From an uncultured Lachnospiraceae bacterium (GTDB lineage Bacteria > Bacillota > Clostridia > Lachnospirales > Lachnospiraceae), in the NCBI GenBank assembly GCA_947164605.1, contig CAMUXE010000002.1:62001-126000 (forward strand): a stretch of 64,000 nt of DNA, read 5' to 3'. Each line of letters begins with the position of its first letter. The stretch's first letter is position 1. Positions 1-64,000 of this stretch are shown here, in pieces. The notes below the pieces were generated by a model that saw only the letters and a list, made by a program, of their open reading frames with translations, was not told where the DNA came from and did no database searches. The position numbers and the translations under genes were made by a program.

Positions 1-428
1 TAACTGCAGCTGAGACTGGTCACTTGGTCCTTTCAACACTGCACACTATTGGTGCAGCGGCAACTATCGACCGTGTTATCGATGTATTTCCACCTCATCA
101 GCAGCAGCAGATTAGAATTCAGCTTGCTATGGTTCTTGAGGCAGTTATCTCACAGCAATTGCTTCCTAGAAGCGATGTTAAGGGAAGAGTGGCAGCCTTT
201 GAGGTAATGCATGCAACAGTTCCTATTAAGAACTTGATCCGTGAAAGTAAGACATATCAGATTACTTCTAATATTCAGACAGGAGCTAAGGAAGGTATGA
301 TTACAATGGATGATGCATTAATCAATCTCTATCAGAAGGGAATAATCAATGCGGAGACTGCTGTTGGCTACTCACAGGATATTCCTTATGTTAATAAGAG
401 AGTTGGCGGTTTCTACACTGGAGTATAG
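1..428 (+). CDS. pilT: Type IV pilus retraction ATPase PilT, C-terminal part (5' end outside window)
   Basis: This is the last 141 or so residues of a hexameric secretion-type ATPase that powers pilus disassembly at the cytoplasmic face of the inner membrane. The reading frame is open to the left edge (first full codon at base 3), so the gene starts outside the window. The His-box sequence ETGHLVLSTLHT is visible at once, followed by the typical stretch VFPPHQQQQIRIQLA and the PilT-like end with AVISQQLLPR and FEVMHATVPIKNLIR. Walker A and B must lie upstream. The next gene, pilC, starts 46 bases downstream, as in normal pilus operons. The AIRNLIRE-like sequence favours PilT over the extension ATPase PilB. 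Confidence 0.9.
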   Translation, partial: TAAETGHLVLSTLHTIGAAATIDRVIDVFPPHQQQQIRIQLAMVLEAVISQQLLPRSDVKGRVAAFEVMHATVPIKNLIRESKTYQITSNIQTGAKEGMITMDDALINLYQKGIINAETAVGYSQDIPYVNKRVGGFYTGV

Positions 429-474
429 TGCATAATTTAAGCTTCTGAAATTGAGGCATGGGAGGATATAATTT

Positions 475-1686
475 ATGGCAACATTTGCTTATGAGGCGTA
501 TGACAGTAATGGCGCTAAGAAAAAAGCCACTATTGATGCCGACAACATTGCTGAGGCTACTCAAAAAGTTAAAGATAATGGTCTTACTGTTATCTCAATC
601 AAACCTCAGGGTTCACTTGACCAGGAAATTCACATCCCTGGCATGAAAAAGAAAGTATCACCTAGAGACTTCTCAGTTTTCTGTAGACAGTTTTCTAGTA
701 TCTTGAAGGCTGGTGTTAGTATCGTCGATGCTCTTGAGATGATGGCAGACCAGACTGAAAATAAGACTCTTAAGGCTGCTGTAGTAAATGTACAGTCAGC
801 AGTTGAGAAGGGTGAAAACTTATCAACTGGTATGAAGAGAAATGATGATGTATTTCCATCGCTCTTTATAAGCATGGTTGAGGCTGGTGAGGCATCCGGT
901 GGACTTGAGTCTTCTATCGAACGTATGGCTGATCAGTTTGAAAAAGATGCTAAATTAAAGGGACAGTTAAAGTCAGCTTTGACATATCCTATCGTTCTTA
1001 TCATTGTTATGATAGCGGTTGTAGTTGTAATGATTACTAAGGTAGTACCTAGCTTTGTTACAATGTTTGAAGATCTTGGAACTCAGCTTCCATTTGCAAC
1101 TAGATTTGTAATAGCACTCTCAGATATCTTCCTTCACAAGTGGTGGTTGATTGCGGCAGTTGTAATTGCGATCGTTGTAGGAAGAAAACTCTACTTAAGT
1201 AATGATAAGGGCAAGCATATGTCTGATGCTAATAAGTTAAAGACACCATTGCTTGGTCAGATTAGAATTAAGACTGCATGTGCTCAGTTCTCAAGAACGC
1301 TTGCAACACTCCTTGCAGCTGGTATGCCAGTTATGGATGCTATTCAGACAACAGCAAATACAATGGATAACCTGGTATTCAAGGAAGCTCTTGAAAAGGT
1401 TAGAACCGGAGTTTCACTTGGTCTTTCAATGTCATCACAGTTAAAGGCAGTAGGTTGTTTCCCTCCACTTGTATATCACATGGTTGGTATCGGTGAGGAG
1501 ACTGGTTCAGCTGAGGGAATGCTTAACAACGTTGCTGTTTACTATGATGAAGAAGTAGAGCAGGCAACAAAGGCTATGACAACAGTTATGGAGCCTTTGA
1601 TCATTATCGTTATGGCACTTGTAGTCGGTGGTATCATCGCTGCTGTATACGGACCAATGATTACTCTCTACAACACATTGGGTTAA
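475..1686 (+). CDS. pilC: Type IV pilus inner-membrane platform protein PilC
   Basis: PilC is the polytopic membrane platform that couples the PilB/PilT ATPases to pilin insertion and extraction. The 403 residues have the family layout: a short N-terminal domain with the AYDSNG and DNIAEA signature, then two T2SF/GspF repeats at about 65-190 and 270-395. Hydrophobic helices lie at about 165-190, 220-240 and 370-395. The motif FCRQFSSILKAGVSIVDAL in the first repeat and FSRTLATLLAAGMPVMDAI in the second mark the duplication. Length is normal. The start at 475 follows a GGGAGG ribosome site. It sits between pilT and the pilins and is probably co-transcribed with pilT. Confidence 0.93.
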   Translation: MATFAYEAYDSNGAKKKATIDADNIAEATQKVKDNGLTVISIKPQGSLDQEIHIPGMKKKVSPRDFSVFCRQFSSILKAGVSIVDALEMMADQTENKTLKAAVVNVQSAVEKGENLSTGMKRNDDVFPSLFISMVEAGEASGGLESSIERMADQFEKDAKLKGQLKSALTYPIVLIIVMIAVVVVMITKVVPSFVTMFEDLGTQLPFATRFVIALSDIFLHKWWLIAAVVIAIVVGRKLYLSNDKGKHMSDANKLKTPLLGQIRIKTACAQFSRTLATLLAAGMPVMDAIQTTANTMDNLVFKEALEKVRTGVSLGLSMSSQLKAVGCFPPLVYHMVGIGEETGSAEGMLNNVAVYYDEEVEQATKAMTTVMEPLIIIVMALVVGGIIAAVYGPMITLYNTLG

Positions 1687-1693
1687 TAAGAAA

Positions 1694-1727
1694 TCTTTCA
1701 GAGGATTGAAATATGTCCTCTGAAAGA
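1694..1727 (+). other. Perfect hairpin between pilC and first pilin gene
   Basis: A 12-base perfect inverted repeat (TCTTTCAGAGGA paired with its complement) surrounds a 10-base loop, 8 bases after the pilC stop. No T-run follows, so it is a poor intrinsic terminator. It could be an mRNA processing or stability stem that lets the pilin message accumulate above the platform message, or a site for another factor. Confidence 0.6.
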
Positions 1728-1813
1728 CACAATACAGATAGTATAAAAATATTATTTAAAAAATCTTCATATTTTATTCAAAAACTATTCACAAATCTGT
1801 GAACTTGTGTTAA

Positions 1814-1819
1814 TATAAT
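1814..1819 (+). promoter_or_regulatory. Possible -10 box upstream of pilin genes
   Basis: An exact TATAAT lies 46 bases before the first pilin start in an AT-rich gap of 178 bases. The best -35-like match upstream (TTCACA) is 20 bases away, which is longer than usual, so the call is weak. A separate promoter here would fit high pilin expression. Confidence 0.3.
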
Positions 1820-1864
1820 TATGGTCAATCCAATCCAATAATTTTTAACAAAAGGAGCTGAGTT

Positions 1865-2383
1865 ATGAATAGGGGAGATAAGAAGAATTCAGGTTTCTCT
1901 CTTGTAGAATTGATTGTTGTAATTGCTATCATGGCAGTGCTTGTTGGAGTGCTTGCTCCAACATTGATCAAGAATGTAGAGAAATCTAGAGAATCAACAG
2001 ATTTAGAAAATCTGGATACTATACTTCATGCAAGTATTACAGCTATGGCTGAAAATGAGGTGGTTGCTTCACTTGGAACTAGTGATGAGAAGGTGGTTTT
2101 AAGTGCTGGTGATTTAAACCAAAGAAGTGGAACAAGCTTTGAAGATAAGTTCCTAAATTCTTTAGCTCTAAATATGAATAAAGTTCCAGCTCTTTCTTCA
2201 GCTAACGCAAGAGGAAAACACATAGTTGTTATCATAAGTAGCTCATCCAAAGTTACTGTTGCAGTTACAAGTGATGACAATGGTCCTGATTCATCTGACA
2301 ATAATGTGATTCAATGTAAATATACAGAGAGCCACGATACAGATGTGTCAAAAAACAATAAGAGACTCTATAAGGCAATTTAA
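1865..2383 (+). CDS. Type IV pilin (paralogue 1)
   Basis: A 172-residue prepilin. It has a short basic leader (10 residues), the cleavage site G|FSLVE with the conserved glutamate at mature position 5, and a roughly 20-residue hydrophobic helix that anchors the protein before assembly and packs in the fibre core. The variable C-terminal part carries a Ser/Thr-rich globular domain ending in a Lys-rich tail. Mature residues 1-44 are almost identical to those of the next gene, but the C-terminal domains differ. An AAAGGAG ribosome site precedes the ATG. Its codons are more AT-ending than those of paralogue 2, which suggests lower expression (inference). Confidence 0.9.
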   Translation: MNRGDKKNSGFSLVELIVVIAIMAVLVGVLAPTLIKNVEKSRESTDLENLDTILHASITAMAENEVVASLGTSDEKVVLSAGDLNQRSGTSFEDKFLNSLALNMNKVPALSSANARGKHIVVIISSSSKVTVAVTSDDNGPDSSDNNVIQCKYTESHDTDVSKNNKRLYKAI

Positions 2384-2481
2384 TAGAGTGGTCAATGTAT
2401 ATAATCTTTCACTGAGATTACCCGTTGATGTGAATAGATTTATATAGAAAAAAATAATTTAAAAAAGGGAGACAAATTATT

Positions 2482-2973
2482 ATGAAAAAAATGAACAACA
2501 AAGGTTTCTCACTCGTTGAGCTTATCGTAGTTATCGCAATCATGGCAGTACTCGTTGGTGTACTTGCTCCAACACTTATCAAGAATGTAGAGAAGTCAAG
2601 AGAGTCTACAGATCTTCAGAACCTCGACACAATCAGAGGCGCAGTTGTAACAACACTTTCTGATGAGACAGTTGCTGCTAAGATTCCTGCATCTTCTACA
2701 ACATATGAGCTTGATACAACAAACGTAACACTTTCAGGTGGTACTGATGCCAATTTCACAACCGCTTTCAACGATAAGATTAAGGACAGCATTTCAAAGG
2801 TTGGTAAGTTAAAGTCTGGTAATGCAGTAGCTGCAGGTCACATCTTTGTAGAAATTGATCACAACAGTGCTGTAACAGTTTACATCGCTTCAACTTCTGG
2901 TATTAGCAACGTTGCTAAATGTAAGATTACAAAGTCTGATTCTAACCAGGCTATGGAATACCTTTCTAAGTAA
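2482..2973 (+). CDS. Type IV pilin (paralogue 2, probable major pilin)
   Basis: A 163-residue prepilin with an 8-residue basic leader, the G|FSLVE processing site with Glu5, and a hydrophobic assembly helix followed by KNVEKSRESTDL. The C-terminal globular domain is rich in Thr, Ser, Ala and Lys. The codons of the N-terminal half (ATC, CTC, AAC, GTT, TTC) look like those of highly expressed genes and differ at many synonymous sites from paralogue 1, although the proteins match there. It is separated from paralogue 1 by 98 bases and followed after 18 bases by the prepilin peptidase that would process it. Major-pilin status is an inference from codon choice and short size. Confidence 0.9.
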   Translation: MKKMNNKGFSLVELIVVIAIMAVLVGVLAPTLIKNVEKSRESTDLQNLDTIRGAVVTTLSDETVAAKIPASSTTYELDTTNVTLSGGTDANFTTAFNDKIKDSISKVGKLKSGNAVAAGHIFVEIDHNSAVTVYIASTSGISNVAKCKITKSDSNQAMEYLSK

Positions 2974-2991
2974 TTAATAAAGGAAAATATT

Positions 2992-3771
2992 ATGACAATC
3001 GAGATTCTACTGTATATCATTATATTCTTATATGGAATTGTATTAGGGAGTTTTCTTAACGTTCTGATATACAGATTACCAAAACATGAGAATATAAGTA
3101 CAGAGAGGTCTCATTGTATGACCTGTGGACACAAGCTGGGGTGGTACGACCTCGTACCACTTTTCAGCTGGGTCTTTCTAGGTGGCAAGTGTAGATACTG
3201 TAAGTCAAAGATATCAAAGCAATATCCATTGGTTGAAGCAATTAATGGATTCGGGTATGTTTTGATATTCTGGCTTACAGGATTCTCATTGTCTAGCATA
3301 TGTTACTGCTTAGCTTTTTCGATATTCCTTGTGATATCGGTTATTGACTTTAGGACTCAGGAGATTCCTTTCGGTCTTAATGTGTGCCTTTTTATAATAG
3401 CAGTCATTAGATTAGCTTTTAATTTTAATGATTGGCTTGACTGCCTGATAGGTATGGTAGCCGTCAGCGGTTTTATGTATTTGTGCTTGATTATAGGTCG
3501 AGCAATAAAAGGTATCGATGCCTTTGGAGGCGGAGATATCAAGATGATGTTTGCAACCGGCTTGCTTATAGGTTGGAAGGCAAATATATTAGCATTCTTA
3601 CTTGGGTGTATTTTTGGAGCTGTGATTCACAGCATTAGAATGAAAGTTTCTAAGGACACAGACCATGTCCTTGCATTTGGTCCTTATCTTTGTATGGGAC
3701 TCGTGATTGCAATGCTTTTTGGAAATGCGATCATCAGCTGGTATTTCGGTATTATGAATATCAGTATTTAA
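2992..3771 (+). CDS. pilD: Prepilin peptidase / N-methyltransferase PilD
   Basis: PilD is the membrane aspartyl protease that removes prepilin leaders and N-methylates the new N-terminus. The 259 residues show the N-terminal GSFLNVLIYRLP signature and a methyltransferase-type zinc domain with cysteines C42, C45, C67 and C70. Catalytic aspartates appear as D119 (VIDFRTQEIP) and D182 in GGGDIKMM. Seven or eight hydrophobic segments follow the family pattern. It lies directly after the two pilins and probably also processes the four prepilin-like proteins encoded at 6839-12388. Confidence 0.95.
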   Translation: MTIEILLYIIIFLYGIVLGSFLNVLIYRLPKHENISTERSHCMTCGHKLGWYDLVPLFSWVFLGGKCRYCKSKISKQYPLVEAINGFGYVLIFWLTGFSLSSICYCLAFSIFLVISVIDFRTQEIPFGLNVCLFIIAVIRLAFNFNDWLDCLIGMVAVSGFMYLCLIIGRAIKGIDAFGGGDIKMMFATGLLIGWKANILAFLLGCIFGAVIHSIRMKVSKDTDHVLAFGPYLCMGLVIAMLFGNAIISWYFGIMNISI

Positions 3772-3904
3772 TTATTGGATTATTTGAATTTATTAAATAT
3801 GCATATAACACGAGAGGTTATAGGTGGAGGAGAAAAAGTTTTACTTTCCTGACTAAAGCTTACGTGATTATATATAAAATTCAGCTTGGATTGGAGGACT
3901 ACTC

Positions 3905-5470
3905 ATGGCGGCAAAATCAAAAGGGAACGTGCTGAGTATCGTTATTAACAACGAGTTTATTAAGATTATGGACGCGTCTGTCAGCAAGGCGAACGTAGTA
4001 ACGATCCATAAGATTGTAACAACAGCTACACCAGCTGCAAGTTACAATGATGGTATTATCCGAGACAGAGGAGCCATCTCAAAGGTTATCAAGGTTGCTC
4101 TTGATGAAAACAGAATTGAAACAAAGGAAGTTGTATTCTCAATAGCATCTTCTAAGATTGCTACAAAGGATGTAACAATTCCAAAGGTAAAACCGAAGCA
4201 GATTGAAGGAATAATCATGGCCAATGCCTCAGATTATTTCCCGGTTAACATAGATGAGTCAATCATCCAGCATGCGGTTCTTGCTAATGTAGTAGAGGAT
4301 GGACAGCCAAAGATCAAGATCAGAGTTATGGCAGTACCTGCAGATATGATCTCTGTATACTATGACCTGGCTGCTAACATGGGACTGCATATTCAGGCTA
4401 TCGACTATGTTGGTAACTCTTCATATCAGCTCTTAAGCAAGCAGATTCCTCAGAATAACTCAATTGTTATTCAGGTAGAGAATGATTCAACAATTGTAAA
4501 TATCTTTAATGGTGGTGTACTCAACTTACAGCGTATCATTCCTTATGGTAAGTCATTGATTATCAATGCTATCATGAGCAAGTACAAGGTAAAGTACGAT
4601 GAGGCCATGAAAATGGTTCAGGATAAGAACCTCATCCATGAGAAGTTTGATGGAGATATGGTTACAGAGTCTTTGAGATATCTTGTTTCTAATATCAACA
4701 GACTTATGGATTTCTATTCAGCAAGAAACCAGACACAGCTTATCGAAAAGGCTTACATCACTGGTAATGCTACAACAATCAATGGTCTTATTCCATTGCT
4801 TAACAATGAGATTCACCTCAATCTTGAAGTTCTTTCAGACTTTAAGGGAGTTATTCTTGATAAAAAGTCATATCTTCAGCTTGAAGATGTTGCAACTTAT
4901 ATCTTGAATATTGGTGCAGTTCTTTCACCAGTTAACTTCGTACCAAAGGATAGACAGGCAACAAGTGATACTAAGGATTATACAGATACTGGTAAGTATA
5001 TCCTTATCGGATCTTTGGTTATCGCTGCACTTTTGATTATAATTCCTTACGTACAGCTCACTAATTCAAAGTCTAAGTTGCAGAAACTTAAGAAAGAGAA
5101 TGAACAGCTTTCAAGTATCAACCAGATTGTCAATGACTTTTATCAGTCAAAGGATATGGTTAAGGATTCAGATGCTTTCAATAAGCTCACAGTTAGTAAT
5201 GATGATGATCTTGACAAGTTTGTAATTACTCTTGAAAAGATTATGCCTTCAGATGTACAGATTAAGAGTGTTTCAGTACAGAATGGTGCTGTTACAATTT
5301 CTGCAACAGCTGCTGGCAAGGAGTCAATCGCTGCTTTCTATGATGCCCTTCGCTCTACTGAGAATGTATCAAACTGTGTACTTGGTGCAGAGTCTGAAGC
5401 TAAAGATGAAACAACAGGTCTTATCGCTGCTGCTTTCTCAGTAACATTTAACATTACAGCAGGAAACTAA
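3905..5470 (+). CDS. PilM-PilN fusion, pilus alignment-complex protein
   Basis: The 521-residue protein joins two proteins that are separate in most type IV pilus systems. Residues 1 to about 345 look like PilM, the cytoplasmic actin-like ATPase-fold partner (SIVINNEFIKIMDAS, IQAIDYVGNSSYQL, AYITGNAT). A membrane helix at about 366-386 (YILIGSLVIAALLIIIPYVQL-like) is followed by a coiled coil (about 390-425). A PilN-like extracytoplasmic ferredoxin-fold domain with LEKIMPSDVQIKSVS completes it. In separate systems PilM binds the cytoplasmic N-terminus of PilN, so the fusion keeps the right topology. It starts 133 bases after pilD with a GGAGG site and is followed by pilO. Confidence 0.8.
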   Translation: MAAKSKGNVLSIVINNEFIKIMDASVSKANVVTIHKIVTTATPAASYNDGIIRDRGAISKVIKVALDENRIETKEVVFSIASSKIATKDVTIPKVKPKQIEGIIMANASDYFPVNIDESIIQHAVLANVVEDGQPKIKIRVMAVPADMISVYYDLAANMGLHIQAIDYVGNSSYQLLSKQIPQNNSIVIQVENDSTIVNIFNGGVLNLQRIIPYGKSLIINAIMSKYKVKYDEAMKMVQDKNLIHEKFDGDMVTESLRYLVSNINRLMDFYSARNQTQLIEKAYITGNATTINGLIPLLNNEIHLNLEVLSDFKGVILDKKSYLQLEDVATYILNIGAVLSPVNFVPKDRQATSDTKDYTDTGKYILIGSLVIAALLIIIPYVQLTNSKSKLQKLKKENEQLSSINQIVNDFYQSKDMVKDSDAFNKLTVSNDDDLDKFVITLEKIMPSDVQIKSVSVQNGAVTISATAAGKESIAAFYDALRSTENVSNCVLGAESEAKDETTGLIAAAFSVTFNITAGN

Positions 5471-5482
5471 GGGGGTCTATAG

Positions 5483-6670
5483 ATGGATAACAAAGAAAAT
5501 AAAAAGTCAGCTTTTTCTCTTAATCCAAGAGATAAATTTATCGTTTTTATAGTCGCAGGTGTAGCTGTTATTGCTCTTGCTTTCTTCTTTGGTTTCAGCA
5601 AGATCAACGAGTCTAAAAAGAATGTTGACAGCCAGGTTACAAAGCAGGAAGCACTCAACCGTGACTTGAAAGAAAAGAATGCTAATAAACAGCAGTACTT
5701 GACAGAGACAGAGACATACAAGAATAGATTCAATGCCGCTATCGCTGGATACGAGCAGGGAACTAGCCAGGATCATCAGCTCATGTTCTTAAGACAGGTA
5801 GAGCTCACAACAGGTCCATGGATTAAATCTGTTACATTTGCAGCTTCAAGCCCAATCTACCAGTTTGGTGCTATCACATCTTCTAATCCTGGTGCTGCTG
5901 GCACTAAGGCTTATAAGACAGATATGCAGGGCTATAAGTCAACAAACACAGTAGCTTATGAGTGTACTTATGACAATTTCAAGAAGGTACTCGCTTACCT
6001 TAACAATTACTACAGCAAGAACACAATTGATAACTTAACAGCAACATATTCAGCAGAGGAAGATAAGGTTTCAGGTACTATCACACTTTCTTCTTACTGC
6101 ATCACAGGTTCAGACAGAAAGTTCACAAAGCCTAACTATAGTGCTATTGCTAAGGGAACAGCTAACATCTTTAAGTCTGAAGCTTTCACTCCATTCTTTG
6201 TTGCTATGGAGAATGCATTGAATTCTGATACTGAGGGCAATTATATCCTTGGTGATTATGACTACTACATGCTTGCTAATGCATCAACATCTGATATCAA
6301 TTCACTTGTTATCGGCCGTAAGGATGATGCTGATGGATCTACAATGGTTCAGTCAAGCAAGAACTCTGTAGAGAAGGTAAATATCAAGGTTTGGGGTAGC
6401 GCTGGTAACTACAAGATTTCTTATGAGTGTGGCACAAAGCAGTATCCAGCTACTAACTTTAGCGCTGGTGCAAAATGTGTTCCAGGCGAGACTATCGATT
6501 TCTTGATTCTTAGTTCTGCTAGACTTTCAGCTGATGATAAGTCTGGTGCAGAGATATCAATTGATAATCAGACAGATCTCAATATGAATGTCAAGGTAAC
6601 TAATGATGATGCTACTAATCCAAGAATTAATATCAAGTCAAATACAGGTAATGTAACAATCTATAAGTAA
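5483..6670 (+). CDS. PilO-like type IV pilus assembly protein
   Basis: A 395-residue bitopic membrane protein. A short basic cytoplasmic N-terminus is followed by one helix (about 15-36, FIVFIVAGVAVIALAFFFGF) and a coiled coil (about 40-80) rich in Lys, Glu and Gln. The large extracellular domain then has a region resembling PilO (TYDNFKKVLAYLNNYYSK at about 165-185). The protein is about twice as long as proteobacterial PilO, and the C-terminal 170 residues (Ser/Thr/Asn-rich, beta-like) are not recognisable. Its place right after PilM-PilN, 12 bases away, supports the assignment. The gene ends at a strong terminator. Confidence 0.7.
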   Translation: MDNKENKKSAFSLNPRDKFIVFIVAGVAVIALAFFFGFSKINESKKNVDSQVTKQEALNRDLKEKNANKQQYLTETETYKNRFNAAIAGYEQGTSQDHQLMFLRQVELTTGPWIKSVTFAASSPIYQFGAITSSNPGAAGTKAYKTDMQGYKSTNTVAYECTYDNFKKVLAYLNNYYSKNTIDNLTATYSAEEDKVSGTITLSSYCITGSDRKFTKPNYSAIAKGTANIFKSEAFTPFFVAMENALNSDTEGNYILGDYDYYMLANASTSDINSLVIGRKDDADGSTMVQSSKNSVEKVNIKVWGSAGNYKISYECGTKQYPATNFSAGAKCVPGETIDFLILSSARLSADDKSGAEISIDNQTDLNMNVKVTNDDATNPRINIKSNTGNVTIYK

Positions 6671-6678
6671 TGACTTCG

Positions 6679-6722
6679 GGCAGTGGCGTGATAGGAAAGC
6701 TTCATGTCACTGCCTATTTTTT
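6679..6722 (+). terminator. Intrinsic terminator after pilO
   Basis: GGCAGTG pairs with CACTGCC and the stem extends inward through G-T wobble pairs to about 13 base pairs, with a 10-base loop and a TATTTTTT tail. It closes the pilT-pilO unit and separates it from the minor pilin operon. Confidence 0.85.
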
Positions 6723-6838
6723 AAAAAATTGTTTAAACTTTAAAGAAAATGACAAAATAATTCGTAAATTAACTTTGAATACAAATGGAACTAATTCATT
6801 TTACATAGAAAAATTTAGCATTAAGCGGAATGGGTGGT

Positions 6839-8317
6839 ATGATGAGTTTGAGAAAAAAATTAAGCTTGAAAAAACTAAAGAGTAGGGCAGTGGGTGCCTG
6901 CAAAGAGAGAAGAAGAAAGGCAGATAACAGAGGTCTTTCTTTAGTTGAGGTTTTAGTAGCTATGGTTATCTTAGCTTTGATTACCTTACCAATTGTCAAT
7001 ACATTTATTTCTTCTTCAAAGACTAACAATCAGGCTAGAAAAATTGAAAATGCAAATGCAGTAGGCCAGGTTATTACTGAGAGAGTTAAGACAACTTACC
7101 TGAGCAACTTGATTAAGTCATTAGACGAGTCGGCACCTGGTTCAAGTGCAAGTGGAGTTTCAGCGAGTGGAGTTTCAGCGAGTGGAGTTTCGGCGAGTGG
7201 AGTTTCAGTATCAAGCGCAAGCTCAATTTCAGGTATGAAGAATTATATACCAAATATGAACTTTGCTACTCATGATGAAATATTCCCATTAGGCACACCT
7301 GCTACTGGTTATGCAACACATGTCTTTACAACAAAGGCATTTGACTCAACAGGAAGTCCTTATACATCTTCTTCGAAGGGGGATAAGTTCTATGCAAAGG
7401 TTACATTAAATCCTAATGCTTATACTAATGGAGCTGATTCATCAATAGATCAGAACAGTAAGAATAATATCAACTCCTATAATATGCCTTCCTTTGATAA
7501 ATTGGACAAAGACAACAACTTTGCTATTCTCAACCAGATTATTGCAGAGGATGAGTTTGCAGCATCGAAAGTTGCAGAGGCAGATATTAACAATGTTCAT
7601 AGAAGAGTCGATGTTACTGTTACCTTAAGTCGAGACGGTGAAAATTATGTTCAGAAGGTAGTTGCAGTAGTTAGCTATTTCAAGGGCTCTAATGACTCTG
7701 TAACTCAGACTGTATCATACACTGCAAAGAAAGAGTATGAAATAGGTGAGAAGGTAGTAAAGGCTGACGATTTAAGTAAAAAGTTTAACAGCGTATATCT
7801 TTTCTACACACCTTTTGAAGTATATCAGAACAATTTTGCATCTGGAGACAGCAAGGATATCATAAAGTTCAATGTTGTCAATAATATTCCAGAAGGCGAA
7901 GCTCATAAGAGAGACAGAGATATCAACCTTTACTTGGTTGAACAGCACAGTAGAACATCTCAGACAGCTGGTTCATCAACAGTTGATACAATTGGTGTAC
8001 AGATTCCAATCGGTAATGTAGAGGTTACTGTTGAGGGCTCACCTTCAAGTAATCTTTCAAGTGAGACTACTAAGCTTGGCCCTGCCAGCAAAAAGTACGT
8101 AAATCTTTTAACCAATGCTAAACAGGTTAGTATCTATACAGACCCTAGTCTTAACAAGACAGTTGAAAATCAGACAAATTCACTTACACAGAATTTGTAT
8201 GCTAACACAAAGATTAGATACCTTTACAATATGAAGGTCGAAATATGGATCAATGATGAGAGTATGAGCGGAAATCCTGCTCTTACATTAGAGTCAACAA
8301 AGGAGAATGTAGAATGA
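6839..8317 (+). CDS. Prepilin-like minor pilin, PilV/GspI type
   Basis: About 492 residues. A long basic leader (about 32 residues) ends in the processing site G|LSLVE with Glu5, followed by the hydrophobic helix VLVAMVILALITLPIVNTFI. This resembles the VEVLVAMVIL signature of PilV/GspI minor pilins. The rest is a large Ser/Asn/Thr-rich extracellular domain, much longer than GspI, with a fourfold SGVSA repeat near residues 105-124. Three in-frame ATGs exist (6830, 6839, 6842). 6839 is chosen because an AGCGGA sequence lies 9 bases upstream, but the ribosome site is weak and the start is uncertain. It overlaps the next gene by 4 bases. Confidence 0.8.
   Translation: MMSLRKKLSLKKLKSRAVGACKERRRKADNRGLSLVEVLVAMVILALITLPIVNTFISSSKTNNQARKIENANAVGQVITERVKTTYLSNLIKSLDESAPGSSASGVSASGVSASGVSASGVSVSSASSISGMKNYIPNMNFATHDEIFPLGTPATGYATHVFTTKAFDSTGSPYTSSSKGDKFYAKVTLNPNAYTNGADSSIDQNSKNNINSYNMPSFDKLDKDNNFAILNQIIAEDEFAASKVAEADINNVHRRVDVTVTLSRDGENYVQKVVAVVSYFKGSNDSVTQTVSYTAKKEYEIGEKVVKADDLSKKFNSVYLFYTPFEVYQNNFASGDSKDIIKFNVVNNIPEGEAHKRDRDINLYLVEQHSRTSQTAGSSTVDTIGVQIPIGNVEVTVEGSPSSNLSSETTKLGPASKKYVNLLTNAKQVSIYTDPSLNKTVENQTNSLTQNLYANTKIRYLYNMKVEIWINDESMSGNPALTLESTKENVE
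7151..7210 (+). repeat. Four tandem 15-base repeats in minor pilin gene
   Basis: Four copies of AGTGGAGTTTCAGCG, the third and fourth with single or few changes, encode Ser-Gly-Val-Ser-Ala units. They form a flexible linker in the minor pilin. Near-identity at DNA level suggests recent expansion by slippage, so copy number may vary between strains. Confidence 0.9.
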
Positions 8318-10929
8318 TGAAGCTTAGAAAGAAAGGGAATAACAAGGGATCTACAATGGTCATAGTTATTTTGGCCGTTGCATTTATCGCTATTATAGCA
8401 GCAACTACTATTCTGGCTGCCTTGATGAATCTGCAGATGAAGGTTGTTGACCGAAATTCAAAGAAGGCCTTCTATACAGCTGAGGAAGCGGTAGATGAAG
8501 TATATGCTGGTTTGGGTAAGGTTTCTATTGGAAAGCTGTCTGAGACATATTCAGATGTTCTTTCTTCAGTAACAGGTACTGCTTTAAATGGATCAGCAAG
8601 TGCCCTTGTAGTTCTTGATAACACTGCATGTAATAAGAAACTTAGAGATAATTACTTAAGAAGCATGGTTGCAACTCTTGTAAAGGGTGATTTTGATTCA
8701 GTTGTTACAGGTATCACCAATACAACTAACTATACAACACCTGTTTTACTTGATGAAGCAACTGCCGCAGCTTCTGCTACTAGTAATGTGGCCTTTATTG
8801 ATAACCTCAATTCTTATATTGAGAATCCTGATAGAAATGTAATCAAGGTTAAGAAGGTAGATTCAATCTCAGTTTTAGCCCATAAGGACAATGACTTAAA
8901 CAACTATACAATCATAGCTAAGGGATGTGATATCTTTTATAAGTCATCAAAAGATGGTTATTACTCAGATATCATAGTTGATATTGAAATCGGTCTTCCT
9001 GATGGTTTGCTCAGCTTTATGAACAATTCTACTTCAAGCCTTACTTCATACGAAGATTATGCTTTGATAGGTTGTACTGGTATTCAGGTTTCATCTGGTA
9101 CAGGTGTATCAATCAACAATACTAAGGCATATGCTGGATGCAAGACAACTACTTCAGGAACAGGACTCACAGCAATAACAACTAAATTTGGTGGATTTAG
9201 AACAATCGGTAATGGAACCAGTGTTAAGCTTACAAATTCAGCATTGGTATCTGGAGCAGATGTCTTGATCGGTGAGACTCAGTCAACACTTGCAAGTTCT
9301 GCACCTATTGCTCAGTCTTCAAACAACAGTCTTGAAGCAGATGATCTTTCAAGAATTTGGGCTGAGAATATTAAAACACCATCTAATTCAAGTGCTTCTA
9401 AAATCAAGATTGACGGTACAGCATTCGTAGCTGATGACCTTGATATTGATGGTAAGGGAGCCAATGTAAATATTTCTGGTAACTACATCGGTTTTGGTAA
9501 CCAGGGTTACTCTGCAACTGCAGCCACTAATGATCATGCTACATCTTCTGCTATCATGCTCAACGGTGAAAATGCTAATCTTGATATGAGCTCTATAACA
9601 AGCCTTATTCTTGGCGGTCGTGCTTATATTGATCTTAAGTCTTCAGCTCACTATGCTGCAGCTTCATCATCTTACTATGCAACTGGTGAATCAATTGCCT
9701 TAAGAGGAGGACAGGAGGCATATTTGATTCCTGATTCTATGATTAAGGATAGAACTAATGAAAATAAGCATTTGTCTAACCCAATGTCAGCTTTGAAGGA
9801 TTACAATGCAACTAATGTCTATGCTGATATCCCTGTTGATTACTTCGGTACAGCTTATGCTAATCTTGATGAAAATGGTAAGGCAAAAGTTAAGGTAGTT
9901 ACTAGTGGTGGATTTACATATATGTATCTTGATATCAAGACTGGAATGGAAGATGAGTATATTTCAGCCTTACTCTCAAGTGATGACTCATATGCTATAT
10001 CTATCAAAAAGAGACTTTTAGCTGGTGTAAACGAGCTTAATCAGTCTATTAAGACTAATAACACAAGTAAGGTATATACAAACTCTGCTTTGATGTCTAC
10101 ATCTGAGGACAATACAAGCGTATCAGTTCAGACTGGTAATATCACTTCTTCTTCAGCAATTGCTACAGATAAGGTTGCAATGCTTGCAGCAATCGGCAGA
10201 AACAGATACGAGCTTTTAAATAAGCTCCTCTATGAGCCACCTTACTACACAGATAACTCAAATATTTCTGGTTCTGCTGCTTATACTGATAAGGCAAGTC
10301 TTTGGAATGACTGGTCAACAATGCATTACTCAATAGTTGTAAGAGGTAAGAGCATTGATATCACTAACCAGCTTAGCAGCGGTGCAACAATTTTCTCTAA
10401 CTTTGTAAATGAGACATATCTGACTAATGCAGTTTCATCTTTTTATAAGGAAATTGATAACGTTGATACAAATATTAAGGATATAGTATATATTGGTAAC
10501 GATCAGGCTACAAATGCTGTTTATATCGGTAAGTCAGCAAGTGATTACAATAACTTTAAGACAGCTAACAATATTACAAATATCAAGACAAGTATTCTCG
10601 GCAAGACTGGTGGTATAGTAGTTACTACTGGTGATGTTTATGTAGATCAGGGCTTTAATGGTGTTATCTTATCAAGAGGAAATATCTATATCTATGGTAC
10701 TAACGATGTATTCACTAATACTCAGGGTAGTATCACAGACTTGCTTAACAAGCTTAGCGATGCAGATGCTGAGGAGGCTCGTAAGTACTTCACAGCTTGG
10801 AATACTTCTACATTCGCAGGTGCTGGTTCAACTCAGAATCTTGAGTACAAGTCAGTAGAAGGCCTTACATATAAGGATCTTGTTAACTTTGAAGACTGGC
10901 ATAAGGGTGATCCAGTTTCTAACAATTAA
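8314..10929 (+). CDS. Prepilin-like protein without Glu5, PilX/GspK type, with large extracellular domain
   Basis: An 871-residue protein starting with a basic leader and the processing-like site NNKG|STMVI, followed by a hydrophobic helix and the PilX-like sequence KKAFYTAEEAVDEVYAGL. Mature position 5 is Ile, not Glu. In type II secretion the pseudopilin lacking Glu5 is GspK, which caps the tip. The extracellular part of about 800 residues is rich in Ser, Thr, Asn and Gly. It includes beta-rich stretches (for example around 245-300 and 755-800, GGIVVTTGDVYVDQGFNG) that could form a beta-helix or sandwich. GspK is normally about 300 residues, so this is very large. The start overlaps the previous stop, implying translational coupling. 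Confidence 0.72.
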   Translation: MMKLRKKGNNKGSTMVIVILAVAFIAIIAATTILAALMNLQMKVVDRNSKKAFYTAEEAVDEVYAGLGKVSIGKLSETYSDVLSSVTGTALNGSASALVVLDNTACNKKLRDNYLRSMVATLVKGDFDSVVTGITNTTNYTTPVLLDEATAAASATSNVAFIDNLNSYIENPDRNVIKVKKVDSISVLAHKDNDLNNYTIIAKGCDIFYKSSKDGYYSDIIVDIEIGLPDGLLSFMNNSTSSLTSYEDYALIGCTGIQVSSGTGVSINNTKAYAGCKTTTSGTGLTAITTKFGGFRTIGNGTSVKLTNSALVSGADVLIGETQSTLASSAPIAQSSNNSLEADDLSRIWAENIKTPSNSSASKIKIDGTAFVADDLDIDGKGANVNISGNYIGFGNQGYSATAATNDHATSSAIMLNGENANLDMSSITSLILGGRAYIDLKSSAHYAAASSSYYATGESIALRGGQEAYLIPDSMIKDRTNENKHLSNPMSALKDYNATNVYADIPVDYFGTAYANLDENGKAKVKVVTSGGFTYMYLDIKTGMEDEYISALLSSDDSYAISIKKRLLAGVNELNQSIKTNNTSKVYTNSALMSTSEDNTSVSVQTGNITSSSAIATDKVAMLAAIGRNRYELLNKLLYEPPYYTDNSNISGSAAYTDKASLWNDWSTMHYSIVVRGKSIDITNQLSSGATIFSNFVNETYLTNAVSSFYKEIDNVDTNIKDIVYIGNDQATNAVYIGKSASDYNNFKTANNITNIKTSILGKTGGIVVTTGDVYVDQGFNGVILSRGNIYIYGTNDVFTNTQGSITDLLNKLSDADAEEARKYFTAWNTSTFAGAGSTQNLEYKSVEGLTYKDLVNFEDWHKGDPVSNN

Positions 10930-10976
10930 TTATTGGGTAACAAAAAGGTTTGTTTAAATAATAGGAGAGAGATTGC

Positions 10977-11690
10977 ATGGGTTGTGGTAAAAATAAGTAT
11001 GAGGAGAAAATACGAAAACTAAATAATAACAAGGGATTCTCCATGGTTGAACTTATTGTGGTTATCGCAATCATGGCGGTTCTGACAGGTTTGATTGCCT
11101 TGGGTGTGAACGTTATGCGTGCAGGGGACACAAAAAAGGCCAATGTGACAATTGCTGAAATGTTACAGAAGACTAGAACCAATGCTATGGCTATCGTAGG
11201 ACTTTGGCAGCTTGAAATCTACAATGACAATGGACGTTGCTATGTAGCTTCTTATAAGCAAAAGCCTAAGGATAATCCAACAGATCCAGATAAGCCTTTT
11301 GAGCTGGTTGAGAAAAAAGAGATAGGTTCTAGAGTTAATGTTTACTATATGGAAAACAAAACTATCAAGGATCTTATTACAACAACATCAGGAGTATCAA
11401 AGCTTGCTCCTGGTGATAAGTTGATAGTGACATTTGCAGCTACAACTGGTATGGTTTCAAATGTTGAAAGAATGTCTTCATTGACTTCGGAAGAACTCAA
11501 TAAGGCAGATACCAATACTTCAGCTTCCACAGGTGCTACTACAGGTGTCAGAGGCGTGGTAAAACAAGCACACGATGTTTCTATTGCAGTTATGTTTAAT
11601 AAGAAGAATCAGGATCTTACAAGCTCAGGTGCTGTTAAGTACGATACTGGATTTACACTGTATTTTGAGACTGGTAAAGTTGTAAGGTAA
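10977..11690 (+). CDS. Prepilin-like minor pilin, FimT/GspH type
   Basis: A 237-residue prepilin-like protein. A 20-residue basic leader ends in NNNKG|FSMVE (Glu5 present), then the helix LIVVIAIMAVLTGLIALGVN, followed by an AEMLQKTRTNAMA segment that fits the GspH/FimT pattern. The C-terminal domain contains SSLTSEELNK and a Thr/Ser-rich segment before a short beta-like end. A GGAGAG ribosome site precedes the ATG. It sits in the minor pilin operon 47 bases after the GspK-like gene and 17 bases before the GspJ-like gene. The precise subfamily is an inference from order and signature. Confidence 0.78.
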   Translation: MGCGKNKYEEKIRKLNNNKGFSMVELIVVIAIMAVLTGLIALGVNVMRAGDTKKANVTIAEMLQKTRTNAMAIVGLWQLEIYNDNGRCYVASYKQKPKDNPTDPDKPFELVEKKEIGSRVNVYYMENKTIKDLITTTSGVSKLAPGDKLIVTFAATTGMVSNVERMSSLTSEELNKADTNTSASTGATTGVRGVVKQAHDVSIAVMFNKKNQDLTSSGAVKYDTGFTLYFETGKVVR

Positions 11691-11707
11691 CAGGAGGGGT
11701 CGAAAAG

Positions 11708-12388
11708 ATGGCTATAAAAGAAAATAATAAGGGACTCTCTTTTGTAGAGCTTTTAGTAGCTGTACTTGTAAGTACTATAGTTGTTTCGGCACTCTTGTAT
11801 TTACTGGTTCAGGGTTCTAACAGTTCAAAAAAGCAGCAATCACAGTCCACAATACAGAATGATGCAAACATCAGTATGAATACCATGAGTGAGAAGATTT
11901 TACAGGCAAATGGTATTGCAGTTGATACATCAGATTCTAACAAGGTTACTTATGAACTCTATGGTGATTCGGCTGGAAACTTTAAGTTTGAGCTTGATAA
12001 AACTACTAAGGAGCTTTCACTTTATTCTGGTGCAGGTTCAGCAAGCTCTATAACATGGAATGGTGCCAGCTTACTTTGTACAAATGTAACAGATATGAAG
12101 GTGGAAATTATTGAAGGCAATTTTGATGTCATTACAGATAATTCATCTTCTTCTAAGGGTAAGATCACAAAAGTTGAAGGTGGTATGAAGATTAGAGTTC
12201 TTCTCAAGGTTGAACTTAACAATGAGATAAGAGAGATTGAGAGAGTTACAGCTATGAGAAATAAGGTTAAGACCCTTAATTATAACGGTAACTCAGTATT
12301 TGTAACATTTGATTCTACGGGGGCTGTTTCAAACCCTGGGTATTCGGTTGAAGAACTTAAAAGCTTCAATCTCGTAGTAACACATTAA
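11708..12388 (+). CDS. Prepilin-like minor pilin, PilW/GspJ type
   Basis: A 226-residue prepilin-like protein with the site NNKG|LSFVE (Glu5 present), a hydrophobic helix LLVAVLVSTIVVSALLYLLV, and QSQSTIQNDANISMNTMSEKI, which fits the PilW/GspJ pattern of a helix leading into a globular domain. The remaining beta-rich part ends in FNLVVTH. An AGGAGGGG ribosome site precedes the start. With its three upstream neighbours it completes a set equivalent to GspH, GspI, GspJ and GspK, which in type II secretion prime and cap the pseudopilus. Confidence 0.78.
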   Translation: MAIKENNKGLSFVELLVAVLVSTIVVSALLYLLVQGSNSSKKQQSQSTIQNDANISMNTMSEKILQANGIAVDTSDSNKVTYELYGDSAGNFKFELDKTTKELSLYSGAGSASSITWNGASLLCTNVTDMKVEIIEGNFDVITDNSSSSKGKITKVEGGMKIRVLLKVELNNEIREIERVTAMRNKVKTLNYNGNSVFVTFDSTGAVSNPGYSVEELKSFNLVVTH

Positions 12389-12416
12389 AATCGCGATGAG
12401 CAGAAATGGAGAGAAT

Positions 12417-15400
12417 ATGAGTGCAAAGAGTAAGAAGAAATTAAGCCTCAAAAAGTTTATAATTTCATTTGGCCTAGTCGCAGTTTGCGCCTTGATTGCA
12501 TGTGCGGTATTCCTGGCTAAGAGTAAAAGGCTTAAGACAGACGCTGCTGATGCTGAAGAGATTGCATCATTCATAGACATTAAGGGCGTGAGATATACTC
12601 AGACCAATAAGATGCAGTTTTTGCAGGTTGTTCCTGATGCATCCTATGATGAACTTTCTATGTTTGTAAGTGATGATGCAGGTGATGTTTCATGGAATAT
12701 GCTTACAGCATGGCTTAAGGAGGATTATGACAAATATGCCAACTCCTCAGCTACTGATTCAGTAACAATTAATACACAGGCCTTGAATAAGATGGTTGAA
12801 GAAGCTGCTCAGATTAATAAGAGCATTTCAGATACACAGGCACTTTTAGATGAGCAGGTTACAAGTGCAAAATCTATAAGCAATGAGGCTTATACAGCAT
12901 ACTTAAACAAGACATTTGACGGATATCTCAATAATAAGTATCCAAACTATGATTTTTCTAAATATCCATTTGATTGGTCACAGAAGGCTAATTGGATTGA
13001 TCCAACCAAGTTTTATGCCAATTATTATAATAACCCAGATCCTGATAAGAAGGCAGAGGTTGATGCGATTATTTCAATAATCAACAAAGAGCAGGATAAT
13101 TATTTTGGTAAATCATATACAGGATATCTTGATCCTAATTCGCTTAAGGCAAAGGCTGATACTGAGTATGATAATGCTATAAATAATCTTGCAAATGGTC
13201 AGAAGGATAAGTTTATTGCTGCGATTGATAAGATTGCTGCATATAAGGCTCAGATTGCTTCTTCAAAGGCAGCTTTGGATGTAAAGAATGCTTCTATTGA
13301 GGCCCTAAGTGCTAATATCAGTAAGCAGGAGTCTTCTGCTTGGACTAACATTTCAACTTCATCGGCTGCAACAGCTCTTTCTGATTACTATATGGCTGTT
13401 GCTAATGCAGCACCAAGAAATTCAAGTGGTAAGTATTCACTTTACCTCTTTAACAAAAAGACTAACACTATTATTAAGAATTATAATGGCGGTGGTGCTG
13501 AGAATATCGGAGGTATCCTCTATACATTGGGCGAAGCTCTTGATTATGATCCTTCAAATCTAGGCCTTGTTATTGGTTATACAGATGATGAGGGTAATAC
13601 TGAGCCTGTTACTTACAAGCTCGATACTGACCCAGCAGGAACTGTTAGATATGCAAGAGATCTTCTTTCATTTAAGATTTTTGATAATACTTGTGATGGT
13701 GAAGGAAAATTACAGGTTGTTTATAAGTTGGCTGAGGATGTAACAAAGGAAGATATTGATCGTTCAATTCTTATTAAGGCTTCTGATGCTCACCATAACT
13801 CTGCTAACTATAATCATGTTTTAGATTACTACAAAATAAAGGATCCTAGCCAGTATACATCTAGAAATAATACTAAGGATTTAAAGTTTAGTGGTGAACA
13901 CGATTTAAGAGCTGAGATTGCTTATTACTTGCTCAATAAGAACAATAACAATGAGAGAATCTTCCTCTATGATACAGTTAACAAGGGTGAGGTAGATACT
14001 AACATAGGTGATATATGTCTTATCCAGACTGGTATTGACTACAATAGATTTATTGTAGATTTTGATACATATCTTGCTGGTACTGAGACTTATAATGGTC
14101 GTGAATGGGAGTACTATGCTGGTAATGCCGGTGAATTTTGGGTTGAGAAATCAAATAATAGCGATTTAGGTAGCCTTTCGCTTTACTACTACACATTTGA
14201 TGAAGATACAGGTGAATCATTAGGTTATGAGCAAATGCCTTGGGCTGCTACAATGTTTATTTTGGAAAATGGCAATGACCTAGGTGTATACGGTTACCAC
14301 GGCTATTGTCCAAATGGTAACAATGTAAGTAAATATCCTGTATATAATGCAACATCAGGTGATATGAGACAGTCTAATTACCTGAGTAAGAATTCATTCC
14401 AGGTTAACTCTGATAACTACTTCTTCAACTCTATTTTCTCTGACGAGGCAGTTACTGAAGCTACCAAGGATAAAATTGATGAATTTAGAGATACAGATGG
14501 AGTAACTTATTACCTTACTGATACAGCATATAGTGACTGTAAGCAGAAGTTAGGTAAGACAGGAGATATTTCTGTTGCTGATGTAATTCGTTATCTTCTT
14601 GGTGCTTATGGCGATAAGCATTTTGTCACACCTGAGAATTCGTCTAATTACACAATTAATGTTCTCGAAATCGAGCCAACCGGTGTAGGTATCTACAACG
14701 ATGGCACTGATGCTGTTAAGGAACAGATTAAGAAGTGGTATGGTTGGGAAGACTTTGATGTAACTGATGCTGATGGAAAGGTTCTTAAGCACTATAGCTA
14801 TAACATGAACATCAACGTTAAAGAGATGTCTATGAATGAGTTTATTGGTTACACAGAAGATATCGCTTCAGACTTTGATCTTGTCATCATGGGTGACTGG
14901 AACGGTAAAGAAGGTAAGCCAATTTTGAATCCTCAGTGGTTCCAGGATGGTATTGTTTACCAGCCTGAAAACATCACTGAAAACAGACCAACTTCACCTG
15001 CAGTAAATGGTGATGATATCACTGTTAAGGCTGTAAACAAGCTTGTTAAGTATGTAAAGCAGGGCTTACCAATTGTACTTGATAAGGATATTTATACAGG
15101 CTCTTATGACAGAGTTGTGTATAAGAATGGTCAAAGAGTAAAAGAGACTGTTAAATCTACAGTTTCTAGAGATACAGTTCTCTATAAGATGATGCGTATG
15201 TCTCAGCTTGAGAAGCTTGTCGGTGGTGCAGCTACTAACATTTATGAGACTAATATTTATGACACTATGGGATCTCAGACAATCAAGGGATCGCTTTCAT
15301 ACTACATGAAACCAGAGATTAAGGATGTAGCTTCAAGCTTGAAGGAATATTCAGCTTCTGATGGTAATGTGGGTATTTCAAATGTAAATGTTGCTGATCA

Positions 15401-17261
15401 GTTAGAGAATCTTACATTTAAGGGAACTGTAAACGCTCCAACTCCTGATTTTGTGGGAAGTGACTATAGAGTAAAACTCTATATTGATCGTAACTGTGAT
15501 AGTATGTTCAATGAAGATACAACTTCTAATAAGGCTGAACTTATGGAGTTCGCTAGAGATGATAACAATCAGCCATTAAAAGATTCATATGGCAACATTC
15601 TTGGTAAGAAGTTTACTTACAATGAGGATGGTAGCTTTGAGATGACTGTTAGTCTTCCTACTGCCCTTGAGGGATATATCGGATGGAAGATGGAAGTCAC
15701 AGATGTCAGCAGAGGAAGTGTTAAGGTTTACAAGGGTGCATTTGCCATCTACGATTTAAAGAAGAAGTCAGTAAATGTACTTCAGATTGTAGATGATAGC
15801 TCAAAGACTAGTGGTGGTTCACTCAGCTTAAAGGATAATTCAGCTTTCTTAAAATGCTTTGCAAAGACTATTGGAGTTACAGGACATAATATCAAAATTG
15901 ATATTATGACTAAGTCTGAGTTTAACAGAAATCCATCCATTATTAATGATACTAAGAATGGCGGTTATTCGATTCTCGTTCTTGGTTTCCTTGATAGCTA
16001 TGGTGCTAGCATGAAACTTGATGACAATGCTATTGCCCAGATTCAGAAGTATATATATGCTGGTAATTCAGCCCTCTTTACACATGATACTATGACATAT
16101 GGTAAAGATGGTGCTACTAACCTTAATATCTGTTCTAATTACTCTGAGGTTGCTAAGTTTACAAGAGTATTCAAGCAGTTAATTGGATGTAAGGGTAATG
16201 GTAATGGTCCAACTTATCTTGATGATAGCATGTATTCATTAACAGATATTTTCGTAACTCGTTATCTTGGAACTAAGAGAGCATATGGTTCTTACACAGG
16301 TGTTTACACAACTGATTATATGGGTTCATACACTAACAACCGTATGTTTATAACAACAAAGGTTAACAGACTTAACAGGGGTGAGATTACAGAGTATCCA
16401 TATGCAATTAGTTCATCAATTCCAGTTGCTACAACACACTCTCAGTACTATTCACTTGATCTTGAGTCTAGAAATGAGAATCCACAGATTTATGATGACG
16501 ATGTTGTAGTATGGTACACACTCGGAAATACTAGTGCAGCTTTCACTGGTGGCAATAAAGTTTATGATGTCATGGGTAAAGATGGTGTAAATAACTACTA
16601 CGTATACTCAAAGGGTAATATCACATACTCAAGTGCTGGACACTCTACTGTTAGTGATCCTAACTCATTTGAGATGAAGCTCTTTGTAAATACATTCATC
16701 CGTGCAATGCTTTCAGGTCACTCTAAGCCAAATGTTGTAATTAACGATGCTGAGTATGGCAATGATGGTATGTACACTAAGTATTACAGAGCTGATCTTT
16801 CTACAAAGACAGGTGATACAGATATTCAGTTTGACTTTACTGCAAATGATCCTGATGTAGTTTCTGGAACTGGTAAGCTTTCTTCAACATTCATTTACTA
16901 CGACAGAAATCGTAACAATGTATATGATGCTGGAACTGATAAGATTATCTCATATGTAACTGATGACGGTGTTTCAAATGATGGCGTAAGATATGCTAAG
17001 ATACTTACAGAAGATAGTGGTAGAAATTCTGAGACTATCATCAGTGGTGATAGGTATAGATTCAACCTTTGGGAAGCTGCTAGAAAGATGGCTGCTACAG
17101 GTAAGAGCGAAGAGTTCCTTACTAACGTTGATTTAGCTGATATGTACTCAGATCTTGCTAACAATAGCTTGGTTGTTGGTGTAAATGCTACAAGTATCGG
17201 TAATCAGGAAGCTTTTGCTGAAGTTAAGTTCACAGAGCGAGAGCTCTTCAAGTTAGAGTAA
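12417..17261 (+). CDS. Giant membrane-anchored extracellular protein of the minor pilin operon (possibly DUF5057)
   Basis: A 1614-residue protein with a basic N-terminus and one membrane helix (about 9-31), so most of it should lie outside the cell. Residues about 110-300 look coiled-coil and Lys/Ala/Asn-rich. Two regions share a layout: NVLEI at 748, FDLVIMGD at 819 and GLPIVLDKD at 883, then NVLQI at 1119, YSILVLGF at 1184 and a GNSALFTHD segment near 1215. Each resembles a Rossmann-like, ThuA/glutamine-amidotransferase-like fold. Each is followed by a beta-sandwich with an Asp-rich loop (DRNCD at 1024, DRNRN at 1496), similar to calcium-binding loops of surface Ig-like domains. From memory the family may be DUF5057, but I cannot confirm this. 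The ATG at 12417 has GGAGAG upstream, whereas an in-frame ATG at 12396 has none. Function is unknown; an adhesin or pilus-associated role is inference. Confidence 0.75.
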   Translation: MSAKSKKKLSLKKFIISFGLVAVCALIACAVFLAKSKRLKTDAADAEEIASFIDIKGVRYTQTNKMQFLQVVPDASYDELSMFVSDDAGDVSWNMLTAWLKEDYDKYANSSATDSVTINTQALNKMVEEAAQINKSISDTQALLDEQVTSAKSISNEAYTAYLNKTFDGYLNNKYPNYDFSKYPFDWSQKANWIDPTKFYANYYNNPDPDKKAEVDAIISIINKEQDNYFGKSYTGYLDPNSLKAKADTEYDNAINNLANGQKDKFIAAIDKIAAYKAQIASSKAALDVKNASIEALSANISKQESSAWTNISTSSAATALSDYYMAVANAAPRNSSGKYSLYLFNKKTNTIIKNYNGGGAENIGGILYTLGEALDYDPSNLGLVIGYTDDEGNTEPVTYKLDTDPAGTVRYARDLLSFKIFDNTCDGEGKLQVVYKLAEDVTKEDIDRSILIKASDAHHNSANYNHVLDYYKIKDPSQYTSRNNTKDLKFSGEHDLRAEIAYYLLNKNNNNERIFLYDTVNKGEVDTNIGDICLIQTGIDYNRFIVDFDTYLAGTETYNGREWEYYAGNAGEFWVEKSNNSDLGSLSLYYYTFDEDTGESLGYEQMPWAATMFILENGNDLGVYGYHGYCPNGNNVSKYPVYNATSGDMRQSNYLSKNSFQVNSDNYFFNSIFSDEAVTEATKDKIDEFRDTDGVTYYLTDTAYSDCKQKLGKTGDISVADVIRYLLGAYGDKHFVTPENSSNYTINVLEIEPTGVGIYNDGTDAVKEQIKKWYGWEDFDVTDADGKVLKHYSYNMNINVKEMSMNEFIGYTEDIASDFDLVIMGDWNGKEGKPILNPQWFQDGIVYQPENITENRPTSPAVNGDDITVKAVNKLVKYVKQGLPIVLDKDIYTGSYDRVVYKNGQRVKETVKSTVSRDTVLYKMMRMSQLEKLVGGAATNIYETNIYDTMGSQTIKGSLSYYMKPEIKDVASSLKEYSASDGNVGISNVNVADQLENLTFKGTVNAPTPDFVGSDYRVKLYIDRNCDSMFNEDTTSNKAELMEFARDDNNQPLKDSYGNILGKKFTYNEDGSFEMTVSLPTALEGYIGWKMEVTDVSRGSVKVYKGAFAIYDLKKKSVNVLQIVDDSSKTSGGSLSLKDNSAFLKCFAKTIGVTGHNIKIDIMTKSEFNRNPSIINDTKNGGYSILVLGFLDSYGASMKLDDNAIAQIQKYIYAGNSALFTHDTMTYGKDGATNLNICSNYSEVAKFTRVFKQLIGCKGNGNGPTYLDDSMYSLTDIFVTRYLGTKRAYGSYTGVYTTDYMGSYTNNRMFITTKVNRLNRGEITEYPYAISSSIPVATTHSQYYSLDLESRNENPQIYDDDVVVWYTLGNTSAAFTGGNKVYDVMGKDGVNNYYVYSKGNITYSSAGHSTVSDPNSFEMKLFVNTFIRAMLSGHSKPNVVINDAEYGNDGMYTKYYRADLSTKTGDTDIQFDFTANDPDVVSGTGKLSSTFIYYDRNRNNVYDAGTDKIISYVTDDGVSNDGVRYAKILTEDSGRNSETIISGDRYRFNLWEAARKMAATGKSEEFLTNVDLADMYSDLANNSLVVGVNATSIGNQEAFAEVKFTERELFKLE

Positions 17262-17290
17262 TCTGACTTTTTAAAATTCTAATTAAATTC

Positions 17291-17323
17291 AATATGGATT
17301 CTAATATGGATTCTAATATGAAT
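17291..17323 (+). repeat. Short tandem repeat before terminator
   Basis: The 12-base unit ATATGGATTCTA occurs twice and begins a third time, between the giant gene's stop and its terminator. No function is evident. Confidence 0.8.
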
Positions 17324-17327
17324 ATGT

Positions 17328-17356
17328 CCCCAGGGCTTAGGCCCTGGGGTTTTTTT
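17328..17356 (+). terminator. Strong intrinsic terminator of the minor pilin operon
   Basis: CCCCAGGGC and GCCCTGGGG form a perfect 9-base-pair GC-rich stem around a TTAG loop, followed directly by seven T residues. It isolates the pilus region from the yifB operon. Confidence 0.95.
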
Positions 17357-17393
17357 GTCTTGGGCCTTTGTGTATATGACAAGAAATAATTAA

Positions 17394-17422
17394 TTGACAA
17401 CAATATATACAAGAAGTATAAT
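17394..17422 (+). promoter_or_regulatory. Sigma-A promoter for yifB-dprA-topA
   Basis: An exact TTGACA (17394-17399) and an exact TATAAT (17417-17422) are separated by 17 bases, a full consensus housekeeping promoter. The next start is about 93 bases downstream. Confidence 0.85.
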
Positions 17423-17514
17423 ATACATATAGTATCAATTATATATATTACAATGCGAAATGTTAATGTAGGAGCTTAAGTGTGATTTCTTTCATTTTTC
17501 AAAGGGGGGAGCTA

Positions 17515-19152
17515 ATGTATAGTGAGGTCTTAAGTATAGCTATCACTGGCCTTACAACTTGTATAGTTAAGGTGGAGACAGATGTTGATAATGGAATTCC
17601 ATATTTCGAGATGAGTGGTTGCCTGTCTACTATGGTTAGGGAGTCAAAGGAAAGAATACAGGTTAGCATAAGAAACTCAGGCTTTAAGCTTAAACCACAA
17701 AGAATAATTGTTAATATTTCACCTGCTGATGTCAGAAAAGCAGGTACAGGTTTTGATTTACCGATTGCTATAGGTATTCTTATGGCCAATTCTATGCTTA
17801 AGAAAGACCTTGTAGAGCAGGCTGTATTTTTGGGCGAGCTAAGTCTTGATGGCTCCATAAACTCAGTTAATGGCATACTGCCGTCGGTTATAGCAGCAAA
17901 AGAAGCTGGCTTAAAAAGAATATTCATTCCAAAAGCTAATGAGAAGGAGGCAAGGATTTTAGATGGACTTGAAATATGCCCCGTAGCAAACTTAAAGGAA
18001 TTAACAGATTATCTCAATGGTATAAATAAACTTTCGCCTTCTGTGGAAGTAAGGCTGCAAGAGAGAGAAGATAAGGATGTTAAGGTAGATAAAGTTGATA
18101 ATAACGAAATAAGAGATAATAAAGATAATAAAGATAGGGCTAAGGCTTATGATTATTTAGATATCGTCGGTCAGAAGAGTGCAAAGAGAGCTGTTATGAT
18201 AGCTGCTGCCGGTATGCACAATATTATGCTTGAAGGAGCACCTGGTGCAGGTAAGACTATGATTGCAGAGAGAATACCTGGTATTTTACCGGATTTAGAG
18301 ATGGATGAAAAACTTGAGATAACAAAGATATATTCAATAGCTGGTATCTTGAAAGATGGTGATTTGATATATGAGAGACCCTTTAGAAATCCGCATCACT
18401 CAGTAACTCAGGCTGCTATGCTTGGAGGTGGAGCCATTCCGCGACCTGGAGAGATTACATTGGCCACATCAGGAGTGCTCTTTTTAGATGAATTGACTGA
18501 GTACAAGGCTCAGATTTTGGAATCTTTGAGACAGCCCCTCGAAGATAAGTATATACGTTTAGTTAGGGTCGGACTTGACTATGTATTCCCAGCTGATTTT
18601 ATGCTTGTAGCTGCCATGAATCCTTGTAAATGTGGTTATTACCCAGACAGACTTAGGTGTAATTGTAAGGAGTCAGACATAAGGAGGTTTAGGGATAAAA
18701 TAAGTCAACCTATGTGGGATAGATTTGATATGAAGGTTCATATTGAGTCTGTGGGCCTAGAAGAGCTTATTAAGGAAAGAGATGACAGGGATGAGACCTT
18801 TACGACCAGCAAGATGAAGGAGGCTGTAGAGAGGGCCAGGTTAAGGCAAAAAGAGCGATTCGAAATTAGAAATTACAGGGATGAAAATGATCAATTTGCC
18901 TTAGGAGGAAGAAAACTGAGATTTAATTCGGATATGAACGCTAAAGATATCAAGAGCTATTGCCCCTTGTCTGATGAGTGCAGTAAGGTCTTGAGGCAGG
19001 CTTATTCAAGATTTGGTCTTACTATGAGGGCCTACAATAAGATAATAAAGGTGGCAAGGACTATTGCGGATCTGGATGATAGCGATGAGATAGGGATAAA
19101 GCATCTTTTGGAGGCTATATCATACAGAGTCGTGACGTCAAGTATAACTTGA
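17515..19152 (+). CDS. YifB/ComM family AAA+ ATPase (Mg-chelatase-like)
   Basis: A 545-residue protein. ComM in naturally competent bacteria is a hexameric helicase that promotes branch migration during integration of transforming DNA. The N-terminal S5-like lon-type domain (about 20-165), an AAA+ core with Walker A GAPGAGKT (about 240) and Walker B LFLDEL, and a C-terminal Mg_chelatase_C domain are all visible. NPHHSVTQAAMLGGG is typical. An insertion rich in Asp, Lys and Asn (about 195-215) is strain-like filler. MYSEV at 17515 matches family N-termini and follows GGGGGAG. A GTG at 17482 also has an AGGAG 8 bases upstream and would add 11 residues. Confidence 0.92.
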   Translation: MYSEVLSIAITGLTTCIVKVETDVDNGIPYFEMSGCLSTMVRESKERIQVSIRNSGFKLKPQRIIVNISPADVRKAGTGFDLPIAIGILMANSMLKKDLVEQAVFLGELSLDGSINSVNGILPSVIAAKEAGLKRIFIPKANEKEARILDGLEICPVANLKELTDYLNGINKLSPSVEVRLQEREDKDVKVDKVDNNEIRDNKDNKDRAKAYDYLDIVGQKSAKRAVMIAAAGMHNIMLEGAPGAGKTMIAERIPGILPDLEMDEKLEITKIYSIAGILKDGDLIYERPFRNPHHSVTQAAMLGGGAIPRPGEITLATSGVLFLDELTEYKAQILESLRQPLEDKYIRLVRVGLDYVFPADFMLVAAMNPCKCGYYPDRLRCNCKESDIRRFRDKISQPMWDRFDMKVHIESVGLEELIKERDDRDETFTTSKMKEAVERARLRQKERFEIRNYRDENDQFALGGRKLRFNSDMNAKDIKSYCPLSDECSKVLRQAYSRFGLTMRAYNKIIKVARTIADLDDSDEIGIKHLLEAISYRVVTSSIT

Positions 19153-19231
19153 GAATTGATAAGGGCAAAACGTGAATATGCCAGTGAGAGGCTAAATTTA
19201 CTCAATAAATTGCTATAGTGAGGGGGATTTT

Positions 19232-20452
19232 TTGGAGAAAGCTATAAGAGATTCTTCTTTAAAGAAAGAGGAATATGAGTGGTATATGGTTTCAAAACTT
19301 GGATTTAGGAACCTAGATTCAGTGACAAAAGTTATCAATTCGCTTCTTTATGATGCGTCGGATAAGACAGAATTAAGGTATCTTGCAGGAAAAATTCTTT
19401 CTATGAATAAGGAAGAGCTGATATTGAGCGGTTTAAAGGATCAGAAAAAGTATGATAGTCTCTTGGAGGATATGGAGAGAGTTAAGGCGGATGACAATAT
19501 TTTTTTGGAATATAGCAGGCTGGCTGACAAAGGGATAGAATTTATTGCCAGGTTTCATGACAAGTATCCAGATTTATTGAATCAAATATATTTGCCGCCT
19601 GTGGGGCTTTATGTATATGGCAGGAGTGACTGCCTTTTGGACTTTAATAAGTCATTTCCAAGAATTGCCATGGTTGGAGCTAGAAATTGTACAGAATATG
19701 GCAAAAAAATTGCCTTTGATCTTGCAAGAGATTTTACCTGCAGGGGGAATTTCGTTGTGAGTGGTATGGCCGTGGGAATTGATAAGGCGGCGCATGAGGG
19801 AGCTCTGTCGGCTGATGGGGCAACTATTGCTGTATTGGGCTGCGGGGTCGATATTTGCTATCCTAGGACTAATATAGGGCTCTATAGGGATATAGTTGAA
19901 GAGGGAGTCATAATATCTGAGTATGAAGCAGGAACACCGGCTTATAAGTCAAATTTCCCCCAAAGAAATAGGATTATAAGTGGTATGTGTGAGGCGACTC
20001 TGGTAGTTGAGGCTAGAAAGAGATCAGGTTCTCTGATAACAGCAGCAGATGCCCTCAATCAGGACAGACTTGTATGTGCAGTTCCAGGCAGAATAGGAGA
20101 TCCTTTAAGTGAGGGTTGCAATGAACTCCTTTTGAGTGGGGCTTCGCCCATTACAAAGCCAAAAGATCTCTATGATTTGTTTGAGATAGAGCTGCCGAAA
20201 AATCTTAGTTTGGACTTGGAAAAAGTGAAAAATAATATGGATGATAGTGAAGAAAACATAACTTATGAAAATATTTTTCTTGAAAGGCAAAAAAATTTGG
20301 TGTATAGTGTAGTCAATTTGTATCCAGAAACTATGGATTCAATAATTGAAAAAACTGGAATGGATGTTGCGAGTGTGGGCATGATTACTGCACTTCTGCT
20401 TATGGAGGGAAAGCTTAAGGAAACTAGTCCAAATACCTACATTCGTTCTTAG
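19232..20452 (+). CDS. dprA: DNA processing protein DprA (Smf)
   Basis: DprA binds incoming single-stranded DNA and loads RecA during natural transformation. It is widely conserved even where competence is not shown. The 406 residues include an N-terminal helical region, a Rossmann-type core with MVGARNCTEYGKK, SGMAVGIDKAAHEGAL, VLGCGVDICYP, FPQRNRIISGM and RSGSLITA, and a C-terminal winged-helix-like domain (about 335-405). Length is normal for firmicutes. The TTG start at 19232 follows AGGGGG by 5 bases. It lies between yifB and topA, a common firmicute order. Confidence 0.95.
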   Translation: MEKAIRDSSLKKEEYEWYMVSKLGFRNLDSVTKVINSLLYDASDKTELRYLAGKILSMNKEELILSGLKDQKKYDSLLEDMERVKADDNIFLEYSRLADKGIEFIARFHDKYPDLLNQIYLPPVGLYVYGRSDCLLDFNKSFPRIAMVGARNCTEYGKKIAFDLARDFTCRGNFVVSGMAVGIDKAAHEGALSADGATIAVLGCGVDICYPRTNIGLYRDIVEEGVIISEYEAGTPAYKSNFPQRNRIISGMCEATLVVEARKRSGSLITAADALNQDRLVCAVPGRIGDPLSEGCNELLLSGASPITKPKDLYDLFEIELPKNLSLDLEKVKNNMDDSEENITYENIFLERQKNLVYSVVNLYPETMDSIIEKTGMDVASVGMITALLLMEGKLKETSPNTYIRS

Positions 20453-20477
20453 TATTTACATCGGAGGTTTTTGTTTT

Positions 20478-22571
20478 ATGGCAAAGTATATGGTGATCGT
20501 TGAGTCTCCAGCTAAAGTTAAAACAATTAAAAAATTCTTAGGTTCTAATTATGACGTGTGCGCTTCACAGGGACATATTAGGGACTTGCCTAAGAGTCAG
20601 ATGGGAATAGATGTCGAAAACGATTTTGAGCCTAAATATATAACTATAAGAGGCAAGGGACCTATACTTGCTGATCTTAAAAAGAGAGCTAAGAAGGCTG
20701 ATAAAGTCTATCTTGCAACCGACCCTGACCGTGAGGGTGAGGCTATTTCTTGGCATTTGGCGAAGGCTTTGGGCTTGGAAGATAAGGATATACACCGTAT
20801 TACCTTCAATGAGATCACTAAGAATGCCGTAAAGGAATCAATTAAGAATTCTAGAAAGATTGATATGGATCTTGTAGATGCACAGCAGTCAAGAAGGGTA
20901 CTTGACCGTCTTGTGGGATATGGGATCAGTCCTGTGCTTTGGGCAAAGATTAAAAGAGGTTTGAGCGCAGGAAGAGTACAGTCAGTAGCTTTAAAGATAA
21001 TCTGTGACAGAGAGGATGAAATCAACTCATTTATTCCTAAGGAATACTGGACTTTGGAAGCTGATTTTGCAATTAAGGGTGAGAAAAAGCTTTTGAGAGC
21101 TAAATTCCACGGGGATGAGAATGGCAAGATTGAGATTCCATCTGAGGAGGAAGCTAAGAAAATTGAGGCTTCGGTCAAGAAGGCTAAACACGAGATTGAT
21201 AGCATCAAGATTAGCGATAAAAACAAGAAGGCTCCATTGCCTTTTACAACATCTACTCTTCAGCAGGAGGCAGCAAGCAAGCTGAATTTCTCTACATCTA
21301 AGACTATGAGAATTGCTCAGCAGTTATATGAAGGTGTGGAAGTTAAGGGCTATGGCACTATAGGTCTTATAACATACCTGCGTACTGATTCTGTAAGAGT
21401 AGCTGATGAGGCAGTTGCGGCTGCAAGAGAGTTTATTCTTGAGCAGTACGGAGAGGAGTATGCAGCAAAGATTGAACTTAAGGCTTCAAAAAAGAATGGC
21501 AAAGAGGAGCATAATGTACAGGATGCCCATGAGGCAATTCGTCCGGCATCTATAACTCTCACACCGACACATGTCAAGGAGTCTTTGTCCAGAGACCAGT
21601 TTAGGCTTTATAACCTTATATGGAAGCGCTTTACAGCTTCACAGATGAGTGGAGCTTTGTATGAGACAAGAAGTATTAAGATAAAGAGTGGAAAGTATTA
21701 TTTCACTGTTGCAGCTTCAAGAGTTAAATTTGGAGGTTTCCTCTCAGTTTATTCTGATGAAGAAGATAAGATTGAGAAGAATACCTTATTAAAGTCAATT
21801 GATAAGGACACTAAGATTAGTCTTGAGCAGGTGGAAAAAGAGCAGCACTTTACTCAGCCACCAGCTCACTATACTGAGGCTTCACTGGTTAAGCAACTTG
21901 AGGAACTTGGAATAGGCAGACCTTCTACCTATGCTCCAACTATCTCGACAATAATCGCAAGAAGGTATGTTACTAAAGAACAGAAGAATCTCTATGTGAC
22001 TGAGATTGGTGAGGCAGTTAACAATATTATGATTAAGGCCTTCCCAGAGGTTGTTGATGTAAGCTTTACCGCAAATATGGAGTCTTTGCTCGATGGAGTT
22101 GAAGAAGGCAATATTAAGTGGAAAGAGATAATCAAGAATTTTTATCCAGATCTTGATAGAGCTGTCAAAGCAGCAGAGAAAGAGCTTGAAAATATTAAAA
22201 TTGAGGATGAGGTTACTGATGTTGTCTGTGAATTGTGCGGACGCAATATGGTAATCAAGTATGGACCACATGGAAAGTTCTTGGCTTGTCCAGGCTTCCC
22301 AGAGTGTAAGAATACTAAACCTTATCTTGAAAAGATAGGAATTGCCTGCCCTAAGTGTGGCAAGGATATTGTTATCAGAAAGACCAGAAAGGGTCGTAAA
22401 TTTTATGGATGTGAAAACTATCCAGAGTGCGACTTTAATAGTTGGCAGAAACCAGTCGCTAAGCCATGTCCAAAATGTGGTGGCCTCATGGTCGAGAAGG
22501 GCAACAAGGTTGCCTGTGCCAATCAAGAGTGTGGCTATGTCGAAGCAAAAGCCAAAGATAATGCCCTTTAA
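20478..22571 (+). CDS. topA: DNA topoisomerase I
   Basis: A type IA topoisomerase that relaxes negatively supercoiled DNA. The 697 residues start with the Toprim domain (VESPAKVKTI, DPDREGEAISWHL). The catalytic tyrosine is Y300 in LITYLRTDSVR. The C-terminus carries three CxxC-type zinc ribbons (CELCGRN with CPGFPEC, CPKCGKD with CENYPEC, and CPKCGG with CANQEC). The start follows a CGGAGG site 25 bases after dprA. Length and domain order are typical. Confidence 0.97.
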   Translation: MAKYMVIVESPAKVKTIKKFLGSNYDVCASQGHIRDLPKSQMGIDVENDFEPKYITIRGKGPILADLKKRAKKADKVYLATDPDREGEAISWHLAKALGLEDKDIHRITFNEITKNAVKESIKNSRKIDMDLVDAQQSRRVLDRLVGYGISPVLWAKIKRGLSAGRVQSVALKIICDREDEINSFIPKEYWTLEADFAIKGEKKLLRAKFHGDENGKIEIPSEEEAKKIEASVKKAKHEIDSIKISDKNKKAPLPFTTSTLQQEAASKLNFSTSKTMRIAQQLYEGVEVKGYGTIGLITYLRTDSVRVADEAVAAAREFILEQYGEEYAAKIELKASKKNGKEEHNVQDAHEAIRPASITLTPTHVKESLSRDQFRLYNLIWKRFTASQMSGALYETRSIKIKSGKYYFTVAASRVKFGGFLSVYSDEEDKIEKNTLLKSIDKDTKISLEQVEKEQHFTQPPAHYTEASLVKQLEELGIGRPSTYAPTISTIIARRYVTKEQKNLYVTEIGEAVNNIMIKAFPEVVDVSFTANMESLLDGVEEGNIKWKEIIKNFYPDLDRAVKAAEKELENIKIEDEVTDVVCELCGRNMVIKYGPHGKFLACPGFPECKNTKPYLEKIGIACPKCGKDIVIRKTRKGRKFYGCENYPECDFNSWQKPVAKPCPKCGGLMVEKGNKVACANQECGYVEAKAKDNAL

Positions 22572-22601
22572 ATTAGATAAAATCTAATAAGCATATTGTT
22601 T

Positions 22602-22667
22602 AAAACAGCCGATATTTGTTTTATAAGAAGAATTAAATTCTGCTTATAAAACAGTCGGCTGTTTATT
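22602..22667 (+). terminator. Long terminator hairpin after topA
   Basis: AAACAGCCGA (22603-22612) pairs with TCGGCTGTTT (22655-22664). An inner stem, TTTTATAAG with CTTATAAAA, closes the top. A T-rich but interrupted tail follows. It separates the topA operon from the flagellar operon. Confidence 0.8.
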
Positions 22668-22721
22668 GCATTTTAAGGGCATTTTTCGAATGAAATACTT
22701 TATTTTTTGGGATGGATATCA

Positions 22722-22727
22722 TATAAT
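22722..22727 (+). promoter_or_regulatory. Possible -10 box of the flagellar operon
   Basis: TATAAT lies 57 bases before flgB. No convincing -35 is seen at the normal distance (TTTATT at best), and no sigma-D-type motif is present. The main promoter of the fla/che operon should be within this gap, but its identity is unsure. Confidence 0.3.
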
Positions 22728-22783
22728 AATGACAGTATGGAGTTTTATACAATTAAAACCCAATTTAGCGGAAAGGAGCTTAT

Positions 22784-23212
22784 ATGAGTAATTCAATTTT
22801 TGGTAGTTCACAAATTTTTGGAAGCTCAGGTGCATATGGCTATGTTAATCTCTTAAAGTCTGCAGCAGATGCAAGCTGGACAAGAGAATCAGTAATAACT
22901 AACAACATTGCCAATGTAGATACTCCCGGCTATAAGAGACAGGATGTCGAGTTCAAGACATATTTAAACTCAGCTCTTGAACAGGCTGGAAAACCATATA
23001 CAACGCTTACACAGCGTGTTCGTAAACTGGATTTAAGTGATGTGACAACAAGGACGTATACAGATATGTCAACACTTGATTACAGGCTGGATGGAAACAA
23101 TGTGGATTTGTCGACAGAGAATGTAGAGCTTGCTAGTGAGCAGCTCAACTATAATGCTTTGATTGACAGTATGAACAACGAGTTTTCAAGGATGAAGTCA
23201 GTACTCAAGTAA
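22784..23212 (+). CDS. flgB: Flagellar basal-body rod protein FlgB
   Basis: FlgB forms the proximal part of the flagellar rod. The 142 residues carry the family N-terminal signature NNIANVDTPGYKRQDVEF and a C-terminal amphipathic helix with DSMNNEFSRMKS. The length is normal. GGAAAGGAG precedes the ATG. This is the first gene of the fla/che operon, downstream of the topA terminator. Confidence 0.96.
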   Translation: MSNSIFGSSQIFGSSGAYGYVNLLKSAADASWTRESVITNNIANVDTPGYKRQDVEFKTYLNSALEQAGKPYTTLTQRVRKLDLSDVTTRTYTDMSTLDYRLDGNNVDLSTENVELASEQLNYNALIDSMNNEFSRMKSVLK

Positions 23213-23245
23213 AGGATTTTGCTTAGATACAGGAAGGAGTAGACT

Positions 23246-23731
23246 ATGGCTATGTTTACATCTTTTAACATCTCTGCGTCAGGTATGACTGCTCAGCAGT
23301 TGCGTACAGATGTTATAGCTCAGAATATTGCAAATGTTAATACAACAAGAACTTCAGATGGCACACCTTATGTCAGAAAGGCAGTTGTCTTCACTGAGAA
23401 AACTCTCTCAGCTGCAACTGCAATCAGAGGAGCTAATTCAGCAGGTTCATCTTTTGCGTCATATCTTCACAATGCCAATGGTGGAACTCTGGGTGATGGA
23501 GTAAAGGTTACATCTGTCTATGAGGATAATTCAACTGATATGAATATGGTATATGACCCATCTCATCCAGATGCTGATGAGAATGGTTATGTCACATATC
23601 CTAATGTCAATGTAGTTCAGGAGATGACAGATCTTATTGATGCCTCTAGATCATATGAAGCCAATATTTCAGCCTTCAATGCAAGTAAGAGCATGGCAAG
23701 TAAGGGACTCTCAATAGGACAGAACTCTTGA
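23246..23731 (+). CDS. flgC: Flagellar basal-body rod protein FlgC
   Basis: FlgC is a proximal rod subunit. The 161 residues start with FNISASGMTAQQLR and IAQNIANVNTTR, and end with the conserved VNVVQEMTDLIDASRSYEANISAF. It is 33 bases after flgB with an AAGGAG site. Compared with enteric FlgC there is a modest central insertion rich in Ala, Ser and Gly (about 50-75). Confidence 0.96.
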   Translation: MAMFTSFNISASGMTAQQLRTDVIAQNIANVNTTRTSDGTPYVRKAVVFTEKTLSAATAIRGANSAGSSFASYLHNANGGTLGDGVKVTSVYEDNSTDMNMVYDPSHPDADENGYVTYPNVNVVQEMTDLIDASRSYEANISAFNASKSMASKGLSIGQNS

Positions 23732-23789
23732 TATTAAAGATTGACGATAAGTATTAGTCTTAGATAAAGAATTAGAAAGGATCTGAATT

Positions 23790-24131
23790 ATGGATCTTAT
23801 GACAGCGATTAATTCGCTTGGTGGAGATTATGTTTCCAAGGTTTCCTCAGCAATGAAGGATTCAGCAGTGCTTGGAACTAATGCCAAAGAGATAAGCAGC
23901 GATCAAACATTTGACTCGGTATTTAATGCCGTATCTGGACTTGTGAACAGCACCAATGATTATGTTCAGCGTGCTCAGAAGGCAGAAGTAGATTATGCTC
24001 TTGGCAATATGACAAACACACATGAATTGGGAGTTTATCAGCAGGAGGCCAATGTTGCACTGCAGTTCACTGTAGCTGTAAGAGACAAGGCGCTTGAGGC
24101 ATATAAAGAGATAATGAATATGCAGATTTGA
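23790..24131 (+). CDS. fliE: Flagellar hook-basal body protein FliE
   Basis: FliE links the MS ring to the rod. The 113 residues end with the family signature ALQFTVAVRDKALEAYKEIMNMQI and contain NDYVQRAQKAEVDYALG. The length is typical. It lies between flgC and fliF as in other firmicutes, with a GAAAGGA site. Confidence 0.94.
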   Translation: MDLMTAINSLGGDYVSKVSSAMKDSAVLGTNAKEISSDQTFDSVFNAVSGLVNSTNDYVQRAQKAEVDYALGNMTNTHELGVYQQEANVALQFTVAVRDKALEAYKEIMNMQI

Positions 24132-24164
24132 TTTAGCAGATAAAATTTGGGAGCATAAAACAAG

Positions 24165-25778
24165 ATGGTAGAGCGTTTAAGAAAGATTCTCGACAGGATA
24201 GTTGAAATCTGGAAAAACTGGTCTAGAAAACAGAAGACAATAATAATAAGTTCTGTTGCTGTGGTCATCATAGCTGTCACAATACTTATATTTGTTATGA
24301 ATCGTACTCAGTATGCGATTCTCACAACAGCCAGTGACTATGAGCAACTCAACAGTATTACAACAATATTGAAGGATGGTGCCTATACTTACAGAGTTAA
24401 GGATAATTCCTTGTTGGTAGAAGTTGAAAAATCAAAACTCACAGACGCAAAGATGGCGATTGCGAGCGCTGATATTAAGTCGAGTGGCTATTCATTTGAA
24501 GATGCCATGAAATCGAGCTTTACAACAACTGATTCGGATAAGAATAAGCAGTATGAGCATTATCTTGAATCAAAATTTGCCGAAGATCTGACAAGCATGG
24601 ATGGTATTAAAAGAGCATCTGTAACTGTAGATATTGCGCAGGATACAAACTCTTTTTATAAGCAGACATCCGAATCGTCAGTATCAGTCCTTTTGGAGAC
24701 TAGCAAGAATTTGTCTGATGACACAGCAGAGTCAATTGCTAACTTCCTTGCCACAGCAGTGGGCAACAAATCGACTGACAATATAACAATCGTATCAAGC
24801 GATGGAACTACACTTTTTTCTGGCCCGTCCAATGCTTCATCAGGCTCAGGCGTCAGCTATGCCGGTAAGCAGAAGTATAAGGGACAGATTGAGTCGACAA
24901 CAAGATCATCATTGAAACAGGGACTTTTGGCAACTGGACTCTATGACGATGCTTATATTACTTTGAACTATGTCCTCAACTGGGATGCAGTCAACAAGAT
25001 TGCAACTGAGTACTCAACTCAGGGCGATGACCAGGCAATCTTTGGTGAGTCCTATGAGGAAAAGTCACAGGGAACAAATGCAGCCAGCGGAACTCCTGGA
25101 ACAGTTTCCAACGATGATGACACAACATACGAATTGAGCAATGGCTCGGGCTCAAGCTCCAATTATGAAGTTAAAAAGTACCAGTACATGCCTAATGAGC
25201 TGGTTACAACAACAACACAGGAGCCAGGTTCAATTGTCTATAATGATTCAACTCTTGCTGTTACCTTTATCAGAAATGTTGTCTATAACCAAAAAGAGAT
25301 GGAAGACAACAATATGCTCAACGGCATGACTTGGGAGCAGTTTAAACAGGCCAATGCTGATTCTACAGCAATCGATGTTGATAACAACTGGGTTAATTAC
25401 CTGTCAAGAGGTACTGGAATTAATGCCAATAACATAACAGTTCTGGCCTATCAGAGACCATTTTTTGAAGATAGCCCTGCAACATCAGTATTTTCAACAC
25501 TCACATTCTGGATTCAGATTCTACTTGCTCTTGCAATACTTGGCTTACTTGCCTTTGTTATTATCAGAAGTGCCAGACCTCTCACAGTTGAGGAGAAAGA
25601 GCCAGAAATCTCTGTTGAGGAGATGCTTGCAACTACAAGAGAAGCTCAGCCTAAGGTTGATGATATCGACATGCAGGAGAAGTCGGAGACAAGGCGTGCT
25701 ATCGAGAAGTTCGTCGACGAGAATCCGGAAGCGGTTGCTTTGCTCTTGCGCAACTGGCTGAATGATGGATGGAACTAA
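24165..25778 (+). CDS. fliF: Flagellar MS-ring protein FliF
   Basis: FliF builds the MS ring in the cytoplasmic membrane, the base for rotor and export apparatus. The 537 residues show two membrane helices, at about 24-46 and 445-470. Between them lie the ring-building motifs (SGYSFEDAM, RASVTVDIAQD, and the YMPNELVTTTTQEPGSI stretch). The C-terminal tail (ALLLRNWLND at the end) is the FliG-binding segment. The start at 24165 follows GGGAG. The gene is 33 bases after fliE. Confidence 0.95.
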   Translation: MVERLRKILDRIVEIWKNWSRKQKTIIISSVAVVIIAVTILIFVMNRTQYAILTTASDYEQLNSITTILKDGAYTYRVKDNSLLVEVEKSKLTDAKMAIASADIKSSGYSFEDAMKSSFTTTDSDKNKQYEHYLESKFAEDLTSMDGIKRASVTVDIAQDTNSFYKQTSESSVSVLLETSKNLSDDTAESIANFLATAVGNKSTDNITIVSSDGTTLFSGPSNASSGSGVSYAGKQKYKGQIESTTRSSLKQGLLATGLYDDAYITLNYVLNWDAVNKIATEYSTQGDDQAIFGESYEEKSQGTNAASGTPGTVSNDDDTTYELSNGSGSSSNYEVKKYQYMPNELVTTTTQEPGSIVYNDSTLAVTFIRNVVYNQKEMEDNNMLNGMTWEQFKQANADSTAIDVDNNWVNYLSRGTGINANNITVLAYQRPFFEDSPATSVFSTLTFWIQILLALAILGLLAFVIIRSARPLTVEEKEPEISVEEMLATTREAQPKVDDIDMQEKSETRRAIEKFVDENPEAVALLLRNWLNDGWN

Positions 25779-25822
25779 GGGAGTTTGACTTAAGAAATTT
25801 GAGTTAAATAATTGAAAATAAT

Positions 25823-25839
25823 GCCAAGCTTGGCTTGGC
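25823..25839 (+). other. Small GC-rich hairpin between fliF and fliG
   Basis: GCCAAGC, a 3-base loop, then GCTTGGC form a 7-base-pair stem in the 93-base gap. The first 12 bases are also a palindrome with a HindIII-type core. There is no T-run. It may be an mRNA stability element, but this is inference. Confidence 0.5.
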
Positions 25840-25871
25840 GGGCACTATAAGGAAAAGAGAGAAGATAGATT

Positions 25872-26888
25872 ATGCCTCAGTTAGATAACAAGGAGATGGA
25901 TGGGGTAGAGAAGGCAGCAGTCTTGCTTATTGCCTTGGGACCTGAGAAATCTGCCAAGATATTTAAACACTTAAAAGAAGATGAGATAGAGCAGTTAACA
26001 CTTGAAATTGCCAATACAAACTCAGTCTCACCACAGACTAAAGAGTCTGTGCTCAACGAGTTCTATGAAATCTGTCTCGCTCAGCAGTATATTGCAGAAG
26101 GTGGTATTGGCTATGCTAAGGAGCTTCTTGAAAAAGCCCTTGGTGAAGATAAGGCTAAGGATGTAATTGGAAAACTTACAGCGAGCCTTCAGGTTCGTCC
26201 TTTCGAGTTTATCAGAAAGACAGATCCAAGCCAGCTGCTCAACTTCATACAGGACGAGCATCCTCAGACTATTGCTCTTATTTTGAGCTACCTGCCTCCA
26301 TCACAGGCATCACAGGTTGTCTCAGCTCTGCCTCCTGAAAAACAGGCGGATGTTGCAAGACGTATAGCCCAGATGGATAGAACATCTCCAGATGTAATCA
26401 AGCAGGTTGAGAAGATACTTGAGAGAAAGCTTTCAAGCTTGGTAAATCAGGATTACACAATTGTCGGTGGCGTAGATGCTATCGTTGCCATCCTCAATTC
26501 TGTTGATAGAGGTACAGAGAAACATATCATGGAGACTCTCGAAGTCGAAGAGCCAGAGCTTGCTGATGATATCAGAAAGAAGATGTTTGTATTCGAGGAT
26601 ATCCTTTCACTCGACGACAGATCAATCCAGAGAGTGCTTAGAGATGTTGACAATTCAGATCTTGCTCTTGCACTTAAGGGAGCTACAGAGGAAGTTCAGA
26701 ATGTTATTCTCAACAACCTTTCAAAGCGTCTTGCTGTTATGATCAAGGAAGATATGGATTATATGGGACCTGTACGTATGAAGGATGTTGAGGAAGCTCA
26801 GCAGAAGATTGTTAATATCATAAGAAAGCTTGAAGATTCTGGCGAGATTGTCATTGCAAGAGGCGGAGGAGACGAGATAATTGTCTAA
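25872..26888 (+). CDS. fliG: Flagellar rotor/switch protein FliG
   Basis: FliG is the rotor component that interacts with MotA and FliM for torque and switching. The 338 residues have the usual N, middle and C domains. KAAVLLIALGPEKSAKIF and EHPQTIALILSYLPPSQAS (EHPQ motif) are clear. The C-terminal torque helix includes FEDILSLDDRSIQRVLRDVD. Length is normal. It overlaps fliH by 8 bases. Confidence 0.97.
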   Translation: MPQLDNKEMDGVEKAAVLLIALGPEKSAKIFKHLKEDEIEQLTLEIANTNSVSPQTKESVLNEFYEICLAQQYIAEGGIGYAKELLEKALGEDKAKDVIGKLTASLQVRPFEFIRKTDPSQLLNFIQDEHPQTIALILSYLPPSQASQVVSALPPEKQADVARRIAQMDRTSPDVIKQVEKILERKLSSLVNQDYTIVGGVDAIVAILNSVDRGTEKHIMETLEVEEPELADDIRKKMFVFEDILSLDDRSIQRVLRDVDNSDLALALKGATEEVQNVILNNLSKRLAVMIKEDMDYMGPVRMKDVEEAQQKIVNIIRKLEDSGEIVIARGGGDEIIV

Positions 26889-27759
26889 TTTGGTGAAAGC
26901 AGGTTACGCAGTCAGGGAAGACGAGCGCGTGATCGATTATAATGAACTTATAAAAGAAAAAGTGCAGGCTGTATTGGATATGTCACAGAACAGTGGGGTG
27001 AATCCGGATAGCTTTATAGATGGACTTGATGTTTCAAGAGTTGATGGCCTGGTTGGAGACGGTGATGACTTTACTGGTTTGAGCCCAGATCAGCTGGCAG
27101 CAATGACTGAAAATCAGGGAGATGAGCCTGTCGATACTGAAGAGCTTGCAAGGCAAAGGCTGGAGTCTGCTAAGGAAGAGAGCCAGCAGATAGTAGATGA
27201 TGCTAGGCTTGAAGCTGAAAATATGCTCAATTCTGCCAAGGAAGAGGCTGGTCAAATACTTGAAGATGCGAAGAATGAGGGTTATGCCGCTGGCATTCAG
27301 GCAGCCGAGCAGGAGATAGAAGATTTAAAAGCTCAGCTTATGAATCAGGAAGAAGATACCCTAAGACAACTTGAACAGGATTATGAAGAAAAAAAGAAGA
27401 CTTTAGAGCCTGATTTAGTTGAGGTCTTGTGCAATGTATTTGAGAGATTTACCCAGGCTGAAGCTAATGGCGATAAGTCAATTTTACTTCACCTTATAAA
27501 TTCTGCTCTTGAGGATGCTGATAAGAGCGATGAGTATATTATCAGGGTCTCATCTGCTGATTATGACTTTATGGTCAATAATCAGGGCAAGGTTTATATG
27601 GGCGTTGACAGGGATTTGAACCTTGATATTGTGGAAGACAATTCGCTTGGACAGAATGAGTGTATTATTGAGACTGACGGTGGAGTTTTTAACTGCGGAC
27701 TTGATATTGAATTGAATAATCTTATAAAGAAAATTAAGTTACTTAGCTGCATGGAGTAG
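26881..27759 (+). CDS. fliH: Flagellar export ATPase regulator FliH
   Basis: FliH is a stator-like partner that holds the export ATPase FliI. The 292 residues begin MSNLVKAGYAV, similar to FliH starts in clostridia. A long acidic coiled coil (about 75-185, EESQQIVDDARLEAE) and a C-terminal FliH domain with ISADYDFMVN-like elements follow. The start is TTG at 26881, inside the end of fliG, with GCGGAGGAG about 8-10 bases upstream, so translation is probably coupled. Confidence 0.88.
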   Translation: MSNLVKAGYAVREDERVIDYNELIKEKVQAVLDMSQNSGVNPDSFIDGLDVSRVDGLVGDGDDFTGLSPDQLAAMTENQGDEPVDTEELARQRLESAKEESQQIVDDARLEAENMLNSAKEEAGQILEDAKNEGYAAGIQAAEQEIEDLKAQLMNQEEDTLRQLEQDYEEKKKTLEPDLVEVLCNVFERFTQAEANGDKSILLHLINSALEDADKSDEYIIRVSSADYDFMVNNQGKVYMGVDRDLNLDIVEDNSLGQNECIIETDGGVFNCGLDIELNNLIKKIKLLSCME

Positions 27760-27807
27760 TCCTTGCAGCTAAAAAAATGATTGAATATGGCGATAAGGAG
27801 GCTGTTT

Positions 27808-29121
27808 ATGGATAATGGAATTAGAGCAAAATATGAACAGCTCCTGTCTGAGACTTTTTATGAAAAGCTTGGCAAGGTTACCAAGATCGTAGGTCTCACG
27901 ATTGAGTCTGTAGGCCCTGATGCCAAGCTCAATGACCTGTGTAAGATATATACCCAGGACCGAAGCTCAAGCGTTTTTGCTGAAGTTGTAGGTTTTAGGG
28001 ATAACAGGGTCTTGCTCATGCCTTTTGACAGTGTTGATGGTGTGGGACCTGGCTGTGTTGTAGAAAACACAGAGCATCCTCTCACGGTATCTGTTGGAGA
28101 TACCCTTTTGGGTCATACTCTGGATGGAATCGGAAATCCTTCGGATTGTGAACATATAGATGGCTTGTCTGCTGAGTATCCTATTGATGCTAATCCACCG
28201 GATCCTATGCAGAGGGAAATCATAAGTCAGGTTCTTCCTCTGGGAGTAAAGGCGGTAGATGGCTTGCTCACATTGGGCAAGGGACAGCGAATTGGTATAT
28301 TTGCCGGATCGGGTGTTGGTAAGTCCACCTTGCTTGGTATGTTTGCGAGAAACACAAATGCTGATATCAATGTTATTGCCCTGATTGGCGAGCGAGGCCG
28401 TGAGGTTAGAGAGTTCGTTGAGAGGGATTTGGGACCAGAAGGTATGAAGAGAAGTGTGGTTGTTGTTGCAACCTCAGATAAGCCGGCTTTGATTCGTAAG
28501 AAGGCGGCTATGACGGCTACTGCTATCGCTGAGTATTTCAGGGACCAGGGCCATGATGTTTTGCTTATGATGGACTCACTTACTCGATTTAGTATGGCAC
28601 AGAGAGAGATTGGCCTGGCTTCAGGAGAGCCACCTGTTACCAGGGGCTATCCGCCAAGCGTATACTCTGAGATGCCAAGACTTCTCGAAAGAGCGGGAAT
28701 GGCTAAGGTGGGCTCAATCACTGGCCTATATACCGTTCTGGTTGATGGAGATGATTTCAATGAGCCAATCACAGATACGGCTAGAGGTATTTTGGATGGT
28801 CACATTATCCTGTCCAGAAGACTGGGCCAGAAGAACCATTATCCAGCTATTGATATCTTGCAGTCTATCTCAAGATGTATGAGCCAAATTGTCGATAAGG
28901 ACCACAAGAAGGCTGCTGGAAGGCTGAAAAATGTTCTTGCTACTTATAATGAAGCTGAAGACTTGATAAATATTGGCGCATATAAGAAGGGCAGCAATAA
29001 GAATATTGACTATGCAGTTTCTAAAATTGATGAGGTCAATGAGTATCTTTGCCAGCAGACTGACGAAAAATTCGCATTTGACGAGGAAGTTGGCATGCTG
29101 GGTAAGATTTTTGAGGGCTAA
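27808..29121 (+). CDS. fliI: Flagellum-specific export ATPase FliI
   Basis: FliI hydrolyses ATP to help deliver substrates to the flagellar export gate. The 437 residues contain the Walker A FAGSGVGKSTLLG, VALIGERGREVREF, the Walker B region LLMMDSLTRFSMAQREIGLA and SGEPPVTRGYPPSVY. The chosen ATG at 27808 follows AAGGAGG by 6 bases. A TTG at 27781 in the same frame would add 9 residues, with the ribosome site lying inside them. The gene sits between fliH and fliJ. Confidence 0.97.
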   Translation: MDNGIRAKYEQLLSETFYEKLGKVTKIVGLTIESVGPDAKLNDLCKIYTQDRSSSVFAEVVGFRDNRVLLMPFDSVDGVGPGCVVENTEHPLTVSVGDTLLGHTLDGIGNPSDCEHIDGLSAEYPIDANPPDPMQREIISQVLPLGVKAVDGLLTLGKGQRIGIFAGSGVGKSTLLGMFARNTNADINVIALIGERGREVREFVERDLGPEGMKRSVVVVATSDKPALIRKKAAMTATAIAEYFRDQGHDVLLMMDSLTRFSMAQREIGLASGEPPVTRGYPPSVYSEMPRLLERAGMAKVGSITGLYTVLVDGDDFNEPITDTARGILDGHIILSRRLGQKNHYPAIDILQSISRCMSQIVDKDHKKAAGRLKNVLATYNEAEDLINIGAYKKGSNKNIDYAVSKIDEVNEYLCQQTDEKFAFDEEVGMLGKIFEG

Positions 29122-29123
29122 TT

Positions 29124-29576
29124 ATGGCAAAATTTATCTATCGAATGCAAAATATCCTCGATTTGAAGGAAAGGCTTGAGACTCAGGCAAAAACGGAATT
29201 CTCAGAAGCGTCGGCAAAGGTGGCTTTGGAAGAGGAAAAGATGAGAGAGCTTATTCTTCGAAAGGAAGAATATGAGGCTCAAAAGCTTGAGAAGCTGTCT
29301 GGCAAGGTCGATTTTGTTGAGGTGAGACATCTGACTGACGCCATCAGAGCTATGAAGGATTTGATGGACAAGCAGGCTTTGGCAATCAGGGTTGCAGAAA
29401 GAGAGAGAGACAAGGCCAGACTTAAGCTTAATGACGCTATACAGGAGAGAAAGGTTCAGGAAAAGCTCAAGGAGAATGCTTTTGAAGAATTTAAGCTCGA
29501 GGTCAATGCGTCAGAGATAAAAGAAATTGACCAGCTTGTCAGTTTTACTTATAATGACAAGAAAAAGAAAGAATAG
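29124..29576 (+). CDS. fliJ: Flagellar export chaperone/stalk protein FliJ
   Basis: FliJ is a coiled-coil protein that sits in the FliI ring and links it to FlhA. The 150 residues begin with FIYRMQNILDLKERLETQAKTEF, the typical FliJ start, and are almost entirely helical with heptad-like charged repeats. It begins 2 bases after fliI, so the two are coupled. Confidence 0.93.
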   Translation: MAKFIYRMQNILDLKERLETQAKTEFSEASAKVALEEEKMRELILRKEEYEAQKLEKLSGKVDFVEVRHLTDAIRAMKDLMDKQALAIRVAERERDKARLKLNDAIQERKVQEKLKENAFEEFKLEVNASEIKEIDQLVSFTYNDKKKKE

Positions 29577-29582
29577 CATTTG

Positions 29583-29653
29583 AAATATTAAAGATAAAAT
29601 CAAGCAATTGACTTGGACTTTAAATATTAAAGAGAAATCAAGCAAATGACTTG
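29583..29653 (+). repeat. Direct repeat pair after fliJ
   Basis: Two copies of a 32-33-base sequence (AAATATTAAAGA...CAAGCAA.TGACTTG) lie at 29583-29615 and 29622-29653, with few differences. They fill most of the 123-base gap between fliJ and the motE-like gene. This looks like a local duplication; no function is evident. Confidence 0.75.
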
Positions 29654-29699
29654 AGCGATGCTAAATTTCAAAATATTAGAAAATGATTAGGGTGGAAAT

Positions 29700-30473
29700 A
29701 TGGCTAAGAAAAAGAAAAATCAAGATGAAGACAATCTTAATCTTGACGGAGAAAATGGCGAAGAAGGAAAAGAAAAAGGGGGCCTTATATCAGGAATTTT
29801 GCTTGCTTTGGCAATCATCTTGATATGGCTTGTTATCTTTGCCCTCCTGATTAAGATGGATGTGGGCGGTGTAGGTACTATGTTAAGACCTGCTTTGAAA
29901 AATGTGCCTGTCATCAATAAGATATTGCCTGCGGCATCTGAGGAGGAACTCATGGCTGAAGCTGGTTATAACTTTAAAAATATGGGTGAGGCTATTGAGA
30001 GAATAAAGGCTCTTGAGGCGGAACTTGACCAGTATAAGAACGGCGAGAATGACAGCTCAAAAACAATCGCTGATCTTCAGACTGAGGTTGCGAGACTTAA
30101 GCAATACGAAGAAAATCAAGAGTATTATCAGAAACTTAAGGACCAGTTTGACAGAGACGTAGTTTACACTACCAATGCTCCAAACATCGAGGAGTACAAG
30201 AAGTGGTATGAGAGTATAGACAAGGACAATGCTGCGGCCCTCTATAAGGAAGTTGTAGAGAGATTACAATATTCTCAGCAGATAAAGGATTGGGCAACTA
30301 CCTATGCGACTATGGAACCTGCTAAAGCGGCCTCGGTTCTTGAGGAGATGACGGGTGATACTAAGATTGTGGCTCAGATTCTAGGTGCTATGACGGCTAA
30401 ACAAAGAGCTGCAGTTATGGCTGAAATGGATCCAGTCTTTGCGGGCAAGATGACCCATCTCATGTTCCCATAA
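29700..30473 (+). CDS. MotE/YlxF-like flagellar membrane protein
   Basis: A 257-residue protein in the position of ylxF in Bacillus. It has a charged N-terminus, one membrane helix (about 31-53, ISGILLALAIILIWLVIFALLI), a coiled coil (about 90-160) and a C-terminal domain similar to the MgtE N-terminal fold. That domain includes YATMEPAKAASVLEEM and MDPVFAGKMTHLM. MotE in epsilonproteobacteria is a chaperone for MotC, and the Gram-positive homologue's role is less clear. GGGTGG precedes the ATG. It is the last gene before an internal terminator. Confidence 0.8.
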   Translation: MAKKKKNQDEDNLNLDGENGEEGKEKGGLISGILLALAIILIWLVIFALLIKMDVGGVGTMLRPALKNVPVINKILPAASEEELMAEAGYNFKNMGEAIERIKALEAELDQYKNGENDSSKTIADLQTEVARLKQYEENQEYYQKLKDQFDRDVVYTTNAPNIEEYKKWYESIDKDNAAALYKEVVERLQYSQQIKDWATTYATMEPAKAASVLEEMTGDTKIVAQILGAMTAKQRAAVMAEMDPVFAGKMTHLMFP

Positions 30474-30589
30474 AAATATAAGTATAATTTAAATTTGAAA
30501 CTTGAAATTTGAATTTTTAATTTGAATTTTGAAATTGGATTTGAATTATAAATTTGAATTATTATTTTAAAAGCAAAAATCGATTTTTC

Positions 30590-30635
30590 GCCGCCTTGCT
30601 TCTGACATGTGTCATGAGCGAGGCGGCTGTTTTTT
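30590..30635 (+). terminator. Internal terminator between motE-like gene and fliK
   Basis: GCCGCCT (30590-30596) pairs with AGGCGGC (30621-30627), the stem continues with GCT/AGC, and six T residues follow. The stretch 30484-30560 just before it is filled with degenerate AATTTGAA-like repeats. This would divide the fla/che operon. Confidence 0.85.
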
Positions 30636-30689
30636 ACTCTTATTAGCTTATATTGCCTAATTTTGCCTTATTTTTGCACTTCTAATAAC

Positions 30690-30716
30690 TAAAGTATTCT
30701 TTAGAATGACCGATAT
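30690..30716 (+). promoter_or_regulatory. Probable sigma-D (sigma-28) flagellar promoter before fliK
   Basis: TAAA (30690-30693, TAAAGTAT in extended form) and ACCGATAT (30709-30716) are separated by 15 bases. The sigma-28 consensus is TAAA, 15 bases, GCCGATAA. The match is 4 of 4 and 6 of 8. It lies 34 bases before the fliK start and 55 bases after the terminator. A TATAAT overlaps it, but no sigma-A -35 fits. Confidence 0.7.
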
Positions 30717-30749
30717 AATATACATAAGAGAAGGAAGGAGGCATAGTAG

Positions 30750-32204
30750 ATGGTAGGAGCTAAAGACGTACTGAGCAGTCCAAAAATTGATGCTGCAGTT
30801 GCAAAGACATCCAGCGATTTCGCAAAAGATGCAAATGACAGCTCTGCTTCAAATTTTATGGATCTTTTTGGAGCACAGCTTCAAAAGAACAGCGATCTCA
30901 AAACTGGATCAAATCAGACTGCAGGCAGTGCGGGACTAAAGACAGCTGCGAGTGGCCTTAACTCAAAGTCTGGCTTTGACAAGTCTTTCTTAAAAAAGAC
31001 TGAGGCAGATGTCAAGACTAATGATAAGACTAAGACAGCTGAGAGTAAGATAAGCGACAAAGCTAAGGTGAGCAAGAAAGATGACTCAAAGACCGGACTA
31101 AAAAAGACTGATTCAAAGTCTAGCGATAAGACAGACAAGCAGGATTCAAAAGTCGATGAGGCAGTAGAGAAGATTGCCGGCGGGCTTAAGGAGAGCTTAG
31201 GACTTACCGACGATGAACTCGAGACAATCATGCAGCAGATGGGGCTTAGCATGAATGATTTATTGAACCCGGCTGTGCTTACCCAAATTTTTACACAGTA
31301 CAAAGAGGTGGATCAGGCTAGCCTTTTAACTGACCAGAATCTCTCAGACCAGTTGAGGGATCTCTTGAATCTGGTTAATGAGGCAGTCGAAGATGCAAGT
31401 GGAGCAGCAAATGATGAGAATTATAAGCTGATTGATGACTTGATTGCTAATCCTGCAGCTGAGGAGGATTTATCTGGACTCAAAGATATGGGCCAGGATA
31501 AGACAGATGCAAAGGAAGAGCTTGACTTAAAAGAGACGGCTGACCAGAAGTCTGACTTTGTTGAGACATTTGCCAAGAAGACAAGTGTGGAAGTTAAGTC
31601 TGATTCAAATACTTCAGACAGCGATTCCTATATGAATCAGAGTCAGAATGCCCAAGTCGATGATATTCCAAACCAGGTCTACAATATGGCCAGCAGCGTG
31701 GCTTCGAATTTCGAGGAGGCACTTGATGCTATTAGCAGCGATGTAAATCCAGTTGAAGTTGCAAAGCAGGTTGTGGAGCAGGCTAAGGTGGTAGTTACAA
31801 AGCAGATGTCAAGCATTGAGATGGTGCTTAACCCAGAGAGCCTTGGCAGAGTAAACCTTATGGTTACTATGAAGCAGGGAACACTCACAGCTCAGATTAC
31901 TGCAGAGAACGAGCAGGTTAAGAAGGCACTTGAGACTCAGCTTATTCAGCTTAAGGAAAATTTCGCTGAGCAGGGACTTAAGGTTGACAGTGTGGAAGTT
32001 ATGGTTCAGGCCCAGGCTTTCAGCAATAGCGATCCAAATGCTAAGAATGGCGATAATTCAGCTTCTGATGCCAAGAAGGCTTCAAGAAGACTGTCACTTA
32101 ATCTTGATGATGATGAACTGGAAGAGACTGCAGATGCAAGCCAGCTTACAGGTTCAGATACAGCTGATGATCAGTCAGGCAGCGGAGTTGATTTTCAGGC
32201 TTAA
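30750..32204 (+). CDS. fliK: Flagellar hook-length control protein FliK
   Basis: FliK is secreted during hook growth, measures hook length and switches export specificity through FlhB. The 484 residues have a low-complexity N-terminal two thirds rich in Lys, Ser, Asp and Thr. The C-terminal Flg_hook domain (about 335-420) has VLNPESLGRVNLMV, TAQITAENEQVK and LKENFAEQGLKVDSVEV. A Gly/Ser/Asp tail follows. AAGGAGG lies 11 bases before the start. It begins a new transcriptional subunit. Confidence 0.93.
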   Translation: MVGAKDVLSSPKIDAAVAKTSSDFAKDANDSSASNFMDLFGAQLQKNSDLKTGSNQTAGSAGLKTAASGLNSKSGFDKSFLKKTEADVKTNDKTKTAESKISDKAKVSKKDDSKTGLKKTDSKSSDKTDKQDSKVDEAVEKIAGGLKESLGLTDDELETIMQQMGLSMNDLLNPAVLTQIFTQYKEVDQASLLTDQNLSDQLRDLLNLVNEAVEDASGAANDENYKLIDDLIANPAAEEDLSGLKDMGQDKTDAKEELDLKETADQKSDFVETFAKKTSVEVKSDSNTSDSDSYMNQSQNAQVDDIPNQVYNMASSVASNFEEALDAISSDVNPVEVAKQVVEQAKVVVTKQMSSIEMVLNPESLGRVNLMVTMKQGTLTAQITAENEQVKKALETQLIQLKENFAEQGLKVDSVEVMVQAQAFSNSDPNAKNGDNSASDAKKASRRLSLNLDDDELEETADASQLTGSDTADDQSGSGVDFQA

Positions 32205-32330
32205 TACAGAGCGATTGAAATTTGTAAAAAAATGAATTAAAATCAACTTAAATCTAGCTTTGGTGGTTAATTTTTAGGCCTTAAGAGCCGAAATATATCC
32301 TGTAAGGAAAAAAAGAAAGGAGTGTGTGAT

Positions 32331-32792
32331 ATGATTTATTCAGATATCGTGAACGGCATGGCTTCTAACACTTCAAGCACAAGCAATATAAGTTCTACGA
32401 AAAAAGATGCCTCTACAAAAAGTGGTGCAAATCTTGATGTGAATGATTTCTTAAAGCTTCTTGTTACTCAGATGCAGTATCAGGATCCAATGGAACCAAC
32501 TGACAATACCCAGTATATAGCTCAGATGGCTACATTCTCTCAGGTTGATGCGACAACTAAGATGGGAGCTAAGACATCGGAGGCTATGGCTTCAAGTCTT
32601 GTTGGAAAGTCAGTTATTATGAAGACTAATGACAATGCAGATGGAGTTATCTCAGGCAAGGTTGATTATTGGGAGAAGATAGACGGAAAGCTTTATCTTG
32701 GAATTGATAAAAAGCTTTATGATTTAGATGATCTTGATACAGTGCTCGATGATTCTTACTACAATGGTTTGAAGAATTCTGGAGATATTTAA
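32331..32792 (+). CDS. flgD: Flagellar hook capping protein FlgD (short form)
   Basis: FlgD forms the cap needed for hook assembly. The core capping motif VNDFLKLLVTQMQYQDPMEPTDNTQYIAQMATFSQV-type region is visible at about 35-75. At 153 residues it is shorter than the about 230 of enteric FlgD and lacks most of the C-terminal Tudor/Ig-like domains, keeping only a segment with SLVGKSVIM. Short FlgD forms are common in firmicutes. The ATG at 32331 has AAAGGAG 8 bases upstream; a GTG at 32322 is in frame but overlaps that site. Confidence 0.93.
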   Translation: MIYSDIVNGMASNTSSTSNISSTKKDASTKSGANLDVNDFLKLLVTQMQYQDPMEPTDNTQYIAQMATFSQVDATTKMGAKTSEAMASSLVGKSVIMKTNDNADGVISGKVDYWEKIDGKLYLGIDKKLYDLDDLDTVLDDSYYNGLKNSGDI

Positions 32793-32828
32793 ATTCTAAG
32801 GAAAGAGCTTAAAAGGTGAGGTGATTAT

Positions 32829-33263
32829 ATGGGAAATACAATCTCAGGACAGTACACTTCAATCGAACAGGCTGCAAATTCCTTGAAAAAATCAGAATCA
32901 GCTAAGAAAACCGGTTCAGCTTCGGCTACAAGCTCATTTGCCGATATATTTGAACAAAAGATAAGTATAGCCCAGGTTGTTGACAATACTGCAAGCCTCA
33001 AGGCGGCAAGACCGGTAAAGTTTTCTAGACACGCTGAAGAGAGACTTAGAGAAAGAAATATAGAGCTGACAGATGATCAGGTACAACGCTTAAATGATGG
33101 TACTAAAAAAGCTGTATTGAAAGGAATCAAGGAAACGCTTGTATTGATGGATGATTATTCATTCATTGTCAATACCGAGAATAACACGGTTGTTACGGCG
33201 ATGGATCAAAAGTCTTCGGACGAAAATGTATATACGAATATTGATGGGGCTGTTATAGTCTAG
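32829..33263 (+). CDS. Flagellar protein of TIGR02530 type
   Basis: A 144-residue protein between flgD and flgE, the usual place of the TIGR02530 family in clostridia and bacilli. The family core is visible from about 58: RPVKFSRHAEERLRERNIEL, then GTKKAVLKGIKETLVLMDD and NTVVTAMDQ. The biochemical role is not well defined; it is thought to work in hook assembly. The start follows a GGTGAGGTG site. I keep the symbol empty because names vary. Confidence 0.85.
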   Translation: MGNTISGQYTSIEQAANSLKKSESAKKTGSASATSSFADIFEQKISIAQVVDNTASLKAARPVKFSRHAEERLRERNIELTDDQVQRLNDGTKKAVLKGIKETLVLMDDYSFIVNTENNTVVTAMDQKSSDENVYTNIDGAVIV

Positions 33264-33351
33264 CTGGACCTTATGGAAGTTAGTGATTCCCGAGCGCTTG
33301 AAGGAATCAGGCAGCTATCAATATTCCTCTCAATTATGGAGGAAATGTCTT

Positions 33352-34695
33352 ATGATGAGAAGTTTGTTCTCTGCTGTGTCAGGTTTGAAGGCACATCAGA
33401 CAAAGATGGATGTAATTGGTAACAATATATCTAACGTTAATACTGTAGCTTACAAGTCACAATCAGTTACATTTGGTGATGTATATTACCAGACAACTCA
33501 GACAGCTACAGGACCAAGTGATACTACAGGAAAGGGCGGTACCAATGCTAAGCAGATAGGTCTCGGCGCTGGTGTAGGCTCAATTGCTACTGCAATCGGA
33601 ACACAGGGTGCTACAGAGCGTACTGATAATCCATGGGATCTCTGCATTCAGGGAGACTCTTTCTTTATCGTAAAGTCTGCAGGCAACACTTACTTTACAA
33701 GAGCTGGAGACTTTACAACTGATACTAACGGTGCCCTTGTTACAGGTGATGGTGCTAATGTGTGTGGATGGCAGGTTGATGAGGATGGCAATATCAACAA
33801 AGACGTTGTTACTCCACTTTACGCAACAAGTGAGGAGTTCACATATACTCAGCCAGCTGCAACAACAGGTGTTTCAATCTCTGGTAACCTTGATTCAAGA
33901 ACCAAGACTGACTCTGTGTGCACAACTAACTTTTATGATTCATTAGGTAATGAGTATCAGGCTACTTTGACTCTTCGTTTTAATGAGAACGATGCAGCTT
34001 CAGGTACTACATCATATACAATCACTGGCGGAACAGTTACTAAGAATGGTGAGGCTACTGCCTTATCAGTATCATGTGATCAGATGCTTTCATTTAACTC
34101 TAACACAGGTGCCTCAATGGATTCTAACAAGAATATTACTTTGACACTTGAGGATCAGAGCGATGATGGCGCCAACACTATCGCTAATATCGGTGTGAAT
34201 GATGGCGGCACAACATCAACAATCACAATGGATGCCAGCAATCTTACTATGTATGCTGATACAACAGATATCAAGTCTGAAAAAGGTATCAAGAATGATA
34301 CAACAGGCAGAATTACTGGAAAAGGTAAGGCTGTAGGTAAGATGACAAGCGTTGGTGTCGATGAGTCTGGTAAGATCGTTGCTTCTTACAGCAATGGTGA
34401 TACAAAGACTATTGGACAAATTGCTGTCACTACATTTAAGAACCCTGCTGGTCTTGAAAAGGTTGGAGAAAACCTTTACGCTGCAACACTGAACTCTGGT
34501 ACATTTGACGGAATTGGACAGGAAGTTGGAGCGACAGATGGTAAGATTTCTTCAGGATACTTGGAGATGTCTAACGTAGATCTTGCAGATCAGTTTACAA
34601 ATATGATTACAACTCAGAGAGGTTATCAGGCAAACTCTAGAATTATCACAGTTTCTGATAGCATGCTCGAGGAATTAATCAACTTAAAGAGATAA
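33352..34695 (+). CDS. flgE: Flagellar hook protein FlgE
   Basis: FlgE polymerises into the hook. The 447 residues have the N-terminal signature MRSLFSAVSGLKAHQTKMDVIGNNISNVNT and the C-terminal signature QFTNMITTQRGYQANSRIITVSD, with Thr/Asn-rich variable D1/D2 domains between them. The start at 33352 has GGAGG 9 bases upstream. An in-frame ATG at 33283 would add 23 residues not seen in family members. The gene is followed by a terminator. Confidence 0.96.
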   Translation: MMRSLFSAVSGLKAHQTKMDVIGNNISNVNTVAYKSQSVTFGDVYYQTTQTATGPSDTTGKGGTNAKQIGLGAGVGSIATAIGTQGATERTDNPWDLCIQGDSFFIVKSAGNTYFTRAGDFTTDTNGALVTGDGANVCGWQVDEDGNINKDVVTPLYATSEEFTYTQPAATTGVSISGNLDSRTKTDSVCTTNFYDSLGNEYQATLTLRFNENDAASGTTSYTITGGTVTKNGEATALSVSCDQMLSFNSNTGASMDSNKNITLTLEDQSDDGANTIANIGVNDGGTTSTITMDASNLTMYADTTDIKSEKGIKNDTTGRITGKGKAVGKMTSVGVDESGKIVASYSNGDTKTIGQIAVTTFKNPAGLEKVGENLYAATLNSGTFDGIGQEVGATDGKISSGYLEMSNVDLADQFTNMITTQRGYQANSRIITVSDSMLEELINLKR

Positions 34696-34719
34696 TCTGA
34701 AATAATTCCTATAAAAGTG

Positions 34720-34750
34720 AAAGGCCAGGCTTTTTTAAGTCTGGTCTTTT
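34720..34750 (+). terminator. Terminator after flgE
   Basis: AAAGGCCAGGCTT pairs with AAGTCTGGTCTTT around a TTTT loop, giving 13 base pairs with two G-T pairs. The T-tail is short (TTTTGC), so partial read-through is likely. Confidence 0.65.
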
Positions 34751-34831
34751 GCTTATCTATTTTAATATTTTTAGAAATTAGAATTTAAGGGGATTTGCCC
34801 TTACAAAATAGGAGAAAATGCCCGTAAACTC

Positions 34832-34860
34832 TTGCATTTGTGAGTTTAAAGTGCTTTAAT
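34832..34860 (+). promoter_or_regulatory. Possible sigma-A promoter before flbD-motAB
   Basis: TTGCAT and TTTAAT are separated by 17 bases, a partial match to a sigma-A promoter, in the 260-base gap after the flgE terminator. A TAAAG is also present but without a sigma-D -10. Confidence 0.3.
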
Positions 34861-34955
34861 ATAAATAGTTTACTAAAGTAGGTGTATTATGGCCTTGAGT
34901 TGAGGATTAAGTATTAGATATTTTTTCACTTAGATAGTGGGGTTGGTGAGGTTTT

Positions 34956-35156
34956 ATGATCACAGTCACAAGACTTAATAATACGAAATTAGTGATTAAT
35001 GCAGAATTGATTCAGTGCTTTGAAGAGACGCCAGATACAGTCATTACAATGACAAATGGAACAAAGTATCTTGTCAAAGAGAAGAGCCAAGAGCTTATAG
35101 ATTTGGTCATTGCTTACAAGCAAAGGATTTTTTCTGGTCTTATAGAAAATAATTAA
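34956..35156 (+). CDS. flbD: FlbD family flagellar protein
   Basis: A small 66-residue protein of the FlbD (SwrD-related) family. It begins MITVTRLNNTKLVINAEL, continues with ETPDTVITMTNGTKYLVKE and ends in a helical tail. In Bacillus subtilis the homologue SwrD raises flagellar motor power. It lies just before motA, in line with a motor role. GGTGAGG precedes the ATG. Confidence 0.93.
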   Translation: MITVTRLNNTKLVINAELIQCFEETPDTVITMTNGTKYLVKEKSQELIDLVIAYKQRIFSGLIENN

Positions 35157-35174
35157 AGATAGGTGGTATTGCTC

Positions 35175-35966
35175 GTGGATTTAGCTACAGTTGTCGGAAC
35201 CGTTGCCGGCTTTGCAATGGTTATCTTTGGAATCGTATCATCAGGTGGTGTTTCAGCCATCACAAGCAGTTTTATAGATATTCCTTCTGTTATTATTACA
35301 ATTGGAGGTTCTATAACATGTCTGATTGGCTCATATACCTTTCCTGAGCTTATTAATAATTTTAAATCTGCAAAAGTTGCATTTAAAGATCCCAAAATTG
35401 ATTATGCAAGTGTGATTAAGCAGATTATTGACTTGTCCAATGTTGCTCGTAAAGAGGGTTTGCTTGCTCTTGAGGAAGCTGCCAACAACATGGAAGATGA
35501 GTTCATGAAAAAGGGATGTCTCTTAATTGTTGATGGTACTGAACCTGAGCTTGTTCGTGGCATCTTAGAGACAGAACTTAACAATATGGATGAGAGACAC
35601 AGAGCTGTTGCAGGCTTCTACGATACCTGGGCTGCTATGGGTCCTGCCTGGGGTATGATTGGTACCCTTATCGGTCTCGTTAACATGCTTAAGAATCTTT
35701 CAGATGCTTCAGCTATCGGACCAAACATGGCAGTTGCTCTTCTTACAACACTCTATGGTTCACTTATCGCTAACTGGATTTGTGCTCCATGGTCTAACAA
35801 GTTAAAGAGCATAAACGGCAAGGAATATCAGATTAAAGAGATGGTGATTGAAGGACTTCTCTCAATTCAGGCTGGTGAAAACCCAAGAGTTATCGAAGAG
35901 AAACTTAAGTCTTTCCTTGCACCTGTGATTAGAAAATCAGTTTCAACGGAAGAAGGTGAAGGCTGA
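35175..35966 (+). CDS. motA: Flagellar motor stator protein MotA
   Basis: MotA forms the ion-driven stator with MotB and pushes on FliG. The 263 residues have four hydrophobic helices (about 4-24, 32-52, 155-180 and 183-205). The conserved cytoplasmic region GYDTWAAMGPAWGMIGTLIGLVNML is clear. The GTG start at 35175 has AGGTGG 8 bases upstream; a GTG at 35163 is in frame but overlaps the ribosome site. It overlaps motB by one base (TGATG). Confidence 0.94.
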   Translation: MDLATVVGTVAGFAMVIFGIVSSGGVSAITSSFIDIPSVIITIGGSITCLIGSYTFPELINNFKSAKVAFKDPKIDYASVIKQIIDLSNVARKEGLLALEEAANNMEDEFMKKGCLLIVDGTEPELVRGILETELNNMDERHRAVAGFYDTWAAMGPAWGMIGTLIGLVNMLKNLSDASAIGPNMAVALLTTLYGSLIANWICAPWSNKLKSINGKEYQIKEMVIEGLLSIQAGENPRVIEEKLKSFLAPVIRKSVSTEEGEG

Positions 35967-36859
35967 TGGCAAGAAAACAAGAGGAGGCAGCAGCTGGTTC
36001 ACCAGCGTGGATGGCAACATTCTCCGATTTGATGAATTTGCTCCTTTGTTTCTTCGTTCTTTTGTTCTCTATGTCAACTGTTGATACACAGAAGTTCCAA
36101 GAGTTAGCGGCTTCACTCGCTGCTTCATTCAGCGTACTTCCATCTGGCGGCTCAAGCCTGACTGATGATGGTATTCTGATTGGCAGTGGTGCCAGTCAGC
36201 TGACAGAGTTGAGTCAGTATTATAACAATATGGGACTTAACACTGACGGTGAAATTAATGAAGATAAGCAGAATGCTTCAGGTATAGATGTAAATAACCC
36301 TGATGGCAGTGGTGCTGGTGCTACAAGCGCCGCAACTACTAAGGCTCAAGAGAGTACAGTCTCAGCTATTGAACAGGTAAAACAAGAAGGTCTTGAAGAA
36401 TCTGAGAGAATGGCTGAAAATATTGAAAAAAAGCTTGCTCAGGCCAATGTGGCTGATCAGGTGGAGATAACAGCAACAAGTGATTATGTATTGTTAACAA
36501 TGAATGGTGCTATTCTTTTCGATTCTGGAAAGGCGGAACTCAAGGATGAGGCTGTCACGTTGATTGATAAAGTATCAGATGCTGTAAAGCAGTATGATGA
36601 CAATACCATCCTTATAGAGGGACACACGGACAATGTGCCTATCAATACGCCGTTATATCCAAACAATATGATGCTTTCACTTTACAGAGCATATTCTGTC
36701 TTTAATTACTTTGTGAGCAATAAAGGCTTTAACGAAAAGTCAATTTCATCCTCAGGACGTGGGGATGCTGTTCCAGTGGCTAGCAATGATACTGCAGATG
36801 GAAGAGCTTTGAACAGAAGAGTAGAAATTAAGATTTACAATTCTTTAAATAACCGATGA
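35966..36859 (+). CDS. motB: Flagellar motor stator protein MotB
   Basis: MotB anchors the stator to peptidoglycan. The 297 residues have one membrane helix at about 22-40 (FSDLMNLLLCFFVLLFSMS), which holds the ion-carrying aspartate motif (ATFSDLM). An Ala/Thr-rich linker precedes a C-terminal OmpA-like domain with LIEGHTDNVPI, LSLYRAYSVFNY and GRALNRRVEI. Translation is coupled to motA. Confidence 0.95.
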   Translation: MARKQEEAAAGSPAWMATFSDLMNLLLCFFVLLFSMSTVDTQKFQELAASLAASFSVLPSGGSSLTDDGILIGSGASQLTELSQYYNNMGLNTDGEINEDKQNASGIDVNNPDGSGAGATSAATTKAQESTVSAIEQVKQEGLEESERMAENIEKKLAQANVADQVEITATSDYVLLTMNGAILFDSGKAELKDEAVTLIDKVSDAVKQYDDNTILIEGHTDNVPINTPLYPNNMMLSLYRAYSVFNYFVSNKGFNEKSISSSGRGDAVPVASNDTADGRALNRRVEIKIYNSLNNR

Positions 36860-36872
36860 AAGGATACACACT

Positions 36873-37400
36873 ATGAAGAAGAGCATGCTTAGCGTGGTTA
36901 ATCTTGCAATCAGCATAATTAACCTTGCACTTACAGTTGTCCTGACATTTTCACTTGTCACAACAAACAATAAAACAAATAATCTTATATCAAAGGTTGC
37001 AGAGATAATTGATCTTGATGTTGCCGGAGATACATCATCTACAGCCTCAGGCAGCGGCGCTGTCTCAGTTGACGACCTTGAGTATGTCAGCGTAAAGAAC
37101 GGTGATGATGACAAGATTACAGTTTCATACACATCCGGCGGTAAGACTCACTATGTAGTACTTAAGGTGAATATTGGCCTTAACAAGAAGGCTAAGGATT
37201 ATGAAGCTAAGAGTGCTAGTATTAACAATGGTATGAGTAGTATTGTGAGCACAGTTACAACAGAGGCTTTAAAGTATTCTTACGATTCTGTTACAAGCAA
37301 TAAGACTAACATTGAGGCAAGCATTCTTAAGAGCCTTCAGGATCAGTTCCAGACACAGGCAATTTACACAGTTACCTTGTCTCAGATACTTGTTCAGTAG
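36873..37400 (+). CDS. fliL: FliL-like flagellar basal-body-associated protein
   Basis: A 175-residue membrane protein between motB and fliM, where FliL normally sits. One N-terminal membrane helix (about 8-30) is followed by a Ser/Gly-rich linker and an extracytoplasmic domain. That domain has KTHYVVLKVNIGLN and an ending SLQDQFQTQAIYTVTLSQILVQ, matching FliL in layout. FliL supports stator function. Sequence similarity to classical FliL is weak, so the symbol rests largely on position and layout. Confidence 0.7.
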   Translation: MKKSMLSVVNLAISIINLALTVVLTFSLVTTNNKTNNLISKVAEIIDLDVAGDTSSTASGSGAVSVDDLEYVSVKNGDDDKITVSYTSGGKTHYVVLKVNIGLNKKAKDYEAKSASINNGMSSIVSTVTTEALKYSYDSVTSNKTNIEASILKSLQDQFQTQAIYTVTLSQILVQ

Positions 37401-37447
37401 GAAATTACTTAGACTTGCATAGAGACTTTCAATAGGAGGTGAGATAG

Positions 37448-38431
37448 ATGGGCGAGGTTCTCTCGCAGAATGAGATTGATAATCTGCTTAAAGCGCTTAG
37501 CTCGGGCGAACTCGATATCGATGAAGCCAAGGGCTCTGATGAAAAACAGGTAAAGAATTATGACTTCGCACGTCCTTCTAAGTTCTCCAAAGAGCACTTG
37601 AGAACGCTAGAAATCATATTTGAGCACTTTGCCAGATTACTTGCGACCAATCTGCCAGCTTATCTAAGAAAGTCGGTCAATGTCGATGTTGTAAACTCAG
37701 AAGTAGTTATTTACTCAGAGTTCAGCAATGCTTTGAGTAATCCAGTTCTTTTGGGCGTAGTTAATATGAGCCCTCTGACAGGTAATGTGATTATGGAGAT
37801 GGCCTCAAACTTGGGCTTCACTATAGTTGACAGATTACTTGGAGGCGATGGCAAGCCACTTGAAAAAGAAAGAGAGTTCTCAGAGATAGAGCTCTCAATC
37901 ATAGAAAGAATATTTTCAATCTGTGTAGGCCTCCTCAGGGAGCCTTGGGAAAATGTTGTGAAAATCAGTTCAAGACTTGAAAGGATTGAGACAAATTCCC
38001 AATTTGCCCAGATTATTTCGCCATCAGACACAGTTGCCATCATAACACTAAACATAAAGATTGGTGATGTTGAAGGTCTGATGAATATATGTCTTCCATT
38101 TGACACACTCGAGCCTGTTATAGACAAGCTCAATACAAAGTACTGGTTCTCGACTATGAAAGAGAAAGATACTAAGTCTTATGAGGAGACAATTGGTAAT
38201 TCAATCAGCTCAGCTAGAATTCCTGTTAAAGCAGTTCTCGGAAATAGCTTGATAAATGTCGCAGATTTTGCTAATCTACAAGTTGGTGACATAATAAGAT
38301 TGAATAAAAATGTCGATGAAGAATTAGAGGTATTTGTTGGTAACATTAAAAAGTTTTATGCATTGCCAGGATATTCTAATGATAAATACTCGGTTAGAGT
38401 TACAGATATTATAAGAGAGGAGAGTGAGTAG
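37448..38431 (+). CDS. fliM: Flagellar motor switch protein FliM
   Basis: FliM binds phosphorylated CheY and FliG in the C ring. The 327 residues start with LSQNEIDNLLKAL, the CheY-binding segment. The YDFARPSKFSKEHLRTLEIIFEHFARLLAT domain follows, with MNICLPFDTLEPV and a SpoA-like C-terminus. AGGAGG precedes the ATG. The next gene, fliY, starts 2 bases later. Confidence 0.96.
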   Translation: MGEVLSQNEIDNLLKALSSGELDIDEAKGSDEKQVKNYDFARPSKFSKEHLRTLEIIFEHFARLLATNLPAYLRKSVNVDVVNSEVVIYSEFSNALSNPVLLGVVNMSPLTGNVIMEMASNLGFTIVDRLLGGDGKPLEKEREFSEIELSIIERIFSICVGLLREPWENVVKISSRLERIETNSQFAQIISPSDTVAIITLNIKIGDVEGLMNICLPFDTLEPVIDKLNTKYWFSTMKEKDTKSYEETIGNSISSARIPVKAVLGNSLINVADFANLQVGDIIRLNKNVDEELEVFVGNIKKFYALPGYSNDKYSVRVTDIIREESE

Positions 38432-38433
38432 AA

Positions 38434-39864
38434 ATGGATGGAATGTTATCGCAGGACGAAATTAACGCCTTACTTGCGGGCATGGGATCTGATTCAGGCC
38501 AGGCTGCAGAAGCCGATACAGCAGAAACTGCTACAGCAACACTTGAAGGCGAAAGTCCAAATCCTTCAGTAAGCGATGCTTCCACGGACGGAACTAGCAC
38601 AGATATGACAGCAACAGAAAATTTCGAGCTCTCAGATTACGAAAAGGATGCCGTTGGTGAGATTTCCAATATCAGCATGGGTACTGCAGCAACAACACTC
38701 AGCTCATTGCTCAACCAAAAGGTAAATATCACAACACCTTCGGTTTCAATTACAACTTGGGATGTACTCTCAGTAAAGTATGACAGACCATGTGTAATGT
38801 TGCAGATTTCCTACAAAGAAGGAATTGATGGCAACAATGTGCTTATTCTTAGGGAAAAGGATGTAAAGATCATTACTGACCTCATGATGGGTGGCAGTGG
38901 TAATGTCGATGACAATGATGAACTCACAGAGCTTCATTTGAGTGCTATTGGAGAGGCTATGAACCAGATGATGGGTTCTGCAGCTACTTCCATGTCATCT
39001 ATGTTTAACAGAAAGATTGATATAAGCCCACCAGTGGCCAATGTTATCGAGACCTACTCTACTTTGGAGGAAAACTTACCTAAGTTCCTCCATGGACAGT
39101 TTGTTGTGGTTAGCTTTAAGATGCAGATTGGTGATCTTATTGATTCAGAGATTATGCAGCTCTATCCAATAGAATTTGCCAAGGAACTGCTCAACCTCTT
39201 CGCACCTTCACTTGGCGGTGAGGATGCAATTAAGGAAGAGGAAGCTGCACCAGCACCAGCACCTGCACCAGCGCCTGCTACACAGCCAGCAATGGATGCT
39301 TACAATCAGCAGATGGGACAGATGCCACAGCAGCCTCAGGCTTATAATGGAATGCCACAGGGCTATCCTATGCCACAGATGGATCCTATGCAGGGCCAGA
39401 ATATGGGCATGTATGGAATGCCTCAGCAGCCACAGGGTATGTATGGAATGCCTCAGCAGCCACAGGGTATGTATGGAATGCCACAGGGTTATGCTATGCC
39501 ACCACAGGGCTATGGACAGGCACCTATGCAGAATTTTGCTCAAGCACAGAACGTAAATGTAGCACCAGCTGCATTTCAGCCTTTTGCTGGAGATTTAACA
39601 GCTCTTTCACAGCAGGAGAATATTGATCTTATCAAGGATGTACCTCTTGAGGTTACAGTTGAACTTGGTAGAACAAAGAAGACAATCAAGGAAATTCTTG
39701 ATTTTGCACCAGGTACTATCATTGAGCTTAACAAGATTGCCGGTGAGGCTATCGATGTCTTAGTCAATGGCAAGTATGTTGCCAAGGGCGAAGTTGTAGT
39801 AATTGAAGAGAGTTTCGGTGTAAGAATTACTGAAATTTTCAAAGAAAATGAGAAAAATAAGTAG
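38434..39864 (+). CDS. fliY: Flagellar motor switch phosphatase FliY (FliN family)
   Basis: FliY is the Gram-positive C-ring protein that combines CheY-P phosphatase and FliN functions. The 476 residues begin with the LSQDEINALLAGM segment shared with FliM. A CheC-like phosphatase region (about 75-260) holds two helices with EISNISMGTAATTLSSLL and SAIGEAMNQMMGSAATSMSS. A Pro/Gln/Met/Tyr-rich linker of about 95 residues follows, with two full copies of MYGMPQQPQG, and then the C-terminal SpoA domain (about 395-470, VTVELGRTKKTIKEILDF). Length is larger than in Bacillus because of the linker. Confidence 0.93.
   Translation: MDGMLSQDEINALLAGMGSDSGQAAEADTAETATATLEGESPNPSVSDASTDGTSTDMTATENFELSDYEKDAVGEISNISMGTAATTLSSLLNQKVNITTPSVSITTWDVLSVKYDRPCVMLQISYKEGIDGNNVLILREKDVKIITDLMMGGSGNVDDNDELTELHLSAIGEAMNQMMGSAATSMSSMFNRKIDISPPVANVIETYSTLEENLPKFLHGQFVVVSFKMQIGDLIDSEIMQLYPIEFAKELLNLFAPSLGGEDAIKEEEAAPAPAPAPAPATQPAMDAYNQQMGQMPQQPQAYNGMPQGYPMPQMDPMQGQNMGMYGMPQQPQGMYGMPQQPQGMYGMPQGYAMPPQGYGQAPMQNFAQAQNVNVAPAAFQPFAGDLTALSQQENIDLIKDVPLEVTVELGRTKKTIKEILDFAPGTIIELNKIAGEAIDVLVNGKYVAKGEVVVIEESFGVRITEIFKENEKNK
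39409..39489 (+). repeat. Tandem 30-base repeats in fliY linker
   Basis: Two exact copies and one partial copy of a 30-base unit encode the MYGMPQQPQG decapeptide. It extends the flexible linker between the phosphatase and FliN-like domains. The exact identity suggests recent expansion. Confidence 0.92.
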
Positions 39865-39959
39865 TCTAATTCACAGAATTGATGTATAATACAACTAGGT
39901 TTAGTAGCTGGTGTCGACCAGAAAAGAATGTGAGTGACAATTAAGATTGGAGTTGGAGT

Positions 39960-40322
39960 ATGGCAAAGAATATTTTGATTTGCGATGACGCTGCTTTTAT
40001 GAGAATGATGATTAAGGACATTCTCACAAAGAATGGATATAATATTGCAGGAGAGGCCGAGAATGGCGCCAAGGCTGTTGAAAAGTATGCTGAACTCAAG
40101 CCGGATCTAGTCCTTATGGATATTACCATGCCAGAGATGGATGGTATTGAGGCATTGAAGAAGATTAAGAATTCTGACCCTAATGCATCAGTAATTATGT
40201 GTTCTGCTATGGGTCAGCAGGCTATGGTTATTGAGTCTATTCAGTCAGGAGCTAAAGACTTTATTGTTAAACCTTTCCAAGCTGATCGTGTTATCGAGGC
40301 AGTTCAGAAGGTAGTTGGATAA
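39960..40322 (+). CDS. cheY: Chemotaxis response regulator CheY
   Basis: A single receiver domain of 120 residues. The acidic pair D9/D10, phosphoacceptor D54 in LMDITMP, S82 and K104 in IVKPF are all present. Phosphorylated by CheA, it binds FliM and FliY to change rotation. The placement between fliY and fliO matches firmicute fla/che operons. The start has a GGAG-type site and the stop overlaps the fliO start by one base. Confidence 0.96.
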   Translation: MAKNILICDDAAFMRMMIKDILTKNGYNIAGEAENGAKAVEKYAELKPDLVLMDITMPEMDGIEALKKIKNSDPNASVIMCSAMGQQAMVIESIQSGAKDFIVKPFQADRVIEAVQKVVG

Positions 40323-40762
40323 TGTATATTTTATCAAGTATGAATTTAAGCAGCCGTGTAGAAGCTTTTGCACAGCTGCTTACTTTAATTTTTATATTTA
40401 TTATAGTTTTGGCAGCTGCATATTTTGCAACTAAGTTTATGGCTGGTTATCAGAAGAGCAAGGAAGCTTATTCTAATATCAAGGTTCTTGATAGCTTGAA
40501 GATATCTCAGACTAAGTATATTCAGATTGTAAGAGTTGCAGACAAGTGCTTTGCCATAGCTGTAGCAAAGGATTCCATCACATATTTAGGGGAGATTGAT
40601 GAGGATAGTCTTATGGTTTTTGATAAAACTAAGACCAATCTGCCATTTACTAAGAGTGATGAGAGCTTTAATAATATCTTAGATAGGTTTAAGGCATCCG
40701 CACAGCCTGTCGATGAGAAGAAAACTAGAGATGAAGGTAAAAATGGAAGCAGTCAAGAATAA
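40322..40762 (+). CDS. fliO: Flagellar biosynthetic protein FliO (FliZ-like)
   Basis: FliO assists assembly of the FliP-FliQ-FliR export gate. The 146 residues have one membrane helix (about 16-39) and then YQKSKEAYSNIKVLDSLKISQTKYIQIVRVADKCFAIAVAKD-type sequence, the FliO layout. It overlaps fliP by 20 bases if fliP starts at 40743. Confidence 0.82.
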   Translation: MYILSSMNLSSRVEAFAQLLTLIFIFIIVLAAAYFATKFMAGYQKSKEAYSNIKVLDSLKISQTKYIQIVRVADKCFAIAVAKDSITYLGEIDEDSLMVFDKTKTNLPFTKSDESFNNILDRFKASAQPVDEKKTRDEGKNGSSQE

Positions 40763-41543
40763 GAAAAATAAGAAGCACAAAAAGATCATTTATATGATTT
40801 CACTGACTTTATCAGTGGCTTTTTTGTGCTCTTTTTTTTATGTAAAAAAAGCTTATGGTGCCTCTGACAGTGGACTTATAAGCATTGGAATTTCAGCAGG
40901 TAATGGAAGTGACATGGCTAGTGTTTTGCAGATGCTTTTGGTGCTTACAGTCATTGCTATTGCTCCATCATTACTTATGATGCTGACATCTTTTACCCGT
41001 ATAGTAATAGTCTTACACTTTGTTAGAAATGCCATAGGTACGCAGACTGCGCCACCTAATCAGGTTATTATAGGCTTGGCTGTATTTTTGACTTTCTTTG
41101 TCATGGCACCAACCTTTAATGAGGTTTATAGCAGTGCTATTCAGCCTCTTTCTAGGAATGAGATTTCAGCCCAGGAGGCTTATGACATAGGTGTCAAGCC
41201 AGTGAGAAAGTTTATGCTCAAGCAGACATCTACTAAAGACCTTGATACATTCTTGAGAATAGCGGACTATCAGGAGAATTCAATCTCGAGTGAGGATGAT
41301 ATCCCACTTCAGGTCCTCATCCCAAGTTTTATGATAAGTGAGCTTAGAATTGCCTTTATTATAGGTTTTTTGATATATTTGCCATTCATAGTTATAGACA
41401 TGGTTGTTTCTTCAACTCTCATGTCCATGGGTATGATGATGTTGCCTCCGACAACTATATCTACGCCTTTTAAGATTCTTCTTTTTGTAATGGCTGATGG
41501 TTGGAACTTGATAATAGGAAACTTGGTAATGACTTTTAAGTAG
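40743..41543 (+). CDS. fliP: Flagellar export gate protein FliP
   Basis: FliP is the main gate subunit of the flagellar type III export apparatus. The 266 residues begin with a Lys-rich stretch and a cleavable-type signal segment (about 13-35), then the signature LTSFTRIVIVLHFVRNAIGTQTAPPNQV. The region SELRIAFIIGFLIYLPF and the MMMLPPTTISTPFKILLFVMADGW ending also match. The ATG at 40743 has a GAAGG site; an upstream in-frame ATG at 40713 would add 10 residues inside fliO. Confidence 0.95.
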   Translation: MEAVKNKKNKKHKKIIYMISLTLSVAFLCSFFYVKKAYGASDSGLISIGISAGNGSDMASVLQMLLVLTVIAIAPSLLMMLTSFTRIVIVLHFVRNAIGTQTAPPNQVIIGLAVFLTFFVMAPTFNEVYSSAIQPLSRNEISAQEAYDIGVKPVRKFMLKQTSTKDLDTFLRIADYQENSISSEDDIPLQVLIPSFMISELRIAFIIGFLIYLPFIVIDMVVSSTLMSMGMMMLPPTTISTPFKILLFVMADGWNLIIGNLVMTFK

Positions 41544-41575
41544 CCTTTAAGGTATTTTTAAATTAGGAGGACACC

Positions 41576-41845
41576 ATGACATCTGGTGATATTATCGATA
41601 TAGCAAGACAGACTGTTTGGACTATAGCAAAGACTTCCCTGCCTGTTTTGTTGGTCTCTATGATTGTAGGCTTAGTAATCAGCCTTTTTCAGACCCTTAC
41701 ATCAATTCAGGAGCAGACCTTAACCTTTGTTCCTAAATTATTGGCTATTCTTATAGCTTTGTTGATTCTTGGGGCTTGGATGCTCAATGAACAAGTTAGC
41801 TTTATGCAGACACTTTGGGGTGATTTTAATAAATATATAGGATAG
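41576..41845 (+). CDS. fliQ: Flagellar export gate protein FliQ
   Basis: FliQ is a small two-helix protein of the export gate. The 89 residues hold the two helices (about 17-40 and 53-73) with LISLFQTLTSIQEQTLTFVPK between them, the family signature. TTAGGAGGACACC lies upstream. Neighbours fliP and fliR are as expected. Confidence 0.95.
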   Translation: MTSGDIIDIARQTVWTIAKTSLPVLLVSMIVGLVISLFQTLTSIQEQTLTFVPKLLAILIALLILGAWMLNEQVSFMQTLWGDFNKYIG

Positions 41846-41849
41846 TTTT

Positions 41850-42629
41850 ATGATAGAGTATTCTTATGCACTGGATAAGTTTGAAATATTTATCCTGATA
41901 CTTATGCGTATCGCGACATTCATATATGTGGCCCCTATTTTTAACACGAGCGGTGTTCCGAGGCGTGTTAAGATAGGTGTCTCTTTTTTTATATCTGTCC
42001 TTGTCTTTTCCATAAATCCAAACTTGACAGCTTCTTATGACGGTGTGCTTGAGTATGCCTTTATAGTCCTCAAAGAGTTTGGAGTGGGAATATTGACTGG
42101 CTTGATTTGTGCTTTTTGCGTTCAGATCATCCTCTTTGCAGGTAAGGTCATAGATATGGAGACTGGACTCTCTATGGCTCAGATTTTTGACCCTACAACA
42201 AGGATTCAGGTAGGTATCTTTGGCAATTTATATCACTATATGCTGATTCTTTTGCTCTTGACATCTGGACTTCACAGATACTTGATAGAGGCTATAGTGG
42301 AGACTTACAAGGTTATACCAATCGGTAAGGCGGTTATCAATGCCAGCCTCTACCCGGATATAATTGGCTTTATGTCTGATTATTTTGTAATCGGCTTTAG
42401 AATAGCTCTTCCTGTCTTTGCATGTACAATTCTCTTGAATGTGGTACTGGCTATACTGGCAAGAGTTTCACCTCAGATGAATATGTTTGTTGTCGGTATG
42501 CAACTCAAAATATTTGTGGGAATTATAGCAATATTTTTTACTATAAGCATGTTGCCATCAGTCTCTATCTATATCGAGACTGAGACCAAGACTATGCTCA
42601 ATGAGATTGTAAAAGGCTTAACGCCTTAG
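41850..42629 (+). CDS. fliR: Flagellar export gate protein FliR
   Basis: FliR completes the FliP-FliQ-FliR gate. The 259 residues are strongly hydrophobic with about six helices. Family features include VPRRVKIGVSFFISV, KEFGVGILTGLICAF and AQIFDPTTRIQVGIFGNL. It begins 4 bases after fliQ. Confidence 0.94.
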   Translation: MIEYSYALDKFEIFILILMRIATFIYVAPIFNTSGVPRRVKIGVSFFISVLVFSINPNLTASYDGVLEYAFIVLKEFGVGILTGLICAFCVQIILFAGKVIDMETGLSMAQIFDPTTRIQVGIFGNLYHYMLILLLLTSGLHRYLIEAIVETYKVIPIGKAVINASLYPDIIGFMSDYFVIGFRIALPVFACTILLNVVLAILARVSPQMNMFVVGMQLKIFVGIIAIFFTISMLPSVSIYIETETKTMLNEIVKGLTP

Positions 42630-42740
42630 ATAAAGTCGAAAAAGGCCATATTTAGACAGAATAAGGCTAAAAGAAACTTGTCTTAAGCCAAGCTGGGACA
42701 AAAGATATAAGAGATTGGATTATGCGGAAGGAGGAGCGAG

Positions 42741-43898
42741 ATGCAGAGATCAAACTATATAAAATATAGTCAATTGCAGGAGATTAGCCAGGCAAAACAG
42801 CCTCTTGCCCTTAATCTGCAGTTCTTTGCCAAGGATGGTCCTGGAGGAGAGAAGACTGAGCCTGCGACTGGTAAGAAACTTGATGATATGAGAAAAGAGG
42901 GACAGGTGGCAAAGAGCCGTGATTTAATCATGGCTATAAGCTTGCTGGCTCTTTTTATTATGCTTAAAATCTATGTCGCCAGGATGGGGACATCCTTTAT
43001 AGCAGCTTTTAAGGACCTCTATGGGGTTATGGGAAAGGTGGTTGACACATCATCAGAAGGCCTGCCAATCAGGATAGGCTTGGGTCTTTTGAGAGAGGCT
43101 GGCCTCAAGGGATTGATCATAGTATTTCCAATCTTTATCATTGCTGTGCTTATTGCTGTCTTGGGCAATATGCTGCAACAAAAGTGGATGGTTACCACAA
43201 AGCCTCTTGCACCTAAATTTTCTAAGTTAAGTCCCTTAAATGGCTTTAAGAGAATCTTCTCAGTGCGTCAGCTCTTTGAGCTTTTGAAGTCTATTGCCAT
43301 GCTTATAATCATTGGACTTGTAGTCTATAACTCAATTAAGGACAAGTATACCTTGCTCTACACATTTTACAATGTGACCTTATATGACGCTTTGGGAATT
43401 ATAGGTGATATTGTACTTAGTGTGGGAATTAAGACAGCGGCAGTATACCTCCTTGTTGGCTTTGTTGATCTTATATATCAGAAATTTAAGTTTAGAAATG
43501 ATTCCATGATGACCAAGCAGGAAGTTAAGGATGAATATAAAAATACCGAGGGAGATCCTCAGGTAAAGGGTAAGATTAAACAGAGAATGGCTGAAGTTTC
43601 CAGAAGACGTATGATGGAGAAACTTCCTGAAGCTGATGTTGTAATCACAAACCCTACTCACTTTGCGGTTGCTTTAAGCTATAAGCCGGATCAGGGAACT
43701 GCTCCTCTTGTAATAGCAAAGGGAGCTGATTATCTTTGTTATGCGATCAAGGAAAAAGCTCGCGAGCTTGATATAGCAATCGTAGAAGATAAGCCACTTG
43801 CGCGTATTCTCTATCACAATGTCGATATAGGTACAGAAATTCCTCAGGAACTCTACCAGGCAGTGGCCGAAATCCTTGCAAGAGTGCTAGCTGCATGA
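42741..43898 (+). CDS. flhB: Flagellar export specificity switch protein FlhB
   Basis: FlhB controls the change from hook to filament export. The 385 residues include four membrane helices and the cytoplasmic autocleavage site NPTH (VITNPTHFAVAL at about 304-315). The typical GGEKTEPAT segment begins at about residue 34. It is preceded by a 33-residue extension that contains LNLQFFA. The ATG at 42741 has GGAAGGAGGAGCG upstream, so the extension looks real. The gene follows fliR after 111 bases. Confidence 0.95.
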   Translation: MQRSNYIKYSQLQEISQAKQPLALNLQFFAKDGPGGEKTEPATGKKLDDMRKEGQVAKSRDLIMAISLLALFIMLKIYVARMGTSFIAAFKDLYGVMGKVVDTSSEGLPIRIGLGLLREAGLKGLIIVFPIFIIAVLIAVLGNMLQQKWMVTTKPLAPKFSKLSPLNGFKRIFSVRQLFELLKSIAMLIIIGLVVYNSIKDKYTLLYTFYNVTLYDALGIIGDIVLSVGIKTAAVYLLVGFVDLIYQKFKFRNDSMMTKQEVKDEYKNTEGDPQVKGKIKQRMAEVSRRRMMEKLPEADVVITNPTHFAVALSYKPDQGTAPLVIAKGADYLCYAIKEKARELDIAIVEDKPLARILYHNVDIGTEIPQELYQAVAEILARVLAA

Positions 43899-43899
43899 C

Positions 43900-43928
43900 T
43901 TTACTATTCTTTCCTTTAATGGTATGAT
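43900..43928 (+). promoter_or_regulatory. Possible sigma-A promoter before flhA
   Basis: TTTACT and TATGAT are separated by 17 bases in the 73-base flhB-flhA gap. They match the sigma-A boxes at 4 of 6 and 5 of 6 positions. It may boost flhA-flhG expression. Confidence 0.35.
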
Positions 43929-43971
43929 ATATCAGTAAAAAAGTGTTTAAAAGAGGAAGGTTGACAAGGTC

Positions 43972-46014
43972 ATGAAGATAAAAAAGACAGATCTTGCCCT
44001 GGGCGTTTATCTCCTTGCGGCAATCATATTCTTCATAATACCTATTGCCTCTGGACTGTTAGATGTGCTGCTGGCCGTAAATATGTCGGTTGCGCTTATT
44101 ATTTTGTTCAATGCACTCTATGCCAAGGAAGTCCTTGACATGGCGTCTTTTCCAACAATATTACTCTTTACAACTATATTTAGACTGGCTTTAAATGTAT
44201 CATCAACCAGACTTATACTTACGACAGGTAATCCTGGTAAGGTTGTAGAGACTTTTGGACAGTTCGTAGGTGGTGGTAATCTGGTTATAGGTGCCATCAT
44301 ATATGTAGTTATTACAATTATTCAGTTTGTAGTTATCAATAAGGGTACTGAGCGAGTATCTGAGGTAACTGCAAGATTTACACTCGATGCCATGGCTGGT
44401 AAGCAGATGGCTATCGATTCAGATTTGAACACAGGTGCCATCACTGACAAGGAAGCTAAGGAGAAGAGAAAGAAACTCCAGCAGGAAAACAGCTTCTTTG
44501 GTTCCATGGATGGTGCTACTAAGTTCGTAAAGGGAGATGCGACTGCAGGCTTGATTATCACAGGCATTAATATTGTCGGTGGTATTGTCATGGGTATGCT
44601 CTACAACAGCCTTACAATTCAGGATGCGGTTTCTAAGTATGTAATCCTCACCATAGGTGACGGACTCAGTTCATCTATGCCATCTCTTATGATATCGCTT
44701 GCAACTGGTATTCTGGTTACAAAGGCGTCTAGTGATGGAGAATTGGGCGATGAGATTATTGGCCAGCTCTTCTCTATTGACAGGGTTCTCTTGATGGTTG
44801 GTATGGCTCTTATAGGACTTGGAATATTCACTCCTCTGCCAATCTATATCTATCCACCTTTGGGCTTGATTATGATTATCTTTTCGAGAAAACTCGCTTC
44901 AGGCAGGCAGGTAGCTGCCATAGAGGAGGAGACCGAAGCTGAGGAGACGGAGGCTCAGGAAATTAGAAAACCTGAGAATGTGGTAAATCTTTTGAATGTA
45001 GACCCTATTGAGGTTGAGTTTGGATACGGAATTATACCTATAGTTGATGCAAAGCAGGGTGGAGACCTGCTTGACAGAGTTGTCATGATCAGAAGGCAGA
45101 TTGCTCTTGAGTTGGGTGTAGTTGTACCTATCATCAGACTTAGAGATAATATTCAGCTTAATCCAAACCAGTACATAATCAAGATGAAGGGTATACAGAT
45201 AAGTGACGGAGAGATTCTTTTTGACCACTATATGGCTATGAATCCAGGTTATGTTGAGGAAGAGGTTACTGGTATTCCTACAATAGAGCCATCATTCCAT
45301 CTGCCTGCTATATGGATTACTGAGGGACAGAGGGAAAGAGCGGAATCTTTGGGATATACAGTAGTTGATCCACCTTCAATTATTGCCACTCACTTGACTG
45401 AGGTTGTGCGCCAGCATGTGGCAGAGCTTCTTACAAGACAGGATGTGGCAAGCCTTATAGACAATTTCAAGGAGAAGAATCCAGAGGTTGTGGAAGAACT
45501 TGTGCCTAAGCTTATGGGTATTGGCGAGGTTCAGAAGGTTCTTCAAAATCTTTTGGAGGAGGGTATCTCCATCAGAGATATGGTTACAATACTTGAGACT
45601 TTGGCTGATCACGCGCCAATGACTCGTGACACTGACATTCTCACAGAGTATGTGAGACAGGGGCTTAAGAGGGCTATATCGAGCAAGTACTTCATGCTTG
45701 ATGAGGTCAACAGTGTAGTGACTCTTGATCCTCAGGTTGAGCAGGAGATTATGGGTTCTGTAAAGAATACAGAACAAGGATCATATCTTTCACTTGATCC
45801 AGAGCGTGTCAGAAGGATTATTGACAGCCTTAAGGACAAGATAAAGAGCCTTGAGGATATGGGGAAGAATCCAATCGTAGTAACATCACCGATTGTGAGA
45901 CTATACTTTAGAAAATTAGCACAGGATTATTACAACGATCTAATAGTTGTATCTTATAATGAGATTGACTCAAATATTGAGATTCAGTCAGTTGGGGTGG
46001 TAACAGCAGAATGA
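43972..46014 (+). CDS. flhA: Flagellar export gate protein FlhA
   Basis: FlhA is the large export gate protein whose cytoplasmic ring docks substrates and chaperones. The 680 residues have eight N-terminal membrane helices and the signature FPTILLFTTIFRLALNVSSTRLIL. A cytoplasmic region from about 330 carries the linker and SD1-SD4 domains (IIPIVDAKQGGDLLDRV, ARHVAELLTRQDV-like segments). It overlaps flhF by 4 bases (ATGA). Confidence 0.96.
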   Translation: MKIKKTDLALGVYLLAAIIFFIIPIASGLLDVLLAVNMSVALIILFNALYAKEVLDMASFPTILLFTTIFRLALNVSSTRLILTTGNPGKVVETFGQFVGGGNLVIGAIIYVVITIIQFVVINKGTERVSEVTARFTLDAMAGKQMAIDSDLNTGAITDKEAKEKRKKLQQENSFFGSMDGATKFVKGDATAGLIITGINIVGGIVMGMLYNSLTIQDAVSKYVILTIGDGLSSSMPSLMISLATGILVTKASSDGELGDEIIGQLFSIDRVLLMVGMALIGLGIFTPLPIYIYPPLGLIMIIFSRKLASGRQVAAIEEETEAEETEAQEIRKPENVVNLLNVDPIEVEFGYGIIPIVDAKQGGDLLDRVVMIRRQIALELGVVVPIIRLRDNIQLNPNQYIIKMKGIQISDGEILFDHYMAMNPGYVEEEVTGIPTIEPSFHLPAIWITEGQRERAESLGYTVVDPPSIIATHLTEVVRQHVAELLTRQDVASLIDNFKEKNPEVVEELVPKLMGIGEVQKVLQNLLEEGISIRDMVTILETLADHAPMTRDTDILTEYVRQGLKRAISSKYFMLDEVNSVVTLDPQVEQEIMGSVKNTEQGSYLSLDPERVRRIIDSLKDKIKSLEDMGKNPIVVTSPIVRLYFRKLAQDYYNDLIVVSYNEIDSNIEIQSVGVVTAE

Positions 46015-47351
46015 TAGTTAAGAAGTTTAGTGCAGATACAGAAAATGAGGCTATACTGCTTGCTCAGAAAGAGCTCGGAAACAAGGCAGTTGTGCTAAAT
46101 GTTAAGGTGCTCAAGCAAAGGGGCATATTTAAATTATTTAAAAAAGATAAGGTTGAAGTAACTGCGGCGCTTGAGGAAGATGAGTTTGCCAACAAGGTTA
46201 GAAGTGAGGCTGATGACGCCGGCTCGAACTTTGACAGAACAAAAACTGAAACAAAAACATTTGACGCGTATGCAGAATCTCTAACTTCAGCTAAAAATTC
46301 GAAAAAGATTGATGATATCTACTCTAAAGGCAGCCATGTTGACTATTCAGTCTCTGATAAGACTGGCAAGGTGACTGATGCAAAGGCTCTTGAGGATAAG
46401 TTGGATTCTCTTCAGAGTCTTCTCACTGGCAAGTTCAATAAGGATGAACTCGAATTTATCAAAGAGCTTGATGGCGATGAGGCAGATCAGGAGGAAGTTG
46501 ATTTTGATAAGCCAAAGGCCAAGCTTAAGGAGAAGAATGCCAAAAATGTTCGCTTCCTTAAGATGATTTATCAAAAACTTGTAGACAATGAGGTCGATGC
46601 CAAATATGCAGATGAGCTTATTGGCTCGATTGAGAATTCTTTAAAGAATGAGTCTGACCTAAACAGCATACTTGCAGCAGTTTACCAGAAGATAATTTTA
46701 AAACTTGGTGAGCCTATTTCTATTGAAAAGCAGGATGATGACAAAAAGACCAGAATTATCTTCTTTATAGGACCTACAGGCGTGGGCAAGACAACTACTA
46801 TTGCTAAGATAGCTAGCCATATTAAGCTTGATGAGCATAAAAAAATAGCATTTATCACATCTGATACCTACAGAATTGCTGCAGTTGAACAACTTAACAC
46901 TTATGCGGCTATTATTGATAGCCCGGTAGAGGTTATATACGCAGCAGATGAGCTCAAGGATGCTTGTGAAAGACTCAAGGCCTTTGACTATATTCTTGTT
47001 GATACAGCAGGAAGATCTCATAAAGCGAGTGAGCAGGTTGATGAGTTGAAAGACTTTATTGACGAGGCTAAAAAACTTGAAAAGGACTTTTCTTGTGAAA
47101 CCTATCTTGTGCTCAGTATTACTACTAAGTACAGGGATTTGAAGGACATAGTTGAGAGATATAAAGATATTAAGGATTGGTCAGTTATTTTTACTAAGCT
47201 TGACGAGACAGTCAGCCTGGGAAATATTCTTAATATCAGGATTCTTACAGGTGCTCCGCTCTCATACACTACGAGCGGACAGAATGTACCAGAAGATATT
47301 GAATTGATTGATGAACAGTCATTAGCAAGACAATTGCTGGGTGGAGATTGA
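46011..47351 (+). CDS. flhF: Flagellar SRP-type GTPase FlhF
   Basis: FlhF is a signal-recognition-type GTPase that sets flagellar position and number. The 446 residues start with VKKFSADTENEAILLAQKELG, a FlhF N-terminal signature, followed by a charged, Lys/Asp-rich B region. The NG domain from about 175 has the P-loop GPTGVGKTTTIAKIAS (about 252) and SDTYRIAAVEQLNTYAAI. It overlaps flhG (TGATG), so translation is coupled. Confidence 0.95.
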   Translation: MIVKKFSADTENEAILLAQKELGNKAVVLNVKVLKQRGIFKLFKKDKVEVTAALEEDEFANKVRSEADDAGSNFDRTKTETKTFDAYAESLTSAKNSKKIDDIYSKGSHVDYSVSDKTGKVTDAKALEDKLDSLQSLLTGKFNKDELEFIKELDGDEADQEEVDFDKPKAKLKEKNAKNVRFLKMIYQKLVDNEVDAKYADELIGSIENSLKNESDLNSILAAVYQKIILKLGEPISIEKQDDDKKTRIIFFIGPTGVGKTTTIAKIASHIKLDEHKKIAFITSDTYRIAAVEQLNTYAAIIDSPVEVIYAADELKDACERLKAFDYILVDTAGRSHKASEQVDELKDFIDEAKKLEKDFSCETYLVLSITTKYRDLKDIVERYKDIKDWSVIFTKLDETVSLGNILNIRILTGAPLSYTTSGQNVPEDIELIDEQSLARQLLGGD

Positions 47352-48241
47352 TGGGAGGTCAAAACTTGGACCAGGCAGAACAGCTTAGAAATATAATTAA
47401 ATTACAAAATCAAAATAATATATCGAATGCAAGAGTTATAGCCGTGACAAGTGGTAAGGGTGGAGTTGGAAAATCAACTACATCAATCAATCTTGCTTTG
47501 GCTTTTAGAAAACTGGGCAAGAGGGTTATTATTCTCGATGCCGATTTCGGCCTTGCCAATGTGGAAGTTATGTTTGGAGTAATTCCAAAGTATAACCTTG
47601 CAGATATGATGTTTAAGGGAATGAGCCTAAAGGAAATAATCACTGAAGGTCCGGATGGAGTTGGATTTATATCAGGTGGTTCGGGAATAGCCAAGCTTGT
47701 TGATCTTGATAAGGAACAGATCAAGAGGATGATCAACAAGATGAATGAGCTCGAAGAATTGGCCGATGTAGTCATTATAGACACAGGAGCTGGTATTTCA
47801 TCGAGTGTTATGGAATTCCTGACAGCAAGCCCTGAGACTGTAATTGTGACAACTCCAGAGCCAACTTCTATAACGGACTCTTATGCTCTTTTAAAGGCCT
47901 TAGTGCTTAATGAAAACTTTAATCCTGCTTACAGCAAGATTAAGATGATTAGTAACAGAGTGTCCGGAGAGAAAGAGGGTAAGAATATCTACGACAAGCT
48001 CAATGTTGTGACTCAAAAATTTTTGCAATTGGACATGGAATACCTGGGGATTGTGCCTTACGATGCCCAGCTTGGCAAGGCTGTTATGAATCAGAAGCCT
48101 GTTACTCTCATGTATCCAGATGCTATATCTTCTAAGAGCTATGAGAAGATTGTCGATATTTTGGAAAATGGAAAGCCAGAGGAAAAGACTGGTGGAGTCA
48201 GAAACTTTTTTAGAACCATTTTTGCTAAGAAGATGGCTTAA
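47351..48241 (+). CDS. flhG: Flagellar number regulator FlhG (YlxH, MinD-like ATPase)
   Basis: A 296-residue MinD-type ATPase that works with FlhF to limit flagellar number. The deviant Walker A motif SGKGGVGKSTTSIN is near residue 34, and LDADFGLANVEVMFG follows. A possible activator helix region occurs at the N-terminus (LDQAEQLRNIIKLQ). The start at 47351 overlaps the flhF stop by one base. Confidence 0.94.
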   Translation: MGGQNLDQAEQLRNIIKLQNQNNISNARVIAVTSGKGGVGKSTTSINLALAFRKLGKRVIILDADFGLANVEVMFGVIPKYNLADMMFKGMSLKEIITEGPDGVGFISGGSGIAKLVDLDKEQIKRMINKMNELEELADVVIIDTGAGISSSVMEFLTASPETVIVTTPEPTSITDSYALLKALVLNENFNPAYSKIKMISNRVSGEKEGKNIYDKLNVVTQKFLQLDMEYLGIVPYDAQLGKAVMNQKPVTLMYPDAISSKSYEKIVDILENGKPEEKTGGVRNFFRTIFAKKMA

Positions 48242-48286
48242 TTAAAAGCGAGCTTTAAGACCTTTTATCAGTGAGGAGATAAAAAT

Positions 48287-48997
48287 ATGCTGAATGTGCT
48301 TAATGTTGGAAATAAGATTGAGATTAATCAGATTAAAAGAGATGATAGTGGCAACAATGTTTACGTGAGTGAAGTGCTTGATATCAAGGGGGATTTGATT
48401 ACTGCTGCAATGCCTATTTCAGGTGGACATATTATTCCTTTGGAGAAGGGGGCTAAATTAGAGACCTTCTTTTACACAGGTAAGGGCATATATAAGGCAG
48501 AGTGTCTCATGGTTGACAGGGCTAAAGAAGGCAATATATACACCATGACACTCAAAGCTGTATCTGATGTTGTTAAGTTTCAGAGAAGGCAGTATTACAG
48601 GCTTGAGAGCATGTTCTCTGTCAATATTCGCAGTCTTCAGATTGATGAAGTCCTTGAATACACAAAGACACACAAGACGCCAGAAACATTTGCCAATGAG
48701 GCCAGTGCTGGCATGATTCTTGATATAAGTGGTGGTGGTGTTAGAGTTGGCACCAATACTAAGTTTGAAAGAGACTCTTATATTTTCTTATGCTTCAATT
48801 TAGAGACTAGCGAAAACAAGAAAAAAGTGCAGGTCCTCGGTAAGGTTATAGACTGCTCTAAAAACGAACTCACTGCAGATACCTATAATCTGCGTGTTCA
48901 GTATAAGGAAATAGCAACAGATGTCAGAGATTTTATTATAAAGTTTATCTTTGAAGAACAGCGTAGAATACAGCGCCACGAGCGAGGAGGCGAATAA
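48287..48997 (+). CDS. PilZ-domain c-di-GMP receptor, YcgR-like
   Basis: A 236-residue protein with an N-terminal YcgR-like domain (about 1-95) and a C-terminal PilZ domain. The c-di-GMP contact motifs are visible: RRQYYR (RxxxR, about 105) and DISGGG (DxSxxG, about 146). YcgR binds c-di-GMP and slows the flagellar motor. The gene lies between flhG and cheB, which ties it to motility. Because a type IV pilus cluster is in the same window, c-di-GMP could set the balance between the two. This last point is inference. Confidence 0.9.
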   Translation: MLNVLNVGNKIEINQIKRDDSGNNVYVSEVLDIKGDLITAAMPISGGHIIPLEKGAKLETFFYTGKGIYKAECLMVDRAKEGNIYTMTLKAVSDVVKFQRRQYYRLESMFSVNIRSLQIDEVLEYTKTHKTPETFANEASAGMILDISGGGVRVGTNTKFERDSYIFLCFNLETSENKKKVQVLGKVIDCSKNELTADTYNLRVQYKEIATDVRDFIIKFIFEEQRRIQRHERGGE

Positions 48998-48998
48998 A

Positions 48999-50279
48999 TT
49001 GAAAAAAATACTTATTATTGATGACTCTGCACTCATGAGAAGGGTTATCTCTGATATAATAAACGCATGTGATGGGTATGAAGTGGCTGCAACAGCAAAA
49101 GACGGCTTGCAGGGATTTGAGATGATATTGTCTCAGCCTAAGTATTATGATGCAATTATTCTTGATATCAATATGCCAAGAATGAATGGTCTTGAGCTTT
49201 TAGCAGAGCTTCAAAAAAATGGTATAGAACAGACGGTTATAGTAGTCTCTACTGTAGCCAAGGAAGGTGCTAAAGAAGCAATCCAAGCCCTTGAACTTGG
49301 AGCTTTTGATTTCGTAACTAAACCTGAAAACTATCTCGAAACCAAGAGTGATGAATTCAAGGATGCAATCAACAATATGTTGAATATCGCTTGCGAAGCC
49401 AATGGTATCATAGATAGCAAGGCATCTTTTATCAGCACAAAGCCAAGTGTAAAGAGCGACGAATCACAGAAGAAAACACTAAACTCACATTCGAATTCTT
49501 CAAACAGGACGACAACAGGTGATTCAATGTCAGCTCTTGAAAGACTTAGGCTTCAAAGAGAAGGTTCTATGTCAGCCAGCGAGAGAGAGAAAGAGGGAAG
49601 AACTCCTTTGCTTAGAAGGACCTCTATCCTTAGTTCAGCTCAAAAGGCTGCTGAAAATACCAGCATTAATGCATCAGAGTATCGTGGCGTAAAACCTGGA
49701 AAGAAGAAGCTGGTTGCACTGGCTTGCTCTACAGGAGGACCAAAGTCCTTACAGATGGTTATACCTAAATTGCCTAAAAATCTAGATGCACCAATGATTA
49801 TGGTTCAGCACATGCCTGCTGGTTTTACAGCTTCACTTGCTTTAAGACTTAATGAGTTAAGCGAGGTTACTGTTACAGAAGCCAAAGAAGGAGATGTATT
49901 AGAGAAAGGACACGTTTATTTGGCTCCTGGTGGAAAGCATATGAAGATTAGCAATGAGATGGGAAGGGATGTTATAAAACTCAGCGATGAGCCTCCTGTC
50001 GACGGACTAAGACCATGTGCCAATATTATGTACGAATCACTGTCACAAGTCCAGTGTGATGAAATTACATGTGTTGTGTTGACTGGCATGGGTTCCGATG
50101 GAACTAAGGGCATTAAAGGCCTGTCAGCTAGTAAAAACCTTCATGTAATTGCTCAGGACGAGAAAACTTGCGTAGTTTACGGTATGCCAAAAGCAGTTGC
50201 CCAGTCTGGATTAGTAGACGAGGTGGTTCCACTTGATAAGGTAGCCGAAACAATCACGAAGAACGTGGGGGTATCTTAA
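48999..50279 (+). CDS. cheB: Chemotaxis methylesterase CheB
   Basis: CheB demethylates chemoreceptor glutamates when phosphorylated by CheA. The 426 residues have an N-terminal receiver domain (IIDDSALMRRV, LDINMPRMNG, FVTKPENY) and a Ser-rich linker. The C-terminal esterase follows with ACSTGGPKSLQ, MVQHMPAGFTASLA and TGMGSDGTKG. The TTG at 48999 follows GAGGAGG by 8 bases. An in-frame ATG at 48951 would add 16 residues within the PilZ gene. Confidence 0.95.
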   Translation: MKKILIIDDSALMRRVISDIINACDGYEVAATAKDGLQGFEMILSQPKYYDAIILDINMPRMNGLELLAELQKNGIEQTVIVVSTVAKEGAKEAIQALELGAFDFVTKPENYLETKSDEFKDAINNMLNIACEANGIIDSKASFISTKPSVKSDESQKKTLNSHSNSSNRTTTGDSMSALERLRLQREGSMSASEREKEGRTPLLRRTSILSSAQKAAENTSINASEYRGVKPGKKKLVALACSTGGPKSLQMVIPKLPKNLDAPMIMVQHMPAGFTASLALRLNELSEVTVTEAKEGDVLEKGHVYLAPGGKHMKISNEMGRDVIKLSDEPPVDGLRPCANIMYESLSQVQCDEITCVVLTGMGSDGTKGIKGLSASKNLHVIAQDEKTCVVYGMPKAVAQSGLVDEVVPLDKVAETITKNVGVS

Positions 50280-50280
50280 A

Positions 50281-52365
50281 ATGGATGTTAGTCAGTACTT
50301 AGAAATTTTTATTGATGAATCAAATGAGCATTTGCAGAGCTTGAACGATCAGATTATGATCCTTGAAAAAGAGCCTGAAAATGAAGACACTATTAACGAA
50401 ATATTCCGTGCAGCTCATTCCCTTAAGGGTATGGCAGGCACTATGGGATACAAGAGAATGCAGACTCTCACACATGATATGGAGAATGTTTTCTCAGAAG
50501 TTAGAAATGGAAATATGAAGGTCAACTCTGACCTTGTAGATGTACTCTTCCAGTGCCTTGATGCACTTGAAAAGTATGTTTCAAATATTCAGCAGACTCA
50601 GGATGAAGGCACAGAGGACAATGAGCCAATTATAAAGGCTCTCAATGCTTTTATCTCTGGAGAGAAAAAACAGGAAGCAGCAAAAGCTGAGGAGAAGAAA
50701 GAAGAGCCAGCACAGGCAGCTTCTGATTCGGCAGCTTCTACAATCGAACTTGCTGATTTTGAAAAGAATGCCGTAAATGAGGCAATCAAAAAGAACATGC
50801 ATGCATATCAGATTAAGGTTTCAGTTGATGAAAACTGTATCCTTAAAGCTGCTAGAGCATTCTTGGTATTTAAGAACCTTGAGGGACATGGCGATATTGT
50901 AAAGTCAGTTCCAAGCGTTCAGGATATTGAAGATGAGAAATTCGATTTTGATTTTACAATCGTAATCGTTACAAATGAGTCATATGCGGACATCAGCGGA
51001 ATTATTAAGAATGTTTCCGAGATTAAGGATGCAGATGGCAAGGAATTCACAGAGCTTTTCCCAGAAGAGCAGCCAGCTAAGGAAGAGGAAGTTAAGGAAG
51101 AAAAAAAGGCTGAGGAACATGCAGCTAAGCCTGCAACACAGGCTCAGGTTCCAGCTACAGCTTCTTCAAAGAAGGCACCTGCAGCAGGAAGTAAGGGCAA
51201 GGCAGTAGGTAGAACTGTAAGAGTTGATATTGAAAAACTTGATGCTCTTATGAACCTTGTGAGTGAGCTTATTATCGCTAAGAATGGACTTGTGTCTGTA
51301 TCTAGCGAGGAAAATACAGACGGATCAATCGGTCAGAAGTTCAATGAACAGATTGAATATCTTGAGACAGTTACAACAAATCTTCATGAGTCAGTTATGA
51401 AGGTTCGTATGATGCCAATTGAGAGCGTTGTAAGTAAGTTCCCAAGAATGATCAGAGATTTGAGCAAAAAGCTTGATAAGAAGATGGAACTCTATATGTC
51501 TGGTGAAGACACAGAGCTTGATCGTACAGTTATCGATGAGATCGGTGATCCTCTTATGCACTTGCTTAGAAACTCTGCTGATCACGGTCTTGAGAGTGCT
51601 GAAATCAGAAAAGAGAGAGGTAAGGATGAGGTAGGTTCTATCTTCCTTGATGCTTACCAGGATGGCAACAATGTTGTTATCGAAGTAAGAGATGATGGTA
51701 ACGGTATTGACGTAGCAAAGGTTAGAGATAAGGCTATTTCTAAGGGAACAATCACAGCTGAACAGGCTGAGGTTATGTCCGATAAGGAAATTATTGATCT
51801 CTTATTCAGACCAAGCTTCTCTACATCTGAAAAAGTTACAGAGGTTTCTGGCAGAGGCGTAGGACTTGATGTTGTTAAGTCAAAGATTGAGGCTCTTGGC
51901 GGTGATGTTGAGGTTAAGACAAGCTATGGTGAGGGAAGTACATTCACAATCAGACTTCCACTTACACTTGCAATTATTCAGGCTCTCATGGTTAAGCTTG
52001 GTGATGAGAAGTATGCTATCTCTCTTGCATCTATCCAGACAATCGAGGATATACCAGTAACAGATATTAAGTATGTTCATGCAAAAGAAGTTATCAATCT
52101 TCGTGGCAATGTAATCCCACTTGTAAGATTAAGGAATCTTCTTGATGTTCCTGGACAGCCAGAGGAGTCTGAAAGCATCACTGTTGTAATTGTAAGCAAG
52201 GGTGATAAGATGGCTGGACTTGTGGTTGACAGCCTGATTGGACAGATGGAGATTGTTATCAAATCTCTTGGCAAGTACATTAGTATTAACAAGATGATCA
52301 GCGGTGCTACTATCCTTGGTGATGGTTCAGTTGCATTGATTATCGATGCTAATACACTTGTTTGA
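50281..52365 (+). CDS. cheA: Chemotaxis histidine kinase CheA
   Basis: The 694 residues have the P1 phosphotransfer domain with H46 (FRAAHSLKGMAGTMGY), a P2-like region (about 160-270), an Ala/Lys/Pro-rich linker, and the P3 dimerisation helix (DIEKLDALMNLVSELI). P4 is the ATPase (LMHLLRNSADHGLE, DDGNGID, GRGVGLDVV), and P5 is a CheW-like domain (from about 555). It phosphorylates CheY and CheB, and is coupled to receptors by CheW. The start is 1 base after cheB. Confidence 0.97.
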   Translation: MDVSQYLEIFIDESNEHLQSLNDQIMILEKEPENEDTINEIFRAAHSLKGMAGTMGYKRMQTLTHDMENVFSEVRNGNMKVNSDLVDVLFQCLDALEKYVSNIQQTQDEGTEDNEPIIKALNAFISGEKKQEAAKAEEKKEEPAQAASDSAASTIELADFEKNAVNEAIKKNMHAYQIKVSVDENCILKAARAFLVFKNLEGHGDIVKSVPSVQDIEDEKFDFDFTIVIVTNESYADISGIIKNVSEIKDADGKEFTELFPEEQPAKEEEVKEEKKAEEHAAKPATQAQVPATASSKKAPAAGSKGKAVGRTVRVDIEKLDALMNLVSELIIAKNGLVSVSSEENTDGSIGQKFNEQIEYLETVTTNLHESVMKVRMMPIESVVSKFPRMIRDLSKKLDKKMELYMSGEDTELDRTVIDEIGDPLMHLLRNSADHGLESAEIRKERGKDEVGSIFLDAYQDGNNVVIEVRDDGNGIDVAKVRDKAISKGTITAEQAEVMSDKEIIDLLFRPSFSTSEKVTEVSGRGVGLDVVKSKIEALGGDVEVKTSYGEGSTFTIRLPLTLAIIQALMVKLGDEKYAISLASIQTIEDIPVTDIKYVHAKEVINLRGNVIPLVRLRNLLDVPGQPEESESITVVIVSKGDKMAGLVVDSLIGQMEIVIKSLGKYISINKMISGATILGDGSVALIIDANTLV

Positions 52366-52389
52366 TGATTTGGAAAGGTGCGTGACATC

Positions 52390-52857
52390 ATGGACGAAGT
52401 AAAATTATTAGAAAACAATTCTGATTCTCAGGAGACAGTACAGTATATAGTAGTAAAGATTGGCAATGAACAGTACGGTATCAATATCAAGTACATTGAT
52501 AACATTGTCAGAAATCAGCGAATTACAAGGGTTCCAAAGTCTCAGAAATATTTCAAGGGCGTTATCAATCTCAGAGGTGAGGTAATGCCTGTAATGAGCA
52601 TAAGACTCAAACTTGACTTGGATGATGATGAGTACACAGACAAGACAAGAATTATAATTATAAAGATTGAATCTGCAACAATCGGTGTTATTGTTGATCA
52701 GGTAAAGGAAGTCGTAACACTCACAGAGGCTGATATTGAAAAGGTTCAGCATAATCCAACTTCTGAGAATACTACTGGTTTTATCAGTGCTATTGGTAAG
52801 AGTAAGGGTGAGTTGATTTCTTTGTTAGATATTGTAAGCCTTATTGAGGAAGGCTGA
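52390..52857 (+). CDS. cheW: Chemotaxis coupling protein CheW
   Basis: CheW links receptors to CheA. The 155 residues are one CheW domain, with FKGVINLRGEVMPVMSIRLKL and the VDQVKEVVTL segment. The ATG at 52390 follows AAGGTG by 10 bases; a GTG at 52378 in frame would add 4 residues. It follows cheA after 24 bases. Confidence 0.95.
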   Translation: MDEVKLLENNSDSQETVQYIVVKIGNEQYGINIKYIDNIVRNQRITRVPKSQKYFKGVINLRGEVMPVMSIRLKLDLDDDEYTDKTRIIIIKIESATIGVIVDQVKEVVTLTEADIEKVQHNPTSENTTGFISAIGKSKGELISLLDIVSLIEEG

Positions 52858-52897
52858 AATTAGGGGTTTTAAATAATAATAATATTCACTTTTGGGA

Positions 52898-52920
52898 CTA
52901 GGAGGGCACAACCCTCCTAG
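52898..52920 (+). other. GC-rich hairpin between cheW and cheC
   Basis: CTAGGAGGG, a 5-base CACAA loop, then CCCTCCTAG form a perfect 9-base-pair stem. No T-run follows. The 5' arm contains an AGGAGG that is thereby paired. It may be an mRNA processing or stability element. It is 49 bases before the cheC start and probably too far to be its ribosome site. Confidence 0.55.
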
Positions 52921-52969
52921 ACCTTTAAAGTAGCAAAATGGGGAAATAAAGTATTGAGGGAGTGATATT

Positions 52970-53599
52970 ATGGCTAAAATTGATCTTGATTGCATGAGTG
53001 ACATGCAATTTGATGTCTTAAAGGAAATTGGAAATATTGGAGCAGGAAATGCAACAACAGCCCTTTCTAAGATGTTGAATATCAAGGTAGATATGACTGT
53101 TCCCAAGGTTGAACTTCTTCCTTTTGCGGATATAGCTTCAGTGGTCGGCAAGGAAGATGATATTGTAGTGGGAATTATGGTTGGCATAGCTGACGATGTG
53201 AACGGCATGATGATGTTTATCTTTGATCAGAAGTCAGCTCATCATCTGGTAAATAGTGTTATGGGGAGAGATGTGCACACCGATGAAAATGAGGATGCAC
53301 ATACATTTACCGAGATGGATACATCAGCGCTTATGGAAATCGGAAATATTGTTTCTGGTTCTTACTTAAATGCACTTGCAGGTCTGACAGGCCTCAAAAT
53401 CATATCAACAGTTCCTAGTTTGACAGTTGATATGCTGGGAGCAATTTTGAGTGTTCCTGCATCAGAATTTGGAAAATACGGTGATAAACTCTTGATGATT
53501 CAGTCAGAGTTTGGCGAAGATAACTTTGTAACAGGTTATTTTCTCTTAATCCCAGAACTGGAATCATATGATACAATTCTTTCATCGCTTGGAATGTAA
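52970..53599 (+). CDS. cheC: CheY-P phosphatase CheC
   Basis: CheC removes phosphate from CheY-P and acts with CheD. The 209 residues contain two helices of the family phosphatase motif, LKEIGNIGAGNATTALSKML (about 17-36) and LMEIGNIVSGSYLNAL (about 121-136), each with a Glu and an Asn three residues on. The length is normal. GGGAGTGA precedes the ATG. CheD follows. Confidence 0.95.
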   Translation: MAKIDLDCMSDMQFDVLKEIGNIGAGNATTALSKMLNIKVDMTVPKVELLPFADIASVVGKEDDIVVGIMVGIADDVNGMMMFIFDQKSAHHLVNSVMGRDVHTDENEDAHTFTEMDTSALMEIGNIVSGSYLNALAGLTGLKIISTVPSLTVDMLGAILSVPASEFGKYGDKLLMIQSEFGEDNFVTGYFLLIPELESYDTILSSLGM

Positions 53600-53615
53600 T
53601 ATATGGAGATAATAC

Positions 53616-54092
53616 ATGATAAAAGTTGGAATGGCAGATTTGAAGGTGTGCAAGGCACCTGAGGCCTTGACAACATTGGGACTGGGCTCTTGCATAGGGG
53701 TTGCCCTTTATGATCCAGTGACTAAGGTTAGTGGCCTTTTGCATTGCATGCTTCCTGACAGTACCAAGATACGCAATAATAGCAATAAAGCCAAATTTGC
53801 TGACACAGGTATAGAGGAACTGATTAAGCAGATGGTTGAAATAGGCGCCAATGAAAGAAGGTTAGTTGCCAAGATTGCTGGAGGTGCACAGATGTTTGCG
53901 CTTGCCTCTGCTTCAGAAGCCCTTCAGGTTGGAGCTAGAAATAGAGAGTCTGTATTGAAATGCCTAGCACTTCATAAGATTCCTCTATTGTCAGAAGACT
54001 GTGGCTTGAACTATGGACGTACAGTAGAGTTTTATTCGGACAATGGTAATTATTTGATTAAGGCTGTTGGTAAAGTGGAAAAAATCATTTAA
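53616..54092 (+). CDS. cheD: Chemoreceptor glutamine deamidase CheD
   Basis: CheD deamidates receptor glutamines and activates CheC. The 158 residues have the catalytic cysteine C26 in LGLGSCIGVALYD and the histidine H43 in GLLHCMLPD, plus the KIAGGAQMF segment. The ATG is 16 bases after cheC with a TGGAG site. Confidence 0.95.
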   Translation: MIKVGMADLKVCKAPEALTTLGLGSCIGVALYDPVTKVSGLLHCMLPDSTKIRNNSNKAKFADTGIEELIKQMVEIGANERRLVAKIAGGAQMFALASASEALQVGARNRESVLKCLALHKIPLLSEDCGLNYGRTVEFYSDNGNYLIKAVGKVEKII

Positions 54093-54120
54093 ATTAGATT
54101 TTTTAAGGGGCATGGGCAAT

Positions 54121-54426
54121 ATGAAGATGAAGAAATTTAGACATGTTCCGGCAATAGTGACTTTGACTGCCGGTTTTATAGCATGTCTTGTCTTGATTGT
54201 AAACAAATATGCATTCGTTGACTTCTTGTGGATTTTAGTCTTAACCATGTCGAGCTTTTTTGTCCTGGGTTTGGCGATTGCTGTAATCCTAAACAAGGTC
54301 TTTCATGATGAGGAACTAAAAGAGGAAGAGAAAAAGAAGGCCGAAATTGAGGCTCAAAAGGCTGCCAAAGAGGCAGAGAAAAAAGAAACGGATGCAGATA
54401 AGATTGAAGCGCAAGAAAATGACTAA
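54121..54426 (+). CDS. Small two-helix membrane protein between cheD and sigD
   Basis: A 101-residue protein that I do not recognise. It has a short basic N-terminus, two hydrophobic helices (about 7-27 and 33-57) and a highly charged Lys/Glu/Ala tail that is probably a cytoplasmic coiled coil (about 60-100). AAGGGG lies 10 bases upstream of the ATG at 54121; in-frame starts at 54067 and 54112 are less suited. It sits in the operon between cheD and sigD, so a motility-related job is likely, but this is only context. Confidence 0.65.
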   Translation: MKMKKFRHVPAIVTLTAGFIACLVLIVNKYAFVDFLWILVLTMSSFFVLGLAIAVILNKVFHDEELKEEEKKKAEIEAQKAAKEAEKKETDADKIEAQEND

Positions 54427-54458
54427 AGGATTCCTGATAAATAAGCCGGAGGCATACA

Positions 54459-55223
54459 ATGGATGAGGTGAGCAGAGATAGACTGTGGATTAAATATTCG
54501 AACAGTCGAGATGAGGAGCTGAGAAACCAGCTAATAATTGAATATGCACAGCTTGTCAAGATTGTGGCTGGTAGATTAAGCATCTATCTGGGCTACAATG
54601 TTGAGTACGATGATCTGGTTGGCTATGGTGTCCTCGGCTTAATCGATGCTATAGATAAGTTTGATTATGGTAAAAATGTTAAATTTGAGACATACGCCTC
54701 TCTGAGAATTCGTGGAGCTATACTTGATGAGATAAGAAAGATGGACTGGATTCCTAGATCTTTGCGTCAGAAACAAAAGAAAATTGATGCAGCAATGTCA
54801 AAGATTGAGGCAAGTCTTGGCAGACCTGCCAGCGATGAAGAACTTGCAGCTGAACTAGGTATTTCTGCTGATGAATTGCTTGACTGGCAGTGCCAGACAA
54901 AGGCAACTAACTTGGTATCACTGGATGAAGCCACTGAAGAGGGCACAGGTGAGTCTAAGATGGAATCAATAGGCAATGTCAGATTTGACGCTCCAGAAGA
55001 CGCTGTCGAGAGAGAAGAGCTTAAGCAAAAGCTTGTTGATGCCTTAAATGGTCTGACAGATAAAGAGAGAAGTGTAGTGACTCTCTATTACTATGAGGAA
55101 ATGTCACTCAAGGAGATTAGCCTGGTTCTTGAAGTTTCAGAATCAAGAGTGTCCCAGCTGCATACTAAGGCTTTGGGCAAGATGAGAGAAAAGCTTGGAT
55201 CATATATGGGAATATTGATGTAA
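54459..55223 (+). CDS. sigD: Flagellar sigma factor SigD (FliA/WhiG, sigma-28)
   Basis: SigD directs transcription of late flagellar genes such as flagellin. The 254 residues contain region 2 (YDDLVGYGVLGLIDAIDKFDYGKNVKFETYASLRIRGAI-type sequence), a region 3 with DELAAELGIS, and region 4 (TDKERSVVTLYYYEEMSLKEISLVLEVSESRVSQLHTKAL-type helix-turn-helix). The length is as usual for FliA. No flgM anti-sigma gene is in the window. GCCGGAGG precedes the ATG. Confidence 0.96.
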   Translation: MDEVSRDRLWIKYSNSRDEELRNQLIIEYAQLVKIVAGRLSIYLGYNVEYDDLVGYGVLGLIDAIDKFDYGKNVKFETYASLRIRGAILDEIRKMDWIPRSLRQKQKKIDAAMSKIEASLGRPASDEELAAELGISADELLDWQCQTKATNLVSLDEATEEGTGESKMESIGNVRFDAPEDAVEREELKQKLVDALNGLTDKERSVVTLYYYEEMSLKEISLVLEVSESRVSQLHTKALGKMREKLGSYMGILM

Positions 55224-55243
55224 AAATATAGGGAGGGCTTTTG

Positions 55244-56851
55244 ATGGGAGAATGCCAAAGAGGATATTTTGAGTTTGAGACTAAGGAAGATGGATTGTAC
55301 TTGACTGTCTATCCTCCTAAGACAGATATGAGGCCTGTCTCAATCAACGAAATTCTATATTATGTAGAAAAAAGAAAACTTTACGGTTGTGATTCAGCAA
55401 CTTTGTCTGAGGCTTGTAAGGCAGGAGCTAGTCAAATTACCTGTCTTAAGATTTCTGATGAAAAACCACATCCCTTTCAGGAGTTTGGAGATTATAGGAT
55501 AAGCTCCGATGCTATGAGGGTTGAAGCAGTTTTTTATCCTCCTTTTAAAGGGGCTGATTGTCTTTCTTCTGATGAAATCAAAAAAGATTTAAAGTCAATC
55601 GGTGTTAAATATGGATTTGACGAAGAAGCTATTGCTTCTTTTTTGGATAAAAAGAATTATTTTGACAGTGTGATTGTGGCTAAGGGAACCGAGCCAAGAC
55701 AAGGATGTGATGGATATGTTGAGTACAAGTTTAATCCTGATCTCAAACCGGCTCCCAAAATGAATGAAGATGGAACAGTTGATTTTCATACACTTGAGGT
55801 TGTAAACAATGTTCAAAAAGATCAGGTCGTAGCAGTCTTGCATCCTGAGGACAGAGGATATGCGGGCAAGGATGTCTATGACAGGCTTGTAATGCCAAAG
55901 GCAGTGGGACATGTTATATTCCATCATGGCCGCAATGTCAGATTGTCAGAAGATGGCAAGGAACTTATATCTGATGTCAATGGACATGTAGTTCTTGACG
56001 GTGAAAAGATTCTTGTGTTTGATGTACTTGAGTTGGAAAATGTCGACACATCAAGCGGAGATGTTGATTACAAGGGCAATGTTAAGATAAAAGGCAATGT
56101 TCAGGCTGGATTTAAGGTTAAGGCCAGCGGAGATGTGATTGTTGGCGGCTTGGTTGAAGGTGCTACAATAGAAGCTGGCGGAAATATTACTTTAAACAGA
56201 GGCGTTCAGGGAATGACAAAAGCTAGAATTATAGCTGGTGGCAATATTGTTTCTAAGTTCCTTGAAAGTGCTGAACTTGTCCAGGCTGGTGGTTATATTG
56301 AGACTGATTCTATTCTTCACTCTAAGGTGCTTGCAAAGGATAAGATTGTAGCTACAGGAAGAAATGGCCTCATCGTAGGTGGTGATGTCAGATCTATAGT
56401 TCTTATTGAAGCGACCAACATAGGCAATGAGATGGGAACCAACACTACTGTAGGGGTAGGACTTGATCCAGCTGCTAAAAGAAAAGTTGATTCTTTAAAG
56501 AAAGATTTATCTGAGCTTGGAAACAAGAAGATTCAGTTAAAACAGATTGTAACTTCCTTAAGAAAGATGCAGGATTCTGGTCAGGAACTGGATGATAATA
56601 AAAAACAAATGCAGTCTAAGACTATGACTCAGATGCTCTTGATTGACAAGGAACTCAATGAGAAGAAGAAAGAGCTAGACAACTTAAAGAGTCAGATTAC
56701 TGAGGAGACTAATGCTAGAATTAAGGTCAGAGGAGATGTCTTTGTAGGTACCAGACTCATATTTGGCGATCAATCAATGTTTGTCAAAGAAAAATACTCT
56801 TACTGTCAGTTTATGAAGGAGAGAGCAGACATTAAGTTGATGGCTTTGTAA
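55244..56851 (+). CDS. DUF342 / FapA family flagellar assembly protein A-like
   Basis: A 535-residue protein of the FapA (DUF342) family. The N-terminal 200 residues are less conserved. The core from about 170 to 400 forms a beta-helix of short repeats (KGNVKIKGNVQAGFKVKASG, EAGGNITLNRGVQGM). A coiled coil of about 80 residues (about 415-495) follows. DUF342 proteins occur in polar-flagellate and clostridial operons; the exact role is unsettled. The ATG at 55244 has GGGAGG upstream; TTG at 55241 is in frame. It is 20 bases after sigD. Confidence 0.85.
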   Translation: MGECQRGYFEFETKEDGLYLTVYPPKTDMRPVSINEILYYVEKRKLYGCDSATLSEACKAGASQITCLKISDEKPHPFQEFGDYRISSDAMRVEAVFYPPFKGADCLSSDEIKKDLKSIGVKYGFDEEAIASFLDKKNYFDSVIVAKGTEPRQGCDGYVEYKFNPDLKPAPKMNEDGTVDFHTLEVVNNVQKDQVVAVLHPEDRGYAGKDVYDRLVMPKAVGHVIFHHGRNVRLSEDGKELISDVNGHVVLDGEKILVFDVLELENVDTSSGDVDYKGNVKIKGNVQAGFKVKASGDVIVGGLVEGATIEAGGNITLNRGVQGMTKARIIAGGNIVSKFLESAELVQAGGYIETDSILHSKVLAKDKIVATGRNGLIVGGDVRSIVLIEATNIGNEMGTNTTVGVGLDPAAKRKVDSLKKDLSELGNKKIQLKQIVTSLRKMQDSGQELDDNKKQMQSKTMTQMLLIDKELNEKKKELDNLKSQITEETNARIKVRGDVFVGTRLIFGDQSMFVKEKYSYCQFMKERADIKLMAL

Positions 56852-56876
56852 AAATGCTTGAAAGGTTGTGATTGTA

Positions 56877-57209
56877 ATGGGAGTAAGACCAATTGATATG
56901 GTTATGATGCCGCAGATGCCAGAAGTTTCAAATCAGAAACAACGCGAACAGACAGCACGACCAATTGCGGAGCAGGCCAATGCGCAGGTTTTGGTTCAGA
57001 AGGAAGTTGATGTGAAAACGCATCAGGTTACCAGCAAGGACAATGCCGACAATAAGCATCAAAAAAAGGATGCCAAGGATGAGGCTGACAATAAGTATCA
57101 GGGCCAGGATAAGAAGACAGGTCTTGCTGATGGCAAGGTCACAACAAAGTCAAAGAATGGCTCAAGCCATGATTATGGGTATGGCGGAGGCTTTGATATA
57201 TCTATCTAG
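56877..57209 (+). CDS. Small hydrophilic protein of the fla operon, unknown function
   Basis: A 110-residue protein beginning MGVRPIDMVMMPQMPEVS. The middle is almost only Lys, Asp, Gln, Asn and Ala, and it ends in GGGFDISI. From memory, similar short proteins occur near sigD/DUF342 genes in clostridial motility loci. They share the start (RPIDMQxMMP-like) and a C-terminal IDIxI-like end. The ATG at 56877 has GAAAGG upstream; GTG 56868 is in frame. I cannot name a function. Confidence 0.6.
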   Translation: MGVRPIDMVMMPQMPEVSNQKQREQTARPIAEQANAQVLVQKEVDVKTHQVTSKDNADNKHQKKDAKDEADNKYQGQDKKTGLADGKVTTKSKNGSSHDYGYGGGFDISI

Positions 57210-57256
57210 ACAGCCATAATCAAATAGTTTATTTTGTAGATGGGCAAGGAGTGTGT

Positions 57257-58186
57257 ATGGCTACATTAATATTTGTACTGATTGCAATAGGCACAGTATG
57301 TCTTATAGCCAGTTTTATAATACCAAATACAGAGGAAAAACAGCCGGAGATTACAACTCCGGCTGAACTTTCTGATGAGAATAAAGCTAGGATTCAAGAA
57401 GAGATTCAAAAACTGATTGAGAGAGAACTCAGTGAAATAGAGGAAAGAACAGAGGCCTCCTTGGATAAAATTTCCAACACCAAGATTCTTGAGATGAGCG
57501 ATTATGCTAAAACAGTAATTGATCAGATCAATAAGGATCACAATGAGGTGATGTTTCTCTATGACATGCTCAATGAGAAGTCTAAGGATGTAAAGAATAC
57601 GGTTAGAGAGGTTAACACAGCTAAGAGGGAGGTAAAGAGAACTCTTGAAATGAGCAATATTGATCAGGAAAAGGCATTGGCTGCTGACTTAGACCTGTCT
57701 GACAATCAGAATAGATCTGAAGATGGGCTGGATGATTCGGAATCACAGCTTGAAAACAAACCCAAAAAGAACAGATACCGCAATGACCCAGAGAAGAAAG
57801 CCAGAAAGAAGAACCAAAAGAATTCTAAGAAGGCCAGAGACGGGAAGAAGAAAGAGACAGATAAGTCAGAGACTAGAACTGATAGTTCTGATAGGACTGA
57901 CAGCATAAATAGAACTGACAGCATAGTTAGAACTGACAACATAAATAGAACTGATAGCATCGATAAAACTGATTCTGCAAAGGCTCAATTGCTTTCCTCC
58001 AAAGAATCAGGCTCAGGCAAAGCTCAGGGCTTAGGTAAAAATCAAGGCTCAGGCAAAGCTCAGGTCTCAGCTAAGGAGAGGGTGCTTGAACTTCACAGGC
58101 AAGGAAAGAGCGAGAGAGAGATTGCAAAAGAACTCTCTATGGGCATAGGCGAAGTGAGCCTGATAACAAAGCTTGCTTCTAAATAG
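57257..58186 (+). CDS. Membrane-anchored coiled-coil protein with C-terminal HTH-like motif (DUF6115-like)
   Basis: A 309-residue protein. One N-terminal membrane helix (about 3-23) is followed by a long coiled coil (about 40-140, Glu/Lys-rich) and a hydrophilic, repeat-rich region with the RTDSIN hexapeptide (six imperfect copies). A C-terminal segment reads AKERVLELHRQGKSEREIAKEL followed by MGIGEVSLI, like a short helix-turn-helix. The DUF6115 name is from memory. The ATG at 57257 follows AAGGAG; GTG at 57251 is in frame. It is probably the last-but-one gene of the fla transcript. Confidence 0.6.
   Translation: MATLIFVLIAIGTVCLIASFIIPNTEEKQPEITTPAELSDENKARIQEEIQKLIERELSEIEERTEASLDKISNTKILEMSDYAKTVIDQINKDHNEVMFLYDMLNEKSKDVKNTVREVNTAKREVKRTLEMSNIDQEKALAADLDLSDNQNRSEDGLDDSESQLENKPKKNRYRNDPEKKARKKNQKNSKKARDGKKKETDKSETRTDSSDRTDSINRTDSIVRTDNINRTDSIDKTDSAKAQLLSSKESGSGKAQGLGKNQGSGKAQVSAKERVLELHRQGKSEREIAKELSMGIGEVSLITKLASK
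57875..57976 (+). repeat. Imperfect 18-base tandem repeats
   Basis: Five full units and one partial unit of an 18-base repeat (AGAACTGACAGCATAAAT and variants) encode RTDSIN-like hexapeptides in the coiled-coil protein. They form a linker between the coiled coil and the C-terminal HTH-like end. Confidence 0.85.
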
Positions 58187-58219
58187 CTATTTTAATTTTA
58201 ATCCTAATTCGAGGTTATT

Positions 58220-58831
58220 ATGCAAAATAAATTTAAGTATTTTCTTAGGGGGCTAGGTTCAGGCTTTTATGTACTTGCCTTAATTCTTGCTATCTACAAT
58301 GTAGCGGCTAAGGGAAAAAGCGCTGATACAAGTGTGACCACTAAGGCATCATCTATCATTTCTTACACAAAGGAAGCACAGACAAAGGCTGGCGATGATG
58401 ATAAGAAAAGTGAAGCTAAGAAGGCTGACACAGGCTCTTCAGACTCGGACTCCAAGTCATCTGATTCAGATTCAAAGACAAATTCGGACTCAAAGACAAA
58501 TTCAGATTCTAAGACAGAGTCGGATTCAAAGGATTCTGACTCAAAGTCTGCTTCTGATTCAAAAGATTCAGACTCGAAGTCAGGCTCAGGGGATGATGAG
58601 AAAAGCACAGATTCCTCTGGCAGAGAGGTCGAAGTTGATCTCTCAGAGATCGTGAATGCTTCTGATGTGGCTAAAGCCCTTGAGAGAGCAGGAGTTATCG
58701 ATGACTCTGATAAGCTTCTTGATTATTTGAGAGACAATAATCTGACAACAAGGCTTAAAAGTGGAAGCTACAAGTTTGCTCAAGGTTTGACAGCAGAGGA
58801 AGTTGCAAAGAAATTGACAGGACAAAATTAA
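58220..58831 (+). CDS. Membrane protein with Ser/Asp/Lys-rich stalk and MltG-LysM-like C-terminal domain
   Basis: A 203-residue protein with one N-terminal membrane helix (about 10-30) and a Ser/Asp/Lys repeat region (about 70-135). The C-terminal domain (about 140-203) reads DVAKALERAGVIDDSDKLLDY, then RLKSGSYKFAQGLTAEEVAKKL. This resembles the LysM-like part of endolytic transglycosylase MltG (YceG), but the catalytic YceG domain is absent. It could bind peptidoglycan without cutting it, for example near the flagellar rod; this is inference. The gene ends in a terminator. Confidence 0.65.
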   Translation: MQNKFKYFLRGLGSGFYVLALILAIYNVAAKGKSADTSVTTKASSIISYTKEAQTKAGDDDKKSEAKKADTGSSDSDSKSSDSDSKTNSDSKTNSDSKTESDSKDSDSKSASDSKDSDSKSGSGDDEKSTDSSGREVEVDLSEIVNASDVAKALERAGVIDDSDKLLDYLRDNNLTTRLKSGSYKFAQGLTAEEVAKKLTGQN

Positions 58832-58833
58832 AT

Positions 58834-58866
58834 TGTCAAGTAAAAATACTTGACAGTTTATTTTTA
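58834..58866 (+). terminator. Terminator ending the fla/che region
   Basis: TGTCAAGTA, an AAAA loop, then TACTTGACA form a 9-base-pair stem, followed by GTTTATTTTTA. It starts 2 bases after the stop of the previous gene. The 3' arm also supplies the -35 box of the next promoter. Confidence 0.75.
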
Positions 58867-58878
58867 TGATGGTAAGAT
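58850..58878 (+). promoter_or_regulatory. Sigma-A promoter for ylxM-ffh-rpsP-khpA
   Basis: An exact TTGACA (58850-58855) and TAAGAT (58873-58878) are separated by 17 bases. The ylxM start is 32 bases after the -10. Confidence 0.7.
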
Positions 58879-58909
58879 ATGCCTTGTTTGATTTAGAGGA
58901 TAACTGACT

Positions 58910-59257
58910 ATGGAACGTTTTGTGGAACAATCTTTGTTATATGACTTTTATGGAGAGCTCTTAAATGAGCACCAGAGAAGAGTTTATGAGGATGTTGTTT
59001 TTAATGATCTCACCTTGAGTGAGGCAGCTAGCGAATATAATATCTCAAGACAGGGTGTCTCAGATATGTTGAAGCGAATCAACAATTCATTGAAGAAGTA
59101 TGAAGATAAGTTGCACTTGGTTGAAAAGTTTGAAGATACCAAGGACAAGGTCAGAGAAATCTCAGATATTGCTGATGCCATGGCTAAAAAGCAGGGCAGC
59201 AGTGATGAAATTGAGAAAATCAGACATCTTGCCAAAGAGATTATAGAAGAATTCTAA
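58910..59257 (+). CDS. ylxM: YlxM family HTH protein (UPF0122), SRP-associated
   Basis: YlxM is a small helix-turn-helix protein encoded before ffh in firmicutes; in streptococci it modulates signal recognition particle assembly. The 115 residues have LYDFYGELLNEHQRRVYEDVV and LSEAASEYNISRQGVSDMLKR, the HTH. A helical tail follows. It starts 12 bases before ffh. Confidence 0.94.
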   Translation: MERFVEQSLLYDFYGELLNEHQRRVYEDVVFNDLTLSEAASEYNISRQGVSDMLKRINNSLKKYEDKLHLVEKFEDTKDKVREISDIADAMAKKQGSSDEIEKIRHLAKEIIEEF

Positions 59258-59269
59258 TGGAGAGAAGAT

Positions 59270-60631
59270 ATGGCATTTGACAGTTTATCTGATAAGCTAC
59301 AAAACATATTCAAAAACCTTCGAGGCAAGGGAAGACTTTCTGAGGCAGACGTAAAAGTTGCTATGAAGGAAGTTAAGATGGCTCTGCTTGAGGCAGATGT
59401 AAACTTTAAGGTTGTGAAGAGTTTTGTAAAGACAGTTGAAGAGAGAGCTATAGGCCAGGATGTTATGAAGAGTCTTACACCTGGACAGATGGTTATCAAG
59501 ATTGTAAATGAGGAAATGGTCAACCTTATGGGTTCGACTACTACCGAGATTGCACTTAGACCAAGCGGTGAGATTACAGTAATTCTTATGGCAGGTCTTC
59601 AGGGTGCTGGTAAAACTACCACAACAGCTAAGCTTGCTGGTAAGTACAAGGCAAAAGGTAAAAAGCCTTTACTTGTAGCTTGTGATGTTTACAGACCAGC
59701 GGCAATAGAGCAGTTGAAAATCAACGGCGAAAAACAGGGCGTTGAAGTATTTGCCATGGGAACTGGCGTAAGCCCAGTAGATATAGCTAAAGCAGCTGTG
59801 TCCCACGCAAAGGCAAATGGTTTCAATATAGTAATCCTTGATACAGCAGGTCGTCTCCATGTCGATGAGGACATGATGGATGAGCTCATTCAGATCAAGA
59901 ATGCAGTTGATGTATACCAGACAGTTTTAGTTGTTGACTCAATGACTGGTCAGGACGCGGTCAATGTTGCATCTTCATTCAATGATAAGATTGGAATTGA
60001 CGGTGTCATCTTAACTAAGCTTGATGGTGATACAAGAGGCGGTGCTGCTCTTTCAATTAAGGCAGTCACAGGAAAGCCTATTCTTTATGCCGGCATGGGT
60101 GAGAAGCTCTCTGATTTGGAGCAGTTCTATCCAGATAGAATGGCATCAAGAATTCTTGGAATGGGTGATGTGCTTACTCTTATTGAGAAAGCTGAAGCTC
60201 AGATTGATGAAGAAAAAGCCAGAGAAATGGAGAAAAAGCTTAAGAAAGCTGAGTTCGACTTCAATGACTTTTTGGACTATATGGGTCAGATCCGAAATAT
60301 GGGTGGCATAGGTTCAATCCTTAACATGCTTCCTGGTATGGGAGCTGGTCAGATTAAGGGAATGGATGAAAATATGGCCTCTGATGCTGAATCAGGTATG
60401 AAGAGGACAGAATCAATTATCTTCTCTATGACAGCTGAGGAGAGGGCTAACCCTTCTATCTTAAACCCAAGTAGAAAAAACAGAATCGCAAAAGGTGCAG
60501 GTGTTGATATCGCAGATGTTAATCGTCTTGTAAAGCAGTTTGATCAGATGAAAAAGATGATGAAACAAATGCCTGGCATGATGAAGGGCGCAAAGAGGCG
60601 CGGCGGTTTCAAGTTCCCATTCGGGATGTAA
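59270..60631 (+). CDS. ffh: Signal recognition particle protein Ffh (SRP54)
   Basis: Ffh binds signal peptides and SRP RNA for co-translational targeting. The 453 residues contain the N domain (AFDSLSDKLQNIFKNLRGKG), the G domain P-loop GLQGAGKTTTTAKLA (about 107), LDTAGRLHVDEDMM and TKLDGDTRGGAALS. The methionine-rich M domain with MKKMMKQMPGMMKG is at the end. Length is normal. GGAGAGAAGAT precedes the ATG. Confidence 0.97.
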   Translation: MAFDSLSDKLQNIFKNLRGKGRLSEADVKVAMKEVKMALLEADVNFKVVKSFVKTVEERAIGQDVMKSLTPGQMVIKIVNEEMVNLMGSTTTEIALRPSGEITVILMAGLQGAGKTTTTAKLAGKYKAKGKKPLLVACDVYRPAAIEQLKINGEKQGVEVFAMGTGVSPVDIAKAAVSHAKANGFNIVILDTAGRLHVDEDMMDELIQIKNAVDVYQTVLVVDSMTGQDAVNVASSFNDKIGIDGVILTKLDGDTRGGAALSIKAVTGKPILYAGMGEKLSDLEQFYPDRMASRILGMGDVLTLIEKAEAQIDEEKAREMEKKLKKAEFDFNDFLDYMGQIRNMGGIGSILNMLPGMGAGQIKGMDENMASDAESGMKRTESIIFSMTAEERANPSILNPSRKNRIAKGAGVDIADVNRLVKQFDQMKKMMKQMPGMMKGAKRRGGFKFPFGM

Positions 60632-60693
60632 TTAATTAGGTGATTAGGGCAAAGCCCTTCACATATATTTATTTTTTTTGGAGGTAATTTAAA

Positions 60694-60939
60694 ATGGCAG
60701 TAAAAATCAGATTAAAGAGATTAGGTGAGAAGAAGTCTCCTTTCTATAGAATTATCGTAGCTGATTCTAGATCTCCTAGAAACGGTAGATTCATAGATCA
60801 GATCGGTACTTATGATCCTAACTACGATCCATGTAAGCTTAACATCGATGCTGAAGCAGCTAAGAAGTGGCTTTCAAACGGTGCTCAGCCAACAGAGGTT
60901 GTTGGAAAACTTTTCAAGATGGCTGGTATTACTGAATAA
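60694..60939 (+). CDS. rpsP: 30S ribosomal protein S16
   Basis: The 81-residue S16 protein starts with [33 protein letters not shown], the family signature, followed by [17 protein letters not shown] precedes the ATG. The gap from ffh holds a short AGGGC/GCCCT hairpin and a T-run (60646-60678), possibly a weak attenuator. Downstream comes khpA. Confidence 0.98.
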
Positions 60940-60963
60940 TAATTGCAGCGGAGGTGATGCTCT

Positions 60964-61194
60964 ATGAAGGAACTAGTTGAGACCATTGCTAAAGCATTAG
61001 TTGATAATCCAGACAAGGTTCAGGCAACCGAGACTGAGAAAGATAAGACAATCGTTGTAAATCTTAAGGTTGATCCTGCTGATATGGGCAAGGTGATCGG
61101 AAGATCAGGACGCATCGCTAAGTCAATTAGAACTGTGGTAACTGCTGCAGCTACAAAGGTTGATAAGCATGTTGTTGTTGAAATCGACAGCTAA
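60964..61194 (+). CDS. khpA: KH-domain RNA-binding protein KhpA (YlqC)
   Basis: A 76-residue single type II KH domain with the GxxG loop (IGRSGRIAKSIRTVV). KhpA forms a complex with KhpB in Gram-positive bacteria and binds many RNAs. Its place after rpsP is the common firmicute arrangement. CGGAGGTGATG precedes the ATG. A terminator follows, so rimM is not read through from here without bypassing it. Confidence 0.95.
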   Translation: MKELVETIAKALVDNPDKVQATETEKDKTIVVNLKVDPADMGKVIGRSGRIAKSIRTVVTAAATKVDKHVVVEIDS

Positions 61195-61258
61195 TAGATT
61201 AATAAACAAAAAGTTCCGGATTTGAATAAAGTTCGGTTAAGGGCCTAATAGCTTTTTC

Positions 61259-61290
61259 AGAGTCAGAGAAAAATCTCTGACTCTTTTTTA
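61259..61290 (+). terminator. Terminator after khpA
   Basis: AGAGTCAGAGA, an AAAA loop, then TCTCTGACTCT make a perfect 11-base-pair stem, followed by TTTTT. It ends the ylxM-khpA unit before the usual rimM. Confidence 0.93.
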
Positions 61291-61370
61291 TTGTTTAGTA
61301 ATAAAAGAGGATATCCAATAAGATTTTTGAAAATTTAATAAAAAAATTCCTATATAAGTATTTACTTTTT

Positions 61371-61379
61371 TGATATAAT
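61371..61379 (+). promoter_or_regulatory. Extended -10 promoter for the DUF6033-like gene
   Basis: TGATATAAT is an exact extended -10 (TGnTATAAT). There is no clear -35. The next bases are GCCGACAA, one change away from the sigma-D -10, but TAAA is missing at the proper distance. The start codon is 62 bases downstream. Confidence 0.5.
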
Positions 61380-61441
61380 TGCCGACAATACAATTAGAAG
61401 TACAAGGATGTACGAATTTATAATTGAAAGGAGTCTTTACT

Positions 61442-62422
61442 ATGGCAATCGGAATGAACAACGCTATCAGTGCTATTGCGTCGATTCCATCTGATAGTGT
61501 AAAGAACAATTCAATATTTAACCCTGAGACGCTTAAGCTTTCAAATAGCGAAAAGGACATTAAGACCTTCGCTAAGGAAACATATGAAAGGACAGGGATG
61601 TCTGATGGTTCAAGAAGAGACCAGACTGACAGAACCAATAAGGTAGAGGCCAGCAGGTTGGGAAATCCTAACTTAAGCGAATCTACTGAAGAGTATTTAC
61701 GAGAATTACAGGAAAGGTTTGATTCTATGAACTTTATAGTCGTAGATGATGATTATAGCTCAGATCCAAGGATGGATTCAGCTTCTATCTATGATTCAAG
61801 TAAGATGACAGTTATAATTGACGAGAGTCGACTTTCAAGAATGGCATATGACAGTGAATATAGAGATAGGGTTGAGAGCAATATTGCTAAGGCTCAAGAA
61901 GCTGTCAGAGATGCTGTTAAGAACACAGGCTTTGCTAGAGACGATTTGGCAGTATATGGAATGGATATTTCACTAGATGATAAGTACTATGCTGTATTTA
62001 ATAGTTCTGATATTTCAGTCGCTAGAAGACTTGGCTTTTCAGTGTCGGGCAATTCGGATATAAGTGCTGAGGGCGTGAAGATGGTCACAAAGACTATGGA
62101 TAATGCCAGCGGCAAGGAGCCACCTTATGTGGGAAGTTCAGAGGATTATGCTCCTAAGAATTCTAACATATCGGCAGCTAATTCATATGCTCTAAAGGCA
62201 TATGAGGCTACTAAGGCGGTCGAAAATCAAAAAAATCAATACACAGTCAACCGCAACAGCCTTACAAAAGCGGGGCTTTTTGTGGATGATGATCTTCTTA
62301 CCGCAGCAGATATACAGGGATTGATATCAAAAGTAAATGAAGCTACCCTAAGTTGGTTTTCAAATAATATCTTATCTTCAACAGAAAGGGTTTTAGGTAG
62401 GAATTTTGATATTAAGTATTAA
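61442..62422 (+). CDS. Soluble protein of unknown function (DUF6033-like)
   Basis: A 326-residue protein without signal peptide or membrane helix. It begins MAIGMNNAISAIASIPSDS. From about 100 it has FIVVDDDYSSD, SKMTVIIDESRLSRMAYDSEYRDRVE and SLDDKYYAVFNSSD, a pattern I associate with DUF6033 proteins of Lachnospiraceae, but this is memory and not confirmed. Residues 30-80 are rich in charged and Ser residues. The ATG at 61442 has AAAGGAG 8 bases upstream. It stands alone between two terminators. The N-terminus resembles those of flagellar-associated soluble proteins, and the function is unknown. Confidence 0.6.
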   Translation: MAIGMNNAISAIASIPSDSVKNNSIFNPETLKLSNSEKDIKTFAKETYERTGMSDGSRRDQTDRTNKVEASRLGNPNLSESTEEYLRELQERFDSMNFIVVDDDYSSDPRMDSASIYDSSKMTVIIDESRLSRMAYDSEYRDRVESNIAKAQEAVRDAVKNTGFARDDLAVYGMDISLDDKYYAVFNSSDISVARRLGFSVSGNSDISAEGVKMVTKTMDNASGKEPPYVGSSEDYAPKNSNISAANSYALKAYEATKAVENQKNQYTVNRNSLTKAGLFVDDDLLTAADIQGLISKVNEATLSWFSNNILSSTERVLGRNFDIKY

Positions 62423-62444
62423 ATTAAATATAGCAATAAAAAAG

Positions 62445-62500
62445 GCACTCACTGCTCTAGATAGATATTAAATCTAGATAAAAGCAGGAGTGCTTTTTTA
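62445..62500 (+). terminator. Terminator after the DUF6033-like gene
   Basis: GCACTC pairs with GAGTGC, then CTGCT with AGCAG and CTAGAT with ATCTAG (one A bulge), followed by six T residues. Confidence 0.92.
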
Positions 62501-62504
62501 CGCC

Positions 62505-62533
62505 TTGAAAAATGCCTCTTATTTAGTTATTAT
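62505..62533 (+). promoter_or_regulatory. Sigma-A-like promoter for the cohesin-like gene and rimM
   Basis: TTGAAA (62505-62510) and TATTAT (62528-62533) are separated by 17 bases, each one change from consensus. The start of the next gene is 66 bases downstream. It would also drive rimM, which overlaps that gene. Confidence 0.5.
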
Positions 62534-62599
62534 AAATTAGGAAATTTAGAATTTTATTTTATTTTTTCTAATTAGCTCTGAAAGATTTTAGGTGATGAT

Positions 62600-63613
62600 A
62601 TGAATGCTAGATTTAATTGGAAGTATCGTATGGCAGGTATGGTCCTGTCTTTTCTTATGGTTTTTTGCCTCTTTTTGGAAGAAAAACCTATGACTGCAAA
62701 GGCTGAGCTTATGCAGATTGTATATCTTGATTTGAATGTCTCTATGGATAAGGATTCAAAGGAAGTGACCTGTCAGGTAGAATTGAAAAATAATCCTGGA
62801 ATCGCAGGTATTTCTTATTTTTTACTCTATGACGGTGATGTATTAAGCGTCGAGGATGTAAGTTTGGATGATTTTTTCTCTGACGCTATAGTCAACAAAT
62901 CAGCTTATGACAAAACAGCTGACATGTCTGCTGTTTCCATTGTTTACGCAAAGACAAGTAATATGTCCTACACAGGACCTATATTCACTGTTAAGTTTAA
63001 GATAACTGACGATAAGGCGGAGAGCACAAACCTTATATTAAGCCATATGAGTGTATGTGATGAAAATATTGTAAAGTACCGTCCAAGAACCAATCTTGTG
63101 GATCTTGAATTTGGAAGATCTGACATGAAAGATGAGGATAGATATCAGGTCCGCGGCAATGGCGATGAGATTCCCCAGGATAATAGAAAATATGTCGAAG
63201 ACACTAGCAATGACATAGGCGATGTTTATAATATTTCGGCTGCTAGCAGTGATAATGATGATAATTCGGGAGATTCTGCATCTCAATCTCAGAATCAGTC
63301 TAGGGATAGTCAGGACAAAACAGGCTCTCTTGACACAAAAGCAAATCAAGAGACAGCTTCTGCATCCGAAAAGACTTCAGAGAATGGGGGAAATGCTGAT
63401 TCAAATACTTCTAATAAAAATAACAGCCAGGAGTCAGGCCAGAATCAGACTAAGGATGGCAAAGATGCCAAAGACAAGACAGAAAGCTCTAACAGTGAGA
63501 CGCATAATAAGAGAATTGGACTTATCACAGCTGCTGTAATGGGGCTAATCCTTCTTGCCGCTGCTTTTGCCTTAATTGTTTTAAAGAAAAGGAAAAATAA
63601 GAAAGATGAATGA
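62600..63613 (+). CDS. Membrane-anchored surface protein with cohesin-like domain
   Basis: A 337-residue protein with an N-terminal signal segment (about 10-32, ending near AKA). A beta-rich domain (about 38-172) resembles cohesins: [23 protein letters not shown] and [14 protein letters not shown] low-complexity Ser/Asn/Gln/Lys linker (about 195-300) is followed by a C-terminal membrane helix (about 308-328) and a KKRKNKKDE tail. No LPXTG sorting signal is seen, so the anchor is a helix. The domain could bind dockerin-type partners, but it might equally be a structural domain. The stop overlaps the rimM start by 8 bases. It is an unusual neighbour for rimM. Confidence 0.75.
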
Positions 63614-64000
63614 GAAATATAAGGATTATTTGAGGGTGGGTGTGATAACCCAAACACACGGAATTAGGGGAGAAGTTAAAGTCTTTCCAACTACAGACGA
63701 TGTCAAGCGCTTTGATAAATTAAAGAAATGTAGCCTTATTAAGGCTGATCAGGCTCTAGATTTAGAAGTAAGTCAGGTCAAGTACTTTAAGCAGTACGTA
63801 ATATTGAAGTTTAAGGGATTTGATAATATCAACGATATTGAGCCTTATGTCAAGGCAGACCTGATGGTCAGCAGGGAAAATGCTGTGAAGCTCGAGGAGG
63901 GTGAGCATTTTGTGGCTGATCTTATAGGCCTTAAGATTGTGAGTGAGGAAGGCAATCTTATCGGAGAACTTGAAGATGTGCTAGAGACTGCTGCTGGCAA
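63606..64000 (+). CDS. rimM: Ribosome maturation factor RimM, N-terminal part (continues past window)
   Basis: RimM helps 30S assembly and binds S19. The reading frame from ATG 63606 runs to the right edge and continues beyond it, so about 131 residues are seen. The family motif [23 protein letters not shown] is clear, then [17 protein letters not shown] and the linker to the PRC-barrel domain. The ATG lies inside the end of the upstream gene, with an 8-base overlap, implying translational coupling. No strong ribosome site is visible. Confidence 0.93.

Follow-up and report, generated by a model that had tools for sequence, protein, structure and literature searches.

Layout of the pilus operon

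The stretch of DNA analyzed here (the window; 64,000 nucleotides from an uncultured Lachnospiraceae bacterium) contains, at positions 6830-17261, the closing segment of a type IV pilus operon that is complete. Its genes run in the order pilB, pilT, pilC, pilA, pilA, pilD, pilM(N), and pilO, followed by the pilins I, K, H, and J and then by the gene for a 1,621-residue DUF5057 protein (here called the giant). pilB and pilT lie directly upstream of pilC on the same contig (locus L006), the end of pilT falling within the window (24-428). From there on, all features described are on the + strand: pilC, encoding the platform protein (475-1686); the major-pilin-like genes pilA1 (1865-2383) and pilA2 (2482-2973), with N_methyl scores of 35.0 and 34.1 bits; pilD, encoding the prepilin peptidase (2992-3771), assigned from its sequence and from a slot conserved among relatives; a pilM-pilN fusion (3905-5470) scoring above the cutoffs of PF11104 and PF05137; and a gene for a pilO-like assembly protein (5483-6670) whose T2SSM match is weak and whose position and family are conserved. 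With pilB, pilT, pilC, pilD, pilM/N/O, and a major pilin all present, it qualifies as a type IVa pilus operon. A preliminary description of this DNA had proposed a dedicated system in its own right; what we find is the presumed tip part of an otherwise ordinary pilus operon.

That description had also named four consecutive prepilin genes, and all four are present. The I-type pilin (PilV/GspI/ComGE-like; 6830-8317) is enlarged, at 495 residues (492 from the ATG at 6839), and is followed by the K-type (GspK/PilX-like; 8314-10929; 871 residues), the H-type (GspH/ComGD-like; 10977-11690; 237 residues), and the J-type (PpdB/ComGF/HpsC-like; 11708-12388; 226 residues). None is a major pilin, and each has a class III signal peptide. 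As had been noted, Glu5 is kept by all but the GspK-like member: the mature N termini of I, K, H, and J are G/LSLVE, G/STMVI, G/FSMVE, and G/LSFVE, and its absence from K only recurs in nearly every homologue. Pfam N_methyl placed I and H over its cutoff and J slightly under it; genome-wide, the five matches detected with this model are confined to the pilus operon. The equivalog models for GspH, GspI, GspJ, and GspK gave type-specific matches, each under the curated cutoff, and a distant K homologue (locus L230) scores over the PilX_N cutoff. These matches support the assignment to an H/I/J/K-type minor set.

The genes from I through the giant are separated, in order, by -4, +47, +17, and +7 bp. 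Beyond the giant lie a predicted intrinsic terminator (17328-17349), namely a GC-rich hairpin of 9 bp accompanied by a T run, and a perfect sigma-70 consensus promoter (12/12, TTGACA-17-TATAAT; 17394-17422) for the next unit, comM-dprA-topA. Because of the short spacing, the hairpin with its T run, and the promoter that follows, a single operon with the giant as its last gene is likely; the shared transcript claimed previously thus stands as a prediction.

The K-type pilin and the tapirins

The AlphaFold model of K contains a predicted beta-helix (residues 243-829; 9040-10800) resembling that of the tapirins, the cellulose-binding proteins (PMC7142884) of thermophilic bacteria. In VIA-align, the model matched the tapirin structures 4wa0, 6n2b, and 6n2c with Z scores of 18.5, 17.3, and 16.3, the next other fold reaching 9.4; 294 residues were aligned with the best tapirin at an rmsd of 4.0 (4wa0 has 358 residues). 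Foldseek returned weak matches alone, with a tapirin ranked first (E = 0.17). The sequence profile of K also matches 4wa0 (E = 4e-4), and a comparison of K and tapirin profiles with hhalign gave 98.4% (E = 8e-15) over 251 columns that include the N-terminal pilin part. Judged from these profiles, K is a homologue of the true tapirins. A protein with end-to-end identity to 4wa0, a tapirin of Caldicellulosiruptor kronotskyensis, is itself encoded at the K position within a type IV pilus operon (L227); its start, VNGS/VLIVV, is that of a GspK-type prepilin lacking Glu5. The two groups thus share a predicted fold, detectable homology, gene position, and type of N terminus; they differ in their very low sequence identity and in length (871 residues for K versus 642), and the Caldicellulosiruptor loci examined, unlike this operon, have no DUF5057 giant.

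Another beta-solenoid pilin offers a different interpretation. ComZ of Thermus thermophilus (6qvi) is, like K, a GspK-like pilin with an inserted beta-solenoid, which binds DNA, and it is argued to sit at the tip (PMC6561018). K might by analogy bind extracellular DNA and the pilus serve natural transformation; K aligns with 6qvi (Z = 6.9), comM and dprA come after the operon both in this genome and in many relatives, and comEC is present in the genome. However, K resembles the tapirins much more closely (Z = 18.5 versus 6.9), homology to the true tapirins extends into the pilin part, and comM-dprA have their own promoter and are missing beside most giant loci. We consider a role in DNA uptake unlikely. 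The best reading of K, in our view, is that of a tapirin-type adhesin within an adhesive complex presumably located at the pilus tip. The preliminary description had suggested adhesion, and in this it is supported by the fold and homology of K and by the J pilin of a relative (L065), which bears an F5/8C carbohydrate-binding domain. The ligand of K in Lachnospiraceae may nevertheless differ greatly from cellulose.

The giant DUF5057 protein

The giant (12396-17261; 1,621 residues, or 1,614 from the ATG at 12417) is a clear member of DUF5057 (PF16480), a Pfam family with no assigned function: it scored 148.5 bits against a cutoff of 27.9 over residues 874-1231 (15015-16088), its sole Pfam match. 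Our literature search found no paper on DUF5057. According to the predicted model, the Pfam boundaries begin in an Ig-like domain and end in the middle of a ThuA-like/class I glutaminase-like domain (residues ca. 1116-1445; 15741-16730), the best conserved part of the protein. The model of this domain matched 4pxy (Z = 16.3, 229 residues, rmsd 3.8) and 1t0b (Z = 14.0); Foldseek on the giant gave chiefly glycoside hydrolase matches. A PDB sequence search gave nothing beyond weak matches to an ABC transporter, which we take as chance. The protein ends in a conserved tail, R-x-LF-x-L-D/N/E-COOH (17196-17258), and 97 of 118 homologues, fragments counted, match a loose form of this pattern.

The giant had been described as membrane anchored, and a surface receptor merely cotranscribed with the pilus would fit the 20-residue hydrophobic stretch close to its N terminus, as would a putative cleavage region (TDA/ADA at residues 48-53) that is not a textbook site. 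Against this, a simple rule requiring an AxA-type site no more than 18 residues from the hydrophobic core found such a site in 96 of 105 giant homologues (43% expected by chance) and in only 54 of 105 PilO proteins, which are true membrane anchors; moreover, the giants of Bacilli have textbook signal peptides. With a predicted Sec signal peptide spanning residues 1 to ca. 53 (12396-12554), the giant is most likely secreted rather than anchored, and we give the receptor view very little credence. The gene set and the Glu5 pattern of the earlier observation hold; the membrane anchor was not confirmed.

Conservation of the gene set

The giant had been said to be coupled to the minor pilins, and this coupling proved to be strict. 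Of 93 nonredundant relatives whose sequence reaches far enough upstream, 87 show precisely the order I-K-H-J-giant, and the other six are small variants; the outcome specified beforehand as contrary, that most relatives would have the giant but lack the minor pilins, was not observed. In 250 genera, DUF5057 was found in 54, the K beta-helix in 59, and both in 51 (Fisher P = 9e-41, uncorrected for shared ancestry). Eight genera had the beta-helix and no DUF5057 match, and in seven of these a large protein fills the slot after the pilins: three align with giants by profile (97.2%, E = 3e-11), one is a divergent giant, two have the LF-x-L tail, and one is truncated where its contig stops. The beta-helix and a giant (or shorter homologue) co-occur almost without exception within the family, and type IV pilus loci free of the beta-helix (L099 and L101-L107) have no giant. 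Against this pattern, L191 (genome G125) has the K beta-helix and no slot protein, and in L231 a beta-helix K lacks a giant. In L230, which is of the Caldicellulosiruptor type, and L232, the slot holds a secreted vWA protein.

Tree distances of the giant correlated best with those of K (partial correlation, 0.66, versus 0.58 for PilO), although the closeness of the PilO value means that operon linkage explains part of this. Specificity to clostridia, as suggested for the whole, could not be upheld for DUF5057, which also lies beside type IV pilus genes in the Bacilli Gottfriedia (L167) and Ectobacillus (L172) and in G295 and G378, two genomes of large size (L095, L096, L235, and L236). As an interpretation, then, the preliminary description is supported as to the minor set, the coupling, and adhesion; it is most likely mistaken about the anchor and needs correction as to a separate system and restriction to clostridia.

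A candidate pilus tip complex

PilY1 is soluble, carries a type I signal peptide, and varies at its N terminus while being conserved at its C terminus, and PilX was its most enriched partner (PMC7541494). The giant appears to have the same layout (its signal peptide being predicted by a simple rule), and, as expected of a PilY1, it is encoded with the minor pilins. The PilHIJK/FimU-PilVWX complexes of type IVa pilus bearers (Myxococcus, Pseudomonas, and Neisseria), together with PilY1 (PilC), likewise pair four minor pilins with a large secreted protein, whose presumed direct partner is the pilin of the K/PilX type. They differ in that the giant has ThuA-like and Ig-like domains and no beta-propeller, while K carries the tapirin beta-helix. 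The PilY1 beta-propeller (PF05567) was absent from the giant in the Pfam scan and was found in 0 of 250 genera, in a scan that had no positive control; having no PilY1 domain, the giant is ruled out as a member of that family. A recent review treats the PilY1 tip complex as a diderm feature (PMC10191384).

An alternative is that the giant is an effector or enzyme exported by a pseudopilus-like, type II secretion-like use of the apparatus and is no pilus component. Type II secretion also uses HIJK sets (PMC10191384), and the modeled ThuA/glutaminase-like fold may point to an ancestral enzyme. Yet the host belongs to a monoderm family, so the giant has no second membrane to cross; the retraction ATPase gene, pilT, is present; and the near one-to-one coupling of giant and K beta-helix, with vWA proteins in the slot elsewhere, fits a tip protein better. 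Export of an effector in this manner strikes us as improbable.

We favor, with a probability of roughly 60%, an adhesive tip module of the type IV pilus in which a tapirin-type K is joined by the giant in the place of PilY1. In such a module, PilD would process the minor pilins I, H, J, and K, which would start the filament; K, lacking Glu5, would cap the complex and display its beta-helix toward a polymer, for which a plant or host polysaccharide is the likeliest candidate. After Sec export and cleavage by signal peptidase I, the giant would dock on the minor pilins, presumably through its conserved C-terminal part, and in the role that PilY1 has in diderms it would complete the priming/tip complex and add a second adhesive or sensing head. 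Retraction by PilT would then draw the cell toward the bound surface. This would provide a likely role for a large uncharacterized family in abundant gut bacteria, a candidate equivalent, in monoderms, of the PilY1 tip complex, and a prediction of how many fiber-associated gut bacteria could attach to polymers.

The kinship of K and the tapirins suggests a shared pilus tip design for grabbing fibers or other polymers, and it hints at the origin and mode of display of the tapirins. On balance we lean slightly toward a broader view, in which tapirins are GspK-type tip pilins rather than stand-alone adhesins, tapirin-type K pilins are widespread in gut and rumen Lachnospiraceae, and the monoderm tip combines a polymer-binding K with an exchangeable large secreted protein that replaces PilY1. 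The cap would be, with the same slight preference, a DUF5057/ThuA protein in Lachnospiraceae and a vWA protein in some Caldicellulosiruptor and others; vWA is itself a module of PilY1 (PMC8179133). The PilA/PilB/PilC tip of Streptococcus sanguinis is comparable in that a monoderm pilus bears enlarged, modular, adhesive minor pilins. There, however, PilABC take the place of HIJK, a separate giant is lacking, and the vWA and lectin modules are fused to the pilins themselves.

RESULTS AND DISCUSSION

The five genes of the preliminary description, four minor pilins (I, K, H, and J; window positions 6830-8317, 8314-10929, 10977-11690, and 11708-12388, + strand) and a giant DUF5057 (PF16480) protein of 1,621 aa (12396-17261, +), proved in the window sequence to be real and correctly placed. 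They form the end of a complete type IV pilus operon, with pilB and pilT just upstream, in the order pilB, pilT, pilC, two major-pilin-like genes, pilD, a pilM-pilN fusion, pilO, I, K, H, J, and giant; intergenic distances across the last five are -4, 47, 17, and 7 bp. Because the giant is followed by a strong hairpin and T run, and comM has a perfect sigma-70 consensus in front of it, the giant is most likely the last gene of the operon. Downstream, comM-dprA-topA (17482-22571) stands behind its own promoter; the same trio lies downstream in many relatives, not all. All five N_methyl matches in the source genome (2.13 Mb) fall within the pilus operon, and the giant's nearest relatives are Lachnospiraceae.

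Each minor pilin is a separate family, none a copy of a major pilin. Best matches are PilV/GspI/ComGE for members of the first family, GspH/ComGD for those of the third, and PpdB/ComGF/HpsC for those of the fourth; among K homologues, a few match PilX_N. The names I, K, H, and J are given by type, because all equivalog scores of the window's minor pilins were under the curated cutoffs. Among the minor pilins, Glu5 is missing from K alone, as it is across homologues. Elsewhere, locus L065 encodes a PilJ-type minor pilin of 903 aa with Big_2 and F5/8 type C carbohydrate-binding domains (7979-10687), J pilins of 676 to 1,396 aa recur in part of the Lachnospiraceae, mostly without a recognized domain, and a type IV pilus operon without the giant (L101) encodes a 2,475-residue protein with the prepilin start G/FSIIEL (6723-14150).

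DUF5057 was present in 54 of 250 Lachnospiraceae genera; across the phylum, 6 of 398 genomes sampled had it. Neighborhoods were read in regions fetched by position and in 80 loci of a named genome collection, including Lachnospira, Roseburia faecis, Anaerobium, and Butyribacter. Among 93 nonredundant giants preceded by four or more annotated genes, 87 show the exact order I-K-H-J-giant and six a near variant of it, which sets aside the possibility, raised in the preliminary description, that most relatives carry the giant without the minor pilins. Bacilli members also have the giant next to type IV pilus genes, in a different orientation. Two loci carry a tandem pair of complete giant genes behind the minor pilins (L181, 671-10738; L186, 638-10768); elsewhere, a truncated giant of 652 residues (L090, 3379-5337 / L196, 5879-7837) directly follows pilC, the minor pilin genes seemingly having been deleted.

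The original tapirin paper reportedly placed tapirins downstream of a pilus operon and termed them unique to the genus. Our model of K (mean pLDDT, 77) matched all three solved tapirin C-terminal domains with Z scores of 18.5, 17.3, and 16.3, the next-best structure being a pectate lyase (Z, 9.4), and a K sequence profile recovered one tapirin structure, 4wa0, from the PDB (E, 4e-4). Through a K-profile scan of the phylum we reached a genome (locus L227) encoding a 642-residue protein that contains the full 358-residue sequence of 4wa0 without a mismatch, which identifies it by sequence as the C. kronotskyensis tapirin. The order there is pilB-T-C-A-A-D, two further pilins, pilM-N-O, an I-type pilin, the tapirin, and a second tapirin. 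The Caldicellulosiruptor tapirin genes (L227, 10594-12522 and 12919-14901; L229, 14456-16384 and 8311-10269) occupy the K position of a type IV pilus operon and have GspK-type prepilin starts without Glu5; that of the C. kronotskyensis tapirin reads VNGS/VLIVVIIVIAILST, with a Y-x-AES motif, also found in K, after it. Profile comparison of tapirins with K gave 98.4% (E, 8e-15) over 251 columns, including the N-terminal part. We conclude that tapirins very probably belong to the GspK-type minor pilins, with the K proteins of Lachnospiraceae as distant relatives. Tapirins bind cellulose, with reported micromolar affinity (PMC7142884).

Giant homologues have Sec-like signal peptides by a crude rule; their N-terminal region varies and their C-terminal part is conserved, most strongly at residues 1301-1500. 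A structure model spanning residues 422-1621 (mean pLDDT, 76) predicts an Ig-like sandwich (973-1119) and a ThuA/class I glutaminase-like domain (1116-1445; Z, 16.3 over 229 residues). Related Rossmann-like units may lie further upstream, as suggested by the strand starts ILEIVP, VLEIEP, and VLQI recurring in alignments. In some operons without a DUF5057 match, the giant's slot holds a secreted protein of about 800 to 1,020 residues; an alignment of three of these (L097, L098, and L100) matched the giants at 97.2% (E, 3e-11) over 126 columns in a profile comparison, and those with complete C termini share or approach the tail LF-x-L-[DNE].

Among the 250 Lachnospiraceae genera, the K beta-helix was found in 59, DUF5057 in 54, and both in 51 (Fisher P, 9e-41, uncorrected for ancestry). 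Seven of the eight genera with the beta-helix alone have a large slot protein and one (L191) has nothing there; the three cases of DUF5057 alone comprise one truncated gene and two contig ends. Where a type IV pilus locus lacks the beta-helix (L099 and L101 to L107), the giant is missing too. Outside the Lachnospiraceae the coupling is looser: the giant is absent from the Caldicellulosiruptor tapirin loci, and three loci where K has the beta-helix but no DUF5057 giant is present carry a secreted vWA protein in the slot behind the minor pilins (L230, 11156-13120; L228, 8763-10736, its vWA domain inferred from near-identity to L230; L232, 11222-13774).

Myxococcus PilY1 is a soluble protein that carries a type I signal peptide, varies at the N terminus, is conserved at the C terminus, and joins the four minor pilins, PilX being its most enriched partner (PMC7541494); the complex primes the pilus and is then positioned at its tip (PMC7541494; PMC10191384). 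The giant resembles PilY1 in layout but not in domains. Given this layout and the association with the special K, we propose that the giant and the minor pilins would form an adhesive tip complex. The giant's tree distances track K best (partial r, 0.66 versus 0.53 to 0.58 for the others), which weakly favors this proposal. For ComZ, a GspK-like pilin, the argument has been made that its large beta-solenoid can be accommodated only at the tip (PMC6561018). Pilins of modular build are already known to be common (PMC8179133), so the general idea is not new; within the literature searched, what appears new is the tapirin link and the DUF5057 partner. The identity of the tip ligand is a guess. The tip may bind plant polymers, or it may serve DNA uptake; the source genome has comEC and encodes a pectate-lyase-like protein, so both are compatible with its gene content.
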